A stretch of 64,000 bases of DNA, taken from the NCBI GenBank assembly GCA_037176885.1, contig JAWWNJ010000121.1, positions 496,001-560,000 on the forward strand. Direction: 5' to 3'. Under the pieces are notes generated by a model. The model saw only the letters and a program-made list of their open reading frames with translations, had not been told where the DNA came from and made no database searches. A program made the translations under genes and the position numbers. Of the stretch, positions 1 through 64,000 are shown one piece after another. Source of the DNA: Favolaschia claudopus. Taxonomy: Eukaryota; Basidiomycota; Agaricomycetes; Agaricales; Mycenaceae. The first letter of the stretch is position 1; every line of letters starts with the position of its first letter.

Positions 1-3000
1 CGGCACGCAGTGGAATCCGGCAATCAACATTGGAATTCAGCCGGTTGCAAGCTCCGCGTATATTACTGGTTGACAGAAAGCTGCGATGTGGCTGTGTATT
101 TCACTGATCCGCTCGACTCTCTGATCCGCCCTCGGCCTTGGCCATCCTTTCTCATATGCCCTCCCCTCCCATCCTAGAGTTCCAATAGTAGATGAGCGGG
201 AGATCCGCCGTTCCTGTCATAGAGAACAAACTCGTTTTCCAGTGTATTTAGCCAGATCGGTTGACGCTCACCGGTCTAGAATCTAGATGGGCGGCTCACG
301 ATTTGTGTCATCTGCCGCTCATCGTCTTAGATCTGGCGCAGCGCTGCTCATCGTCACGGTCTAGCATATGTTGATATTCTTCTCTCATGCCTCTCTTCTA
401 CTGCCCAGTGTCTGTCTCATACGCTGCTCATCGATCACTTCTCCCGGACGTCGCTTCAGTGATCAGCGCGCTTGCCAGCAGGCGCTGACCACCTCAACAC
501 CAACTCAACGCGTTCATTCCATCCTTCGAGTGTCGCCTTCTCGAAGCTCTTACGTTGCGCACTGACTCAAGCTTGTTTTCCTGGCGCTTCGGCGTCTCCG
601 CCACGGTCGCCCTCGGTCCACTGCTTACTGCCAGTGGGTCGCAATCTGCCATGGCGTCTCAGTCGCTCGACGCTTGGAGTGCGTTGTGCATCTCGTCTCA
701 CGATTCCGGCGACCGCATGCAGGATACAGACGGGTTTACTACGTCTTCGTTCAGCCTCTTCTGTGACTTTCCACTCGCATTGAATATTTCTCGGATTTTC
801 TATACCGTAGCACGGTACTTTGCTCTATCCAATACTCCTTTTGACTGCTTTTGGACTCGTTTAAATTTTCTACCTCCCAACATCCTCTTAGCATGATGCG
901 ACTCAAATCCACCCAGCCTCCGTCTCATCTCTCCCTACTTCGTTCTAACCCTCTGACCTTCTCGCAATGGAAGGTCTTCGGCTTCGCAACCGAATATGCA
1001 CGCACCCAATACAGCTCCTCCAGTCCTCTTGCGCCGGTACCCTGCCTGCCCCCATCTGCTCGTGCTCGGTGCTCAGCAGGCGACCTCACAATAACCCATC
1101 AGCTCATTCTCAGTTATCGGCGTCTGCCCCGTTCACTCTCACTCCCACTCGTATTGAATTCAGGGCTAAGCAAACCACCGCGCGCTCTATTGCGTCTGGC
1201 AACCGGCAGGGCTTCAACAAACTAGCCAGATAGGCATGAGATGAAAGAAGCTCGGCACTATAAACAGGATGAATGCAGTGTAATAGTGTTAACATTATTG
1301 TAATACAACACAGTACTTACTGCAAGCAGCATTGCAATGTCCCCAGTAGCTACTGACCAGTAAGAGGTGCAACATTGCATTGTGGCAGTAAATCTGTCAA
1401 TTGAACCCCATTTGAGGTGTTGATCAACCAGCTCATCTTCCCATCTGATGCCTTATTGGTGATGAATTTGATGGTGAATTAAGCTGATGGGGTACGGCGT
1501 TTCCCGAATATTTAAACACGAGCTGTAATTATTTAGTAATTCAAATTGACTAAAGTCTCGGCGAGATCCGAATTCCCGATGGACGTGTGACTGGTCACAC
1601 GTTGTGACCTTGCCCCTCATTACCACCACCCGCCCTCCCGCTCGCTCCCACCGGCGGCGTCGATGCATATGCTGGCTAGTGCCTCGGCCCAACTACCTGG
1701 TTAACACTGCCCACCGCTTATCTTGTCCAGTCCCCTCGTTTCATTCCCTCGCCGCCGCCGTGCCTGCCAGCAAATCCGCGCCACCCCAGCCTGTACCGGC
1801 TTCTACTACTTCAGTGGTGGCTAGCCACACAGTAGTCCACTCCTGTGTGGATACTCATTGACTTCTCGTTATCTCTGTAGCCCTTTCAATGCTCTACGCT
1901 TGCCGCCACCCACCCGCTCCTGCGCCCGCAGTGCGCACCGTTCGGCCGATTTCCCTCTGCGTTGTGTACTGCCCTCTCAGTGGTTCCTCGAGCTCAAGCA
2001 CAAGCACCGTAGTACTCACCTCATGTTATATATGCTGTGTTTCGGGCATTAAATGGTGCGTCGCTGTTTTCTTTGTTTCTGCATCTAATCTCATCGACCT
2101 TTCCGCTATCCTAGCTCTGGTCTCGCTCACCTTTGCAAATGGAGTTCTGCTCCCCGGCCCTTTGCTTGCCTCTGCGTCAATTCCCTGCGCGGTCGACTCT
2201 CCGCACGCTCGAGTCCCCTGTGCTCGACTCCCCGTGTCATCTCCCTCGCTGCCGCCGCTGCCCTCCCCCCTCCGCTTCTCGTCATACCCCCCCGTTCTGT
2301 ATCATGCGCATTCGATCCCCCGCACATCTGATTTTTTGTGCGCTCGACCCCCGCCGGCGCTCGACTCTCCCATCGTCACCCCACCCTCACTTACCCTTCC
2401 CCCCTCCCCTCTCCTGACGCTTCCCCTCTCTACATTCCCCCATTCCCCCCCCATTTCTCGCCGCCCATTCCGTTGTTGTTCAAACAAATAGCACTGAACG
2501 AGTTTTACTGTTTCGACGTCGCTTCTCGATGTGCATTCCAACTGCTATAGAATCTGGGTATTCAACGATCTCGACCGTTTCTCTGCCTCGTGTACGGTGC
2601 CTCAATATTATTTCTCAGCGTGTACTATTGCTCAGCGCGACTCGTACTCAGTATTTCTGTCTTTGCTCAATCAGTTTCCCTTACCAAGCTCTTCGTTTCG
2701 ATCATTTCCCTTCTACTTTACTTGTAATTCATGTTTCTTATGATGAGTTCAATCATAAATGATTCAAGCTTATATTTCTGAGTGATCTGAGTTGACAATA
2801 CTGGTTCCACGCTCAAAATTTCATGTCGAATCGATGCAGAATCGATGTTCGGCCGATTCTTCGGAGACATCGGAACACCCTCCCATTGGCTGGGATGGCG
2901 GTCCGAGCTGGGCGCCTAAAATACAGCTTCAGCGTCAATTTTTTTTTCTCGTTCGTTGATCATCTACAGGCAACTAAATACCCTAGAGATGTAGTTTTAG

Positions 3001-6000
3001 ACTCTTCTCAATGTATACTACAACATATTTCAAGATTGAGTCTCAATATGATCTGTGAGGCCCCAAACACGGAAGTCGATTCTTCGAGCAAGTTTCAACT
3101 CACTACTTGTACTATAACCTGGACCCGAACTCGACCATAATGCATACCGGCCGTTGTAAAGCTGAGAAAATTCACGAATTTCGCTCATTTATTGATCATC
3201 CAACAGTTCTCATTCGTTTTCCGCCACGATTACATCTCCTAGCCTTCTGTATAGTGCATGAACAGCAGTCAGTCAAAATGTGTTTGATATTTTTATATTC
3301 TAAAATCACTTTGAACTGAGCCTCGAAGCATTGAGAATGTCTATACGACCGTGTTTCTGATGTTTTAAATTCAGAGTGCAAAGAAATGGGCCCAAGGCGA
3401 GCCCGGACATTTTTACACACTGTAGTACATACTCACATAAATGCGCACTATACTGTCTCAGTGATAGCTTCCCTATATTTACTGAACTACTAACCTTTGT
3501 TTGACATCAGAGAACAAGGTCTCGTATGCAGTCATGAAGGCACAGTGGGAGATTTGCTGGGAAAGAATGAATTGATGAAAACGGGCTCAATAAATTGAAT
3601 ATGACACCGATTTAGGCTGGAGGCGACTTGATTGAATAAGTATAAGAAACTAGTATACAATTTAGCTTATCCACCGAACTGTGAAGACCTATAGACTGAA
3701 TTTCGGGCATTTTGATGACAGAATTTCCTATTTCGGCCGCGAGCGTTGAGTATCGCAGCTTCGGACCGAGTTTCCGAACCAACCGGAATCGATACCGAAC
3801 GTGTGACTCACGCTGTCACATTGCCAGCGCACCACCTGCTCTCACTCTTCTATCATCTATGTCGACCTCTCCCCTTTCCCTTACGCTGCTAACATGTCCC
3901 CGGACGTCGCTATCAACCAACTACTGGTGCCATGGACGCTGTGAACACATCAAAGCTTTGCATTGGATCTATCGTTGATCTATCGGAAGCCTGCAATTTG
4001 GGTCGAAATCGGGAAGGATTGAGAAAGGGTGGACAGAGTGACGAGGACTGAACGAAATCCATTAAGTGCTGCATAGGGAATGGGTTGGAGGGTTGTGGGC
4101 AGAGAATTAACGGTGCGCTATCTAATATTCTTTCATTTCTCTCTCCCTTCTTCTCTATTCAGGCTTGATCTCCGTCCTTTCCCTAAAGCACCTTACTAAC
4201 GACGCCTCCACCCTTCCAGTGCATTGCCTTCACACTACCCACTCTCTGGCTCGCACCCGCCGTAACCCACCCTGACTACTGCATCAAACCCTGCCGCCAC
4301 GCCCTCTCATCATCTCCTTACTACCACTCCCACTCACCGGCCACCTTTCCACCACACCCACTCTGTCAACGAACCCCACTCGTCGTCGCCGCCCTCGTCC
4401 GTGTCGCCGGCGGGTGCGTACCGCGCTTCCTTCACATCCCGCGTCTTCCTGACAACCCCCTCCCCACGCCGTTTGCACGCCCCCAACTGCCTTGCTTCGA
4501 CAACTTCGCCAGCAAGCAAACACGGCCTTCGGCTGTCCGCACCAAAGCTCTGACAACAATTTCCTCTGAATCGTCACAAATGCGTTGTTTTGACGACTGC
4601 GATACCCGTACCACCTACGACCGACCACCTGACGCCACGTCCACATAAGCTACCGCTGTCGTGCCCACCTCAATTTACCGTTCATCTCCCCTACCCATGT
4701 ACTCGCATTACTACCTGTTCCCGTACTGGCTCGCACCCCTCGGGGCCATTGTCGTTTAGAATACCCGATCATATCGGCTTGCATTGTGCGGTAGATACTA
4801 GCCCACCGCACACAATTTATATATGATTTGTTTTGAAATTTCTCGTGTCATGTCATCTGGATTACGTTTACTCAATGAAAATCTCAGGGATTCGTCGATG
4901 ATATCACGTAGGGGCGCCAAATAGGGACGGCAAACACCGAAATGCGTGCGAATATAGGGTGGTAATACCCTAAATGCGGGTATCATGTTGTTCTGAACAC
5001 GGGCCTTGATGAGGCATCAGTGGATATTGTTCTTAACAGTTCTTTGAACTGTTGGTAGCCCAGAAAGGCAGTTGACATCAGATTTGAGCCCGGCAGGGTG
5101 TGCCGGAGAAAGATGGAGAATTATGTTGACGTTTCCCAGCATTTACAGCAACATTACATTGTGGCTGGTTTTACTGGTCAGCTACTACTGTGAAAAATGC
5201 AATGCGGTATGCAGCTATTACTGGCAGTATTGTATTATCACTACATCTCTTGGTGGAATGCAGATCCACAATGACGCTGCTTGTGGGAATGAATCCGACC
5301 CTGGTGGAAGGACGTCCAGAAATCACAGCTGGAGGATCTTCCGTTTCGACGAGATGCAAAAGAACGCTGAATGCAGCTCGTCTCGCGAATTTCGTAGCGC
5401 AAATCGACTATAGCTTCACCTCTTGGTTTCGATATCTTGCCTTGACAACACCACTCTCAGCCTCCAATGTTGTTGTGGCAGCCTGGGTCAAAATCGGTCC
5501 AAATCCAAAGCAATCCAATACAGCGTCTCTTGTCACTTTGAAAAGACGAACGGAAAGTGTCAGAGGATGAGCGGCGGATGAGTAGCGGATGTGGAATGAT
5601 GAGCCACCAATTAGATTTGAGAGACGATGAGTAGCTGACAAGAAACGACGAGTCGATAGATAGAGATGAGCATCCGTTGAGCGGCAGAATTGAGCCAAGG
5701 AGCAGCAGATGCGCGATGACGTCGATGACTGAACGAGTGCCGGATCGTAAGACGACGAGTGGCGGATTCGAAATGCTGAGCGGCGGAGGACGTCGTCATG
5801 AACCTCAAACTGTTGCCCCACGCCTTCAATAGTGCGCTCAGCCAAGTCGAAGCAGGGTACGGCGGCAAGGCCCCGAGATCCGGCATCCGCTAACGACGTA
5901 CACACCCATCTCCATGAAGACACATCCAGCGCCCATCGCTTCTCCCTGGCTCTTCACCCGACACAGCTACCATGTCCACCACCACCTCGTAAATAACCGG

Positions 6001-9000
6001 CGTACACGCCGACATGAAACGAAGGTGGGGGTGGGGAAGATGCTGGAGGTGGAGCATTGTCAACCGCAAATTTGGGACGCGACGAGACAGGGCGAGAGGG
6101 GAGCATTTCGAGGGCCTGAAGGGGAAGGCAAAAAAGTAAGTTGATGGTGGAAAGAAAGGCGCGGGGAATATAAAGTGAGAGCAGAAAGCGTAACGGGAAG
6201 GGAAGAAAAAGGGAAGTGAAAAAAATCATCGAGAATTCGAGAATATAACGCACCTCTACCTGCGACAAAGCAGTACCAGGAAGGTCCCTCACCGTGGTTC
6301 CAATATGTAGCGTACGCGCATAAAGGTGATAACTCGCTCGCCTCTGAAGTGGGAGGTCGGGAGGACTCAGAACGGTATCCGTGTCAAATTTTGACCTTGG
6401 GAGGATGAGAGATGGACAGTGGAAACAAAGTCCAGATACATACCTCGGAAGTAGAAGCCGAGGTTAATTGCATACGTCCGCACACGCGAGAGCGTCGACG
6501 ATAGTGGGTGAACAGTGGTGCAGATCATCGACTCGCCGTTAGATATATCTGCCAGTAGGAAAGTTGAGGGCTAGGGCTAGAGAATGCTGGCAAAAGTGCA
6601 TGAGCGGCGGAGCGTCAACGAACAGGTTCAGCGGCACCGACGGTCTCGGGTGGTGCGGACCGTCACTTGGTACGCCGATGAAGTAGTGCGACATCGAGGG
6701 GCACCATGCCCACGGATTGAGGTGTATAGACACTGCAGTGGGCACAGCCAGCCTCTGTGCTCCAATAATAACCGCTCCTTCTGCTTCATTGTCAAACCAT
6801 TTCCATGCCTCGAAGACGAGCTATAGGACAAAATCGACCCCGATGGAGATAAAGCTAGCGATGACGACACGTGCAGGCGACACCGCAAAAATGTTCGTCT
6901 GGTCTGAGATGTCGTCGCGTCGATACCGACCGGGACGGCGGCGCAACACGCGGGGAATCCGTAAACAAGCATCCTGATCCATGGACGACGTTAGTCAGTA
7001 AGATTAAGCACGAGATTAGAGATAACGCACCAAATTCAAGGTATTCAAACGGGGCGTCCGGTGTGTCGACGGATCACGAAACAAGTCGCGCGTGGTGGCC
7101 GTGCGCAGTGCGATTCGGAGGTGAGGATGGTGGTGTCGTATGCTGAGACGGAGGCTCTTTGGAATTCATAATCAGATGGAGATTGCCAGATGAGCGCGGA
7201 GACGGAAGGCAAAGACGAATGAAAGGAAGAGATGATGAAGAGTAGTCAAACTCGTCAAAGCGGGGGTGGCAGTAGTGGAAGTAGAAGAGCAAGGGATAAG
7301 GAAAATCCTTTCGAAGGGCAAAACAAAAGAACAGGGAGGATGGAGATGAAGAACTCCTCGACACCGTCGCCTCCACCCATAACACCCTCAAGCGACACCC
7401 ACCGCACGTCTGAGACCCCACCTCTCCTCCAGGCTCAATGTCAAAGCGCACACAAAGGCCACCCGAGAATTGGAGCTGTGTGGCTGTGCTCTCCTTCGAT
7501 GAGCAAGGAAAGCCGGAGACCACGCCTTGGGTCCAGCTCCAGCGGGGAAGGGAAGGGTAGAACGAAGAAGTAGCGGTGGAAGGCGGGGGAGAATGCAAAG
7601 GACACGAAAGACCATCATCCGCTCGATGGTCGCAAGCAGACATCGAAGATGCAGAGAGTAAAAAAGACAGAAAACAGACAAAAACGATATTCACTCACAT
7701 CCAACCCTCCTCAACGCAACCCTATCCAACGCCGTCGCCAACAAACTCTGGCTCATCCTCAACATACACCCCCACCCCGTAGCGGACGTCCATCCTTTCG
7801 TCACCCCGAGCGGCCACGATTTCTTTTTTCGTCGATGAGGAGGTGGAAGTGGAGATGGATGGTCCTGAATGTTGATATGTCTGTGGGAGAGGATGAGATT
7901 TTGGCGTTGGCGGTAGGCAGGAGAACCAGAGGAGGGGAGAAGCTCACCATGTTAGTGACTGATACTCGTCCCCATCCCCGCACCAACTCGCACCCGTCCC
8001 TGCCCTTGTCCCCTCGACGACAACCCCACACTACTACTCCAATTAGTCGCGCCACTCGACTACTGCGAATACGTATCATATTGCGAGTGATTCGTTCCCG
8101 GGACAGACAAAAGTCCAAAAGACATTCATGTCGACCATCTGCAAAGCATGGAGAGTGAGCTTGGGGTTGAATGAGCGAGCGTAAGTAACAGAAAAAAGGG
8201 AGACGAAGATGCTGAGTGACAAGACAAACCTTGAGCCATTTACGCTTCTACCTGGACCTGGACATCCGCTCCATTTTTGCGCCGGCTCGAATTCCACCGC
8301 CATCATCCACTTCTCTCCACGATCTTCGTCTGCAGGCGCGCGTTTGCTTGCGAATTGAGGCAAAACACTGAAAATTGGCCTAAACGAGAATGGAGAATGA
8401 GCATCAGAATACGAAGACCTAGAAATCTCACAAGTCGAGAATCGCGTGCAGCCTCTAGAAAAGACATCGACTCACGCAGACGATTAGTGGGAGGACGTGT
8501 GGTGAAGATGTGGCGCCAGACACATCCGCAATCCGCAGATACCTAAAGCGGCAGCTTGGATGTTTCGGAAAGTCAGCGGCGGGTGTAACTCATGATGATC
8601 GTGAGCAGCTAGAAGTAGTCGGCCGATGCCCAATGGGGGCAAAGAGATGGTCCTTGACGCGGACGTCGCCCGACGCCAGTGGCAGCCAAAAGTTGGCCGT
8701 CACTCATCACGTCACACCGGCTATCAGCTTGCCGGCGAACCGACCGCTCTTTGTCGTCAACAACCATCGTCTCCGACGATGAACCGAGCTATTCAACTGG
8801 CCCGAATTCTCTGTTAACCAGTCGTTTGCCATATGCCATTCAATTTTGCTACATCCTCAGAATTTCTCTGTCTTATATTGTCGCTACGAGGTCGGATGGT
8901 CTGACGATGGCTTCTCATCACGTCTTATAATCTTTGCTCTTGCTTTGCTCAATCTCGTTGGCGCTGGGCACTCAGTACACAGTTCCCCTTTCTTCGACTC

Positions 9001-9374
9001 TAGAAGCAAGACAGAGCTGTTGAAGTATTTCAAGTTGGCCATGGCAGATCTCTTCGAGTCCGTTCCACCAGTGTACCAGATGTGCTGAGGACTTGGATGG
9101 ATGCATCTTCTCTCCAGCTGTCCTCTGTCTGGATCGGCAACACTGCAGCCTGTCGATCGTCCTGTTTTTTTTTCTTCTTCCGGTATACGTTTCATACGGT
9201 TTGTGCACTGGACCTCAAATTGTATCGTGGCAAGTTGCCAACAAATCAGAGACGAACGTCGATGGAATCATCCAGAGGATATATTCAGATCCGACAATCT
9301 GTCCATCGTCTATATCTAACATATGCCACTCGCCGTCTCTCGTCTCTCGTCGGTCATCGACTCGCCTTGCTTGC
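1..9374. other. Long CT-rich intergenic stretch, no gene supported
   Basis: I find no gene here that I would defend. The open frames are short, biased to Ser, Pro, Leu and Arg, overlap on both strands and lack domain signatures, as expected from CT-rich DNA. Short stretches around 6.5-6.9 kb and 8.1-8.4 kb on the minus strand have codon-like runs, but I could not join them into a gene; decayed gene fragments are possible. Patches of a degenerate repeat built on CATCCGCCGCTCATCGTC occur at about 270-360 and, inverted, at 5565-5800. The right end, where element 1 inserted, is also made of such CT-rich phrases. Confidence 0.5.
5565..5800. repeat. Degenerate GATGAGCGGCGGATG repeat patch
   Basis: This stretch repeats variants of GATGAGCGGCGGATG and ACGATGAG, for example gatgagcggcggatgagtag at its left end, then further variants ending in a gctgagcggcgg phrase. 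It is the reverse complement of the CATCCGCCGCTCATCGTC phrases seen at 270-360, 20907-20960 and 42740-44280. It reads as a degenerate dispersed simple repeat and not as coding DNA. Confidence 0.5.
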
Positions 9375-9379
9375 CGCGC
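9375..9379. repeat. 5' target-site duplication of element 1 (CGCGC)
   Basis: The five bases before the 5' LTR are CGCGC and are repeated exactly at 20907-20911 after the 3' LTR. A 5-bp duplication is typical of Ty3/Gypsy integration and fixes the element ends. Confidence 0.92.
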
Positions 9380-9551
9380 TGTTAGGGATACGGATGATAT
9401 AATATTGATTACGTTTACGCTGCATGTATTGAGGATCAGTCAGCGTGGGAAAAGGGACTTTCTTTTCACCTACGTTGACTGACCCAGACTATTTCGATAT
9501 AGTATTTGGTTCGGTTCATTCGGGTGAACGTCTAAGTCTACACCCTCTACA
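9380..9551 (+). repeat. 5' LTR of element 1
   Basis: This 172-bp repeat begins TGTTAGGGATACGG and ends ACCCTCTACA, and recurs without a difference I can see at 20735-20906. It is short for a Gypsy LTR. No clear TATA box or polyadenylation signal was recognised. Confidence 0.95.
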
Positions 9552-9642
9552 CCTTTTTGAACCTCAAAGCTCCGACCGGAGCGCTATATTCAAAATTTCT
9601 ATCAATACTACACTTGTTTGAAGAAAACCTGGGATTCAGTCT
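9552..9642 (+). other. Leader of element 1; no tRNA-type primer binding site seen
   Basis: The 91 bases between LTR and gag start CCTTTTTGAACCTC and contain a small palindrome, CTCCGACCGGAG. There is no TGG near the LTR edge, which would pair with the CCA end of a tRNA primer. Priming may use an internal tRNA segment or self-priming as in Tf1-type elements; the sequence alone does not decide this. Confidence 0.5.
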
Positions 9643-12600
9643 ATGGCGACTACACCGAGTAGCCCCCATCGAGATCCCACCACCGCTGGGTCCTCCCAGT
9701 TCGCCACCGCGAGTCTGGAGCCCCAGACCGACGAACAGGCCCCGCAGACGACGACGGGAGCCGACACGTCATCATTTGGACCGCGACTAAGGGTCTCAAT
9801 GGACGCCAATGGCGTCCCTTACTTAGTCGACCCATTGACGGGTACGCGATACGAGGTGTCTGACGACGAGGCTGTCCCTGATAATCAGCCCTTGTCGCCC
9901 ACTCGCCCTGCGGCACCCGCAGCAGAGACAGAAGGGACGGGTGGGCCCACCCCTTCGTCTCCCTCTAGCATCACACGGGAGGACTCTAACAACTCCCCCC
10001 TCACTCCTGAGATGTTGCTCGCCTCCCTAATTGCGGATTTGAGCGCTACCCCACTCAGCGAGCCTCAATTGTCCCGATTCAGCACACTCAGAGGGATCAT
10101 GTCCCTGAGTCGAGACTCGCTCCTCACTACCACAGGGCTGGTCGCGGGTCAACGCGACCACGTACGCGGGCTAGCTCGTAGCCTCCGCCAGCTGCGCAAC
10201 GACGTGGCCGAGCGATTTGTGGAACTAAGTGAGGAAGTCACCACCGCCAACCAACGGATGGAGGTGACGCTCAGCAACAATTTGAGAGTTCTCCGCGCAA
10301 CTGGAGCAACCGATGCACAGTTAGCGCAGCTGGTAGTAGCAGTACAGTCCGGACGGGACCAACCACTAGAGCGCATCAATTTGGATGCCCAGCTCCACGA
10401 ACCCCCAGCACAAGCGGTCGATATGGGAGAATTGAGGCCTGCGGTGGACAGAGCTCTTCCTCCCCGTCGGGAAGGGGAATCTCATGAAGAGTTCCTGACG
10501 CGAGGAAACGCCTCGCTGGGACATCGAGTGCGAGCTGCCAACTCGTTCGCCAACTCTGCGCCCACTGATACGACGGGACCTCGTACAAATACTCCTCGTG
10601 TGACGCGCTTCGCTGACGAACGCACCCCAACTCCAGTCGTGAGTCGCGACACCCCGCCGCACATGCAACGAAGCACGGTGGGTGTGGGGCGCGGGACGGT
10701 TAACCCAATCGGATATAACCAGTCCATATCTGGCGTCCTCACTGAACGTGGACGGGACGGGGATACGACCCCAAATGTATTCGAGCTCTTCCTCGAAGAG
10801 AAGGCCCAGCAGATCCACATTATGATTGATAGGACGCTGGGCCGAGCAATTCGGGCACCGCCGCGCCCGCCCAAGTTGCCCGAGCCCTCCAAGTATAAAG
10901 GAGAAGACGACGACACCACGTTCATGACGTGGTTGAGCCGATTATGCACTTGGCTTCAGGGTAGTGGGCTAGGTGGCCCGGACTACGAGGACAGTAGAAT
11001 AGTGTATCTCAAGACATCATTAGAGTCGCATGCGATTGAGTGGTTCGACACTGAAGTCGAGCCGCTGACAAGGCCCAGTGAAATTGACCATAACTTTGAG
11101 GCCATCGTGTGCGCCATGCACCGACGATTTGTAACGACTGCGACGGCGACTCGTGCCACTAGGGAATACGAGTCCGTGCGGTATGATGAGAGCAAAGGGG
11201 TTGAGTTCCTTGCGAGTGAACTCAAACGCACCGCACTCAAAATGCGCGAACCTCCTGCAGACATCACTCTAAGGCAGCGGTTCATGCGTCTCCTACCCGC
11301 TGACGTCCACAACGAGCTCATTCGGCGCGGGTTGTATACCGAATATGTCGAGTGGGACACCTTGAAAAACCACGCTCGTATGTGGATTGAGGGCCAGGGG
11401 ATGATGCGAAGAGACACCAGAGTGCCAGAGTCGAATCGCCCCGCTAGGACGACCACGGTGAGATCAGCGACAAAGAGTAATGGGAAGAGTACAGCGAGAA
11501 GCAGAGCCTCACCCCGCTCTAACGCCCCAATCGCCGCTCGGGCCGGGACTGCCGCTGTCACCCACTCTTCTTCCCCCACCACCATGTCCAAAGATAAAGT
11601 GGGAGCTAACCCCACTCCCACCGCCTCAAGATCTAATAAGACCTGCTTTGGCTGTGGGCTAATCGGGCACATCGCCAGCGACCCTGTGTGCCCGCGTTTC
11701 AACGAGTCTGCATCAACCAGACCGAAGAATAACGCGCAGATACGCGCACAACGCGTTGTGTCCAGCTACTCAGACGATGGTGACGAGGAAGAAGAATTGG
11801 CCTCCGATGAAGATGGATCAGCCATTGAAGATGAAGTTGAAGGGCTGTGGGGGGGCGATCAGTACGATGGGGACGTTCTTATCGACGATTTCCCTGCTGA
11901 CCACGACCTCCACGGGGCCAATGATGAAAACGAGCAAATCGCGGAGGAAACCGACCCTCACGAAGCTCCCGACCTGGCTGATCTAATAGACAGTGCCGCC
12001 CCGACCGAAGTACGCGTCGGGGCCATGCAATATTTCGCCATGCGCATCGATAACGACGCGCCGGCTGATCGAGAGATTATACCTGGAGCTAACGAATACT
12101 CCAGCTCGCAACCCATGAGAACCGCCATCATGGACACGTTAGTCGCCGTGGTAGGATTCTCTGGGCTGGGACATCCTGAATGGGACCCAGCTCGAGAAGA
12201 CCAGGAGCGTCTAGATCGCGACATTCATTGGGATTTTGAATGTCATGACCATGACTCGCTCATTCATGCGTTTGAGATGCAGAGAGGCGTTGGCCCGTAC
12301 TCTGGGCCAGCTCTCCAAGAATACGACGCAATTATGCGGCTTGGCGCTGAGGAAAGTGCCAGGGCGGCGTGGGAGGGAGTATTGGCGATTCAACCGCTAA
12401 TACTCACTAGTTTTACGAGTGGTGTCTTGCGCACCACCGTTATAGATGTCGAGGCGGAATCCGCCCGAATTTCAGGGTACTTCTCGGTACTACAACAATC
12501 CATTACCGACATACAGGCCCTGATTGATAGAAGGGAGGGAACTTTCAATGAATTAAGACAGCTTCCCCCTCTCGTCGACGAGGCGAGGTCGAGAGCAGGG

Positions 12601-14151
12601 CGCATACGCCGACTTGCTACCCTCGCTAGCGCCCGCACCCTCGATGACATGCGTGTCGGGCTGGAGTTGCTAGAACACCGCCTGGTGCGCGTCAGCGAAA
12701 TACGCGGGGCTATTGAAAACGAGCTTACTCGTCGCCAATTAGCCCGAGAAGAGTATAGGGGCCGATCTTCGCCACCATCTAACCCACCGACCTATCCTGG
12801 GTCGCCCCACGACTCGGACGACTACTTCCCCGCCGACGACCGACTATCCCTGAGTCAGGTCCGAGTGGCGCATTCCGCTCCATCTCCAACTCATTCCTCT
12901 GGGTCATCCCTAGAGATCAGGCTGGTTGACCCGTCAACTACCGACGAGGAGTCACCTCCTCACACCGAGGCCTCATGGACTATGGGGAGCGAGAGTTCCT
13001 TCACCATAGACTCCGATGACACCCACATGGCCCATATAGGGGATGATGGACTGCCAGGGGATGGCTCGCTATCGGCACTAAACAGCACCACCCCGGGCGG
13101 ACATATACCCGCTCAGGCTATGGACGAAGTCATTCTTCGCTCATTCAGGATAAACTCCGCGTCGTCCTCTGAATTAATTACCACTATTGTGGATACCAAC
13201 GGGGATGTGCGCGTCGTGAGCTCGGAATTACCCCGACACCACCGCTATCATCCCGCATTCCGCGCCGAGCACCGCCGCGCGATGACATTAGCGATAGCTG
13301 AACGAGCAGAGGAGCTACATGTGCCCATCGTGGACGTGGAAGCCTGGGTGACCGCCCAATCCCGCCCCGTCGTCGCCCACGACGGCGGTATTCTACGGTC
13401 CATAGACGGCATGCCCGACCAGACCCCGGTATTATTCCCGGGCCTGGTAATTCATCAGGGAATGTCTGCACTCGACCCCGAGTACGACGACTATGACGCT
13501 TGGCCAGGCTTCCGCGTAGGAATTCTCGGCACTATAAGTGAGGCCACTCGTGACCCCACCATGGCCCATTTCCCTGCGCCTCCCCCTCCGGATTACTCGC
13601 ACTTGATGGCGGTACGGGTGGAATATTTACCATCCGTCCGACGCACCAAATCCATCCCCTTCAATGCTTCTGGGTCAGTAGGTCTAATGGACCAACCGAC
13701 CCGCACCACCAAAAATATCGCCTGTATTTCGGCTATGATTTCAATTGGAGGGACCAAGGCCTACGCTCTCTTTGATTCGGGCAGCAACACGGACTCTATG
13801 ACCCCTGAGTTCGCCAAAGCAATAAACGGAGTCCTAATCCCGTTGGATGAGCAAGTCACTCTCCAGCTGGGGTGCGTCGGTAGCCGGTCGAAGATTAACT
13901 ACGGCACCCGCGTTCCTGTTGACTTTGGAGGAATCAAGGGCCATGTGTACTTTGATCAAGTAAACTTGGACCGATACGACGTCGTTATCGGCACCCCCCT
14001 CATGAACAAACACGGTATCGTCCTGGATTTTGGGAAGCGAGAAGTACGTTTCCCCAAGGGCCCATCCATCGCCGCATTATCTAGCGTAGAGGAGGCGGCC
14101 CTCATCAACGAACGAATTCAGCGGGGCTCTTCTCGAAGAGCCCGAACTTGA
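9643..14151 (+). CDS. gag-pro: Element 1 Gag-protease polyprotein
   Basis: This 1502-codon frame starts at an ATG 91 bp after the LTR and ends in UGA. Gag assembles the particle and packages RNA; the protease matures it. A helical retrotransposon-gag capsid region lies at about residues 415-595. A CCHC-like zinc knuckle with variant spacing follows (C668, C671, H676, C683). The aspartic protease has an ALFDSGS active site with D1378. Between knuckle and protease lies an unusual ~640-residue insert, first acidic, then helical with coiled-coil-like stretches (about residues 780-1040), then Ser/Pro/Asp-rich. N-terminal residues 1-400 are low-complexity with one helical block. Pol follows in the same frame after the stop. 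The capsid, knuckle and protease calls are firm; the role of the insert is unknown. Confidence 0.9.
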   Translation: MATTPSSPHRDPTTAGSSQFATASLEPQTDEQAPQTTTGADTSSFGPRLRVSMDANGVPYLVDPLTGTRYEVSDDEAVPDNQPLSPTRPAAPAAETEGTGGPTPSSPSSITREDSNNSPLTPEMLLASLIADLSATPLSEPQLSRFSTLRGIMSLSRDSLLTTTGLVAGQRDHVRGLARSLRQLRNDVAERFVELSEEVTTANQRMEVTLSNNLRVLRATGATDAQLAQLVVAVQSGRDQPLERINLDAQLHEPPAQAVDMGELRPAVDRALPPRREGESHEEFLTRGNASLGHRVRAANSFANSAPTDTTGPRTNTPRVTRFADERTPTPVVSRDTPPHMQRSTVGVGRGTVNPIGYNQSISGVLTERGRDGDTTPNVFELFLEEKAQQIHIMIDRTLGRAIRAPPRPPKLPEPSKYKGEDDDTTFMTWLSRLCTWLQGSGLGGPDYEDSRIVYLKTSLESHAIEWFDTEVEPLTRPSEIDHNFEAIVCAMHRRFVTTATATRATREYESVRYDESKGVEFLASELKRTALKMREPPADITLRQRFMRLLPADVHNELIRRGLYTEYVEWDTLKNHARMWIEGQGMMRRDTRVPESNRPARTTTVRSATKSNGKSTARSRASPRSNAPIAARAGTAAVTHSSSPTTMSKDKVGANPTPTASRSNKTCFGCGLIGHIASDPVCPRFNESASTRPKNNAQIRAQRVVSSYSDDGDEEEELASDEDGSAIEDEVEGLWGGDQYDGDVLIDDFPADHDLHGANDENEQIAEETDPHEAPDLADLIDSAAPTEVRVGAMQYFAMRIDNDAPADREIIPGANEYSSSQPMRTAIMDTLVAVVGFSGLGHPEWDPAREDQERLDRDIHWDFECHDHDSLIHAFEMQRGVGPYSGPALQEYDAIMRLGAEESARAAWEGVLAIQPLILTSFTSGVLRTTVIDVEAESARISGYFSVLQQSITDIQALIDRREGTFNELRQLPPLVDEARSRAGRIRRLATLASARTLDDMRVGLELLEHRLVRVSEIRGAIENELTRRQLAREEYRGRSSPPSNPPTYPGSPHDSDDYFPADDRLSLSQVRVAHSAPSPTHSSGSSLEIRLVDPSTTDEESPPHTEASWTMGSESSFTIDSDDTHMAHIGDDGLPGDGSLSALNSTTPGGHIPAQAMDEVILRSFRINSASSSELITTIVDTNGDVRVVSSELPRHHRYHPAFRAEHRRAMTLAIAERAEELHVPIVDVEAWVTAQSRPVVAHDGGILRSIDGMPDQTPVLFPGLVIHQGMSALDPEYDDYDAWPGFRVGILGTISEATRDPTMAHFPAPPPPDYSHLMAVRVEYLPSVRRTKSIPFNASGSVGLMDQPTRTTKNIACISAMISIGGTKAYALFDSGSNTDSMTPEFAKAINGVLIPLDEQVTLQLGCVGSRSKINYGTRVPVDFGGIKGHVYFDQVNLDRYDVVIGTPLMNKHGIVLDFGKREVRFPKGPSIAALSSVEEAALINERIQRGSSRRART

Positions 14152-14154
14152 CTT
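14149..14154 (+). promoter_or_regulatory. In-frame UGA between protease and RT (possible readthrough site)
   Basis: Gag-protease ends in TGA followed by CTT, and the same frame is then open for 3.8 kb through all of pol. A single stop with C in the +4 position is the most leaky stop context known in eukaryotes, though the classic motif is UGA-CUA, not UGA-CUU. Programmed readthrough would set the Gag:Pol ratio. The alternative is a nonsense mutation, for example CGA to TGA in this copy. Confidence 0.5.
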
Positions 14155-17100
14155 CCAGCTGTGACACCGGCCGCTGACCGGAAGCAGCGTGCGTCAGTAC
14201 TGGAGTGCGACGACGAGGACGAATATTATGACCGTCGGGCAGTATCGCTTCCCGCGTACTGCCCACATGTACTTTTAAATGAAAGCGAATATCTACTGTG
14301 GCTCCGCGAAAACCGTAGATGCTTGCGTAAGGTCACCGTCAACGACGCGACTGATCCTGAAACTCTCAATTACCTCCCTTCCCTCCCTGAGTGGTACCCT
14401 TTCATATTAGTGAGCGAGGAAGAGTTTAAATCGGGTAGCCCGATAGTCGACCTGCGAACCGCTGAAGCTTATGTCGAGAAAGAGATAAGCGACGACCTGG
14501 TCATTGAAGAATATCACTTGACCGTACCTGAAGCCATGCGGCTATTACCGGGAGAGTACGACCACCCTCGACACTCCCGAAAGCCGAGTAATACCCCTGG
14601 GCTGCATGAGCTCGAGATCGTTTCCCGCCATTCACAATACAACTTGGAAGCTCGACTTTACTGGGCCTACCAAGTGGAGGTTAGCCACGTTCTAGGGTTG
14701 CGGAGTGCGCGTATAGCTGCTATGGAGGCAGAGAAACAACGATCCAACGAGCAGGGTCCTGAATCCGACCCGACACACGCTCAAGAGCTTCGAGATAAAT
14801 GGTTCACCGACTACAGCGACATACTTGGACCTATACCTCTTGAGCTCCCTCCGCTACGGGAGATCAATCATGAAATTAATCTCATTGACGATGACGCAAA
14901 ATACAACTTTCACTTACCTCGCTGCCCTGAGGCTCTTCGACCAGAGCTCCGCAGCAAAATAGAGAGGTATACCACTGCGGGATGGTGGGAGATGAAACCA
15001 GTGTCCCAAGCGGCCCCGCTATTGTGTATCCCGAAGAAGGACAACAAACTGAGGACTGTGGTGGACGCGCGGCAGAAGAATGATAACACTATCAAGGACG
15101 TTACGCCGTTCCCTGATCAAGATGCCATCCGAATGGATGTTGCCCGCGCCAAATATCGGTCAAAGATTGACATGTCAGACGCTTACGAGCAGGTCCGAGT
15201 AGTGGACCGCGACGTCTGGAAGACTGCTTTCTCCACTCCATTTGGGACTGCAGTGTCCCGCGTGATGCAGCAAGGGGACTGTAATGCCCCTGCCACCTTC
15301 CAACGATTGATGACTTGGATCTTCCGCGACGTCATAGGAGACTTTATACATGTCTACCTAGACGACCTCTTCATATTCTCCAATACTGAGGAGGAGCACG
15401 AGAGACACTTAGGTCTCGTACTGAGCAGGCTTAGGGAGCAACATTTGTACCTGAGCCGCAAAAAGTGCGACCTATACTCCGTTGACATGGACTGCTTGGG
15501 GCATCGTATCGACTACCGGGGTCTGCATATAGACTCGGATAAGGTGGCTAAAGTGCTCGAGTGGAGAACACCTCGTTCACTGAATGAAGTACAGCGGTTG
15601 CTAGGACTGATACAATATCTAGCCCACTTCTTGCCCGATATTTCCCATTACACGTCTCCCCTCGAGATCATCTGCCGGGGCGGTCAGACATTCAACTGGC
15701 GCCCGTTTCATGAACTATGCTTTAGCCGGATTAAAGACATAGTCCGAAAGACCCCTATACTGCGACCACTGGATATGGCCAACCCCGATCCTATATGGGT
15801 CATTTGTGACGCCTCGGCAGTAGGGATTGGGGCAATGTATGGTCAGGGACCCGATTGGCGCACTTGCCGCCCCGCTGGGTTCCTGTCGAAGAAGTTTACC
15901 GCCGCTCAGCGCTCCTACAAAACGTATGAACAGGAAGCGCTGGCTATTATAGAGAGCTTGATGAAATGGGAAGACAAGCTAATCGGGCGCAAAATCATGA
16001 TTGCGTCCGACCACAAGGCATTAATGGCTGTCAAAACGGCGGCGAGGAGTGGACTAAGCGGACGGTTGATCCGCTGGGACGAATACTTGTCCCGATTTGA
16101 CTTTGAGATCGTTCACGTAGAAGGAAAGCTGAACAAAGTCGCTGATTGTTTATCTCGCTACTACGAGAATGATACCACGGAGGATCATTACGAGGACTAC
16201 GATTTTGTCACCGCCGACGCGAGGCTTGACCCCGAGCTCGAATTCATGACGAGGACGAGAGAGGCGGAACTACGGGGCACCGATATTGCGTTACTAGCCC
16301 GAAGGGTAGTAGAGCCCATTGAAGCCCGCCTAACAGAGGCATTGGAGCTGGAAAAGAACGCCGAACACCTACAAACCGAAGGATTCGACACTTCCGCCAT
16401 CACCCTAGAGGAGGCATTGAAGTCTCCCCCGGCCACGGGGATAACCATAGAAGGCGAGACACGCTTCCTGGAAGCTGTCAAGGCTGGTTATCCCGACGAC
16501 TCTGTGCTGTCTAAGGTGATAAATCACCCCGAAGCCTTCACACAGTTCAAGCTAGATGACGGGCTTATCTATGCTCGGAACCGTGCAGGCGACTGGTGCC
16601 TCGCACTGCCCCGAAACGCCTTGATGAACGAGAAACGACGAGTCACCGAGATTGTTATTGACCAAGCCCACAAAACATTGGGACACCTGGGAGAGGACCG
16701 CACGGCGGAATATATCCATCGTTGGTACTGGTGGCCCAAAATGGGCCCAGAAATCATCACGTTCTGCAGAGCATGCGGAGGATGCAAAATGTCCAAGGGC
16801 GACAACCAAAGCCCCGCAGGACTACTACACTCCATGCCTATTCCAAGACACCCCTGGGACTCAGTTGGGATGGACTTCGTGGGTCCATTCCCTAGTTGCT
16901 TAGGGTACAACTACATGCTGGTAGTAATCTGCCGACTCACAAGCATGGTATCTCTGATACCGATGAAAGTCACCGATACATCGTCAGATGTAGCGTGGCT
17001 TTTCGTTCGTGACATAGTCAGGCTACATGGTCTCCCGTCGTCCATAGTATCGGACCGAGATGCTAAATTTACCGCCAAATTCTGGCGTGAGCTCCACCGA

Positions 17101-17943
17101 TTAACGGGGACTAAGTTACTTATGTCAACCTCGTTCCACCCCCAAACCGACGGTGCTGCTGAACGAGCTATCCGCAATGTCAGCCAGATCCTACGATCCA
17201 TTGTAGACCCGACTCAATGCGACTGGGTCTACTTACTGCCGATGGTGGAGTTCGCAATAAACTCAAGCATAAGCGCCTCTACGGGATTCGCGCCATTCGA
17301 GCTCAATTATGGTTATATGCCTAGGATGGGTTCTATCGATCCCGAGCCTACCGAATACCCTGGAGTGCGTGACTTCGTGAACCAGGCACTGGCTAATATA
17401 ACCATTGCCCATGATAACATTATCGAGGCGCGCGTACGCGCTACCCACCACGCAAACAAGGGACGTCGCGCTGAGGTCCCGTATGACGAAGGGCAACTCG
17501 TCTACCTTTCTACCAAAAATCTGAATCTGCCCAAAGGTCGCGCTCGCAAGTTAGCCCCTAAGTTCATAGGCCCTTATAAGGTCACTAAAGCGGCTCCTAA
17601 CACGTCCAATTACACATTGGCGCTGCCCGCAGAACTGCTTGCCCGTAGAATACACCCCACATTCCATGGGTCCCTACTCCGACCTCATGAACCCAATGAT
17701 GAAACTATATTCCCAAGTAGGGAAGCTCAACGATTCTATGACTTTGGGAGTCCCGACAACCAGGAGTGGTATGTCGACGAAATCGTTAAACATAAATGGA
17801 CCGGGAAGCGAGTGAAATTCTGGGTGCGATGGACCGCGGGAGATCACACTTGGGAATCTCCCGCTGCGCTCGACGAACTCAAAGCCTTGGACGACTACTT
17901 CGAGGCACAAGGCGTCGAGAAATGGCAGAACTTACCTAAGTAA
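14152..17943 (+). CDS. pol: Element 1 Pol: RT, RNase H, integrase, chromodomain
   Basis: An open frame of about 1263 codons, in phase with gag-pro and without a good ATG start. Numbering from the GTG at 14161, reverse transcriptase has its YLDD catalytic box at residues 399-402. RNase H has the expected acidic residues in the CDAS, YEQEAL and SDHKAL motifs. Integrase has an HHCC zinc finger (HKTLGH then CRACGGC) and the catalytic triad D905, D965, E1001 with D-X35-E spacing. A GPY-like module (FIGPYKV) follows, and a chromodomain at about 1201-1252 (EWYVDEIVKHKW, FWVRWTAGDHTWES) would direct insertion to particular chromatin. All catalytic motifs are intact, so the product should be active if translated past the UGA. 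Confidence 0.95.
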   Translation, partial: LPAVTPAADRKQRASVLECDDEDEYYDRRAVSLPAYCPHVLLNESEYLLWLRENRRCLRKVTVNDATDPETLNYLPSLPEWYPFILVSEEEFKSGSPIVDLRTAEAYVEKEISDDLVIEEYHLTVPEAMRLLPGEYDHPRHSRKPSNTPGLHELEIVSRHSQYNLEARLYWAYQVEVSHVLGLRSARIAAMEAEKQRSNEQGPESDPTHAQELRDKWFTDYSDILGPIPLELPPLREINHEINLIDDDAKYNFHLPRCPEALRPELRSKIERYTTAGWWEMKPVSQAAPLLCIPKKDNKLRTVVDARQKNDNTIKDVTPFPDQDAIRMDVARAKYRSKIDMSDAYEQVRVVDRDVWKTAFSTPFGTAVSRVMQQGDCNAPATFQRLMTWIFRDVIGDFIHVYLDDLFIFSNTEEEHERHLGLVLSRLREQHLYLSRKKCDLYSVDMDCLGHRIDYRGLHIDSDKVAKVLEWRTPRSLNEVQRLLGLIQYLAHFLPDISHYTSPLEIICRGGQTFNWRPFHELCFSRIKDIVRKTPILRPLDMANPDPIWVICDASAVGIGAMYGQGPDWRTCRPAGFLSKKFTAAQRSYKTYEQEALAIIESLMKWEDKLIGRKIMIASDHKALMAVKTAARSGLSGRLIRWDEYLSRFDFEIVHVEGKLNKVADCLSRYYENDTTEDHYEDYDFVTADARLDPELEFMTRTREAELRGTDIALLARRVVEPIEARLTEALELEKNAEHLQTEGFDTSAITLEEALKSPPATGITIEGETRFLEAVKAGYPDDSVLSKVINHPEAFTQFKLDDGLIYARNRAGDWCLALPRNALMNEKRRVTEIVIDQAHKTLGHLGEDRTAEYIHRWYWWPKMGPEIITFCRACGGCKMSKGDNQSPAGLLHSMPIPRHPWDSVGMDFVGPFPSCLGYNYMLVVICRLTSMVSLIPMKVTDTSSDVAWLFVRDIVRLHGLPSSIVSDRDAKFTAKFWRELHRLTGTKLLMSTSFHPQTDGAAERAIRNVSQILRSIVDPTQCDWVYLLPMVEFAINSSISASTGFAPFELNYGYMPRMGSIDPEPTEYPGVRDFVNQALANITIAHDNIIEARVRATHHANKGRRAEVPYDEGQLVYLSTKNLNLPKGRARKLAPKFIGPYKVTKAAPNTSNYTLALPAELLARRIHPTFHGSLLRPHEPNDETIFPSREAQRFYDFGSPDNQEWYVDEIVKHKWTGKRVKFWVRWTAGDHTWESPAALDELKALDDYFEAQGVEKWQNLPK

Positions 17944-18098
17944 GAAATAGCAACGTTGCCACGTGATCGTGTCTGTGACCATCATTGAATCAACCGTGCC
18001 ACGTCACCCTCTCCATTTTCTCTCTTCCTCTGCTACCATCTTGTATCTATCCAAACATCGCACCGAGCGCTACAACTAGCCCGAATCGCTATTGAACG
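17944..18098 (+). promoter_or_regulatory. Pol-ORF3 spacer with CACGTG and CT-rich tract
   Basis: The 155 bp between pol and ORF3 hold CCACGTGATCG and TGCCACGTCACC, a pyrimidine-rich tract (CCCTCTCCATTTTCTCTCTT) and a possible acceptor AG (CAACTAG) about 20 bp before the ORF3 ATG. This fits an internal fungal promoter or a 3' splice region for a subgenomic ORF3 mRNA. Neither can be shown from sequence alone. Confidence 0.35.
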
Positions 18099-20699
18099 AT
18101 GTCCGACCCGAATCGCTTCGTCTCCTCAAAAAAGCGCCGCTATTACTGGCGCCCTGACTTCGGTGGATCGTGGATGGGTGCTCCAGACGACCGTGTATGG
18201 GTACCGGGGATGGACTGGCCTGACGGGGCTCCCCCTCCAAGGGACGAGCTCGACGAGCTAAGTGTACTGGACACTGGTCCTACACCGATTGTAGCTGACA
18301 TGGTGAATGACCAGACCACCGCGACTCAGTCGTCGCAAGTGCATCCCGCTCCCAATCACCCGTCCGCTCCCCTGTACCCGGCACCCTCGTTCCCACCTCA
18401 AGTATCCACGCAGTTACCTTTTCAGCCTCAGTTCGGCAGTCTCCCGGTGCAAAATGCATTCGCACCGCAAAATAACCCCCCTCCCGGATACCTCGGAGGG
18501 TCCTTCTTTCAAGGGCCAAGCGCACCGTCTGGCCCGCCTCCAGCTTTCTCATCAGCATTCAGTCAGATATCTCACTTGGCTCCGCCTCCTCCTCAATATA
18601 ATAGCCTATCTCGGGGCTTCACGGCACCTCCGCTCGCCAATGATGCGGTACTACCAGTACCAGCCCGTCGCGCCCGACGTGAGGAAGAGGCTCACCGTAG
18701 CTCAAATGACCGCAGGGCCGGAGGTGATACCAACTCGGCCCGAAATGATAGAATGGGCAACGCCGCGCCCCGCAGGGCCAATAGTCCCGGGCCTTTTGGT
18801 CGCCGAGAGCAGCAACTGGAGAAGTCTGCTCCAAACGACCACCGGCAATCCACTGGGAGCTCTCGAGGGCGCAACACTCAATTTGACACTCGGGGCCACG
18901 ACATCCGTGGCCCGACATATGCCCCTCGCTCCCGACAGGATGGAGGACGCGGACGCAATGATAACAACCGCAATCGAGGGGCGAACTTCAGCCACCCCGA
19001 CCAACGGTCCACAGCTGGATCGAGTCATCGTCAGCAGAATACTCGGGCGCTCGCGCGTGACGAGTACGAGTCGTTCCTGGATGACGACAACGACGGGGCT
19101 AGACTTTATAGCTCGAGACGACATCCCCGCTACCGGTATGATAGCTGGATACCGACTATAGCAGAAGGACGGTTCGTCCCCAATCCGTCGGCCGCCGAAA
19201 CCACTCCTCGCGGGTATCCCATCCTGCCCCCCGTTTCGCACGATCCGGGCGAGGAAAGTGACTACCCGAGCGAGGGTAGCGACTCGGAGGACACCCAGCT
19301 AAACAAAAAGAAGGCAGCCATGATCAAAGAACGGAATCGTCAAGCGGCTGCCGTCGCGAACTTGGCTCACGGCGCCGTGGTTCCCCCCGCATTCACTTTC
19401 CCGGCACCCCCAAGCACCGGCATATTCGGGCGTCTGTCGTTCGATCAGGTCGACGACGCCCGCGTGCTACTTAATTGGTGGGCTGCTGGGGATGCCAGTG
19501 CGTATTACATGGCTATCCATCTCATTACCTACTACGCCGAAAATCCAGCCGCGTCCCGACCACCTGGGATAGTACACCTCATGAGTAACCAATCCACCGC
19601 GAGCTCTGACTTCGTGTACGCCCGGACGGGGCAAAATATATCTCTGGCGAGGTTGCGCGCTTCTGCTGCTAACACGATCACTCGTTCTGACCGACGACGG
19701 GCCGGCCGCCACCGTAATAGTAGCCGGCCCGACCAATCCACTACCACGGGCACGTCTACTGGTCCTTCGTCGGTCGTCGACACCGACGAGGTAATGCCCG
19801 CTGCGCCCGCAGTATCACTCGCCTCTTTCCAACCATCTTTCCTGGGCACGTCTCCACCTACAACGGCGATGCCCGACGCACCTGCAGGCTTAGGCCCCGC
19901 TGCATCCTTGGCCGATGCCCTAGACTACATGGACAGACTACAGCCATCCCGCTGGACGCCAGGCGTCCGACTTCATGATGGTACTTGGCCCACTGCATCG
20001 ACCCCCATACGAGCGGCTCCGCTCGTGGACGACGTACTCGCGTCCCGATTCGTATTAATGATCGCGCCTCCTGAGAGCGAAGGGGGAGCAGGCGGGCGAG
20101 AAGCTTTCATTGAGATGGTGCTAGTTGGGTTTTCGCTATGGGGGCTGTTTGAACGATTCGTATCACGAGGCCAATGGGTTGGCGCATCGCTACCCTTGGA
20201 ACGCTACCCATTCGACGCTCGAACCCTCAACCTATCGCTGGCGTTGTCTTGGGTCCATCAACATGGGATATCACCTGAGACCGAAGGGGCTCGAGCGCTT
20301 CATAGCTTTGCGGCGTCATGGCGTAACCGGCACGAGAATACGGGAAACCCTACCGGAGTGGTTTTCAGGAGTGAACCCGTTGACGAAAGATCAGTGCTGA
20401 GCTGGCCTGATGAAGCTATAACTTCCTGGAGCTACCTACAACATGGGCAGCTCCGAAACGGAGTTCGCTCCGACTACCCTCGTATTCCGCACACCAACAC
20501 TCCGCGTGTTACGCTTCCGCCTCCCGCCGCTCCTTCCGCACCTACCCCTCCTGCTGCGACCGACGATCAAGAACTTACAGGGCCAACTGAGAATGGCCCG
20601 AATGATCCGCCTATGGAGGTCGACGAGGAGGCTGAGCCAGGCGAAGTTAGTAATGACGAAGACAACGCCCAACCGGAAGGCAATGACGACAAGAACTAA
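18099..20699 (+). CDS. Element 1 third ORF, unknown product (866 aa)
   Basis: I do not recognise this protein. It starts at an ATG 155 bp after pol and ends 35 bp before the 3' LTR, where retroviruses carry env, but it has no signal peptide, no hydrophobic fusion segment and no clear membrane anchor. The order is: a short aromatic N-terminus (RRYYWRPDFGGSWMG), a Pro/Gln/Phe-rich region to about 190, a basic Arg/Gly/Asn-rich region at about 195-330 resembling an RGG-type nucleic-acid-binding tail, a folded-looking segment at about 445-510 (FGRLSFDQVDDARVLLNWW), a linker, a helical segment at about 640-760, and an acidic tail. An RNA-binding or particle-associated accessory protein is my guess. 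The clean 2.6-kb frame suggests it is under selection. Confidence 0.75.
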   Translation: MSDPNRFVSSKKRRYYWRPDFGGSWMGAPDDRVWVPGMDWPDGAPPPRDELDELSVLDTGPTPIVADMVNDQTTATQSSQVHPAPNHPSAPLYPAPSFPPQVSTQLPFQPQFGSLPVQNAFAPQNNPPPGYLGGSFFQGPSAPSGPPPAFSSAFSQISHLAPPPPQYNSLSRGFTAPPLANDAVLPVPARRARREEEAHRSSNDRRAGGDTNSARNDRMGNAAPRRANSPGPFGRREQQLEKSAPNDHRQSTGSSRGRNTQFDTRGHDIRGPTYAPRSRQDGGRGRNDNNRNRGANFSHPDQRSTAGSSHRQQNTRALARDEYESFLDDDNDGARLYSSRRHPRYRYDSWIPTIAEGRFVPNPSAAETTPRGYPILPPVSHDPGEESDYPSEGSDSEDTQLNKKKAAMIKERNRQAAAVANLAHGAVVPPAFTFPAPPSTGIFGRLSFDQVDDARVLLNWWAAGDASAYYMAIHLITYYAENPAASRPPGIVHLMSNQSTASSDFVYARTGQNISLARLRASAANTITRSDRRRAGRHRNSSRPDQSTTTGTSTGPSSVVDTDEVMPAAPAVSLASFQPSFLGTSPPTTAMPDAPAGLGPAASLADALDYMDRLQPSRWTPGVRLHDGTWPTASTPIRAAPLVDDVLASRFVLMIAPPESEGGAGGREAFIEMVLVGFSLWGLFERFVSRGQWVGASLPLERYPFDARTLNLSLALSWVHQHGISPETEGARALHSFAASWRNRHENTGNPTGVVFRSEPVDERSVLSWPDEAITSWSYLQHGQLRNGVRSDYPRIPHTNTPRVTLPPPAAPSAPTPPAATDDQELTGPTENGPNDPPMEVDEEAEPGEVSNDEDNAQPEGNDDKN

Positions 20700-20723
20700 A
20701 CGTCGGACTGCGGGACTTGTCCT

Positions 20724-20734
20724 GGGGGGAGGGG
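20724..20734 (+). other. Polypurine tract of element 1
   Basis: GGGGGGAGGGG lies directly against the TG of the 3' LTR, where the plus-strand DNA primer of reverse transcription is made. Confidence 0.9.
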
Positions 20735-20906
20735 TGTTAGGGATACGGATGATATAATATTGATTACGTTTACGCTGCATGTATTGAGGATCAGTCAGCG
20801 TGGGAAAAGGGACTTTCTTTTCACCTACGTTGACTGACCCAGACTATTTCGATATAGTATTTGGTTCGGTTCATTCGGGTGAACGTCTAAGTCTACACCC
20901 TCTACA
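20735..20906 (+). repeat. 3' LTR of element 1
   Basis: This is the second copy of the 172-bp LTR, identical by eye to 9380-9551. Because both LTRs are copied from one template at insertion, identity means little time has passed. Confidence 0.95.
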
Positions 20907-20911
20907 CGCGC
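20907..20911. repeat. 3' target-site duplication of element 1 (CGCGC)
   Basis: An exact copy of the five bases before the 5' LTR. Removing the element joins CT-rich DNA on both sides, so the target was intergenic repeat-like sequence. Confidence 0.92.
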
Positions 20912-23497
20912 TCATCGCCTGCTCGGTGTGACACGCCCGCTGCTCATCGTCTTTCATTGACAAAGGTCTGTTTCTGCTCGATCATTGACAGTAGCTATCC
21001 GAGCTGAAGATTTTCCCCCATTAGCACGGTCTTCTTCTCAATTTTATAACGTGCATCATCTCGCGGCACCAAGATAGAGAGGACCGTCGTGTTGCCGTCG
21101 TCGGACAAAAAATAACTCAGAGTCTCAATGCGCTCATTCGTCCTTATTGTGTCGTCTCAACCCATCTCTAGCTTGTTTTGAGTCCACGGCGTCTGCTTAC
21201 CCGACGATGCTCGGTTTAGGATGGTCAACGGACCGATCATCGTCTGGGAGTGTGGTCGCGTTGTCGGATTCAGCAGACTTAAATCATCGTCCCTGTGATT
21301 TTTTTCGCCTGCTCTTTACCTTACTCTCTACACCTGTCTCTGTTTGATCCAACCGAGCACAGACACAGGAAGATAATGATCATCTGGTCGCTGAACCTTT
21401 TTGCTGGTCTTTGTTGGGGTTCAAGTTGAACCCTCGCATCGCATAATCCTCAGTGCTGGAGCTCTGGAGAGCTATCCAGACAAATTTTCTTGCCCTAAAC
21501 CTGTCGTCCTTCAGATCTGCCGATTAATCTGGAGAACATTCCTAGTCTCAGAGTTCTTGAGGTTGATACTAAATTCTGGCTTGCCGTAGGCATTCACACA
21601 CAATTCATTGAACATTCCTCCTTTGACTTGATCTGAGTTTATATTGTCTCCCTGTCATCTGTCTCTGCTTGACAGAACATCCGAACTACGCAAGTATGCC
21701 ACGAAGTACTTTGTTATTCTGTGCTCACAATCAGCTCAATGCAAGACTGAGTTCGATTTTGTACACCACAGAGGGTGAAACTATCTCGTATCCAACTTGT
21801 CATGTACAGTATTTCAAGTCCAATTCCGAAACTATGTCAGTTTACTTCCAGGTGCGTTCGATTTAAATTATGTACTTACTCTGAAGGATCTACCTATGTC
21901 ATCTTGAATCACGCGCGCTCACAGTCGTGGGTATGGATATGCATATATCTTCTTTCAGTTCAGCTGTTGAGTTAATTCGATTCATTTTAGATTGAAATTG
22001 AAGTGAGGTGCGAGGATGGATGCATCGGCGAGGTAAGCAGCGTTTTATATCCATCCACTATCCATCCTTTTCATTTCTCTGTTCTGCGCCGACAACGCGA
22101 CTCAGCGCACACTCTATCGCTCATCTCCTCAATATTCAGTCTGCGACTCCACAATCCCGCGATCTTCGACCTCCAAGAAAACTTGGCTATTCACGAAATT
22201 CAAATGAGTTTCTCTATTCTTTCGATTCCTCTCATTTGCTTGACTTCAAATAGGCTCTGACGCCGCCCTTCATCATTCAAGCTGCTGATATCAAAGACAA
22301 TATTCAGTGCATTCAGATTGACTAGCTACGTACAACATAGCTATTCGCTCATTTCGGCCCGCCTCCCATGCCCACCTCCGTGTCCCCAAATAAACACGAG
22401 AACTTGAAGCGCGCTTCAAATTTACCCCTCCCCGCCCACGCTTCCCGGCACCCGCTCACGCCCCCTGTCCCGCCTACTTCCCATAGCCTCGGCGTTCCAC
22501 CTACTGCTCTCGACCTCAACTCAATTGCTGCACCATGCCGCTGCCAGTCACCACCCAACTTCGTCAAGAGCGTCGGCATCGAGATCGCCATGTCAGCGAT
22601 GAAATCACGACTCGCTCAAAAACGCGCTAGAAATTCAGATTAACATCCATCCTTCGAACGACAGGGAATGGTTAAGCGCCGCTGAAGGGAAGGATGAGAC
22701 GGAGAATGGATGAGACGGGATGACGTCGACGTGGACAGACGGACGTTATGCTACGCGCCGGCTCCGTCTTCTCGTTTCGAGTACTTATAGGTGACTGACG
22801 ACGCGTTGAGCGTGGCAGGACGAAGTTGAGTAGAGGTAGTAGAACGGACCGAAGAAAACCGATCTTGACCTCAGCAGAAGCAACAAAACGGCGCCGGGAA
22901 CGCGGGATGAACTGCAGAAGTAGGGTCGGCGGGTGCAAACGGTGTGGGACCGGGCCCACACGATGGCGTCCGAGACTCTGAGAACACCGGAAGGGTAGGC
23001 GGCTCGTTTTGGATTCTCCCAAACTGTCGATATTGAAGCTGATGCGTCTTGTCTGGTTGCAGCGAGTCGGCGGCGGGGCAGAGCGGGGCAAAGGCAAAGG
23101 CAAGGAACCTTGCAAGGAACTTCAAGTTAGTAGTTTCGATCTGGCGGACGGCGGCGGGTTGCCAGAGAAGAAGAGGACATTCGAAGCCTTGAAACAAGGA
23201 AAGTCAGCGCCCGAGGGTCCCGAGCGTGAGCGTCTTGAACGGCGGACGATGAGTGGACGGGAAGAGCGGCCTAGAGCGGCGTGCGGGGAATGGATAAGCA
23301 TCTGGCTTGTGACATCACACCGGCTATTCTCTTCCCGACGATCCGGCACAGCGATCTACTATTTAGGATCCACTTTATTTTCCACGTTCCACACCACTCC
23401 GGAGTCCGCTTTGCCCACCCCCTTCCCAGCGTCATACGTCCTTGCCGTTGTTGGACTCGAACGGCCTCGACAGGTCAACGACCTCGGACGTCGACGC
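20912..23497. other. Intergenic DNA between the two retrotransposons
   Basis: No gene is supported. The left end continues the CTCATCGTC-type phrases interrupted by element 1 (to about 20960). The rest has only short overlapping frames without domain features. The segment at 22.7-23.3 kb is purine-rich on the plus strand and gives long but compositionally biased frames on both strands. Confidence 0.5.
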
Positions 23498-23501
23498 CCG
23501 T
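23498..23501. repeat. 5' target-site duplication of element 2 (CCGT)
   Basis: CCGT precedes the 5' LTR and is repeated at 41385-41388. The LTR ends form a 7-bp inverted repeat (TGTAACG/CGTTACA), which fixes the boundary and implies a 4-bp duplication. Confidence 0.85.
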
Positions 23502-25299
23502 TGTAACGACTGGCCATTTTTGCGCGTTATATCTGGCTATTTTAAGTCAAGTGCGGCCCTAAACAACCCAACTACCCGCCACGACTATAGTCTTACTCGA
23601 CTATCAATAGGAAGTCAGTACCTCTGTTGGTGACACTAAGGAGGGTCAAAGTGAGCTCCGAGCTGTTGACCGTAAAACCCATCACAGGAGAAAGGCATTA
23701 TATTAATAGCCTACTGCAGTACTATGGATCTGTTCCATAACAGAACCCTCAGAAGAGTGACGAAGAGTCAAGTACTTGTGTACTACGGACTTAGACGAAG
23801 GTCTACAAGGATGTAGGAGGCGCCGCGGGGCCTATCAGAGTCAACATCAGTCAAAGGACAGATGCCGCGGGCTGCCGACTATAAATAGACAGCTGGAACA
23901 GCGGAAAGGGATCTCATACAGGAGATGCCGGTGCTAGGATCAGAAGGCAGAGTTATGGCAGGACATGAGGTCTTTGACAGGAGAGTTTGATGATGTGATG
24001 CTGAAGCCGAACAAGTGCGGCAACTTCATTAGAAATCTATTTCTATACGGGAGTCAGCGCGGATGACTTGGTGGCTTGATAAATTGGACAACAGACGAGC
24101 CTGTGATATTGCGAGTGAATTGGAATGTCCCAAGAATAGTCTTAGGAGTTATTAGAGGCGTTGATGGCACCACCGGAAGGGTTGCCGCCAGTGACGGATT
24201 GACGGGATCACCAATGATGGCGTTCCGCGGGCTTCCGCAATTCAGTGATTCAACCGTGGGAGTCATAATTGCTGACTTTCTACCGTTGGATCGACAAGCC
24301 AAGAGGCTGCCGAAGGTCCGCCGGGACACCCAATTACCAATATACCATCTCTCTACTCAATTGGATCGACATTGCTTACTCTGAACTATTTATGTGATGT
24401 ATTTCTTGGCATTAGTATAAAAGGACCTGTATTTCTCGTTGAGCTGGAGGACATCGCGCTCAGTCTACTGGACAGCGTTGGTGAACTCAGGCAGCAACGT
24501 AGAGGCATATATAAAGATATTGTCTACTCGTTTGTCTTAATAGAAATTGTGTTGAAGTTCAGTTCAAGTGTGAATCAAAGCATCGTTTCGAGAGTGTTCA
24601 CCCGCGGAGGCTTTGCTTTCGAGTAGCTTTGTCGTGGCCTTAGTGTGCTAGGAACTGCCTGCCTCTACTGCCCGCGGACTGTCTATCTCATTGTAAGGAT
24701 ACGTGTGCTCGAGAGTGAACTAGTATCTCCCTGAGTCTGAGGAAGAGTGGAACTGTCCATCTGCTGAAGCATTGCGTTGGGACTGCTGGCGCATAACCGG
24801 AAGAGATCTGATTAGTCCTCGTCTGAAAGGCTTGTGCTATATAAAGGAGTGTCAAAGGTTCCTGGAATTTGGAGGTTCAGGTCTGTAGCGTAACTGGCGC
24901 TATAAGAATTGTGCATTCTGCCGCGGAAACTGTCTGTGGCCATTGTTTCAATCTCGCCCTGATATTCAACTGCGTTGGGTATCTTGTATCCTACCGTTTA
25001 TAGTTCCTATTTTTAGGAAAGGTCCGCGGACGGAATCACTTCCATCTACGGTGTGTGAGAGCGTGTTTTGTGCAAGGTTCTTACTTGCAAGTCGACTTAT
25101 ATCCTCGTCACTGTGACATCTGGATTTCGGATCGAACCCCACGAACTCTTCGAGAGACATTTGAGTGTATCTTGTGGAGATATTTGTGTTGTAGTGTTGT
25201 GTGTGTTGGTTGATTGTGTTATATATATATTTTGGTGGTAGATTCTCTGCTGCGCTATATTTAGCACTTCAGTTGATATATTCAAGTGTCAGCGTTACA
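23502..25299 (+). repeat. 5' LTR of element 2 (1798 bp)
   Basis: It begins TGTAACGACTGG and ends AGCGTTACA; the terminal seven bases are inverted complements. The same sequence recurs at a fixed offset of 16085 bp. Seven CCGCGG hexamers lie inside (23823, 23865, 24225, 24602, 24672, 24921, 25024). Short frames within it are not supported as genes. Confidence 0.96.
23880..24846 (+). promoter_or_regulatory. Candidate TATA boxes in the element 2 LTR
   Basis: Four TATA-like boxes on the plus strand are promoter candidates: TATAAATA at 23880-23887, TATAAAAGG at 24416-24424, TATATAAAG at 24508-24516, and TATATAAAG at 24838-24846. The first lies 10 bp after a CCGCGG hexamer. Which one drives the genomic RNA, and thus where U3 ends, cannot be told from sequence. 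Confidence 0.4.
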
Positions 25300-25301
25300 T
25301 C

Positions 25302-25317
25302 TGGAGCCCACCGCGAG
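25302..25317 (+). other. Primer binding site of element 2
   Basis: Two bases after the LTR comes TGGAGCCCACCGCGAG. Its complement would be a tRNA 3' end: CCA, discriminator T, a seven-base acceptor strand and five T-stem bases. I could not name the tRNA. The match to tRNA geometry stops at the T loop, which is usual for a 16-18-nt primer site. Confidence 0.65.
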
Positions 25318-25835
25318 GGGTTCGGTGGTAATTTGTTGATAAAACAAAACGCGTTGCTGTAGTTGGGAGAGTCTAGAGAAGGGACTTTCCTGGGTTGTCG
25401 AGAATTTCAGCCCAAACAAATCCTCGTACTAGAAAGACGTCGAGGAGAGGCAGACACCAGCGTAGCCCGTCTCCATTAAATACAGGAGCAGGTTCCAGGA
25501 GTTTGCTAGAGCAAGCCAGGGTTGCACTACAAGAACCCGCTCAAACGTCGACTTCAAGGAACAGTCTTATACCCGAGTCTGTAAATTGGGGACCCTCGAC
25601 GTCTGGCAGAAAACCGCGTACGACCAAAAATTCCAGTACAGGACGGTCGTCTAGTTCGTCACCAGTTAAGAAGAGAAGGAGAGCGCGTTCCGCGGAAGTT
25701 ATAAATACTTCTGCAGCATTACCCTTTGAGGGACACGCAACCCACTCGGACGGCGAGCTATCTGATCATTTGAATCAGACCATCGAGGCTATTTCGAACT
25801 CCGTAGCCAAGATAAACCCCCCACAAACAAACACT

Positions 25836-27263
25836 ATGGCTACCTACGACGAGATTGATAAGAGCAAGATCCCGGATATTTTTGGGAGACATAACCTGAA
25901 ATTCGATGACGAGACAGGGGATTTGCCCAAGTATTTGGAAGGGATTGAGGATATCATCGCGAAGCAAGGAAAGCTTAGTGAGCAGAGCAAAAAGTGGATA
26001 GCACACCACTATGCGAACAGTAAGGTGCAGAAAGAATGGCAAGCTTTGCCCACCTATACGAATGGAACGTATGAGGAATGGAAGGCGGAATTGATGGATG
26101 CTTATCCTGAAGTTCGTGCAGTAGAGAAAGGTTCCCGCGCGGGCTGGGCGTCTTTCTTGAAACAGTATACAGACCGTCCGGTGAGAATAGATGAGGAAGT
26201 TGAATTTGCCAACTATTGTCGAAAGTTCCGCGGACGAGTTGCAGTGATGAACAAGGACCGAGAGATGCTCTCAAGGCGCGAGTTGGCGCAAGACTTTTTG
26301 AAAGGTATTCACCCTACCTTCAGGGAGACTCTTCGCAATATTGTGCTGGCCAGAAGTCCGACGGAACTTACTTCGTATCAGCGAGCAAAATCTGAATATG
26401 AAGCGCTGCCTGCGAACAAAGGAAAGGCCTATAAACCGGCCTACACTCATCCTGATGACCTGTACGAATGGGCAGACTTTGAGGAAATACTGAAGTCGTT
26501 GATCAAAAGTAATGACTCTATTTTCTTCACAACTCCCTCGGATACAAAGAGGAAGGCTGTTCTATTTTCGGGTAGTTCAGAGGGTGGAGATGAAGCTGCC
26601 AAGTTGAAGGCTAGATTGGAGAAGCTTGAGGCTGATTCCAAAGCCAGAGAGGAGAAAATTCTCCAGTCGAATAAGGAGATTGAGGACAAAATGGAAAAGA
26701 CCCTTGCTAATCATCTGGACAAGTTTACGACCGACCAAAAACAGGTCATGTCTAAGATGCATGAAGCCTTGACAAAGGGGACCTCCAATTATCCTAGTCG
26801 TCCTGTGGAAAGAAGAGAATACGGGCCAGACAGGCCATCGTATACACCGGATAGGCCGCCTCTTAGAGAAGGCAAGCCTACGGGCTGTTACTATTGTTGG
26901 GATCCTTCGCATTATGTTGCGGACTGCAAGCACAGAAGGGATGATATTACTGGGGGCCTGCTAATCCTGAAAGATGGGCGCATGTTCTTCTATGATGGAA
27001 AGGCTTTGCCGCGGGAACCCAAGAATAAGAGCTACATGACCAAAGTGCGGGATTACTATAACAATCGTACTCAGGTGTATTATAACCAAGAGGCGTTTGA
27101 GTATTATTACGCTAGTGACCCCACTGCACCGGCCGCGGAGTCGTTTGCGAGTGAATCCAGGGAAGAGTCAGACTCTCCTGCCACCGCGGATAGACTGGAC
27201 AGAATCGAGGAGTCTGTTGCAAAGATAGCGCAGTTTATGGCGGCTCAGAAGGATTTTCAGTGA
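25836..27263 (+). CDS. gag: Element 2 Gag
   Basis: Gag forms the particle and packages the RNA. From the first ATG in frame (MATYDEIDKSK) it is 475 residues. A helical capsid-like region (EWKAELMDAYPEV, FANYCRKFRGR, QDFLKGIHPTFRETL) is followed by a charged coiled-coil stretch and a canonical CX2CX4HX4C zinc knuckle (C351, C354, H359, C364). The frame is also open upstream to 25377 with an Arg/Ser-rich, coding-looking sequence but no ATG, so a spliced leader or a non-AUG start could add about 150 residues; AATTTCAG at 25409-25416 would serve as an acceptor. The stop is followed at once by the linker ORF. Confidence 0.85.
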   Translation: MATYDEIDKSKIPDIFGRHNLKFDDETGDLPKYLEGIEDIIAKQGKLSEQSKKWIAHHYANSKVQKEWQALPTYTNGTYEEWKAELMDAYPEVRAVEKGSRAGWASFLKQYTDRPVRIDEEVEFANYCRKFRGRVAVMNKDREMLSRRELAQDFLKGIHPTFRETLRNIVLARSPTELTSYQRAKSEYEALPANKGKAYKPAYTHPDDLYEWADFEEILKSLIKSNDSIFFTTPSDTKRKAVLFSGSSEGGDEAAKLKARLEKLEADSKAREEKILQSNKEIEDKMEKTLANHLDKFTTDQKQVMSKMHEALTKGTSNYPSRPVERREYGPDRPSYTPDRPPLREGKPTGCYYCWDPSHYVADCKHRRDDITGGLLILKDGRMFFYDGKALPREPKNKSYMTKVRDYYNNRTQVYYNQEAFEYYYASDPTAPAAESFASESREESDSPATADRLDRIEESVAKIAQFMAAQKDFQ

Positions 27264-28210
27264 TTCCGATGAGGGAGACTCGCTCGCGGAAAGCTCCTGA
27301 GGATCCGAAAGCCAAAGACCGCGTTCCAGAAAAACAGAAAAACCAACAAAAAGAAACAGTAGCCGAGAGAGATAATGGGAAAGCACCCATTAAGCCAGCC
27401 AGAGAGAATAGAGTTGAAGTGTTGCTACCGAAGCGTTCTACTCAACCTACGAGGAAAGTCACCGTTGAAGAAGTCAGTGATTCTGAGGACGAGTCGGTTA
27501 GTGTCAGAAATAAAAATCAGAAGGAAGAACTTCCGTTCAAGGATGTGAAACCTCTGTCTGACCCTCCCGTACGACCCGCGTTCCCGCGAAAACCAGCAGA
27601 GGAGCAACATGGCCAAGGGTCATCAGGTTCACGAAGAACAAGAGTGCCTAAAGATACTCAGCGGCGAGACAAAGCTACCGCGGAGATTGCAGACGCTATT
27701 CGGGAAACTGTGATACCAGTCAAAATAGGCACATTGCTGGATAGTAACGAGATGCTCCGGAAAACTCTTGAGATTGGGGGTCCGCGGAAGAACAAAGCTA
27801 AATTTATGAAGACTACTTCTGGTGATATTGTCCCTACCAAGGTGCACAACTTTGTCGTCCAAAGGGTGCTTGAGGATGAAGACTCAGACTCTGAGAGCCC
27901 CGCGGATGATGAAAGTGAAGCAGAGGATAACGTTCGAGTTGAGACAACGACTTGTGAAGTTGTAGATGAGGATGGAAAGACTGTGTCGGTGTTGATGTTT
28001 GACACGTTCCCTGAATTGGTTACCTCCAATGATCATGATTTACCGGAGGGAAGCGTTATTTGTGGGGACCCTGTCCTTCAATACTATGAGTCTCTACCAG
28101 AGGGAGAAAAAGCGAAAGCTGTTAAAGTCCCGGCCGCGGGCTCCTCTGCAAAAGCTCAGATGCATTCATCCGTCAGTGAATGGCAAGTATGTGGAAGCCA
28201 TTACGGATAG
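27260..28210 (+). CDS. Element 2 linker ORF between gag and protease
   Basis: This frame lies -1 to gag and overlaps its stop by 4 bp (GTGA). An ATG at 27269, five bases past the gag stop, would suit termination-reinitiation. The ~313-residue product is highly charged and rich in Glu, Lys, Ser and Asp (SDSEDESVSVRNKNQ, DSDSESPADDESEAED), and looks disordered, with no domain I recognise. It ends at 28210 inside the protease coding region, in a different frame. A +1 slip near GCA-AAA-G at about 28147-28156 would fuse it to protease. It probably corresponds to the gag-protease spacer of related elements. Confidence 0.65.
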   Translation: MIPMRETRSRKAPEDPKAKDRVPEKQKNQQKETVAERDNGKAPIKPARENRVEVLLPKRSTQPTRKVTVEEVSDSEDESVSVRNKNQKEELPFKDVKPLSDPPVRPAFPRKPAEEQHGQGSSGSRRTRVPKDTQRRDKATAEIADAIRETVIPVKIGTLLDSNEMLRKTLEIGGPRKNKAKFMKTTSGDIVPTKVHNFVVQRVLEDEDSDSESPADDESEAEDNVRVETTTCEVVDEDGKTVSVLMFDTFPELVTSNDHDLPEGSVICGDPVLQYYESLPEGEKAKAVKVPAAGSSAKAQMHSSVSEWQVCGSHYG

Positions 28211-28646
28211 CGGCTCGCAGATTGTATCAATGAATGCTCAGTTGGCCAAGGAAATCGGTTTGACTTGGAATACAAATATAGTCTGTGAGATGGTTGCTGC
28301 GAATAGCCAGATTCAGTCCACTTTGGGCTTGGCTATAAATGTGCCGTTTAATTTTGAAGGGATAGTGATGCACCTTCAAGTTCATATTATTGATGAGGTG
28401 CCTTATGAAGTTCTTTTGGGACGCCCCTTCGAAATTTTGTCAGAAGCTGTGTTTGCGAGCAAGAGAACCGGCGAAGTCGAGATCACAATTACGGATCCGC
28501 GCACAGGGAACAAAAATACCTTTGCAACCTCTCAGAGGGGGGTCAAGATAGATCGAGACACAGGAAAGCCAGTCCAGACAGCTCCCGCGGAGACCAAACC
28601 GGATTTTTGCAAGTCTTCGAGGAACTCAAAGATGGGGGAGAAGTAA
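28148..28646 (+). CDS. pro: Element 2 aspartic protease
   Basis: The protease matures the polyproteins. It lies +1 to the linker ORF and -1 to pol. The recognisable part starts near CIHPSVNGKYVEAI, with the active site ITDSGSQ (Asp codon at 28206). The second conserved segment, YEVLLGRPFEIL, matches the hydrophobic-Gly flap/C-terminal motif of retropepsins. The frame is open from 27999, but the first ~150 nt overlap the better-looking linker frame. No own ATG is convincing, so expression most likely depends on frameshifting from upstream. It ends at 28646, 40 bp into the pol frame. Confidence 0.75.
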
Positions 28647-31600
28647 TGGCCGCGTTTGAGTACAACGACCATGGAGAGTTGGTGTGCACAGGATATGGTT
28701 TACCGAAAGACGGGGATGTTGTTACGCAGGATGACAGGACGATGGCATATTTATTGGCGTCTAGGGACGCATTTGCAGGAGATAAGAATGCTAGCGTATT
28801 GTTGAATCAATACGCGGGGCAGGTAGAGAAAGATAAAGGCACAGATGTCTTCTTGTTCACGGAATCTGGAAGCCCGGGAAGCCCGAGAAAATCGAACCGT
28901 GGAAAGCATGCACCTAATCCGGGTGATAGCTCGGCTAAGTCTGCGTTTGCCTACATGGAGCGAGATTCCCGCGTGAATGATGATAAAGATAGTTCCGCGG
29001 AGGCGGCGGACCGTGCGCCGAAAGTGAACCGTAGAAAGCGAAAATACAAGAAGAAGAAGAAGAAGAAGAAGTCTAAGAAGACTTCGAAGGCAGAGGGAGC
29101 TAAGACAGTCCCTGCTGCGAAGGGGAAGCTGAATTTTGAAGTACCGGTGCCGGAAGTACCAAGAGAGCAATTTATTTTTGGAAATTTGGGCATCTCTATG
29201 GGAAAACAGCGAGTATTTGCTACTAAGAAGTACAAACCGGTCGCGGAAAAGATTAAGCCTATCCTTGGAAAAGTGGATGAGAAGTTCAGGATTGTACGGA
29301 ATATCACGGGGGATCCTTTGAAGGATATGCCAAAAATAGAAACGGATATTCCTGAGATTCACCCGGTAGGAAGATATACCGCGGAGCGAATGGAGGCATT
29401 TGAAAAGACTCATAACACTGGGTTCTTATTGCCTGAAGAGATGAAGTTGCTTCATCATTTTATGATGTTGCATAACGAGCATTTCGCCTGGGAAGAGGAT
29501 GAGCGAGGGCAATTCAAACATGAATATTTCCCGCCCGTTGATATGCCTGTGGTACCACATACACCATGGGTATGCTCGCAAATTCCAATTCCACCTGGAC
29601 ATTTTGAAGAGTTCTGCCGCATCATCAAGTCTAAATTAGATGCTGGGGTGTATGAACCATCCAACTCGTCCTACAGGTCACCTATTTTTGCGGTGATAAA
29701 GAAAGATGGAAAGTCATTGAGAATTGTACACGCGTTAGAGAGGTTGAATGAGGTTACAATTCAACACTCTGGGGTACCTCCAGCCACGGAGAAGCTAGCA
29801 GAACATTTTGCTGGTCGAGCGTGCGGAGCTTCGTTGGATATGTTTGTCGGGTATGATAATAGGGACTTAGCGGAATCTTCAAGGGATTATACAACCTTCC
29901 AGACGCCGTTTGGGGCACTGAGGTTAGTAAAATTACCGATGGGATGGACCAACTCTGTTCCCGTGTTTCACGAGGACGTTTGTACCATCTTGAGAGATGA
30001 AATGCCGCATGTAACAATCCCTTACATAGACGATGTGCCTGTCCGCGGGGGACCTACGAGGTACGAGACAAAAGATGGCGATTGGGAAAGGATTGCTGCG
30101 AATCCTGGAATTAGAAGATTTATCTGGGAACATCTCGAGAATTTAAATCGAGTGGTTACTAGAATGGCTTATGCAGGAGGAACTTTTTCAGGGAAGAAGT
30201 TGGTCCTCTGTGCGGATGAGTTTGAAGTTGTAGGGCATATTTGCTCTTACCGCGGGAGAATTCCCGATCCTAAGAGGGTGGACGTTATTAATAACTGGGG
30301 TTCCTGTGACTCTTTCACGCAAGTGAAGGCGTACTTGGGCACGGTTGGTGTTCTGAGGAGCTTTATTGAAGGGTACGGCGACATTGTTGCACCTATCAAT
30401 GAGCTGACGAAGAAGGACGTTCCCTTTGTATGGACCGCGGACTGTGATGAGGCACAGGCCAAAATTAGAGAAAGGTTGAGAAACTGCCCAGCTCTAAAAC
30501 CCCTGCGGTACGACTGGGATTCGGACATAGTAATTCAAGTGGATACTTCATGGAGAGCTGTGGGAATTATTATCTACCAGCTAGACCCAGATGATCCTAA
30601 GAAGAAATACTTTGCACGATTTGCGAGTATAACGTTAGGGAAGACCGAGGCGAACTATTCGCAACCTAAACGAGAATTGTACGGGTTGATGAGAGCTCTA
30701 GAGGCCATGTATTATTGGATTTTCGGAGCAAGGAAGCTTGTGGTTGAAACCGACGCGTTATACATCAAGGGCATGTTGAAAAACCCTGGAATGGGCCCCA
30801 ACGCCACGATTAACCGCTGGATTGAAAAGATCTTGATGTTCCATTTTAAGCTGAAGCATGTCCCTGGTGAAAAGTTTGCACCCGACGGGTTATCAAGGAG
30901 AGATCCTTTCCCTGGGGATGAACAATTCAAAAATTCGGAAGAGGGTTATGACCAAAATGAACCTCCCGAGGACCATGAGGACGTTTCCGCGGAAGGCCCA
31001 CAGCCGTTGGACTTCGAGGACTTTAAACACCTTATTGATACCAGAGGTGGATATTTCCAGTCGGAGGAGGAACAGCCGGAGATTGTGGACGTTGATGCAG
31101 TTTGTATGGATGATTTCCAACGTGATTGCGAGAGTGCCAGAATGACTGAAGCTAATCTGGCGAGAGCACGTAGAGAAGCGTACTCAAAAGAGAATAAGCA
31201 GATCCCTGAGTATATTTTAATGACGGAGCCTCTGATTCCAAATTTAGAATTGAAATGGGATGAGTCGAAGCGAGAGCCTTACGATGAAGAGCATCGTTCG
31301 GATTGGATGAAAAAGCGAGATGCTAAATTACCATTGGTAAAGGAATGGCTAGCGGATCCTATGAAAAGGCCCGCGGGAATGAATGATGATGCAGAGTATA
31401 GAAGTTTTATGCGCTTCGCCTCACATTTCTTTTTGAAAGGGGGGAGGATGTATAAGAAATCTTTTGGCACTGCGAATCAATTAGTTGTTGACAAGGAACA
31501 CCGCATGTACATGATGAAGGCTGCTCACGACAGTCTGGGTCACCGCGGAAGTTATGCAACTAGAGAATTGATTACGCTGCGATTCTGGTGGCCAGGAATA

Positions 31601-32869
31601 GAAGCAGATGTATTTTGGTACATTGCGTCTTGCGACGCTTGCCAAAACCGACAACATACACTGTTGAAAGTCCCGCCAGTTTTGACCCATACTCCAAGTC
31701 TATTTCAGGTCATCCATACCGATGTAATGGTAATGGGGCAAGTGTCCAATAAATGTGGACTAGTTGTTGATGCGAGGGACTCTTTGAGTTCCTGGTTAGA
31801 AGCGAGACCGCTTGTGAGAGACACGGCTCACGCAATTGGAATGTTCCTATTTGAAGAAATCATTTGCCGTTGGGGTTGCCCAAAGCAGATTGTAACGGAT
31901 AATGCGGGGCAGTTCAAGAAAGCTGTGGAATGGTTGAAACAGAAATACGGAATACCAAATATTCAGATTTCACCATACAACTCTCAAGCGAACGGGAAGA
32001 TTGAAAGTGGACACTTCCAAATGCGTCAGGCATTGTTCAAAGCGACTGGCAAGAACCCATCCAAATGGTTCTGGTTCTTCCATGTTATGCTTTGGTCAGA
32101 CAGAGTTACGGTTAGAAAAGGATTAGGTTGTTCACCTTATTTTGCGGTCACTGGAGCGCATCCAATTCTACCGTTGGATATTGAGGAAGCTACTTGGTTG
32201 GTTGAAATACCAGGTCGAGTGTTGACGACCGCGGAACTGATAGGGCTAAGAGCCAGAGCTTTAGCAAAGCATGTTGCCCATGTTGAACACATGAGGAAGC
32301 GTGTAGATCATGCTAAAATGGTTCAAGTCCGTAAACTCGAACGGTACAATGAACATACGATTAAAAACTATGATTTCAAACCGGGAGATCTGGTTCTCGT
32401 GCGCCATACTGAAGTAGAGAAATCTCTGAACTCTAAGATGGATCAGAAGGGGAGATACCTTGGCCCAATGGTTGTTATAAGACGTACCAAGGGAGGAGCG
32501 TATATCCTAGCTGAAATGAACGGCGCGTTATTCCATGACAGGATAGCCGCGGGGCGTGTGGTTCCATACTTAGCACGTCGCCGAATGCAAATTCCGCTCA
32601 ACATCCAAAAGTTTATTGATGTATCTACGGAGACACTCGAAAAGCTAGTGGACGATATTCCCGCGGAAGGGGAAAAGACAAAGGAGCGCAGCTCAAAGAA
32701 GATAAAGGATCTAGCCTTCGATAAAGTAAATATAAGGGTAACACCTGAAGACTTCGAAAAGGCTGAGTCCTCAGAATCGGAGACTGGGAACGATGAAGAT
32801 GAAGCAGAGTCGGACGATGAGCCAAAAGAGTCGGTTGGTCCTAGACGGTCCAAACGCAGGAAGCATTAA
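28607..32869 (+). CDS. pol: Element 2 Pol: RT, RNase H, integrase
   Basis: A frame of about 1420 codons, -1 to protease. TTTTT at 28604-28608 inside the overlap would allow a one-base backward slip. A basic Lys-rich tract from an AAG microsatellite (about 29047-29090) precedes RT. Numbering from 28607, the RT box is YIDD at 473-476. RNase H follows (IQVDTSWRAVG, then VETDALYIKG). Integrase has an HHCC finger (HDSLGHRG, then CDACQ) and the triad D1039, D1098, E1133, with D-X34-E spacing. A GPY-like module (KGRYLGPMVVIRR) is present, but no chromodomain; the tail is acidic, then basic. All catalytic residues are present. Pol ends 56 bp from the end of the convergent minus-strand gene. Confidence 0.92.
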   Translation: MQVFEELKDGGEVMAAFEYNDHGELVCTGYGLPKDGDVVTQDDRTMAYLLASRDAFAGDKNASVLLNQYAGQVEKDKGTDVFLFTESGSPGSPRKSNRGKHAPNPGDSSAKSAFAYMERDSRVNDDKDSSAEAADRAPKVNRRKRKYKKKKKKKKSKKTSKAEGAKTVPAAKGKLNFEVPVPEVPREQFIFGNLGISMGKQRVFATKKYKPVAEKIKPILGKVDEKFRIVRNITGDPLKDMPKIETDIPEIHPVGRYTAERMEAFEKTHNTGFLLPEEMKLLHHFMMLHNEHFAWEEDERGQFKHEYFPPVDMPVVPHTPWVCSQIPIPPGHFEEFCRIIKSKLDAGVYEPSNSSYRSPIFAVIKKDGKSLRIVHALERLNEVTIQHSGVPPATEKLAEHFAGRACGASLDMFVGYDNRDLAESSRDYTTFQTPFGALRLVKLPMGWTNSVPVFHEDVCTILRDEMPHVTIPYIDDVPVRGGPTRYETKDGDWERIAANPGIRRFIWEHLENLNRVVTRMAYAGGTFSGKKLVLCADEFEVVGHICSYRGRIPDPKRVDVINNWGSCDSFTQVKAYLGTVGVLRSFIEGYGDIVAPINELTKKDVPFVWTADCDEAQAKIRERLRNCPALKPLRYDWDSDIVIQVDTSWRAVGIIIYQLDPDDPKKKYFARFASITLGKTEANYSQPKRELYGLMRALEAMYYWIFGARKLVVETDALYIKGMLKNPGMGPNATINRWIEKILMFHFKLKHVPGEKFAPDGLSRRDPFPGDEQFKNSEEGYDQNEPPEDHEDVSAEGPQPLDFEDFKHLIDTRGGYFQSEEEQPEIVDVDAVCMDDFQRDCESARMTEANLARARREAYSKENKQIPEYILMTEPLIPNLELKWDESKREPYDEEHRSDWMKKRDAKLPLVKEWLADPMKRPAGMNDDAEYRSFMRFASHFFLKGGRMYKKSFGTANQLVVDKEHRMYMMKAAHDSLGHRGSYATRELITLRFWWPGIEADVFWYIASCDACQNRQHTLLKVPPVLTHTPSLFQVIHTDVMVMGQVSNKCGLVVDARDSLSSWLEARPLVRDTAHAIGMFLFEEIICRWGCPKQIVTDNAGQFKKAVEWLKQKYGIPNIQISPYNSQANGKIESGHFQMRQALFKATGKNPSKWFWFFHVMLWSDRVTVRKGLGCSPYFAVTGAHPILPLDIEEATWLVEIPGRVLTTAELIGLRARALAKHVAHVEHMRKRVDHAKMVQVRKLERYNEHTIKNYDFKPGDLVLVRHTEVEKSLNSKMDQKGRYLGPMVVIRRTKGGAYILAEMNGALFHDRIAAGRVVPYLARRRMQIPLNIQKFIDVSTETLEKLVDDIPAEGEKTKERSSKKIKDLAFDKVNIRVTPEDFEKAESSESETGNDEDEAESDDEPKESVGPRRSKRRKH

Positions 32870-32925
32870 AGATTGTGGTGGTATGCGCCTCTGTAATCTT
32901 AAATTAGAACTTCTCCGCGGAAGGA

Positions 32926-33669
32926 TTAAAATGGGAGAGCGTACTTGTCAGGCGATTCGACGGAGTGAATGGAGATGCCAGGAGGAAGGAGCTTGGACAT
33001 ACGAAGCTCGACGAAGCCGAGGGCGGAGTTGTCGTAGCCGTGAAGGATGAGTTCCTTGCGCATGTAGGCGAGTTCATGAAGATCATCGATCTTGTTGACC
33101 GCTTTGATGAACTGGGCCTTGCGAGCCTTGATGGAAAACTCATGGTGGTAGGCGAAAGCTTCGTCAAGCTGGTTAAGCATGGTCTCCAGGTCGACGGTGC
33201 TGCGACCGAAGATGATAGCTGAAGGGGAGGATTAGCGAGGAATAAGTCTGGACATCTATAAATGGACGCACCAGGACCTCCGCGCTTCTTCCAACTTTCG
33301 ATCATCTTGTCCTTGCTGGTGAAGTCGCAAGGATGGAATTGAATAAGACAGTTGTGGCAAGGAGGACCCCAACTAGTAGGAGCGCAAGGCTCGACGTTGT
33401 GTTTCTTGGCGCAGCAAGAGCACTGTTCAGTCGGCTGGTGATAAAAATAGATCAGTCGAAGTTGAAAGTAACAAGTACTAAGGACGCACCTTATTATCTT
33501 CCATAAGATAGATGGCAGCTTGAAACTTGGGAAGGATCTCGCTGACCGGGACTATGATATCGCGTGCGAAGGCTGCGAGGACTGCGGCAGGATCCATTTC
33601 GTCGGGGCTGTCGTAGAGATAATCGTAGTAGTCGTCGTTCTCTTCGTCGTCTAAGCCGTGGATGCTCAT
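32926..33669 (-). CDS. Antisense gene B of element 2: six-cysteine cluster protein (211 aa)
   Basis: Three exons, 33669-33490, 33434-33272 and 33218-32926, with introns of 55 and 53 nt starting GTGCGT and ending CAG; phases join into 211 codons. Residues 1-60 are acidic (DDEENDDYYDYLYD). Residues 65-96 hold C65-X2-C68-X8-C77-X8-C86-X2-C89-X6-C96, close to the fungal Zn2Cys6 pattern but with eight instead of six residues in the first loop. The rest is helical (LDEAFAYHHEFSIKARK). I do not recognise a named family. A zinc-binding nucleic-acid-binding protein is inferred. It ends tail-to-tail with pol. Note the unusual strand: it is transcribed against the genomic RNA. Confidence 0.75.
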
Positions 33670-34254
33670 GCAAAGAGAAAAGAATATTATGGGAGAAAAC
33701 GTTCCTATGAGGCACTGTTTAAATAGTAAACACTGCTGAGGAGATGTCTTGCCTGTGATTATTTGAATCAGATTTTGTATTGATCATAAGCGGGACGGCG
33801 GAAAGTAAAGGAGTGAGACTTGAAGTCTAGGCTTGCCGAGACTTGGAGGCGCAAATGATCCAGTGGAATAAGGACTTCAAGGAGCATGTAGGCGGTCACG
33901 GCAATGGTGTCGTTCACAAAACGGCTTCCGCGGCGGCTTGAAGTACTTGAGAAGTTGAAGTAGAACTGAACGATTGGAGTTCTATTTTTAGAATTCTGAG
34001 CGCGGAAAAAGAGTCTTACCACTCCTGAGATGTCCAAGAGACTGCGGGAAATCGGACGAAGTTGGCTTGACAAAACAATTGTATTGCAAGCACTGCTAAG
34101 TATATACGAGACACCCGGGGATTTGGACAGTTGCTGGTTGAACAGCAAATATGTGCGGTTGAACGCACGACGATACGATAGGGAACACAGAGAGTCGACG
34201 GTTTATGTGTCTAAAGAGCGAAGGCACATAGGTATATAGGCCGCGGAAGGACGA

Positions 34255-35953
34255 TCAAGTCTAGAAGGCGGAAAGGTTTAACTGGAGAGCTATAAAAATA
34301 AACGCAGAGACATACCGCGGAACTAGCGGGGCGCATAATGGGATCCTCGTTGTCGGCATGATGGATCTTCATGAGCTGCTCGAGCTGGTCATCCATCTCC
34401 TCGTAGGCGCGAAGCCAGTAGCGATACTTGAAGGAAGCGGCGGCCATGTTGCGGCGGAGGTAGCGCTCCCGAGCCTTGAAACCTTGCGCGTCCAAGTGCT
34501 TGAGTTGGTTCTGAGAAACCTTCCAGGTCTTGTTGACATCGTCCGGATGCATGATGGCGATGAGGTCCTTGTCCATGGAGTCTATAATAAAATTTAGACG
34601 AAATTAGATCAAGGAGAAGATGAACTCGTACCAGGGACTTTGGGCTCGTAGTCGAGGTCGACGTCATCCGGTTCGGTACGGGCACGCTTGTTGCTGCGGT
34701 TGGACACAGGGTTCAACGACAAAGCAGGCTATGAGCGAGAATTAAGCAGAGAAACAGAGTTGACGAATATTTCACGCACCATAAGTGGTTCCGCGGGCGC
34801 CATCTACAACAATTGATGAACGTTAAGCGAGAATTCAACCGTGGGATATGGGTTACGTACCTTCTCGTCCTCGTCAGGACAAGTGGAAGATGTGTCGGAG
34901 TTCTTCGCCTTGGGGCCTTTGCCCTAATGAAAACGATGTTATAAAAATAGAACAGAGTGAAAAGGCGAACGCACAGGAACTTTACGAACATTTTTGAACA
35001 TGTCCTCTGGAACGGGATCGTCAATGATGCGCACGGATTTGCCGTCGTCTTGAGGAGCCTTACCGGCAGGGATACCGTCCTTGGGTTTGACAGGGCAGTT
35101 GTCCTGGCCGTGCTGGTGAGAAGAGCAAGACGAACAAACGGAAATCTGGGTGAATGAAGAGGAAAGTGCAGAGGGATAAAAATAGACGCACAGTGTCGTT
35201 CTTGACCTTGGGCGCACTATTCTTCTGGAAGGAGAGACCAGGGGGCAAAGAGGGGCCTCCTGCGCGATAGTTGGCTCCCATGGCAGCGATATAGAGAGGG
35301 TTGATTCTACCTTCGTCCTTGTCGAGATTCATCTGGAGTTGGTTAATACCATAGATAATCTTCGTAACGTCTGAGGAATACCTGATCAGCGACGGAAGCT
35401 TCCTCCGCGGAGTCGTCGTCCCCGGAATCGTCGATGACTTCAACAGACTTACCCTGCATTATAGAGGACAGTTCAGGACCAGGAGGCATGCGACGAACAC
35501 GAGAAAGCACCTGTTGAACTTGAGCCTTAGCACGGTGGCCCTTGATGGCTGCCGCGGCCTTGTCGCGCTTGCTATTCTTGGCGTTGTGGTAGTTGTTGAG
35601 CATGCGGTCGATAGCGCCAAGCTGGGAAGTAGGGATCTTGAACTTGGAGATCTTGTACTCGTCCCTCATAGCGTTGGAGGCGGCAGTAAGAGCAGTGACG
35701 ACCTTCTCGTTGGAGGGGTGCTGAAGGGACTGAGCGAATAGTTTGAAGTCCGACTAAAAATAGCACAGAGTCAGCGCGAAAAGCGTTTGGGCATGCAAAA
35801 ATATGGACGAACCGCCGCGGCTGCGAACGTGCTGAGCGTAGAGTGAATGACAGCCGCAGGGAGAGAGTCTCTGAGGGCGACGACCCGTTGAAAGTCGCGT
35901 TCAGCTTCAAGGATAAGGTTGGACGCTTCGATGAGCGCAGAGCGTGGTGCCAT
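34255..35953 (-). CDS. Antisense gene A of element 2: CCHC zinc-knuckle protein (~426 aa)
   Basis: Nine exons read cleanly: 35953-35813, 35753-35382, 35332-35192, 35145-34975, 34923-34861, 34803-34780, 34728-34632, 34581-34316 and a last 6-nt exon, 34260-34255. The eight introns are 46-59 nt. The predicted protein has about 426 residues: a helical N-terminus (ASNLILEAERDFQRVV), a basic Lys/Ala region, an acidic Asp/Ser/Glu stretch, and a zinc knuckle CX2CX4HX4C (C222, C225, H230, C235). After that come acidic, Lys/Pro-rich sequence and a helical C-terminus (SFKYRYWLRAYEEMDDQLEQL). It has no known family that I can name; a nucleic-acid-binding accessory protein is inferred. The final exon choice is the least certain part. 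Confidence 0.7.
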
Positions 35954-36974
35954 GGCATGCGATGAAGGCCTGTAGGCGACGAAGAAATGAGCAGAGAACA
36001 GAAGTCAATTTATAGTTTTGACTAGGAGAGCTTGGTTAAATTGTTAATGACCGGCTACGATCGTGAAAACGAGCCAAGGCTGTTGGTTGCACCTCTAACT
36101 GAATTGAATATGCGAGGACGCATCTTTTTTCTTTAGTGAGGGGGAGAATATAGAGCAACAGACAACCGCGGGAGGGTATTGCGCCACCGCGGGCCTTGCA
36201 AATTTACCCATAAAGAGACAGGGAAATTGCTAAAATTAGACGATTTAGAGCTGGAGCGTTGCCAAAGCCAAGTTGCGGAAGAGTTTTAAGGCTGAATAAT
36301 GTCGATCGGTTCCTATACGATCGATTTTAAGAGGCAGTTAGGGATGATAGTGGTTATTCTATTAAGCAAGAGGCTTGTGGAATATACATGCGGGAGTACA
36401 GAGCTCTACTTTAAGTATACGTTCAGAGGTACTTGAAAGAGAGAAAGATAAACTGTGCTAAAAATAGCCCGCGGGGAGCCAGAAAAAGAGATTTTGGCTA
36501 GAGTAACTTTTTGACGACTTGTAAGAAAAAGTGTCAGGGAGTGTCAGAGATGACTTCTGATGGAAGTTAAGGAGAAATTTAAAAGACGGTATTTTTGGAG
36601 TAGGGAAGATGGACTTGACGAATTTTCGTAAAAAGAATATTCGGCAATCTCCGGAAACTGATGATGAACAGTTGATGGCCTTCAAGCCAGTAATTGATCT
36701 GATCACTCAGTTGTTCTCACAGTTCAAACAATATAGACAGATGAAGTGCTTTTGCGCACTGTGCAATTGAGATCCAAGCTACCCTAAGTTTTACAGGATA
36801 AACTAAGGGAGGATCTAGAGATACTATGGCTATTTAACAATGGTCTTTAGTAAAACAAAAAAATATCTTCGAAAGTTTATAGACTAGAAGAGGATAGTCT
36901 GTACAAAGTGCGGTGTAGATATAAGCAAAAGAAAAAGCGTCGTGCGAAGCCAAGAGACGAGTCCCACCAACCCC
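35954..36974. other. Noncoding spacer inside element 2 between antisense genes A and C
   Basis: No open frame worth calling in this 1.0 kb. As the upstream region of gene A it probably holds its promoter and the 3' end of gene C. Three CCGCGG sites are present (36166, 36187, 36469). The one at 36469 follows TAAAAATAG, a pairing also seen at 39465-39484. Confidence 0.55.
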
Positions 36975-38751
36975 CTACCGCTTGCGCTTAGCTCCCGAGC
37001 TGCTCCCCTCCTCGCGATCAGGAGAAGGTGGACGGGCGGAAGCAGGCTTGGGGTTGGGCTTGTCGAAAACCTCGGCAGAGCTAAAAGCTGCGATGGGCTT
37101 CGGACGAGAGCCAGACGAACCGCCCGCGGGCGCAGAGACAGACGAACCACCGGAAGGAGGTGGAGGAGCCGTCAGCAAACGCTGATCAGGAGGCGGCGCC
37201 GCCGGTGGGTGATGAGAAAAGTCCTTTGGAAGGGGCCCGACCGAGAAACGGTTGGAGATCTGCTGGTGGTAAACATGCCCCGTCACGTTGCCGTCGTCGT
37301 CTTTCTGCGGAATGGGACCCGTGGTTGGGTGGTCGTCCAGGACGCGGAGCTCGGCGTCCATGATGTTGGACTTCATGAAGACGCTGTGGTACATATCCCG
37401 GATGGTCTGGGCGTCGACACGGTTTTCAAACAAGTCGTCGAAAGTATTGTTACCGAGGGCCTCGTCGATGCGTTGGAAGTGGAAAGCGGCGTCGCTGTGA
37501 CCGTGATTGAAGCGTTTAAGGGCGCGCGCGTACAAAGCTGCCTGGATCTGCAGCTCGTGGGTGTCCACCAACAAGTTGGTGAACTGTTGGGCAAGCTGAT
37601 GGGGCGACACGTTCCAATACGGGAGCAACTGCTCGAAGAGCAGACGGAGCTGATTGGAGTCCGACGTGTACGAGCAGCGATAGTGCTTGTCGGCACAGAA
37701 CGTGCACACTTCGCTGCCGCGGGCACGAACACAAGGTCGACCATGGGCGGCGCAGGTTGCACACGGAAAGTTCTCCGGCGAGAACCACGGCCCGGACGAG
37801 ACGCTCTGCACGATGGCTGTTGGGATCTGAAGCAAGGCCAAAGGTGGCGGAGCGGTGCCTAAAAACAAGTTAGACACAGAAGAATGAAAGCAAAAAAGAA
37901 ACGTACCATCAGGCGGAAGCGCACGGAAGTGCTCGAGAAGCTGCATTCTAGTTGAGATGGGCTCGGGGTCCGGCGTAGTTGCCGCGGGAGCCTCAGACTC
38001 AGGCTCGGGCGTAGGAGTAAACATGTCGCTCAAATCCTGGCGGAAAGTTAGAAAGAAAGATAAATGTAAAGAGATGACGAACCTTTCCGGAGGTTTTAGC
38101 CTTTTTGAGCGGAGGATTGTCGAGTTCGTCGTCAGAAAAGTCGAGTTCAGGCGCTGCCGCAACGAGGTGTGGAATTTGGAAAGAAGAAGACAGGCAAAGA
38201 GTTTCGGTGTTGGCTGAGAGACGAAGCTGGGTTTCGGCAGACGGGCGGATTGCCCGATACACTGGAATTAGGGCCCCTTGACCGGGCACGGATTTGGCGA
38301 TGCCTTTGAGGACGTCGGAGACACAAACGAGGAAAGTCTCGACGACGTCGGGGATGTCGCTAAAGTCTTTGCGGTAGTCGAGCTGAGATAGCAAAAGAAG
38401 AGTTAGTTAAAGAAAAAGGAAGACGGCACAACGACGTACGAGTATGGGCTTCAAACGATGAATGGCCTTAAGCTGCTCCGCGTCGGGTGTGGCAGTCGAG
38501 GGATCGTCAAAGAAAGTTACGAGGAGACGAGCGTCGTCGGTGTCAAAAGGCGCCCAGTACTGAGCCAAAGGGTCGTCGTCGAGCACCTCGGTAATGACTG
38601 GGACGCTGTCACGCCCAGGACCACCGCGTGGAGCACCCCCGCGCCCTCGACCCTTGGCCTTGGGGCCACGACTGGCTGGCGAAGCGATGGACGAGTTGCG
38701 CGTGGAACGGCGCGTCGCTGCTGACGAAGTGGTGGACTTGTTGGATACCAT
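36975..38751 (-). CDS. Antisense gene C of element 2: Zn2Cys6-spaced cluster protein (~541 aa)
   Basis: Four exons, 38751-38440, 38382-38083, 38036-37907 and 37858-36975, joined by introns of 57, 46 and 48 nt with GTACGT/GTTCGT donors, give 541 codons; an in-frame TTG or ATG further up (to 38817) could add 22. The N-terminus is basic (SRGPKAKGRGRGGAPRGG). Exon 3 adds a Pro/Glu-rich stretch. Residues 180-209 hold C180-X2-C183-X6-C190-X8-C199-X2-C202-X6-C209, exactly the spacing of a fungal Zn2Cys6 binuclear cluster, though with fewer basic residues between cysteines than usual. A helical region follows (LRLLFEQLLPYWNV and beyond), then a Pro/Ser-rich tail ending AKRKR, a likely nuclear signal. 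A DNA-binding regulator is inferred, with CCGCGG as its candidate site. Confidence 0.75.
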
Positions 38752-38817
38752 ACCGGCGACAAGCACCAGGGTTGATCGATGGGTAGTGGAAGTTGTAAGG
38801 AAACCAGAAGAGGACAC

Positions 38818-39576
38818 TACTCAACGACGTAGGCGTCGAGGAGCGCAAGTTGGACGATGTAGAGAAACCAAGAAGAGGCCACAGGGTGTAACAGACACTG
38901 TGTGTGGTGGTGGTAAAAGGGAAGGAAGAATGTGGGCGCTAAGAAGGCGCACCCACAGCCTATAAGTCGAGACGGACTTAGAGAAATTTTCAAGAAGGAC
39001 TTACACGCAGTCAGAGGAATGAATTAGATCTCGATTTAATATCCCTGATAGAAGTCCTAGAGAGTTTGAAGAAGACGCCGCAGTAATTAGAAGAAAGATT
39101 AGGTTTGATGGAAAACCTATTCTGGTTTCTATTGAGTTGCTGGCCACGGCGAGACTGATAAGCCGGCGAATGATAAGATAACAAGGAAAATGAGGCGTAC
39201 CTAGGATTAGGGTTATCGCTTGGACCAGCAGAAGCGAGAAAAATTGACCAAGTCAAGGAAATTGAGGACAAGAGCTGAAAAGCCCCTGTCTACGATTTTC
39301 AGACAGGAAATGTCAATGACGTCATATGCCGTAATTGTGATTGGCGTCCGCGGAAGCAACTGTCTAAATTAACAGACGGAACGTTTTAGCGAGTAGTGCA
39401 GGAGGACTTGACTAAAAACAAGTTGCTCGAGGAAAAAGGGACAGTGAAGTAGTTTGCAGTTGGTCTAAAAATAGACGTCCGCGGGAGTTGTCATCCTTGC
39501 GGTCCACTTAATTTAAAGCCAAAAATAAGCACGAATTTTGGTGCAGGCTATAGACCGGGGACGGTCTAGATTTAGT
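38818..39576. other. Noncoding region upstream of antisense gene C
   Basis: No gene. It probably includes the promoter of gene C. Two CCGCGG sites occur close together (39348 and 39479); the second is preceded by TCTAAAAATAGACG. Confidence 0.5.
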
Positions 39577-39586
39577 GAAGGGGAGA
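39577..39586 (+). other. Polypurine tract of element 2
   Basis: GAAGGGGAGA abuts the TG of the 3' LTR and would prime plus-strand DNA synthesis. Confidence 0.88.
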
Positions 39587-41384
39587 TGTAACGACTGGCC
39601 ATTTTTGCGCGTTATATCTGGCTATTTTAAGTCAAGTGCGGCCCTAAACAACCCAACTACCCGCCACGACTATAGTCTTACTCGACTATCAATAGGAAGT
39701 CAGTACCTCTGTTGGTGACACTAAGGAGGGTCAAAGTGAGCTCCGAGCTGTTGACCGTAAAACCCATCACAGGAGAAAGGCATTATATTAATAGCCTACT
39801 GCAGTACTATGGATCTGTTCCATAACAGAACCCTCAGAAGAGTGACGAAGAGTCAAGTACTTGTGTACTACGGACTTAGACGAAGGTCTACAAGGATGTA
39901 GGAGGCGCCGCGGGGCCTATCAGAGTCAACATCAGTCAAAGGACAGATGCCGCGGGCTGCCGACTATAAATAGACAGCTGGAACAGCGGAAAGGGATCTC
40001 ATACAGGAGATGCCGGTGCTAGGATCAGAAGGCAGAGTTATGGCAGGACATGAGGTCTTTGACAGGAGAGTTTGATGATGTGATGCTGAAGCCGAACAAG
40101 TGCGGCAACTTCATTAGAAATCTATTTCTATACGGGAGTCAGCGCGGATGACTTGGTGGCTTGATAAATTGGACAACAGACGAGCCTGTGATATTGCGAG
40201 TGAATTGGAATGTCCCAAGAATAGTCTTAGGAGTTATTAGAGGCGTTGATGGCACCACCGGAAGGGTTGCCGCCAGTGACGGATTGACGGGATCACCAAT
40301 GATGGCGTTCCGCGGGCTTCCGCAATTCAGTGATTCAACCGTGGGAGTCATAATTGCTGACTTTCTACCGTTGGATCGACAAGCCAAGAGGCTGCCGAAG
40401 GTCCGCCGGGACACCCAATTACCAATATACCATCTCTCTACTCAATTGGATCGACATTGCTTACTCTGAACTATTTATGTGATGTATTTCTTGGCATTAG
40501 TATAAAAGGACCTGTATTTCTCGTTGAGCTGGAGGACATCGCGCTCAGTCTACTGGACAGCGTTGGTGAACTCAGGCAGCAACGTAGAGGCATATATAAA
40601 GATATTGTCTACTCGTTTGTCTTAATAGAAATTGTGTTGAAGTTCAGTTCAAGTGTGAATCAAAGCATCGTTTCGAGAGTGTTCACCCGCGGAGGCTTTG
40701 CTTTCGAGTAGCTTTGTCGTGGCCTTAGTGTGCTAGGAACTGCCTGCCTCTACTGCCCGCGGACTGTCTATCTCATTGTAAGGATACGTGTGCTCGAGAG
40801 TGAACTAGTATCTCCCTGAGTCTGAGGAAGAGTGGAACTGTCCATCTGCTGAAGCATTGCGTTGGGACTGCTGGCGCATAACCGGAAGAGATCTGATTAG
40901 TCCTCGTCTGAAAGGCTTGTGCTATATAAAGGAGTGTCAAAGGTTCCTGGAATTTGGAGGTTCAGGTCTGTAGCGTAACTGGCGCTATAAGAATTGTGCA
41001 TTCTGCCGCGGAAACTGTCTGTGGCCATTGTTTCAATCTCGCCCTGATATTCAACTGCGTTGGGTATCTTGTATCCTACCGTTTATAGTTCCTATTTTTA
41101 GGAAAGGTCCGCGGACGGAATCACTTCCATCTACGGTGTGTGAGAGCGTGTTTTGTGCAAGGTTCTTACTTGCAAGTCGACTTATATCCTCGTCACTGTG
41201 ACATCTGGATTTCGGATCGAACCCCACGAACTCTTCGAGAGACATTTGAGTGTATCTTGTGGAGATATTTGTGTTGTAGTGTTGTGTGTGTTGGTTGATT
41301 GTGTTATATATATATTTTGGTGGTAGATTCTCTGCTGCGCTATATTTAGCACTTCAGTTGATATATTCAAGTGTCAGCGTTACA
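39587..41384 (+). repeat. 3' LTR of element 2 (1798 bp)
   Basis: The same sequence as 23502-25299, with no difference found on reading, including all seven CCGCGG sites (39908, 39950, 40310, 40687, 40757, 41006, 41109). Confidence 0.96.
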
Positions 41385-41388
41385 CCGT
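41385..41388. repeat. 3' target-site duplication of element 2 (CCGT)
   Basis: It repeats the four bases just before the 5' LTR. Confidence 0.85.
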
Positions 41389-42739
41389 CTGTGCACCACT
41401 GCACCCCATCGCCATCAACTTTCCCCATCGACCATCATCTCCCACCAGGTGGTTGTGTGTCAGCCTTACCAGTGGGCCACCCACCTTGTTTTGAGCCGAA
41501 GTTCCGAGACAAATTCAGCCCAAAGTGAGCTGGTCAACGCGCGCACATCATCTCCCAAATCTTCTGCTTGTTGCACCGTCAACCACATCCCCGCAAGCGA
41601 GATAGAAAATCTCAATGCACTCACCTATTCAGTCGAAACTGGGCACTAATTATCGTGCTTGCGATGACGAAGTTCCCCAAATTTGGTCTCTCCTGTTACA
41701 ACCACCTTTGAACGCTGCCACCGGGACATGGAGAGGAGAACGGCGAGAAGCTGAGTGAAGGTGCGTCGCCACTACCCTCTCTCTTTTCCCTTCCTGACTG
41801 GTTCGTATGACGCGCCTCTTCCACTGTCTGTCCCGCATCCCTCTACTCTCTGCCGCTTTTCGTCCACACGCTTCTATGTCTCCCCGCTTTCACTCTCGCC
41901 TTCCTGACCCCTGCATGACCGTCGCCCCGCATGCCAACCCGCTGTATCTCAGATCCTCACTGCAAACTCCACACCGCCACCGCTATCGCTCGTGACCCAA
42001 ACATGTCGCCAGGCGCTGAATCGTCTCTGTCGACCTACCTACGCTCATCCCGCCACCTCTTTGCAAAATTGCCGCCCGAACCCTCAAACCCGACGCAAAG
42101 TATCCGCAACACCGCCGCACCGCACCCATTGAGCCTCACCGCCTCCATTCGCTCGTGGCGCGGTGCCGCCATCAGCTCATTCCGGCCAATTCCTTGTTTC
42201 AACGCTCTACTGTTTCAACGCTCTACCCAATCCCGCGCCTCAGCTTCAAAACGAATTCTCTGCCATGTCATTGTCCCGGCCGCCATGAACTACGTCTACT
42301 TCTGAAATGCAAGCCTTCCGACACGAATCAGTCAAAACTCGTCTGCTCGATGTAGATATTGTGTCGTCGGCGTCGCTCCAGCGATACTGATTTGCTCCTC
42401 CACACGTTTCGACTCCACGGCGGGACTCGACGCGTTTCAGCGTCAGGTGAGTGTGCCCCAAACAAATAACTTACTTGCTCTATGCTTACTCACCTGTAAT
42501 TCAGCTACAGTGCCGTCTGTACCGCTGATCTTGACAACTCAGACGGAAATATCGAGCGTGCGGCGATGAGCCCCTTTCGACGCGACCGCGTAACTGCGAG
42601 ACGGTGTTAGACACGGAAAGAGGTATGTGTGTAAATCATACGCGCCTTTGTATTGTGGTCAGTTGGAATGAATGAATGCGTTCTACTGATTCAAATCGAA
42701 AATTCCCTGGGTTTGACTGTCTTTGACATCCTTTCTCAT
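41389..42739. other. Intergenic DNA right of element 2
   Basis: CT- and CA-rich sequence with short overlapping frames on both strands; no domain, intron pattern or start context supports a gene. Confidence 0.5.
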
Positions 42740-44280
42740 CCGCCATGCATATGCTTTTTTATCTGCGGCGCATCTGCTGCCATCCGCGGCTCGTCTTTTA
42801 ACAAGGTCGCCTGCTGATCCTCTCGTTGCTGTCACGCTTTCAGCATCTGTCGTCCGCTGCTCATTGTCTTCCACATTAGCCGCTCATCCGCCCACTGCCC
42901 AGCCTCTCATCTACTGTTATCCGCCGCCCATCCTCCCCCATTACCACACATTGGAAGGACGACAAGAATCGCTAATGGCAAAGACAAAGCAACCGATGCT
43001 CTGTCCTCCCGTAAACCAGTACTCACAGTACAATCTACATGGATCTCGGATGTCAAATAAGTGTGTCGCGGCCATTCAAGCCAGCTTCCACCCTGATGTG
43101 CCCTGCTTTTCCCCGACCGGAAGATGGCTTCAACTGGATCCGTCTGCGCTGGGCACTCAGTGAAACTTGAAGAATTTTTACATTCTGATACTCATGATCA
43201 GGTGTGATGGCCAGTGGCTCAATCACATCCGCCATATCCACCATCGTCGGATTCATCGCCACAAGCGGTATCGTTAATTTGCGTCCATTCTAATTTCTGT
43301 TTAGTGTCAACCTTCGAGTGTTGTGTATCTGACTGCTTATCCCTGGCTAGTGGGTTCAAGCGATGCCAGTTGTCACGCAATTCCTTCTCCGTGTCACATC
43401 CGCCAACCATTCGCTGTTCACCCGCGGTTCGTCTTCCAAGATTAGACTCACATCGTACGCTGGTCGGCTTGTCTTCAGGTATAAGAATCTCAAATCCGGC
43501 ACATTTGCTGCTCTTCTTTCGCATCCGCGGCTTATTAGACGCTCATTGTCTCAAATTCGTCGCTCGTCGTCTCATCGGCTGCTCGTCAGACGCGCTTGGT
43601 CCCCAGCCACTTCGAAGCATCTGCCATCTCAAGTCCTTGGCACATCGTCCCGCGTTTTTTCTACTCTTTGTTTCACATCCGCCGCTTATCGGAGGCTCAT
43701 TATCTTCATCTGGTGCATGCAGTCTCAATCCGGCCGCTCATCTTCTCTTCAGCCTCCAGCCCGGACGATCACGATGATCGATTAGGGAAGGCGAGTGTTA
43801 CAGCTACTTGGTGAGTCTGCTTGTATCAGATTTTTTGCCCGTCTTGAAAATAACACAGAGCGATTTCGGGATTCATGGTCTGAACAATGACCCTCCATTT
43901 GTCGCCACTCTTCAGTCCACCGTTCATCCTCTCTCATTAGCCACTCGTCCGCTGCCCGTCGTGTCACACCACCCGCCCATCACTCATCGGCTGCTCATAG
44001 TCAGCTCGTTGTCTCCTCATCGTCTCGCGCCACCCGCCCAGGTCAGAGCTCATTGGCCGCTCGTCCTCTCGCACCGGCGGCTTAGAGTATCAACTCACAT
44101 CAGCCGCGCTTCTGTTGCTCAACCTCTCGTCACGTCTGCTTACATCTGCCGCTCAGCGCTCATCCGCTGCCCTTCCTCAAGTACTCATCCATTGCCTTTC
44201 TTCTCTCGTCGGTCATGTATGGTCTGCTTACCGTCTCATATCCGCTGCTTAATATCTGTGATCCACCGTCAAACATGATT
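42740..44280. repeat. Degenerate CATCCGCCGCTCATCGTC repeat field
   Basis: Variants of CATCCGCnGCTCATCGTCTC recur many times, for example tcacatccgccgcttatc near 43677 and gcgctcatccgctgcccttc near 44157, with no fixed period. Frames across it are Ser/Leu/His/Pro/Arg-rich on every reading and are not called as genes. Inverted and partial copies lie at 5565-5800 and around the element 1 target. Confidence 0.5.
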
Positions 44281-44629
44281 GTTACATTGCTCATATGCAT
44301 AATTTCTCATCTGACATCTGTGCTGGAGTAGAAACGAAACAAATAGCACAATTTGTGTCTTTTTCTACTCAACAATTGCAATCTAGTTTCATATATCAGA
44401 CTCATCGTGTGCGTCATGAGCTTGCATCTCGGTTTCCCGAGGAATTTTTTTACTTCTTACAGCTTCTTACCTCACACTGGCATACTTGTTCTGCTTCCGA
44501 AGTTGTTCGCATTTTTTGTAGGGCTATATTCCAGAACGCGTTGGTGCACTGGCAGTTCACCAGAATCATGTTTTCAGGCTACCGGTCTAGGTGTGAAGCA
44601 GCTTGAAACAAGTTGAAATTCACGAACTT

Positions 44630-45180
44630 CCGCAGACCACCTGCAGACAATCCCCAGACCGACCGCCGACGAGAGGCGGATCGCCTGCAGACCATCCGCC
44701 GATGGGCGGCGGACCATCCGCCGATGAGGTTTGGGGCCGACCGAAATTCTGAGTTTCGGTTTAGATTTCGGGTCGTCCGAAACTTAAGCCTAAAGAAAAT
44801 GTTTCGTTTTCAATTCGGGCGGGCCGAAATGTAAGACGATTCTTATAGTTTGGGAATAAATTTCGGGCAGACCGAAACTTGGCCTATACGAGATGTTCTG
44901 GGTCTCGTTTGGGACGCCCTTATTCTCAATGTGGAACAAAGCATTTCAGAATTCCATTTTGGGCTTGCCGATTCGTTGTCCGATACTTCGTCTTTCGGCT
45001 GAGTTCCGGCTGACCTGGAACAAAGCCGGAAGGTTTTGTTTCGTGAACCCTTTCGGGCCGCCTGGAATCCTAACCGATACAATTCGAATAGGTCAAAATT
45101 TCGGGTGACCCTAATCTGAACCCGAAACTTTTCTTTTCGGGATAAAAATCGGGCGACCCGAAATTTCATTATTTTCGGTG
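44630..45180. repeat. Cluster of short GCAGACCATCCGCCGATG and CCGAAA/TTTCGG motifs
   Basis: The first ~120 bp repeat phrases such as GCAGACCATCCGCCGATG. The following ~430 bp repeat short inverted pairs of the form TTTCGGG...CCGAAA (for example at 44751-44785, 44860-44878 and 45131-45165). There is no gene signature. It could be a decayed transposable element. Confidence 0.4.
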
Positions 45181-45213
45181 TGATGTCGACAGGTCACTGG
45201 GCGCTACGCTTTA

Positions 45214-45415
45214 GCCTAATTGTTCACTGGAAGCATTGTTCACCGGCCGGCAATCAAGCAAAAATTACCATATATGGTGCTCCGGGAAATGCCGGAGCAG
45301 AAATTTTGACATTTTTTTTTTGCCTTTTTGAGCCGAAAAAGTCCCGGTTATGCGTTACAGAGACCAAAATTGTTCAGTTCACAGCCGGCCGTTACCCGTT
45401 ATGTGAACAATTGGT
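45214..45415. repeat. Imperfect inverted repeat, ~200 bp unit
   Basis: The left arm has CCTAATTGTTCACTGG then CACCGGCCGGC; the right arm has GCCGGCCGTTACCC then ATGTGAACAATTGG. The arms share about ten bases at each end in inverted order. No target duplication or transposase was found, so a MITE-like origin is only a possibility. Confidence 0.3.
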
Positions 45416-45419
45416 CGGA

Positions 45420-46336
45420 ATAGTACAGTATGCCGTAAGTTGTGCAAAGGCCAAGGGGTCCCAACTTGGAAGTCAAAAGTTTTCAGGCCGTGAATGGGTT
45501 GTACTACTCCTTGGCATGCTTCTGCACTTCCGAACTCGCTATCTCAACGCGTTCAGCTCATTTTCTATACATTCTGCCGACCTTCCTACCCTTTTCGGCT
45601 GTTTCCGGCTGAGTGCCGCATTGGCCGACCAGATCTCATTCTCTCACGTACTACGATTCACCGCCATGGCTGTGGACGCCAAGTGTACGTTTCGTTTCTA
45701 TGAATATGACGGGTTATCGTTGGGTTATCGTCAAAAATCATTCACGTAATTTTTTATTTCTTAGTCAATGTGCCACGGTCAGAATTCTTAATGTGCACAG
45801 CTTCCGGATTATTTGGGGGCACTCCTGAGCCTGCGAAAGGAGCGCATGTGACAAGCGGACAGACTCAAAGGAATCAAAGACGACGGATTCCACGTTGATT
45901 CCGTGCATAGAAACTCGGGTGATGTCGGAGACCGAGAGACAGAAGAGTATCTCGAGCTCCAATCGAGCTCAACTCTCCGCAGTCCCAGCTATAGCACCAG
46001 TTCACCAATCCGAGACGATGAACGCGTACCCGTGACCATCATTTCGCGTGACTCATGGTCTCGTGCTGTGACGGTGCGTGTCGGCAAATAAACAGGTGAT
46101 GAGGTGTCACTGAATGCCACAATGGGGACTCGTAAAAATGCGACACCTAGGAAAGGAAGCGATGACCACGCTGTATGAGTATCAGGGTAGCATTGAGGCT
46201 TAAGCCAAATAATGAATAATGAAGCATCGCATAAATCTCCTAACAAGCCGCAGTAAAATCCCGCGAAACGAAAGAGCTCAAAAACCACGTACTTTAGATC
46301 CATAAATCCATTCATCCATCCGCCACTCAAAGCAGC
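45420..46336. other. Intergenic, no gene seen
   Basis: Only short frames. A 62-codon plus-strand frame at 45903-46091 has no recognisable feature and is not called. Confidence 0.45.
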
Positions 46337-49300
46337 TCACCGCCTGCCCACTTTCCTCGCCCTCGACTCCGAATCGGCTTCCGCAGCAGGACCACTCGGA
46401 ATCGGTGTGTTCCTCTTCTTACCCCTGCTCCCACTCACGCCGCCAACAGACTTACTCTTACTCTTCCCGTCCTCGACATCCACATCCATCGCATCGTCAC
46501 CTTCCGGCAACGAAACCAGATGCGCGAGCGGATGCGCCCACGCGCTGTCCGATTGCCCATCCCCTCCCTCTTCCCCGCCTGCATTCAACCCATCCCCTCC
46601 ACCCAACGCATTCCCAGAAAACCTCGCACCCCAGTTCCCCGCAGCCAACCGCCCCTCCACCCTCCTCACCCTCTCCTCCAACTGCAGCACAACCGGCGTC
46701 GTCAAATCCCTTGACCTCCGTAGGTCCGCGACCTCTGCGCGGAGGGCGTGCAGTTCGGTGGTGAGCGTGGAGGAAGTGGGTAATGGCGTCTGAGGTGGGG
46801 TTTGGTGGATGCGAAGGAGGGGGAGTTTGATTGATTCGAGGAGGGGGTTGCGTGGGCGGGGTGGATGCAGAAGGAACAGCTAGTGTGGGAGCGGGAGGAG
46901 GGAATCGCGCACTCGACAGTGGCGGGAGAACTGGCGAGATTGAGCGCGAGAGCGGAGGCTCGCTATCATCCTTTTCCTCGTTACCCGGACTCTCGATCTC
47001 GTGCTCAGCGTTCGGCGGAGGAGAGGTAAAAGGCGTCGGCTCGACCTCGTCCGGATACCCCAGCTCCAGATCCGAATCGAGATCCAACTCCGATTCGTCC
47101 TCATTCGCTTCCCCGTTGATAATCCCTTGTTCTTCTTCTCCGTCGATTTTTTCCTCGTCTCCTGCTTCCATACTCACATCCCCATCCCCCTTCTGCGTGT
47201 TTTCATCCCCACCATCCGACTTCTCCCCATCATCACCTCCAACGAATCCGACCACTCTCCCCGTCCTCTGCCCCAGCCGCACACTCCCCATCGCTGTCGA
47301 AATTGACCGGCGACCGATATTTCTTCTCGGATCGTCAGAAGCGAGCGGCGGGACCTCGATGTACATTTTCTGACTGGTTGAAGGGCGTGTGGTGGCGGTG
47401 GTGGTAGCGTGAGGGAGAGATGGGTCGACAGGTACCTGAAGGATTCATTATTAAATCGAGTGGGATGAATGAGATAAATGAACGAAGTACACCCACATGT
47501 ACCTCCTCCTCTGGAGAACTCTGAGATCGAGTCAAATCGGCGTCGTCCAGCATATCGACAGTTAATCTGTTGACCATCTCCTTCAAAAACGACGATCCCT
47601 GAAAAACCAGGAACATAGAGTAAGTAGGTCAAAATAGAGAAAAAACGGGCGTCAAGGAGATATCTAAAAACGACGACTCACCAACGGCTGGCTTCTCCTC
47701 GTTGCATGGCGCGGTCGGTCCGAGTTGTCCTGGGATTGGGTGAGCGGAGTGGGTTTGAGGTTCTTGACGACAATCTTCTGGAGGAGAGGCATCAGTAGTG
47801 TAAGCAAAATGCCAAAATGACGAACGAAGGGAGAATTGAGAAGGAAGGAAGGAAGGAAGAAAGAAAATGAAACGAAACGAAACAAAAATTGTGGTGAAAG
47901 ATGAATCGATTACGATCCTTTGAAAGAATGGTCGAAGATAAGGCGAGAAAGGGCAGGGATAAATGGATTGTGACGAAATAAAGAAACCACACAGATCAGA
48001 CGCACCTTCGAATTCGTTTTCGACGCATCCTCCTCTCTACCTCCACCCTCAACATCTGCAACGGTCTTTCCTTTATTCTTTCTCGGCGACTCGGAAGATT
48101 CCAGTGGTTGTACGACCTAGACGAAGGTTGTATCAACGAAGATGGGAGGGAACTTCGAATGTCCCAAAATAACGTACCTTATTCTTACTCCCGCCCTCCT
48201 CAGGATACCCAAACCCCTCCCCCTCCCCATCTTCATCGCCCCAAATCCGAAACCCCTTCATGAAGCCTTGTACATCGATTCCGTTAGCGACCTCGGCCTT
48301 GGTGAGGAGGAAGCCTTTGTGGCCTTTGAGGACCCAGCGGGGCCAGGCTGCGAACGGAGTGAGCAAAGAAGCAAAAATGAAACAAGATAAAAACATCCCA
48401 AGAAAGAAAGAATAACTCACCCAACCCAAGCACATCCCCATCCTCAAACTCCTCCTCCCCAAACTCCCTCCAAAAATCCCTCACGAACTCGTCCCGCGAG
48501 ATGAGCCAGTGGTGCCAAAATCGCCTCAGCGCACGGTCGAAGGGGGGGCAGCGCCACGCGGGGTCCATCGTATTCGCGTCTTCTTTACCTGGAGATTTCG
48601 AAGGAGCATTGACAGTTTTGAGAAGAACGTCAATCAACCTCGCGAGATGCAAAATCTCAAACCTTGTCTCCCGCCACTCCTTCCCCCGTATGGCGGGGTC
48701 GGCGGTGAGGACGAGGTGGAGGGAGGTCCAGAGGTATTTGGCGGTCCAGAGGAGGGGGAGGCGGTAGGGCGTCGGGAGGGTGACGGTCCTCTCTTCTCTT
48801 TTTTCTCCGTTTTCTTCGCCGGCTCCGTCACCTCCATCGACTCCAACTCCAGACGCAGAAGAAGAAGCAGAAGCGCCGGGGAAGCAAACGTCGAAAAACT
48901 CCCCCTCACCCGAGGACGAAGATGAGCGGCCCGGGATCCAGAACCCCGCCTTCGCAACGAGGAACCGTACGATCGCGATGTCGTCCCATTTCCCGCTTCC
49001 GCCGTCATCGCGCTTGGTGGAGGGCGAGCGGATGTAGGGCAGCTCGGCGGGGTGGCGCCACGTCGGTGTCTGTGTTGACGTTGGGGCTGGGTCTTTCGGT
49101 TTGGATTTCTTGGGGGTTTTCGATTTCGTCGTCGTCGTCTCCGTCGTCTCCGTCTTCCCTGGCGTCGTCGTCGCCGTCGTCTTCGTCGTGGGAGGCGGTG
49201 CGGACGCGGAAGTGGATGCCAAAGGAGGAGGAGAAGACGCCGAGGCAGCAGCGGCGGCGACGGAGGCCGCGGTACGTGCGAGTTTGGGGGGTGGACGGGC

Positions 49301-49360
49301 GGAGCGCGAGGGGCGGGCGGCGCGGCGGCGGGAGGGGGTGGTGGGTTCGGCGCGGGGCAT
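46337..49360 (-). CDS. Multi-exon low-complexity protein, unknown function (~800 aa)
   Basis: I do not recognise this protein. Exons: 49360-48421, 48347-48178, 48116-48006, 47777-47682, 47598-47497, then from 47435 to a stop at 46337. Donors are GTGAGT, GTACGT, GTGCGT, GTGAGT and GTGGGT. A frame change near 46.8 kb needs one more intron (possibly ending CTCAG) that I could not fix. The N-terminus is Ala/Ser/Thr/Pro/Lys-rich. A folded-looking part follows (KWDDIAIVRFLVAKAGFWI; YRLPLLWTAKYLWTSLHLVL), continuing in exon 2 (WVLKGHKGFLLTKAEVANGI). The rest is acidic and disordered. A short coiled coil (TELHALRAEVADLRRSRDL) lies near the end, and the C-terminus is basic. A nuclear location is plausible but unproven. 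Confidence 0.6.
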
Positions 49361-50766
49361 CTGGGGTGTTAGGGGGAGGGAGGGAGGTGTGTGTACAGGG
49401 GTGGCGAGGGAGGACAGAGGAGGGAGGAGATGATGGAGAACAAGAGAAAGATAGATGGGAATTGATTACGTGGCAAACTGACCGCCTCACGGCTACGACG
49501 ACGACAAACACAGAAGAGAGAAGACGAGTGAAAGGACAAGGAGGCTTTGAGTTCGCGGGTAGCAAAGAACGCAAAGGTAGCTTGTGAAGAAATTACTTCA
49601 AGATATTGGATTCAAAACGACGATAAAGTCTACGAAAAGTTACACCGCGCCTCTTGTAAACCCCAAGCAAACCTGATAAAAGGGAGAGGAGAGAGTGAGG
49701 ATCGCTACGAGGATGCAGGAGACCAGCACGTACTGATTCCCTTTATCGCTTTGCCATCGCCGACAGATTCCACCCATTTCTCGTGCACACCACCGCAATT
49801 CTTTCCCTGATCATCCACCTTCCCCTCCTCCTTGCTTCACAGACCCCCCTCCCCTTCATCGACGAACGCGTGAGGACACGGACACAGCGAGCAGAGAGGA
49901 GACGAGAAAGATGAGAAAGTGGATGACGTGGTCCTGCTCGGCCGAATCGACCCGATCGTGCACGGACCTGAAACAAACACGAACATACACTTTCGCTCCT
50001 TCTTCCTTTCTTCCATCACCGCTGCCTTGATCATGAGCATCGTCGACTTGGTCTTCCCGACGCGAACTCCTCCTCTGCGGTTGTTTGGATGCCCTCTCTA
50101 CTGTTTCTCGCTTCGACGACACCCCTTGCAGCACCGTTCTTCTGGAAACAATCTGGAAAATCATTGAAGTAATCTTCCTCTTGTCGGACGGCCGACATTC
50201 TGGTTTCCCACCAGTCACTCTCTCAACACATCGCCTTCTTCGAAATCTGCTGGACGATCAACGGTTCCTCGACTCTAATTACCACTCTTCGGCTTTCGGA
50301 AAAAAGCTGGTAGACGTCGTATCACGCCGCCATTGTTATCTCTCGAGAACACCTTGTTGAGGTTTTCACGCATTTCCGCATACTACCGAATACTTAAGTA
50401 CTTCAAATCCCTCTCGTGCGGTCGCGTTGAATTTACTTCATCCAACCTTCATTCTCTCACGACTAACACATACTCATATACTTATTTACAGCAATATCCA
50501 TCTCCTCACAACATGCAAATCTAAACCGACGTCAATCTCACTTTTATTGAATCTCAGGGGGCCTGAGGGTAAGTATCCGATACGATCATGGGGAGACTTC
50601 AGCCATCCAATCAGAGGCCCTGAGATTCCCAGTTTTGCCATGACCCAAAGGGTTGGCCTATCAGTGTGCGGAAAGGCGTTCTTGAGGCAATTTTAACAGA
50701 CCTTCGGTGCACGGTTCCACCGGCATCACATTTGGATCACCTCAACAAACCTGACAGTGTGGATAC
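49361..50766. other. Upstream region of the minus-strand gene; no gene seen
   Basis: About 1.4 kb with short, overlapping frames. It should contain the promoter of the gene ending at 49360. Confidence 0.45.
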
Positions 50767-50951
50767 TGTATCCTGATTGGCTGCCGGTTCGTCTTGAGTG
50801 GTAGGCTGGGTACTCTATCTCTGATTGGCTCCAGGTTTGATGGGTTGACGACGATTACAGTGTATCCTGATTGGCTGCCGGTTCGTCTTGAGTGGTATGC
50901 TGGGTACTCTATCTCTGATTGGCTCCAGGTTTGATGGGTTGACGACGATTA
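50767..50951. repeat. 94-bp tandem duplication with four inverted CCAAT boxes
   Basis: Unit one is 50767-50860 and unit two 50861-50951. They differ at one base that I can see (GTAGGCTGGG versus GTATGCTGGG). Each unit contains TGATTGGCT twice, giving four inverted CCAAT boxes 58-305 bp upstream of the following gene's ATG. It may act as its upstream activating region. Confidence 0.85.
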
Positions 50952-51008
50952 AGAGATTTTATACATATACTTCTTATGACCGGTGCATAAAACAGCCTTG
51001 CCTCCCGC

Positions 51009-51871
51009 ATGCGAGACGTAGGTATGTTCTTCCCCCCTGGTGCAATGCACGACTTTCTGCAAAGCACCTCCAGCTCTGTTTTCACCGAAATAATTGGCGC
51101 CGGTCTTGCTATAGTGTCGGGGCGTACCAATCTCTTCGTCGGGCTCGTCTCAGTCATTTTGGTTGCGCATACCATTAATCGTCATCGCCCATCCTCCAAG
51201 TTCGCCAGGCTCCAAACGGCGATCAGGAAAGTTGAAGACCTGTTGCTCCAGGCAGAGGAGTCTTGTTTGATGCATTGGCATGGCGATGTGGTGGAATTGA
51301 AAGTACGGCTGTTCAAGTACGCTCCTGCTGGCAGCACCGTCTTTTGTTTGTGGAAAATTAAACTCATCTTTATGCAGGGCAAAATTAGCGGCAGCCAACA
51401 TCGAGGCGAAAGTGACGATGCTTGGAATGCGCAACTCCGTCGCATTTCTCCCAATCCTATCAACAATTCGGGATACGCTGAGGAGCAAGACCAAAATATT
51501 CGAAGAACTGCGACAAACACCAGCATCTATCATAGAATATGTCCAGAGAGTGTGGCGGCTCACCCACCGAATCAATAAGTGTGGCCATGAAGTGAAGGAG
51601 ATCGAGAAGAGCATTCGGGTAAGTGCATTGGAAAATTCACTCATCCCCTAGCTGATGGTATAATCTTCTAGATACTGAGCATGAACGAACGCGGACGGCT
51701 GATTTTACAGGGGGTGAGGGAGGCTGAAGCGATAGCGACAAATAACATGTCGGGTAAGTTGTTACCTCTCTGAGATGGAATTTCGAAAGAGAACTTTTCA
51801 CAGGATGTGTTCGCAGACGTGTCGCAATTGGGGAAAGTGCATCCGCATCAATCGCGTCTTTCGATGGTTAA
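51009..51871 (+). CDS. Small membrane protein with coiled-coil domain (232 aa)
   Basis: Four exons, 51009-51316, 51378-51618, 51672-51753 and 51804-51871, with introns of 61, 53 and 50 nt, join into 232 codons. The start ATG is the first after the CCAAT-rich tandem repeat. Residues about 27-53 form one hydrophobic membrane segment (EIIGAGLAIVSG, NLFVGLVSVILVAHTI). Everything after is helical and charged (KFARLQTAIRKVEDLLLQAEES; GHEVKEIEKSIR), giving a membrane-anchored coiled coil. The C-terminus is RRRVAIGESASASIASFDG. Proteins of this plan, with one membrane span then coiled coil, are frequent in Agaricomycete genomes, but I know no function. No enzyme motif is present. Confidence 0.7.
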
Positions 51872-52395
51872 GTGTGAGTATCCTGTATTCATGCAGCCCT
51901 CGGTGCTTACCTCGTCCCTTGTGATTTCAGGGTGTAGAAAGAATGAGCTCGGCGCGACACTTGTGTGTAAAGTAATAGCGAGCTTTATCGGCAGTGAGAC
52001 TTGATCCTTGGTTGATCTCTGCTAAATATAAGACGAAAATGATTCTGATCCCTGTATGATCCGTTCATTCCAAGGAGACAGGGATGAACCGGCAAAATCA
52101 GACTTCGAAAATGGGTCAACTGATCACAATAGTTGAACGTAGATATTCAAAGCGATGACTTGAACGTGGTTAGAGTCTGCTGGACATCGAACACTCGGTG
52201 CTCGCTCGGGACCAGACAGAAATGAAGAGATATGTAGGGAACTATAAGTGTACAAAATATGGACAATTTACAAACGATCATCATGAATGATCTTCTGCAT
52301 CGGAATTCACAACTGCCCGTTTTTTCGTAACAGGCCAATCGGTTTCCCTGCGCTCGAACGTAACTCCGTCTGCCACAAGCAAATTGCTCGTTCAG
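51872..52395. other. Intergenic, no gene seen
   Basis: About 0.5 kb between the tail ends of the convergent membrane-protein and F-box genes; probably both 3' ends. Confidence 0.5.
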
Positions 52396-53594
52396 CTAAT
52401 AAAGTCCAGAGGGGAAAAAAATTAACAAACTAAGCCGTATGGACTGTAGGCTTTGGCATGCATTTCCCCAACGAACAACCGTATCGGAGGGGTTGCCCAC
52501 GGCGTTACGAAACTCAAGAACCTTGAGCGCGTCGAACTTCTCCAACGCAGCGGCGATAGTGTTTGAATCATCCTAACCAGCACACAAAACGTCAACCCGA
52601 AGTCTAGAAAAAAGATTCAAAGGAGAAGAAAAAGCGGACATGGGAGATCGGCGCCCTATTACGCCACATTTCAGTGAAAGTGAGATTTTGGACATGGGGC
52701 AAATTGGCAGCGATGATATGGAGGAGCGTCAGCCGCTGGCCCCTATCCCCGTAGCTCAGCACCGTGACGTTCTGCAACGTCGACACGCCGCGAAGATTCG
52801 CAAACGACGCCGCAGAAGTATCAGCGTCGGACGCATGCGTTAGAAATGTTATCTTCGTCAGAGGCACATCGTTGAAATCAAATAACTCGAGCAGCAAAGG
52901 CCGGGTGCACACATCGCGTAGCCCGGGGAGGCATATCCTCTGCAACCCGGGAGCGAATTCGATGGGATAGGGGTTGATAATCGTTACCGAATTCAGCGTC
53001 GCAGAATGGCGATTTAAAAAATCTGTCGCTGCCACCGCAGTCTCGGTTCGAAGATGACCATGGAACGTGGCAAGAGCAGGGAACCTAGCTTTCTGGAAAA
53101 GCGCGGAGTAGTCCATGCTGTAGGGCTGGAGTCGGATGAACTCGAGGGCAGACATGTTGCACAAAATGGTGGTCAATTTCTTCCCCTGCGCTTCAATGAG
53201 GTGGCCGCGACTGCAATCCAGAAACCAGGGCCCCGTCAGTATGCATTACGACCTCGAGGCCAAGAGATTCCCAGCAATAACAGAAGGTGGCAAGCACTCA
53301 CACTGCGGACGCCTCCAAGACAAACAAACGAATCATCCGCACCGGCGACTCTTTCTCCGCCACCCCCCTCCAAAACCCCTCCAAAAACCGCTCCAACTGC
53401 ACCTCGCTGCAGATCGTCACATAGCGATACAGCATCTGCGTCCCCATATTCCGCAGAAGCCGCGAAGTGCGACACATAGCAGCAAGGTCGGGTGTGGCCA
53501 GGCATTCGAGGATGATATACAGGCACTCGTTCGGAAGCCATGCTATGATGGACTTGAGAGATATGGCTCTTGCTGCGCTACGCATGAAGATCAT
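52396..53594 (-). CDS. F-box-like protein with LRR-type C-terminus (346 aa)
   Basis: Three exons, 53594-53302, 53210-52640 and 52572-52396, with introns of 91 and 67 nt, join into 346 codons. The start chosen is the ATG at 53594; an upstream TTG is in frame. Residues about 17-60 resemble an F-box (WLPNECLYIILECLATPDLAAMC, split here as LPNECLYIIL then ECLATPDLAAM, followed by TSRLLRNMGTQMLYRYV), which would bind Skp1 in an SCF ubiquitin ligase. The rest has the repeated Leu spacing of degenerate LRR-like F-box proteins (LPGLRDVCTRPLLLELFDF; ANLPHVQNLTFTEM). Such proteins form large, variable families in Agaricomycetes. The substrate is unknown. The last exon is the least certain. Confidence 0.7.
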
Positions 53595-53990
53595 GGTGAT
53601 GGAGGTCAAGATGGAGGTGGGAAGAGAGATGGGACGATGTGACTGGAACGATCACCTGATGTGACAAGACATGGCCATTGTTCAGTTTTCCCACGGCTGA
53701 GTGCGGTCCAAATGCGCGGAAACCGACCCCACCTGAAAGAAGATTCACTGAAACTGATGGCACTACTATGGCATTCAAGAAGTGAGCGGTTGCGGCAGAT
53801 CATACTGTTGCGATGATGGTCCATTGGTTTCTTGCGGTTTGAAACGAGAAAGGACCAAAGATTATTTATTTAGGCATGAACATGCATTGCGAGACAGCGA
53901 CTTTGAATTCGTTCTACAATCGCTTTAATTATAAGACCCCATTCACGGCCTTTCGACAGGTTACCAACTGGTTACTGTCGTTCTTACGGT
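53595..53990. other. Intergenic between F-box gene and P450
   Basis: A 396-bp gap between two genes on the same strand; it holds the promoter of the F-box gene and the 3' end of the P450. No further gene is seen. Confidence 0.5.
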
Positions 53991-56201
53991 TCAAGTTGCT
54001 TGAACAGATGCGGCTGCCTGCGGACTTCGTGGTGTTATTGCGCATTTGAACGGCAACGGAGAGCTATATCGATTTAAGATAGTAACGACAGAGTATCAAC
54101 GAAGATGACTCACAAGACGATTCCGCCGCTAAACTCGTATGATGGTTCGATTGGACACCCATCACTTCCAATCTCCTTCTTAATGTCAATGGTTGCTAAT
54201 AAAGATGCAATCGTGATCCAAATAGACGAATGCCCAAGACCTCTCCCAGGACAAATGCTATCAGTTAGTAAGTCGTGGGTACCGGAACATTAGAAGATCT
54301 ATGCATGTACCGTCGACCAAAACCGAAAGCACATTCATGAGGGTCTCGCACTGCTGGGTTGTGCTTGCCATTGAGAAGAAATCTCTCTGGTAAAAATTCC
54401 AAGGGTTCGGGATATTCCACCTGGGATGCATTAGATAACAGTAAATTCAGAGGAATCGCATGACTTCGTCATGAAGAATAGCCCTAGAAGATCATTAGTT
54501 GATCTACAGAGTCTTTTCACTGGGAGGAATAAAGTCGAACCCACCAAACATTTCCGAAGACAATTGATCCCGCCGGGAGATGATATCCTTCATATTCATC
54601 GTCAACGGTCAGCCTGTGAGGAACGCCTACCCCTTCTGTTTGGAAATCTTCACACAACGAGTCATGTTTGTGATCTTACCAAAAGGACCTGCATTCTTCC
54701 ACCGCAGAACCTCTTTCACGACGGCAGCAGTGTATGGTAATGCCTCTTCGTCACAAAAATTCGGAAGATTGCCGACCCCAAGCACGGAGTCGAGTTCTTG
54801 CTGGGCTTTCTTCTGGGCGTCGGGATTGACTAACATGGCGAGCATGAAAGTGCTCAGTGTCGAAACTATTATGTCAGCACCCGCCAAGTACATCATTGCG
54901 GCCACATTCTTCACTGTAAGTTCTTGATAATAATTCTTTCCTTGTTCAAGTTCATGGAGAGCGTTGACCGTAAAGCAGGGCCGTGCGGTTCCTGATTCCT
55001 GAAGTGACATTGAAATTCAACCCCGAGCTGAGCCTGAGAAGAGTCGGAGAAGACGTACAATTTTTTCCTTTGTTTCATTGAATGGAATATCTCGCACGGC
55101 GGAGGCCAATAGTTTCCCTCCCTGAGCAATTCGTTTGAAACCAGCCCCGGGAAACCAATTTGGTAAATGTCGAAGAATTGGAATGAAGTCCTGCGACCAA
55201 CTCAATCATTTCGCAGTCAACACCCGAACCAAGAGAAACGGGGCGCACAACAAGATATTGTCCAGGAATCATAACATCTGAAAATGCTTTTGTCGCCTCT
55301 TCTGCCAAGGCAATGAGATGTGAATTAGTGGCCTTTGGTTCCATTCCATATGCGACGGACATCATCATCTCGCCCGCCATTCTGTAACATTAGTCAAACG
55401 AGAAAACTTTATATGAATTGCAAGCCCGCAACTGATGAAGATGATTCAAATAATCCTGAGGTTCAACCATTACTCGCCCCAGGAGAGAGTGCACAGAGTT
55501 GCGCAGTACAGCGCGAAATTCGGAGATATCATTCAGTCCTTCGGTGAACAATCGTCGATGAATCCGCCTAAGTAAGATAGCCACGCAGTGAGATGGCAAG
55601 TCGTTCAAAAGATCACAACCTTCACCATTCGTCTCCTGAAGGGGCTCGTGAGATACAGGGATATATCGTATTCAAAGCCTACCGTATTTCATGAGTGCTT
55701 TCGAAAGTAAGTGTTCTTGAATCGGAAATCGTGGAAAATGGTTCACCTAACAGAAAATCCCACCCCATTAGATCACCGGCCATTGGAAATGCTGGTCTAA
55801 AATCTTTTTCAGCGTTGGCGGGTGGAAGTTAGGGCCACGGACCTGTCAGAATATATTGAAGCCCGTTTCTCGAGGAGCGCCTCGGTAGCCGCGAACGATG
55901 ATAGCACAATCACAGAGGTGCCTGCGAGATTAAGATGAATGATGTCCGAATCTAAGGACTATTTCAGGCACGAGCCACAGCGAGAGGGATAAATAGAATG
56001 ACTGTATCTTCTACTCCACTGCATGCACGCCTCCCAAGGGCGGGCGGTCATGCTGAATAGGTTTCCGACGATGGGTAGTTGTGGAGGACCAGGCGGAAGT
56101 CGGAGCTTTGAACGGGTACCAGAGGATAGCCAAGTATATATCCCTGCGACGAGGGCAAATGTCCCAAGCATCATAACGATAGTGGGGTTGTTAGATAGCA
56201 T
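53991..56201 (-). CDS. Cytochrome P450 monooxygenase 1 (509 aa, 14 exons)
   Basis: A class II P450, membrane-anchored in the endoplasmic reticulum and reduced by a P450 reductase; probably oxidises the terpene made by its neighbour. Exons: 56201-56003, 55951-55843, 55796-55747, 55697-55683, 55635-55626, 55567-55433, 55381-55249, 55190-55059, 54998-54680, 54626-54545, 54483-54465, 54420-54311, 54257-54114, 54063-53991; they sum to 1530 nt without a break. In order: an N-terminal anchor, the proline hinge PPGPP, the C-helix WRIHR (WxxxR), the I-helix AGADIIVS, the K-helix KEVLR (ExxR), PERF and the haem loop FGFGRRICPG. Exons 4 and 5 are only 15 and 10 nt. The first donor, GTCATT, is unusual. 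The family resembles O-methylsterigmatocystin-oxidoreductase-like fungal P450s; no CYP number is assigned. Confidence 0.88.
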
Positions 56202-56839
56202 CTTGGGTTTCGTGTTGGAACCTAGGGAAGTTCACCCGGTTTTATACCATCGACAGGATTTTAAATTTTCCGGAATCCGAAAGGAAACACGAGATCCTTC
56301 GATGCAAGACAGTCCTTGGATGACGGGGGCGTATGAATCTCATCAAGATTAAATTTCGGAAGTCAACAACTTGTCTGTCGACGTCCTCGCATTCAGCCGG
56401 TAGGGCGCCGGTCATCCTTGAACCCGAGGGCCGAAGATAGACACAAGAAGAAAGGGACAAACCATGGTAGAGGGCAGCTCTCAACCAATGGACATGTACC
56501 GGCGCCCTATTTAACTTCACCTGAAGGTAATTGCTGTTCCATAGATCCTATCATGGGCAGAGATTCCAGAATCTATCGAGAGCAAGCTTATGCACAATTT
56601 AATCAAATCCGAAGAAGACGGACAACGAACCACAGAAATGCAACTCCGTGAAAGAATGCCGTCTATCAGACATCTTCGCTGTCGACCTTCGGATAACAGG
56701 AAGCAATAAAAGGTATCCGGCACTTCAGCGTCGCGGGTGCGAGCGCAGTGAGTTCTCGATGGAAAAACGTGGTCTGCAACTCGGTATTTGCGTCCACCGG
56801 GTTCAGCTGTCTGAGCAATCGATTACACAGTCTCTCCGA

Positions 56840-57075
56840 CGCACCGCGGTACTGGTATTTCGCTGATGGTTTTGTCCGCCGCGGTGCCTACGTAAATAGA
56901 TAAGAAAATTCGAATGCTGCTTTCTGATACACTCGTACCTATTGTACCCGCCCAGAAAGTGTCCCGACTCCATCCCCGAGGCAAAGATCGGCAGTTAATA
57001 ACTTCCGAGAGTATCAGGTTTGCCACGACATCCAATGCGAATTTCCGCCTATCGTAGAGGCACGGAGCCTACAAT
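56840..57075 (-). repeat. Inverted homologous block upstream of P450 1 (pair with 59848-60075)
   Basis: Read on the minus strand, this block aligns with plus-strand 59848-60075. Both contain ATCTATTTACGTAGGCACCG, then CAAAACCATCAGCGAAA and AGTACC/CCGCGG, preceded by related GGAAGTTA(C/T)T phrases. It lies about 640 bp upstream of P450 1, against about 150 bp for its partner. Confidence 0.75.
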
Positions 57076-57598
57076 TTTTACTGGAACGGAGTTCAATCGT
57101 CCCCCGATAACGACGCGTAACCAGACACGGTAAAATTTCTGTTTTTGCTGGCGACTCGTCTCGAGCTTAGAGAAGATATTACATTTACGTTTCGCAGTGC
57201 GCAACACCGTCTGGCGGTGGAAGATTTGTGGCAGTCAAGTCGTGCTACTCTCGGCACTTATTCGTGAGGTGCGCGGCGTCGAATGAGTAAGAATCGATGA
57301 GTGATGAGTGAGCTACTATCTGCAAATACAACATGCTCCCACCTGAATTTGCAAAGAATCACACTGAATATGGTCATTTGGTGACTTCTTGAAGCGGGCC
57401 ACAATTATTCACGGCCCGATACAGGGAGAAGGACGTATGGAACGAAGAGATATGGATTGTGCTGCGATAAACGTTCGCGGAGTGCAAGGAGCGACGACAT
57501 TCACGGCTCATACTGACGTGCAAAATGGACTAGACCATTCCGTTCATTCGTTGCATTGCCTTCGCGTCAGCCCCGTTCATTGAGTAGGGTCAGAACAC

Positions 57599-57604
57599 TA
57601 TAAA
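57599..57604 (+). promoter_or_regulatory. TATA box of the terpene synthase gene
   Basis: TATAAA within CACTATAAAGC lies 59-64 bp before the ATG at 57663, a normal position for a fungal core promoter. Confidence 0.55.
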
Positions 57605-57662
57605 GCATTCAAACTTCACACTTGTTGGCATAATTTCATACGTCTCGTACCTCTCTTCCTGA

Positions 57663-58921
57663 ATGTCCACCCGCAATTACGCAGAATGCCTCCAGCGTTA
57701 TTTCGACTCGATCGGATACCGTTACCAGCCTCTTCCCCCGCCCGATCCCGAGTACTGGGAGCGACTCCATACTTGGGTCATTGACGTCTTGGGACCCACA
57801 ACATCTTGGAGCAACAAACAGCTTGCCGCGCTGGAACACGCGGCAGGGATTTACATCGAGCGAGGCTACGGATACGCCAGTCTCGATGTCCGATTTCTCT
57901 ATGCGCGACTCACCGCTCTTTGCCTCTTCGTCGACGATTCTATCGAGAACGATACTCTCTTCGTTGATGTCGCCAAGTTTTCCCACCAAATGTATCGTGG
58001 ACAAGAGCAACAGCATCCTGCGCTAGCGTTGTATCAGGCTACAATGCAGGAGCTATCGGATATTCACGGGAATAATACCGTTCTGCGCGACTTGGCTGTC
58101 CTTCCGTGGATCGTTCATATCGATGCGTGCATGATAGAGAAACAGATTCTGACTCTTGAGGTTAGTTTTGAACACCTTGCACTTCAGCAACTAACTGATC
58201 TTCTTACAGCAGGGCAGCGGGGACCCAAGAGATCCATGTGTGTCGCCCAAGGCTTCCCAACCGAGTCTTCTCGCTCTAGCGCCAAAGTTGTAAGTAGGTT
58301 CAGAACTCAATCAAGAGTGGCGTTGACCATACCGGATGCTGTATAGTCCGCATTACATGCGAGGCAAGAGCGGAATCGCCGAAGCCTATGCAGCGCTCAT
58401 TTTCAAAGCAACGAAGGCACAGGATCTGCCATTGATTAGATACGTCAGAGCATTGCCAGATTTGTTATTTTTCCTCGTACGTCAAGTTCGAGTGCAAGTA
58501 CAGGAAATTCTGACAAACCGGTCTATAGGAGGTCAACAACGATGTCCTGTCGTTCTACAAGGAGGAATTAGCGGGAGAAACTTATAACCTGATCCACCTA
58601 CGCACACAATCCCTTGTATCCGTCGGAGCAAAGGGGACAGGCATCAACGGACAGTGGACTCTACAAGACACCGTGCGATTGCTTTGCGACGAACTCAGAG
58701 ATTCCGTACTGAGGATTGACGGGTTGTTCCGGCTGGAGCAGTGCGAACGGAGCATGAGAGGTGAATGGGACGAGAAAGACGGAGTGAACGATCTGGACGA
58801 TGTTGATTTGGAGATTGCGAGACAGTGGAGATTTGCCCGAGATGGGAATATTGCATTCCACCTTGATTGCAAAAGATACAAGCTAGATTTTCTGAAGGAG
58901 GCCGTTATATACGCAAATTAG
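57663..58921 (+). CDS. TRI5-family sesquiterpene synthase (366 aa)
   Basis: A class I terpene cyclase expected to ionise farnesyl diphosphate, with Mg2+, and fold it to a sesquiterpene in the cytosol. Exons 57663-58160, 58210-58289, 58347-58476 and 58529-58921 (introns 49, 57 and 52 nt) give 366 codons, near the usual 370-385 of trichodiene-synthase relatives. The first metal site is D91-D-S-I-E95 within LCLFVDDSIEND. The second is the NSE triad N240-D-x2-S244-x2-K-E248 within NNDVLSFYKEEL. Both are intact. Helical C-terminal sequence (LEIARQWRFARDGNIAFH) matches the family. Basidiomycete members of this family often make products other than trichodiene, so the product is not assigned. It is flanked by two inverted P450s. 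Confidence 0.9.
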
Positions 58922-60226
58922 ACAGTGCAAACATACCATACGACCTGGTTTTGTTCTGAAAGTTATTAGCTCTTCGATTTTCCATGCAGTGTCGTGTTGT
59001 GCATCGTTCCCTGAGGGGCCCTCGCCGCACCGTCAGCGAGCGGAATCGCGGACAAGTTTGAGCCTCAGTGAGGCTTCAAGTAACTATCAAGTTGTCTGGA
59101 CTCTGAGGCAGGTCAGCCTTGGCTCAGCTACGTCTTGGCCACGTCATGGCACGGGAGAACAGCCAGCCCAAGGCGGCAAAGGGAGTCGGAACTTGGAAGT
59201 AGAGCGAGTAGGAATCAGAGATTGTGTAAAGACTTGAGAGTGTCGAGCTCATAGCGAAGAGTTGGCGAAGAGGAAGTTGAGCGATTGTGGAGGAAACAGA
59301 AGCACGCTGTCATGTCACAGTGTGACAGTGCCCATGTCAGTGTCCCATCACCAATAACATGACCAAGCAACCGCACGTAAACACTTCCTCCCACCAGGCT
59401 CCATTTCTACCAATTTCACTCGACGTTATTTCTCACGCGACATACATACTCAACTGGTCATAGCTTTTCAATCTGTCGTGTGATGTCTGGTGCGAAGATT
59501 GTTCCGCAGAATTTCTCGTCGAGAGTCGAGACTCGAATGACACGTTTTCAGCCACTCGCGAAATCTCGCATATCGCCATCTCATATTGCTTCGACTCTAC
59601 GAGTTCTTACTTCTCGACGCTCGTCATGGGTGCGCGTCACCGCCGTCATGCCACCCTCAATTCGCTGAAATTTGTACCGCTGTACAGCAGCATGACAGGC
59701 CAGGGCAGCATTTTTCCAAAGCCTTAGAAGACGGAATACTACATGCACGACATCCTCTAGTCGGAATGAGACACCAGCGAAAACACAAACTCTACATCTC
59801 GGGTATTGACCTACCAGGAACCCGACGAGGACTAATTCCGACGAAGATCAGGCTCCGCCCGACCACGATGAATCGAAATTTGCATTTGACCTCATGCCCA
59901 ACCTGTCGCTCTGGGAAGTTACTCACTGCTGATTCTTTAATAGAGAATGCCTTTCGTCGCTTGTACTACGAGAGGTATACGTGCAGCCGAAAGCAACGTC
60001 GGAGTTTTCACTATCTATTTACGTAGGCACCGTCGCGGGCAAAACCATCAGCGAAAACGCAGTACCACCGCGGGAGAAGGTGTGGAGTCGAATCCTGGAA
60101 CACTTTAGCCCCATCATAGGTCTTATCGCTCTCCACGGGGAGTCAAAGCCGCATGCCAATGATTCAACGCCCTCCCTATCCCCAACATAAAGCACCAGAC
60201 TTCGGTGCGGGGCCATCTCGTCAAAG
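58922..60226. other. Intergenic region upstream of P450 2
   Basis: No convincing gene. A 61-codon frame from the ATG near 59482 and an overlapping 146-codon frame have no domain or intron support. The segment 59848-60075 matches, inverted, the upstream DNA of P450 1. Confidence 0.5.
59848..60075 (+). repeat. Inverted homologous block upstream of P450 2 (pair with 56840-57075)
   Basis: It aligns with the reverse complement of 56840-57075, best over the CTATCTATTTACGTAGGCAC core and the following CAAAACCATCAGCGAAA. The block ends about 150 bp before the P450 2 ATG, so it probably belongs to its promoter. Confidence 0.75.
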
Positions 60227-62641
60227 ATGATTTCCTCCCTTCTGCTCATCGTATTTGCAGCAGCGCTCTGCGCATGGTTTGCTTCATATCTACGTGCAAA
60301 GTCGCTTCCCCCATTCCCCCCTGGTCCGCCACAATGTCCTCTTGTGGGGAATCTGTTCAGCTTGACGTCGCGGCCATGGGAGCCTTGCATGCAGTGGAGC
60401 AGGGAATATCGTGCGTGATTGAATTCCTCGCCGTCTCAGTCTGCATCGTGTACTGCCCGAAAGGGATGAATGACTAATCTTGCCAGTAGATTCAGACATC
60501 ATCCGTCTTAATCTCGTTGGGACCTCTGTGATTGTCTTGTCATCTTTATCTGCGACTGAGGCACTTCTCGCAAAGCGGTCGGCGATTTATTCGGATCGGT
60601 GAGGCGTAGCCTGTGGGGTTGGATGGATTTTGATTGAGCTTGCGGCGTGCTCTAGACCCCCGGCACCGATGGCTTGCGATCTCATGGGATGGAAATATCT
60701 CTTCGGTAGGTGGACTTTGAATCTCTCTACATCCTATTCAACAATCGCCTCTGTTATTACAGTGTTCATGAACTACGGTAAGTCGACAACGACATTGTCA
60801 AGCATCCTTCTTATCGGTCATCCGGATTTCTTTCCTTCGCAGGGGACGAATGGTTCGTTTGTCAACTCAATTTCACATCTCACGGAAACCTGAGTAACAT
60901 ACATACTTGTCCGCTAGGCGAACCCATCGACGATTATTTAGCCAAGAGCTAAGCCCACTTGCTACCGAAAACGAATTTCGCACGTCCACGCGTGTCTCTG
61001 CACATCATCTTCTACGGAGGCTGCTACACGAGCCAAAGGATTATTTGGAGCATTTATATCGGTGCGAATCTTTCTTCCTTCTATGTCTTCGATTTGATTT
61101 GAATTCGCTAAACAAAATCCGGGTGCATGTAATGTAGATATGCCGGAGAAGTCATAATCTCACTCACCTACGGCGGCGACGCCGCTGTCGGCGAGGCACC
61201 GTACATTCATTTAGCTGAACAAGGAACCAAGAATATCGCAAGCGCTGTGGTCCCTGGGCGCTTCCTCGTGGTGAGTCCATGTCATACCAATTGCTCCAAG
61301 GCACTTATATCGATCAATCTATCTTAGGATGTCCTCCCAATCCTACGCCACGTCCCCGAATGGTTCCCCGGTGCGGGGTTTCAAATCATCGCGCGCGAGG
61401 GGAAGAATTTGGCGGAGAAGATGAGGAATGTGCCGTTCATGGACATGAAGCGAAAGATGGTGATTCTTTGTTGCACCGTCTCTCTCAGTTTCATATGTGG
61501 TAGTAACGCATGTTTCCTCAACCCACAGGAAGAAGGCACGGCACAAGCCTGCTTCACCGTCAATGCCCTTCAAGCGCTCGACTCCTGCCGTGACTCCTCC
61601 TCGTACTTCGACGAATCCACTGTCAAAAACGTCGCCGCGGTGACGTCCATCGGAGGCGTCGAGACAATCGCTATGACGCTTTCTATATTTATTCTAGCCA
61701 TGGTGTTGAATCCCGATGTGTTGAAGAAGGCGCAGAGGGAGGTGGACGAGGTTGTGAAGCAGACAGGTGAGTACGGATAGATTCGGGCAGAGCCGACGAT
61801 GAATGATTATGCATGGGAGGTGAATTCCCGGACTTGAACGATGAGGACGTGTTGCCGTACGTTGCTGCGGTTATGAGGGAGCTGCTCAGGTGGAAGCCTT
61901 TGGCGCCAATAGGTGAGCTGTTGGTCGATGACTCTAAATGATTTCCCTTATGCTCATGCCCGGTACTACAGGCATCCCCCACCGTCTATCGACAGACGAC
62001 CATTATCAGGGGTATCACCTCCCAGCGGGATCCCTGGTCATTGGCAACGCTTGGTGGGTTGATTCCATCGTCTGAATTCTGATTCTTCTTCAAACCTTCT
62101 TTCTAATCGAGCAACTGTTAGGGCCATTTTGCGCGATGAGGTCCTTATTTATATTCTCCTCGTTGGTTGAACTGATCTTAACCGCCGTTTTAGAAATTGT
62201 ACGGACCCGACACGGAAGCGTTCAAACCCGAGCGTTTCCTTCACAGCGACGGGAAGCTCAACAAGACTATCCCCCACCCCGAAACAAGTGCTTTCGGTTT
62301 TGGGCGGCGGTACGCGCCATCCTCTCAACGCATATCTCAAATAACTGGCTCATGTGTGACTCTTCTTCCCCCTCAGCATTTGCCCTGGCAGCCACATCGC
62401 GATGTCGGCGGTTTGGATTGGCGTCGTCTCCATGTTGGCTAAGCTTGACATTGGTAGAAGCACCGATGAGACGGACGAGCGCGAGGAGCCGCATGAAATG
62501 GCATTCGGTGGCGGCGGTATGATGTGAGTTCGATGCTCTTTTCTCTTTTTATTCAATGCAGAAGTGAATCAAAATCGCAGAACACCACTGCCCTTCAAGT
62601 GCTCGCTCACTCTTAGGGCGGTGGAGGTGGTCGATATTTGA
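60227..62641 (+). CDS. Cytochrome P450 monooxygenase 2 (511 aa, 15 exons)
   Basis: A close paralogue of P450 1 in the opposite orientation, with the same expected role. Exons: 60227-60410, 60487-60598, 60656-60705, 60763-60777, 60843-60852, 60918-61061, 61138-61270, 61328-61459, 61529-61766, 61820-61912, 61972-62053, 62122-62140, 62194-62309, 62377-62523, 62581-62641; they sum to 1536 nt, 511 codons plus stop. It has an N-terminal membrane anchor, the hinge FPPGPP, the C-helix WRTHR, the I-helix GGVETIAMT (Gly where Ala is common), the K-helix RELLR, PERF and the haem loop FGFGRRICPG. The C-terminus TPLPFKCSLTLR matches the family. Microexons of 15 and 10 nt match P450 1 exactly; one intron (61767-61819) is absent from P450 1. 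Confidence 0.88.
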
Positions 62642-64000
62642 CCATTCAAGACTCGGAGTGAGTGAGGGAACAAAGTCGATTCTTCTGCGGGGACAGAATC
62701 TCTGACAAGGATGCTTGTAGAGATAATGAACAGCTGATGTTTGGCTCTCATACTGTTGTAGCATTAAACTGCGCATCTATTACCATAGATCTTTGAGGTT
62801 TACTGATGGAAATACACGTTATCCTCTTGTACGTCCCGATTCAACCAGTCGAGTCGTAGGTATGCATATTCAATATTCGAAGTAAGGACTTTTACACCGC
62901 ACAGTGTTGCATGAACATACGTTGAGAGCTCTGATATAATTGCAAAAATGCAAAACGCAAAGCAATGTCGAGTTTCGCACTCTAGGATGGCAGGTTCATC
63001 TCTTTGCTTGAAGTTTGAAAGAGTTCAACATGGCAATTGATCGCGCGGGATATCATATAACCTCGCGCCAGGGCCCGGGCGCATACATAAATTATGACGG
63101 TATTTATCACGCAAAAATAAAGTACGATTTGGTGCGTACTTCGTAGTCGCGGAACTTGCCAAAATCTGTGATTCGTGACTCAAGCTCGTACAGCATTTTC
63201 AACCTCGTAGTGTTGAAATTTGGTCGCCGTGGTTGTTCAAGATGCTGTGTCTGGAAGTGGTTTGTGGTCGAGTTTTTAGCGTCCTTCGGCATCTCCGGCG
63301 GTGGATCATATACATCAGAGTTGCACTGATTTCGGCGAGAAATTGCCGTGGGTATGCCGTGGGTCCGTGCGGCATGAATTGTTGAACCGAATTGATTTGT
63401 TGACTGGTCACAAAATAATCAAACTATAGGCACCATTAAGGCTGTGGCTCCGTCCGGAGTATTGCGATCTGAGGAAATGAACTTTAACCCTCGGATGTAC
63501 GCCAGCCCTTGGGACTTATCTTTTGAAAGGTTAACATCGGGGTGCCGGAGACATTATGATGAGCGAGTTGAACAGACAGACCATTTAAACTGAGGCACTA
63601 CCTAAGAGCTCATTTTTATGCTTGATCTGCTCTGAGGTTTCACCTCAGCTCATGACATTTATTTGATTTGCTTTCTTTTTCTCGACTAGCGAATTTCGAA
63701 CATTCTGAACTTATCAAAGTGTGGAGTCCTTTATGTCGATGGAACGATTCAAACAGAAACAGAATCAACACAAGCGTAGAATTGGGGCTTACCCTCTCAC
63801 TGATTCAGATGCTCTGCTCTTTGCCGTCAGACTCCCCCAATCACTATGCAGGGCGGATAAACTCACAAGCTCTCAGCTCGTCTGGTTTCAGACAGTGTCT
63901 CCAACGACTTTTTTGGCGTTGCGAATCGATAGTCACCCGCGTGTATCGGGCCACGACTTGAAACTCTACGCGAGGACTCAGTTAAGGTGTGAGCAATGAA
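62642..64000. other. Window end; possible minus-strand 3' exon, otherwise no gene
   Basis: Nothing firm. On the minus strand about 63400-63107 has a coding-like run (DVYDPPPEMPKDA, then LKMLYELESRITDFGKFR) ending in a stop. This could be the last exon of a gene extending past the window edge, but I could not find its upstream exons. Confidence 0.3.

Follow-up and report, generated by a model that had tools for sequence, protein, structure and literature searches.

How mobile elements escape silencing by their hosts is poorly known, and the case taken here for comparison is that of VANDAL transposons and their VANC proteins in Arabidopsis. The window analysed here, a stretch of 64,000 nucleotides from Favolaschia claudopus, raises this question in a fungus: one of its retrotransposons, element 2, is filled along its length with the hexamer CCGCGG, and we asked why the sites are there and what might read them. 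The case is simple and testable: it involves a single motif and three candidate proteins, near-identical copies exist in the tens, and a related sister family serves as a replicate.

Element 2 (23502–41384; Table 1) is a recent Ty3/gypsy LTR retrotransposon carrying gag, pol, three antisense genes and LTRs. Consistent with this class are the LTR pair with a target repeat, gag, and the order reverse transcriptase, RNase H and integrase in pol, where RT_RNaseH and Integrase_H2C2 score above cut-off, and RVT_1 (E 3e-4) and the DDE domain below theirs. Homologues at E ≤ 0.001 number 1514 among 7989 scored, and other pol families are present in the same genome, with 34 matches to P0009 at 65–66% (34 of 2162 candidates scored). 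Among relatives with DNA in viral contigs, two stretches matched a pattern, neither of which was confirmed.

Table 1. Features of element 2, in positions of the 64,000-nucleotide window.
Feature	Position	Strand	Description
5' LTR	23502..25299	+	1798 bp; identical to 39587-41384; CCGT on outer side
CCGCGG sites of 5' LTR (n=7)	23823, 23865, 24225, 24602, 24672, 24921, 25024		
gag ORF	25377..27263	+	628 aa; CCHC knuckle by eye; 5 CCGCGG
pol ORF	28409..32869	+	RT, RNase H, integrase; 1486 aa; 12 CCGCGG
Gene A	32926..33669	-	three exons, splice model; stop read by eye
Gene A six-cysteine cluster	33327..33422	-	C-x2-C-x8-C-x8-C-x2-C-x6-C
Gene B	34270..35953	-	several exons, approximate model by eye; CCHC knuckle ~35095-35136
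Variable cassette with gene C	36580..39119	.	replaced or deeply diverged where copies' pol is 99-100% identical
Gene C	36975..38751	-	four exons, splice model
Gene C six-cysteine cluster	37674..37763	-	C-x2-C-x6-C-x8-C-x2-C-x6-C
3' LTR	39587..41384	+	1798 bp; carries the 7 CCGCGG of the 5' LTR; CCGT on outer side
CCGCGG array	23823..41114	.	51 sites: 44 distinct plus 7 of the second LTR

The first-pass annotation had counted 51 sites in the element and about nine elsewhere, figures that exact counting reproduces (60 in the window), and the excess is stronger than it had claimed. In a single-LTR unit, which comprises one LTR and the internal part and leaves out the seven repeats of the second LTR, the 44 sites compare with 2.9, 3.8 and 11.4 expected under Markov models of order 1, 2 and 3, and CCGCGG is the most over-represented hexamer of element 2 at every order (z 24, 21 and 10, respectively). 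The rest of the window holds its nine sites versus 12–17 expected, the seven other six-letter palindromes made of C and G only occur one to four times each in element 2, and CpG overall is not raised there. The excess is specific to the element, at 2.7 sites per kb versus 0.23 per kb in the host genome (about twelvefold); across the 264.57 Mb of the genome, CCGCGG occurs 60,847 times and its reversed counterpart, GGCGCC, 68,711 times.

As had also been noted, sites lie throughout the LTR (7), the sense ORFs, the antisense genes and the spacers (7): five in the gag region, five between 27264 and 28600, 11 in the pol region, and one, five and three in the regions of genes A, B and C, the gag and pol ORFs together holding 17 of the 44. 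When sites from the window, from the sister element and from the gene-C loci are pooled, they show 102 different flanking contexts, counted as different when more than nine of 24 flanking bases differ; they therefore did not arise by copying of a longer repeat. The sites are spaced a little more regularly than chance would give (p 0.04 for the window element and 0.05 for the sister), with ordinary largest gaps. Of the possible CCG/CGG arrangements, only that with zero spacer is enriched (44 versus 0–9 for spacers of 1–12), and in the main family words with one mismatch show no increase (56 versus 48), as befits a sharp binding site; in the sister such words are somewhat raised (78 versus 54). 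The base following the hexamer on the sense strand is a purine at 41 of 44 sites in the main family and 39 of 44 in the sister, a preference that partly follows from a purine-rich strand. A strand-oriented rule (CCGCGG, then purine) was considered and dropped: it holds at 28 of 28 sites in the LTR and gag–pol region and at 13 of 16 among the antisense genes and their surroundings, yet at only 12 of 23 further contexts from the gene-C loci.

The coding sequence itself is bent toward the hexamer. Among the 29 gag and pol tripeptides that could be written as CCGCGG, 16 are so written, versus about 1.3 in synonymous shuffles (5000 per ORF): five of 10 in gag (shuffle mean 0.42, highest 4) and 11 of 19 in pol from 28601 onwards (mean 0.83, highest 6). 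The sister realises five in gag (mean 0.62, highest 5, so that at least one shuffle equalled the observed count) and 10 in pol (mean 0.78, highest 5). In the three ORFs of element 1, an unrelated retrotransposon of the window, the hexamer shows no excess, with one of 86 permitting tripeptides written as CCGCGG and about 5.9 expected. The shuffles and the element-wide spread thus uphold the earlier claim that neither codon bias nor a single promoter accounts for the sites. Moreover, at four of the nine pol sites in well-aligned positions, at most one of 111 homologues has a peptide that can be written as CCGCGG, and the polymerase protein thus appears to have been altered to accommodate the DNA word. 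Amino-acid compatibility did not differ significantly between site and control peptides (9 versus 3, p 0.14), and pol as a whole has no surplus of permitting tripeptides.

The sister family repeats the pattern: its element carries 44 CCGCGG in 16.4 kb, and the hexamer again ranks first (z 22). Of 40 aligned sites, 17 are common to both families versus 4.1 expected from hexamers of equal local identity, and not one of 20,000 draws gave as many as 17; the remaining sites have turned over. When sites were masked before alignment, 13 of 44 still coincided, versus 0.11 by shifting. Upkeep between diverged families, which the first-pass annotation had named as a check, is thus far above expectation. 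That the excess is a compositional or mutational accident, arising through codon bias, CpG or repeat expansion, can be practically dismissed: the Markov, synonymous-shuffle, same-composition-word, context and sister-family tests all contradict it, and none of the tests run supports it. CCGCGG is almost certainly under selection, and selection for the hexamer at the level of DNA or RNA is well supported.

Site conservation within the main family is weak or not significant. Counted by cells it looked striking, with four of 1608 CpG cells changed in sites versus 244 of 12,853 elsewhere (a count into which the copy in the window entered twice), but strong conservation was rejected when counted by column: over 30 distinct copies, nine of 13 site words are invariant versus 63% of other two-CpG words, which is not significant, and four of 52 pol CpG columns are variable in sites versus 62 of 416 (p 0.2). 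Among the gene-C loci, eight pairs have 5–7 common sites versus 3.1–6.3 expected; invariant site words number seven of seven (raw) in the closest class, none of seven in the 60% class (versus 11% of other words) and seven of nine in the 30% class. The raw excess of the closest class shrank once L046 was dropped and controls were matched locally, to seven of eight sites invariant versus 4.6 expected (p 0.04).

Selection could act on RNA, with copies of the self-complementary hexamer in genomic RNA serving packaging, dimerisation or Gag binding. A full-length transcript would hold sites throughout, and the purine preference on the sense strand is in line with such a role; the preference nevertheless fails at the gene-C loci and is in part a matter of strand composition. 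Besides, a sharply defined everted CCG/CGG pair with zero spacer is what DNA-binding zinc clusters typically recognise. We regard an RNA role as improbable, and selection probably acts at the DNA level.

Candidate readers of the DNA are encoded in antisense. The labels used here for these genes may differ from the ‘gene C’ and ‘gene B’ that the first-pass annotation named as candidates. Genes A, B and C are all matched in the one sister copy (tblastn), at amino acid identities of 32%, 28–35% and 28%, respectively. All six cysteines of the gene A cluster are kept in the sister, and those of gene C are unchanged in all 12 sequences aligned, their spacing differing between classes; gene B has a CCHC knuckle rather than such a cluster. 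An annotated protein, P0001, is a relative of gene C with 59% identity and a similar exon layout. Strong constraint on the protein is evident in gene C's final exon (dN 0.008–0.024 versus dS 0.26–0.43 in six pairs), which is only weakly enriched in CCGCGG, with 10 sites in seven variants versus about 3.9 expected and none in the sister.

Zn2Cys6 proteins follow the pattern CX2CX6CX5-12CX2CX6-8C, which the cysteine spacing of gene C fits and that of gene A, with X8 in the first loop, does not. Pfam Zn_clus scores gene C at 12.1 bits, below the cut-off of 21 (E 0.22), and reaches E ≤ 5 in six of 12 gene C sequences; in the gene A region, searched in one frame only, no Pfam family was found. In a profile search of solved structures, Leu3 (E 1.4) ranked below a protein that seems to be unrelated (E 0.36). 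Low confidence attaches to the structures predicted for the exon of gene C and the cluster of gene A (mean pLDDT 49 and 59), and a fold search with the gene C model gave no fold match (best E 3.8). The basic first loop usual in Zn2Cys6 domains is absent from both A and C, and in this, as in the Zn_clus score of gene C, they differ from Pdr1 and Pdr3. Judged by their cysteine clusters, genes A and C would nevertheless encode six-cysteine zinc-cluster-like domains, and because of these, self-encoded recognition of the everted CCG/CGG pair is our best guess; the balance tips slightly towards a reader encoded by the element.

Alternatively, a host zinc-cluster factor of the Pdr1/Pdr3 type might read the sites; the element would then have co-opted a stress regulator of its host, in the manner of heat-responsive retrotransposons. 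Fungi are rich in zinc-cluster factors. In yeast, the activators Pdr1 and Pdr3 bind the PDRE TCCGCGGA (passages of PMC11111045), a zero-spacer everted CCG/CGG site to which nine of the 44 sites are identical, as the first-pass annotation had noted. PDREs are promoter elements, however, and for an activator sites in the LTR would suffice, with no need of more across the 16 kb that hold the ORFs, the antisense genes and the spacers; nor is CCGCGG enriched genome-wide relative to the reversed word. A host reader therefore seems unlikely.

If the reader is self-encoded, CCGCGG would be a selected recognition site across the whole element, bound by a putative zinc-cluster protein from the antisense region, presumably as a dimer on the everted pair. 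Methylation of the hexamer's two CpGs might gate such binding, as the first-pass annotation had suggested. Gene A would be the most likely source, for its constancy, with gene C possibly a partner: among copies with near-identical pol, gene C identity ranges from 100% down to about 26% while the hexamer stays constant, and the stretch that contains gene A keeps its site spacing even in a copy whose gene C is very different. Coating by the reader could keep copies expressible despite host silencing, much as VANC does for VANDAL; we infer such a VANC-like role from the likeness, and anti-silencing as the main effect is conceivable, at somewhat less than even chances. The antisense proteins might instead bind the sites to restrain copy number, and gene C's constrained last exon would suit such a repressor; self-encoded copy control is described for Ty1 (PMC7055915). 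Sites distant from any promoter would then be superfluous, and we think self-limitation quite improbable. The combination of an element-wide site, an antisense zinc-cluster reader and anti-silencing is the best explanation, tentatively held.

Copies of the element-2 family are mosaics, and on contig C1 the positions listed for the sites point to two internal regions bounded by three LTRs, as if elements had an LTR in common. Such patterns would agree with sites acting as tethers for self-directed integration or recombination between copies. Ordinary recombination and template switching also give mosaics and common LTRs, however, and this copy lies 1.4 kb from the nearest outside CCGCGG, which makes tethering, too, a rather poor prospect. 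Anti-silencing through a self-encoded reader remains the preferred reading: the retrotransposon may have written a self-recognition code along its full length, polymerase changes included, with antisense zinc-cluster proteins that coat and protect each copy. If true, a retroelement would here possess a tag that marks self versus other and that evolved independently of VANDAL/VANC.

The likeness to VANDAL, drawn by the first-pass annotation, stands in part. VANDALs are Mutator-like DNA transposons, whereas element 2 is an LTR retrotransposon. In both, a short motif is heaped up inside a mobile element, and accessory proteins have variable parts. The VANDAL motifs, over-represented in copies, are described as non-coding, spread as tandem repeats and different between families (parts of PMC5735166, PMC10398659), whereas the sites of element 2 are dispersed, coding DNA included, and one hexamer is kept in both families despite the divergence of genes A and C; location, tandem arrangement and motif change are thus where the parallel fails. 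Antisense additional ORFs are known from the LTR retrotransposons Grande of maize, RIRE2 of rice, Retand and Boty brtn of Botrytis; passages of a review describe their products as lacking clear similarity to other database proteins, some being nuclear and one having an SMC domain, and their functions as yet unknown (PMC7264820). A self-encoded reader would, if true, give such genes a use. Element 2 resembles these retrotransposons in that its antisense genes follow pol and precede the 3' LTR, and differs in having three predicted spliced ones, two with six-cysteine clusters, and an element-wide motif.

CCGCGG is the most over-represented hexamer in element 2, a Ty3/gypsy LTR retrotransposon, at Markov orders 1, 2 and 3, with a z-score of 24 compared with 4.7-7.8 for the top hexamers, all other words, in seven control stretches of the window. 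The hand counts of CCGCGG in the first-pass annotation agree with the exact count. Across the genome, the word occurs at 0.23 per kb, slightly under its reversed counterpart. Each of 30 pol loci examined, one being the window's own, contains 12 or 13 CCGCGG per 4.8 kb, and two copies on contig C1 carry 42 and 39 per single-LTR unit, that is, one LTR plus the internal part (2.6 and 2.9 per kb).

The genome holding the window (C121:496001-560000) comprises 264.57 Mb in 460 contigs; because 86.8% of BUSCO genes are duplicated in F. claudopus, according to the genome report (PMC10905254), the copy counts that follow may include alleles. The reverse transcriptase part, used as a protein query, yielded at least 72 matches, 72 out of 1765 preliminary candidates having been scored, including 61 at 99-100% identity, hereafter the main family, and 11 at 88-89%, which on sequence identity constitute a sister family. 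The gag query gave at least 97 matches (96 of 555 candidates scored), among them 22 at 59-60% identity, several of which share their loci with pol of the sister family. A relative of gene C, one of the three antisense genes, is an annotated F. claudopus protein (R3P38DRAFT_3232933; 59% identity).

Coordinates of element 2, its relatives and other features (window positions unless a contig is named)
Feature	Position	Description
Element 1	9359-20907	unrelated Ty3/gypsy; direct repeats at both ends, 194 bp or longer, with 95% identity
Element 2	23502-41384	identical 1798-bp LTRs, gag, pol, three antisense genes; CCGT on both outer sides
Genes A, B, C of element 2	between pol and 3' LTR	antisense; introns present; splice models by eye and script
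LTR motif	23865-23890	TATAAATAG 9 bp downstream of a CCGCGG; possible promoter (by eye)
AAAAATAG or complement	25007, 29332, 29682, 33443, 33982, 34943, 35178, 35756, 36460, 39467	
Gene C accessory cassette	36580-39119 (loci L039-L068)	deeply diverged or replaced among copies with pol 99-100% identical
Sister copy (L069+L070)	C28:943958-962440	aligns to main element at 61% DNA identity
Linked elements on contig C1	G000:C1:23442-54304	two elements apparently with a common LTR (three LTRs, two internal regions; from site positions)
Tandem duplication	50767-50951	91-bp unit, copies 99% identical
ORF	57663-58346	resembles terpene synthase, putative (by eye)

The excess in element 2 is not caused by codon use, composition or repeats. 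When protein and codon usage were held fixed in 5000 synonymous shuffles each, main-family gag and pol were expected to hold 0.42 and 0.83 sites, far below the 5 and 11 observed, as the first-pass annotation had anticipated in discounting codon bias. Sister pol has 10 sites versus 0.78, and sister gag 5 versus 0.62, a count reached by at least one of the 5000 shuffles. Of the gag and pol tripeptides that permit the word, the main family writes 16 of 29 as CCGCGG and the sister 15 of 29, whereas the three ORFs of element 1, an unrelated retrotransposon also lying in the window, use it for 1 of 86 (about 5.9 expected from synonymous shuffles). The third of these ORFs (867 aa, after pol) has no Pfam match. 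Peptide context was assessed in an alignment of 111 of the 120 pol homologues listed (those longer than 1100 aa), from 1514 found. Nine of the 12 pol sites are well aligned, with CCGCGG-writable peptides in 13, 60, 1, 0, 1, 14, 92, 58 and 0 of the 111 homologues; the other three fall in gapped alignment ends and score 0. Because these counts range from 0 to 92, some pol sites reflect codon choice on conserved peptides and others lie at the lineage's own amino acids. At site 30250, for instance, both families have YRG, and ten homologues compared have YEG (seven), FEG, YKG and YRG (one each). Homologue compatibility did not differ significantly between site and control peptides (p 0.14, only three controls).

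The sister copy also carries 44 CCGCGG per single-LTR unit. Forty of the 44 main-family sites align without gaps, and 17 of these are CCGCGG in the sister; retention is 12% for other hexamers, and 15 of 99 six-GC, two-CpG words are kept. The expectation matched for local identity is 4.1, and none of 20,000 draws reached 17; retention between diverged families, proposed in the first-pass annotation as a check, is thus evident. Masking the sites before aligning still left 13 of 44 in exact register, versus 0.11 by shifting. Non-shared sites were gained or lost with the total equal, which, on this comparison, amounts to upkeep of CCGCGG density with turnover across the two families. Tests of site conservation are weaker within the main family: variable CpG columns number 4 of 52 in sites and 62 of 416 outside (p 0.2), 7 of 8 sites are invariant versus 4.6 expected with local matching (p 0.04), and in eight pairwise comparisons of gene-C loci 5-7 sites are common to both, versus 3.1-6.3 expected.

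The site is sharply defined. CCG/CGG pairs are enriched at zero spacer only (44 in each family, versus at most 9 for spacers of 1-12), and one-mismatch words number 56 in the main family (48 expected) and 78 in the sister (54 expected). Maintenance by selection of an everted CCG/CGG word along the full length of the element, in both families, is well supported. Certain near-words are raised in the sister, unlike in the main family (CCCCGG 15 versus 5.4, CCTCGG 15 versus 7.5, GCGCGG 14 versus 5.1). The sense-strand base after CCGCGG is a purine at 41 of 44 main and 39 of 44 sister sites, but a purine rule was dropped, since only 12 of 23 further contexts from gene-C loci followed it.

The gene C query gave 118 matches with identities from 100% to 25% (all 135 candidates scored), and many copies carrying them have pol at 99-100%; one on contig C5 combines 100% in pol with 29% in gene C. 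For one class of copies, the DNA match to the window stops near 36.58 kb, except for an 82-base piece, and returns at 73% near 38.75 kb. Such mosaic copies likely arose by template switching or by conversion homogenising the rest. For the last exon of gene C in the closest class, six pairs show dN of 0.008-0.024 and dS of 0.26-0.43 (dN/dS about 0.03-0.06), arguing on substitution patterns that the cassette is old and its protein constrained; one further pair, the seventh, has a single base difference.

A protein reader would be the simplest cause of the retained word, and the two predicted zinc-cluster-like proteins of the element are candidates for it. Gene C encodes C-x2-C-x6-C-x8-C-x2-C-x6-C, and its six cysteines are unchanged across all 12 sequences aligned, the most distant at 28% identity; gene A encodes C-x2-C-x8-C-x8-C-x2-C-x6-C, with the cysteines retained in the sister, and gene B a CCHC knuckle (by eye). 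The Pfam Zn_clus match falls below its cut-off, a PDB profile search placed Leu3 second (E 1.4) behind an apparently unrelated protein (0.36), and predicted structure models were too poor for use. Site spacing over genes A and B is unaltered in one C1 copy whose gene C is 29% identical, so of the two C6 proteins the gene A product is probably the less variable and the better candidate reader of a constant word. The binding site of yeast Pdr1/Pdr3 is TCCGCGGA (PMC11111045).

Protection or marking of the element would fit the whole-length coverage better than ordinary activation. It is because the sites extend beyond the promoter to the whole length that a comparison with VANC, the anti-silencing proteins of VANDAL transposons, already drawn in the first-pass annotation, arises. 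VANDAL motifs, as described in PMC5735166, are non-coding, tandemly repeated and different between families; none of these traits holds for element 2, which is therefore not a member of the VANDAL system, and what stands of the likeness is that the two may, by analogy, work similarly. Among the titles and abstract openings listed in searches of a mainly open-access literature collection, none described, for an LTR retrotransposon, element-wide CCGCGG or a motif recognised by the element's own protein, and a search specific to CCGCGG enrichment in retrotransposons returned no paper.

Single-LTR element 2 also contains ten copies of another word, AAAAATAG (or complement), which is similar to the MEF2/Rlm1 MADS-box site and has no copy elsewhere in the window. 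CTA(A/T)4TAG is found eight times in the main element and twice in the sister, and is absent from the window outside element 2. Three of the AAAAATAG copies have a CCGCGG at a distance of 1-9 bp, and several are inside antisense introns.
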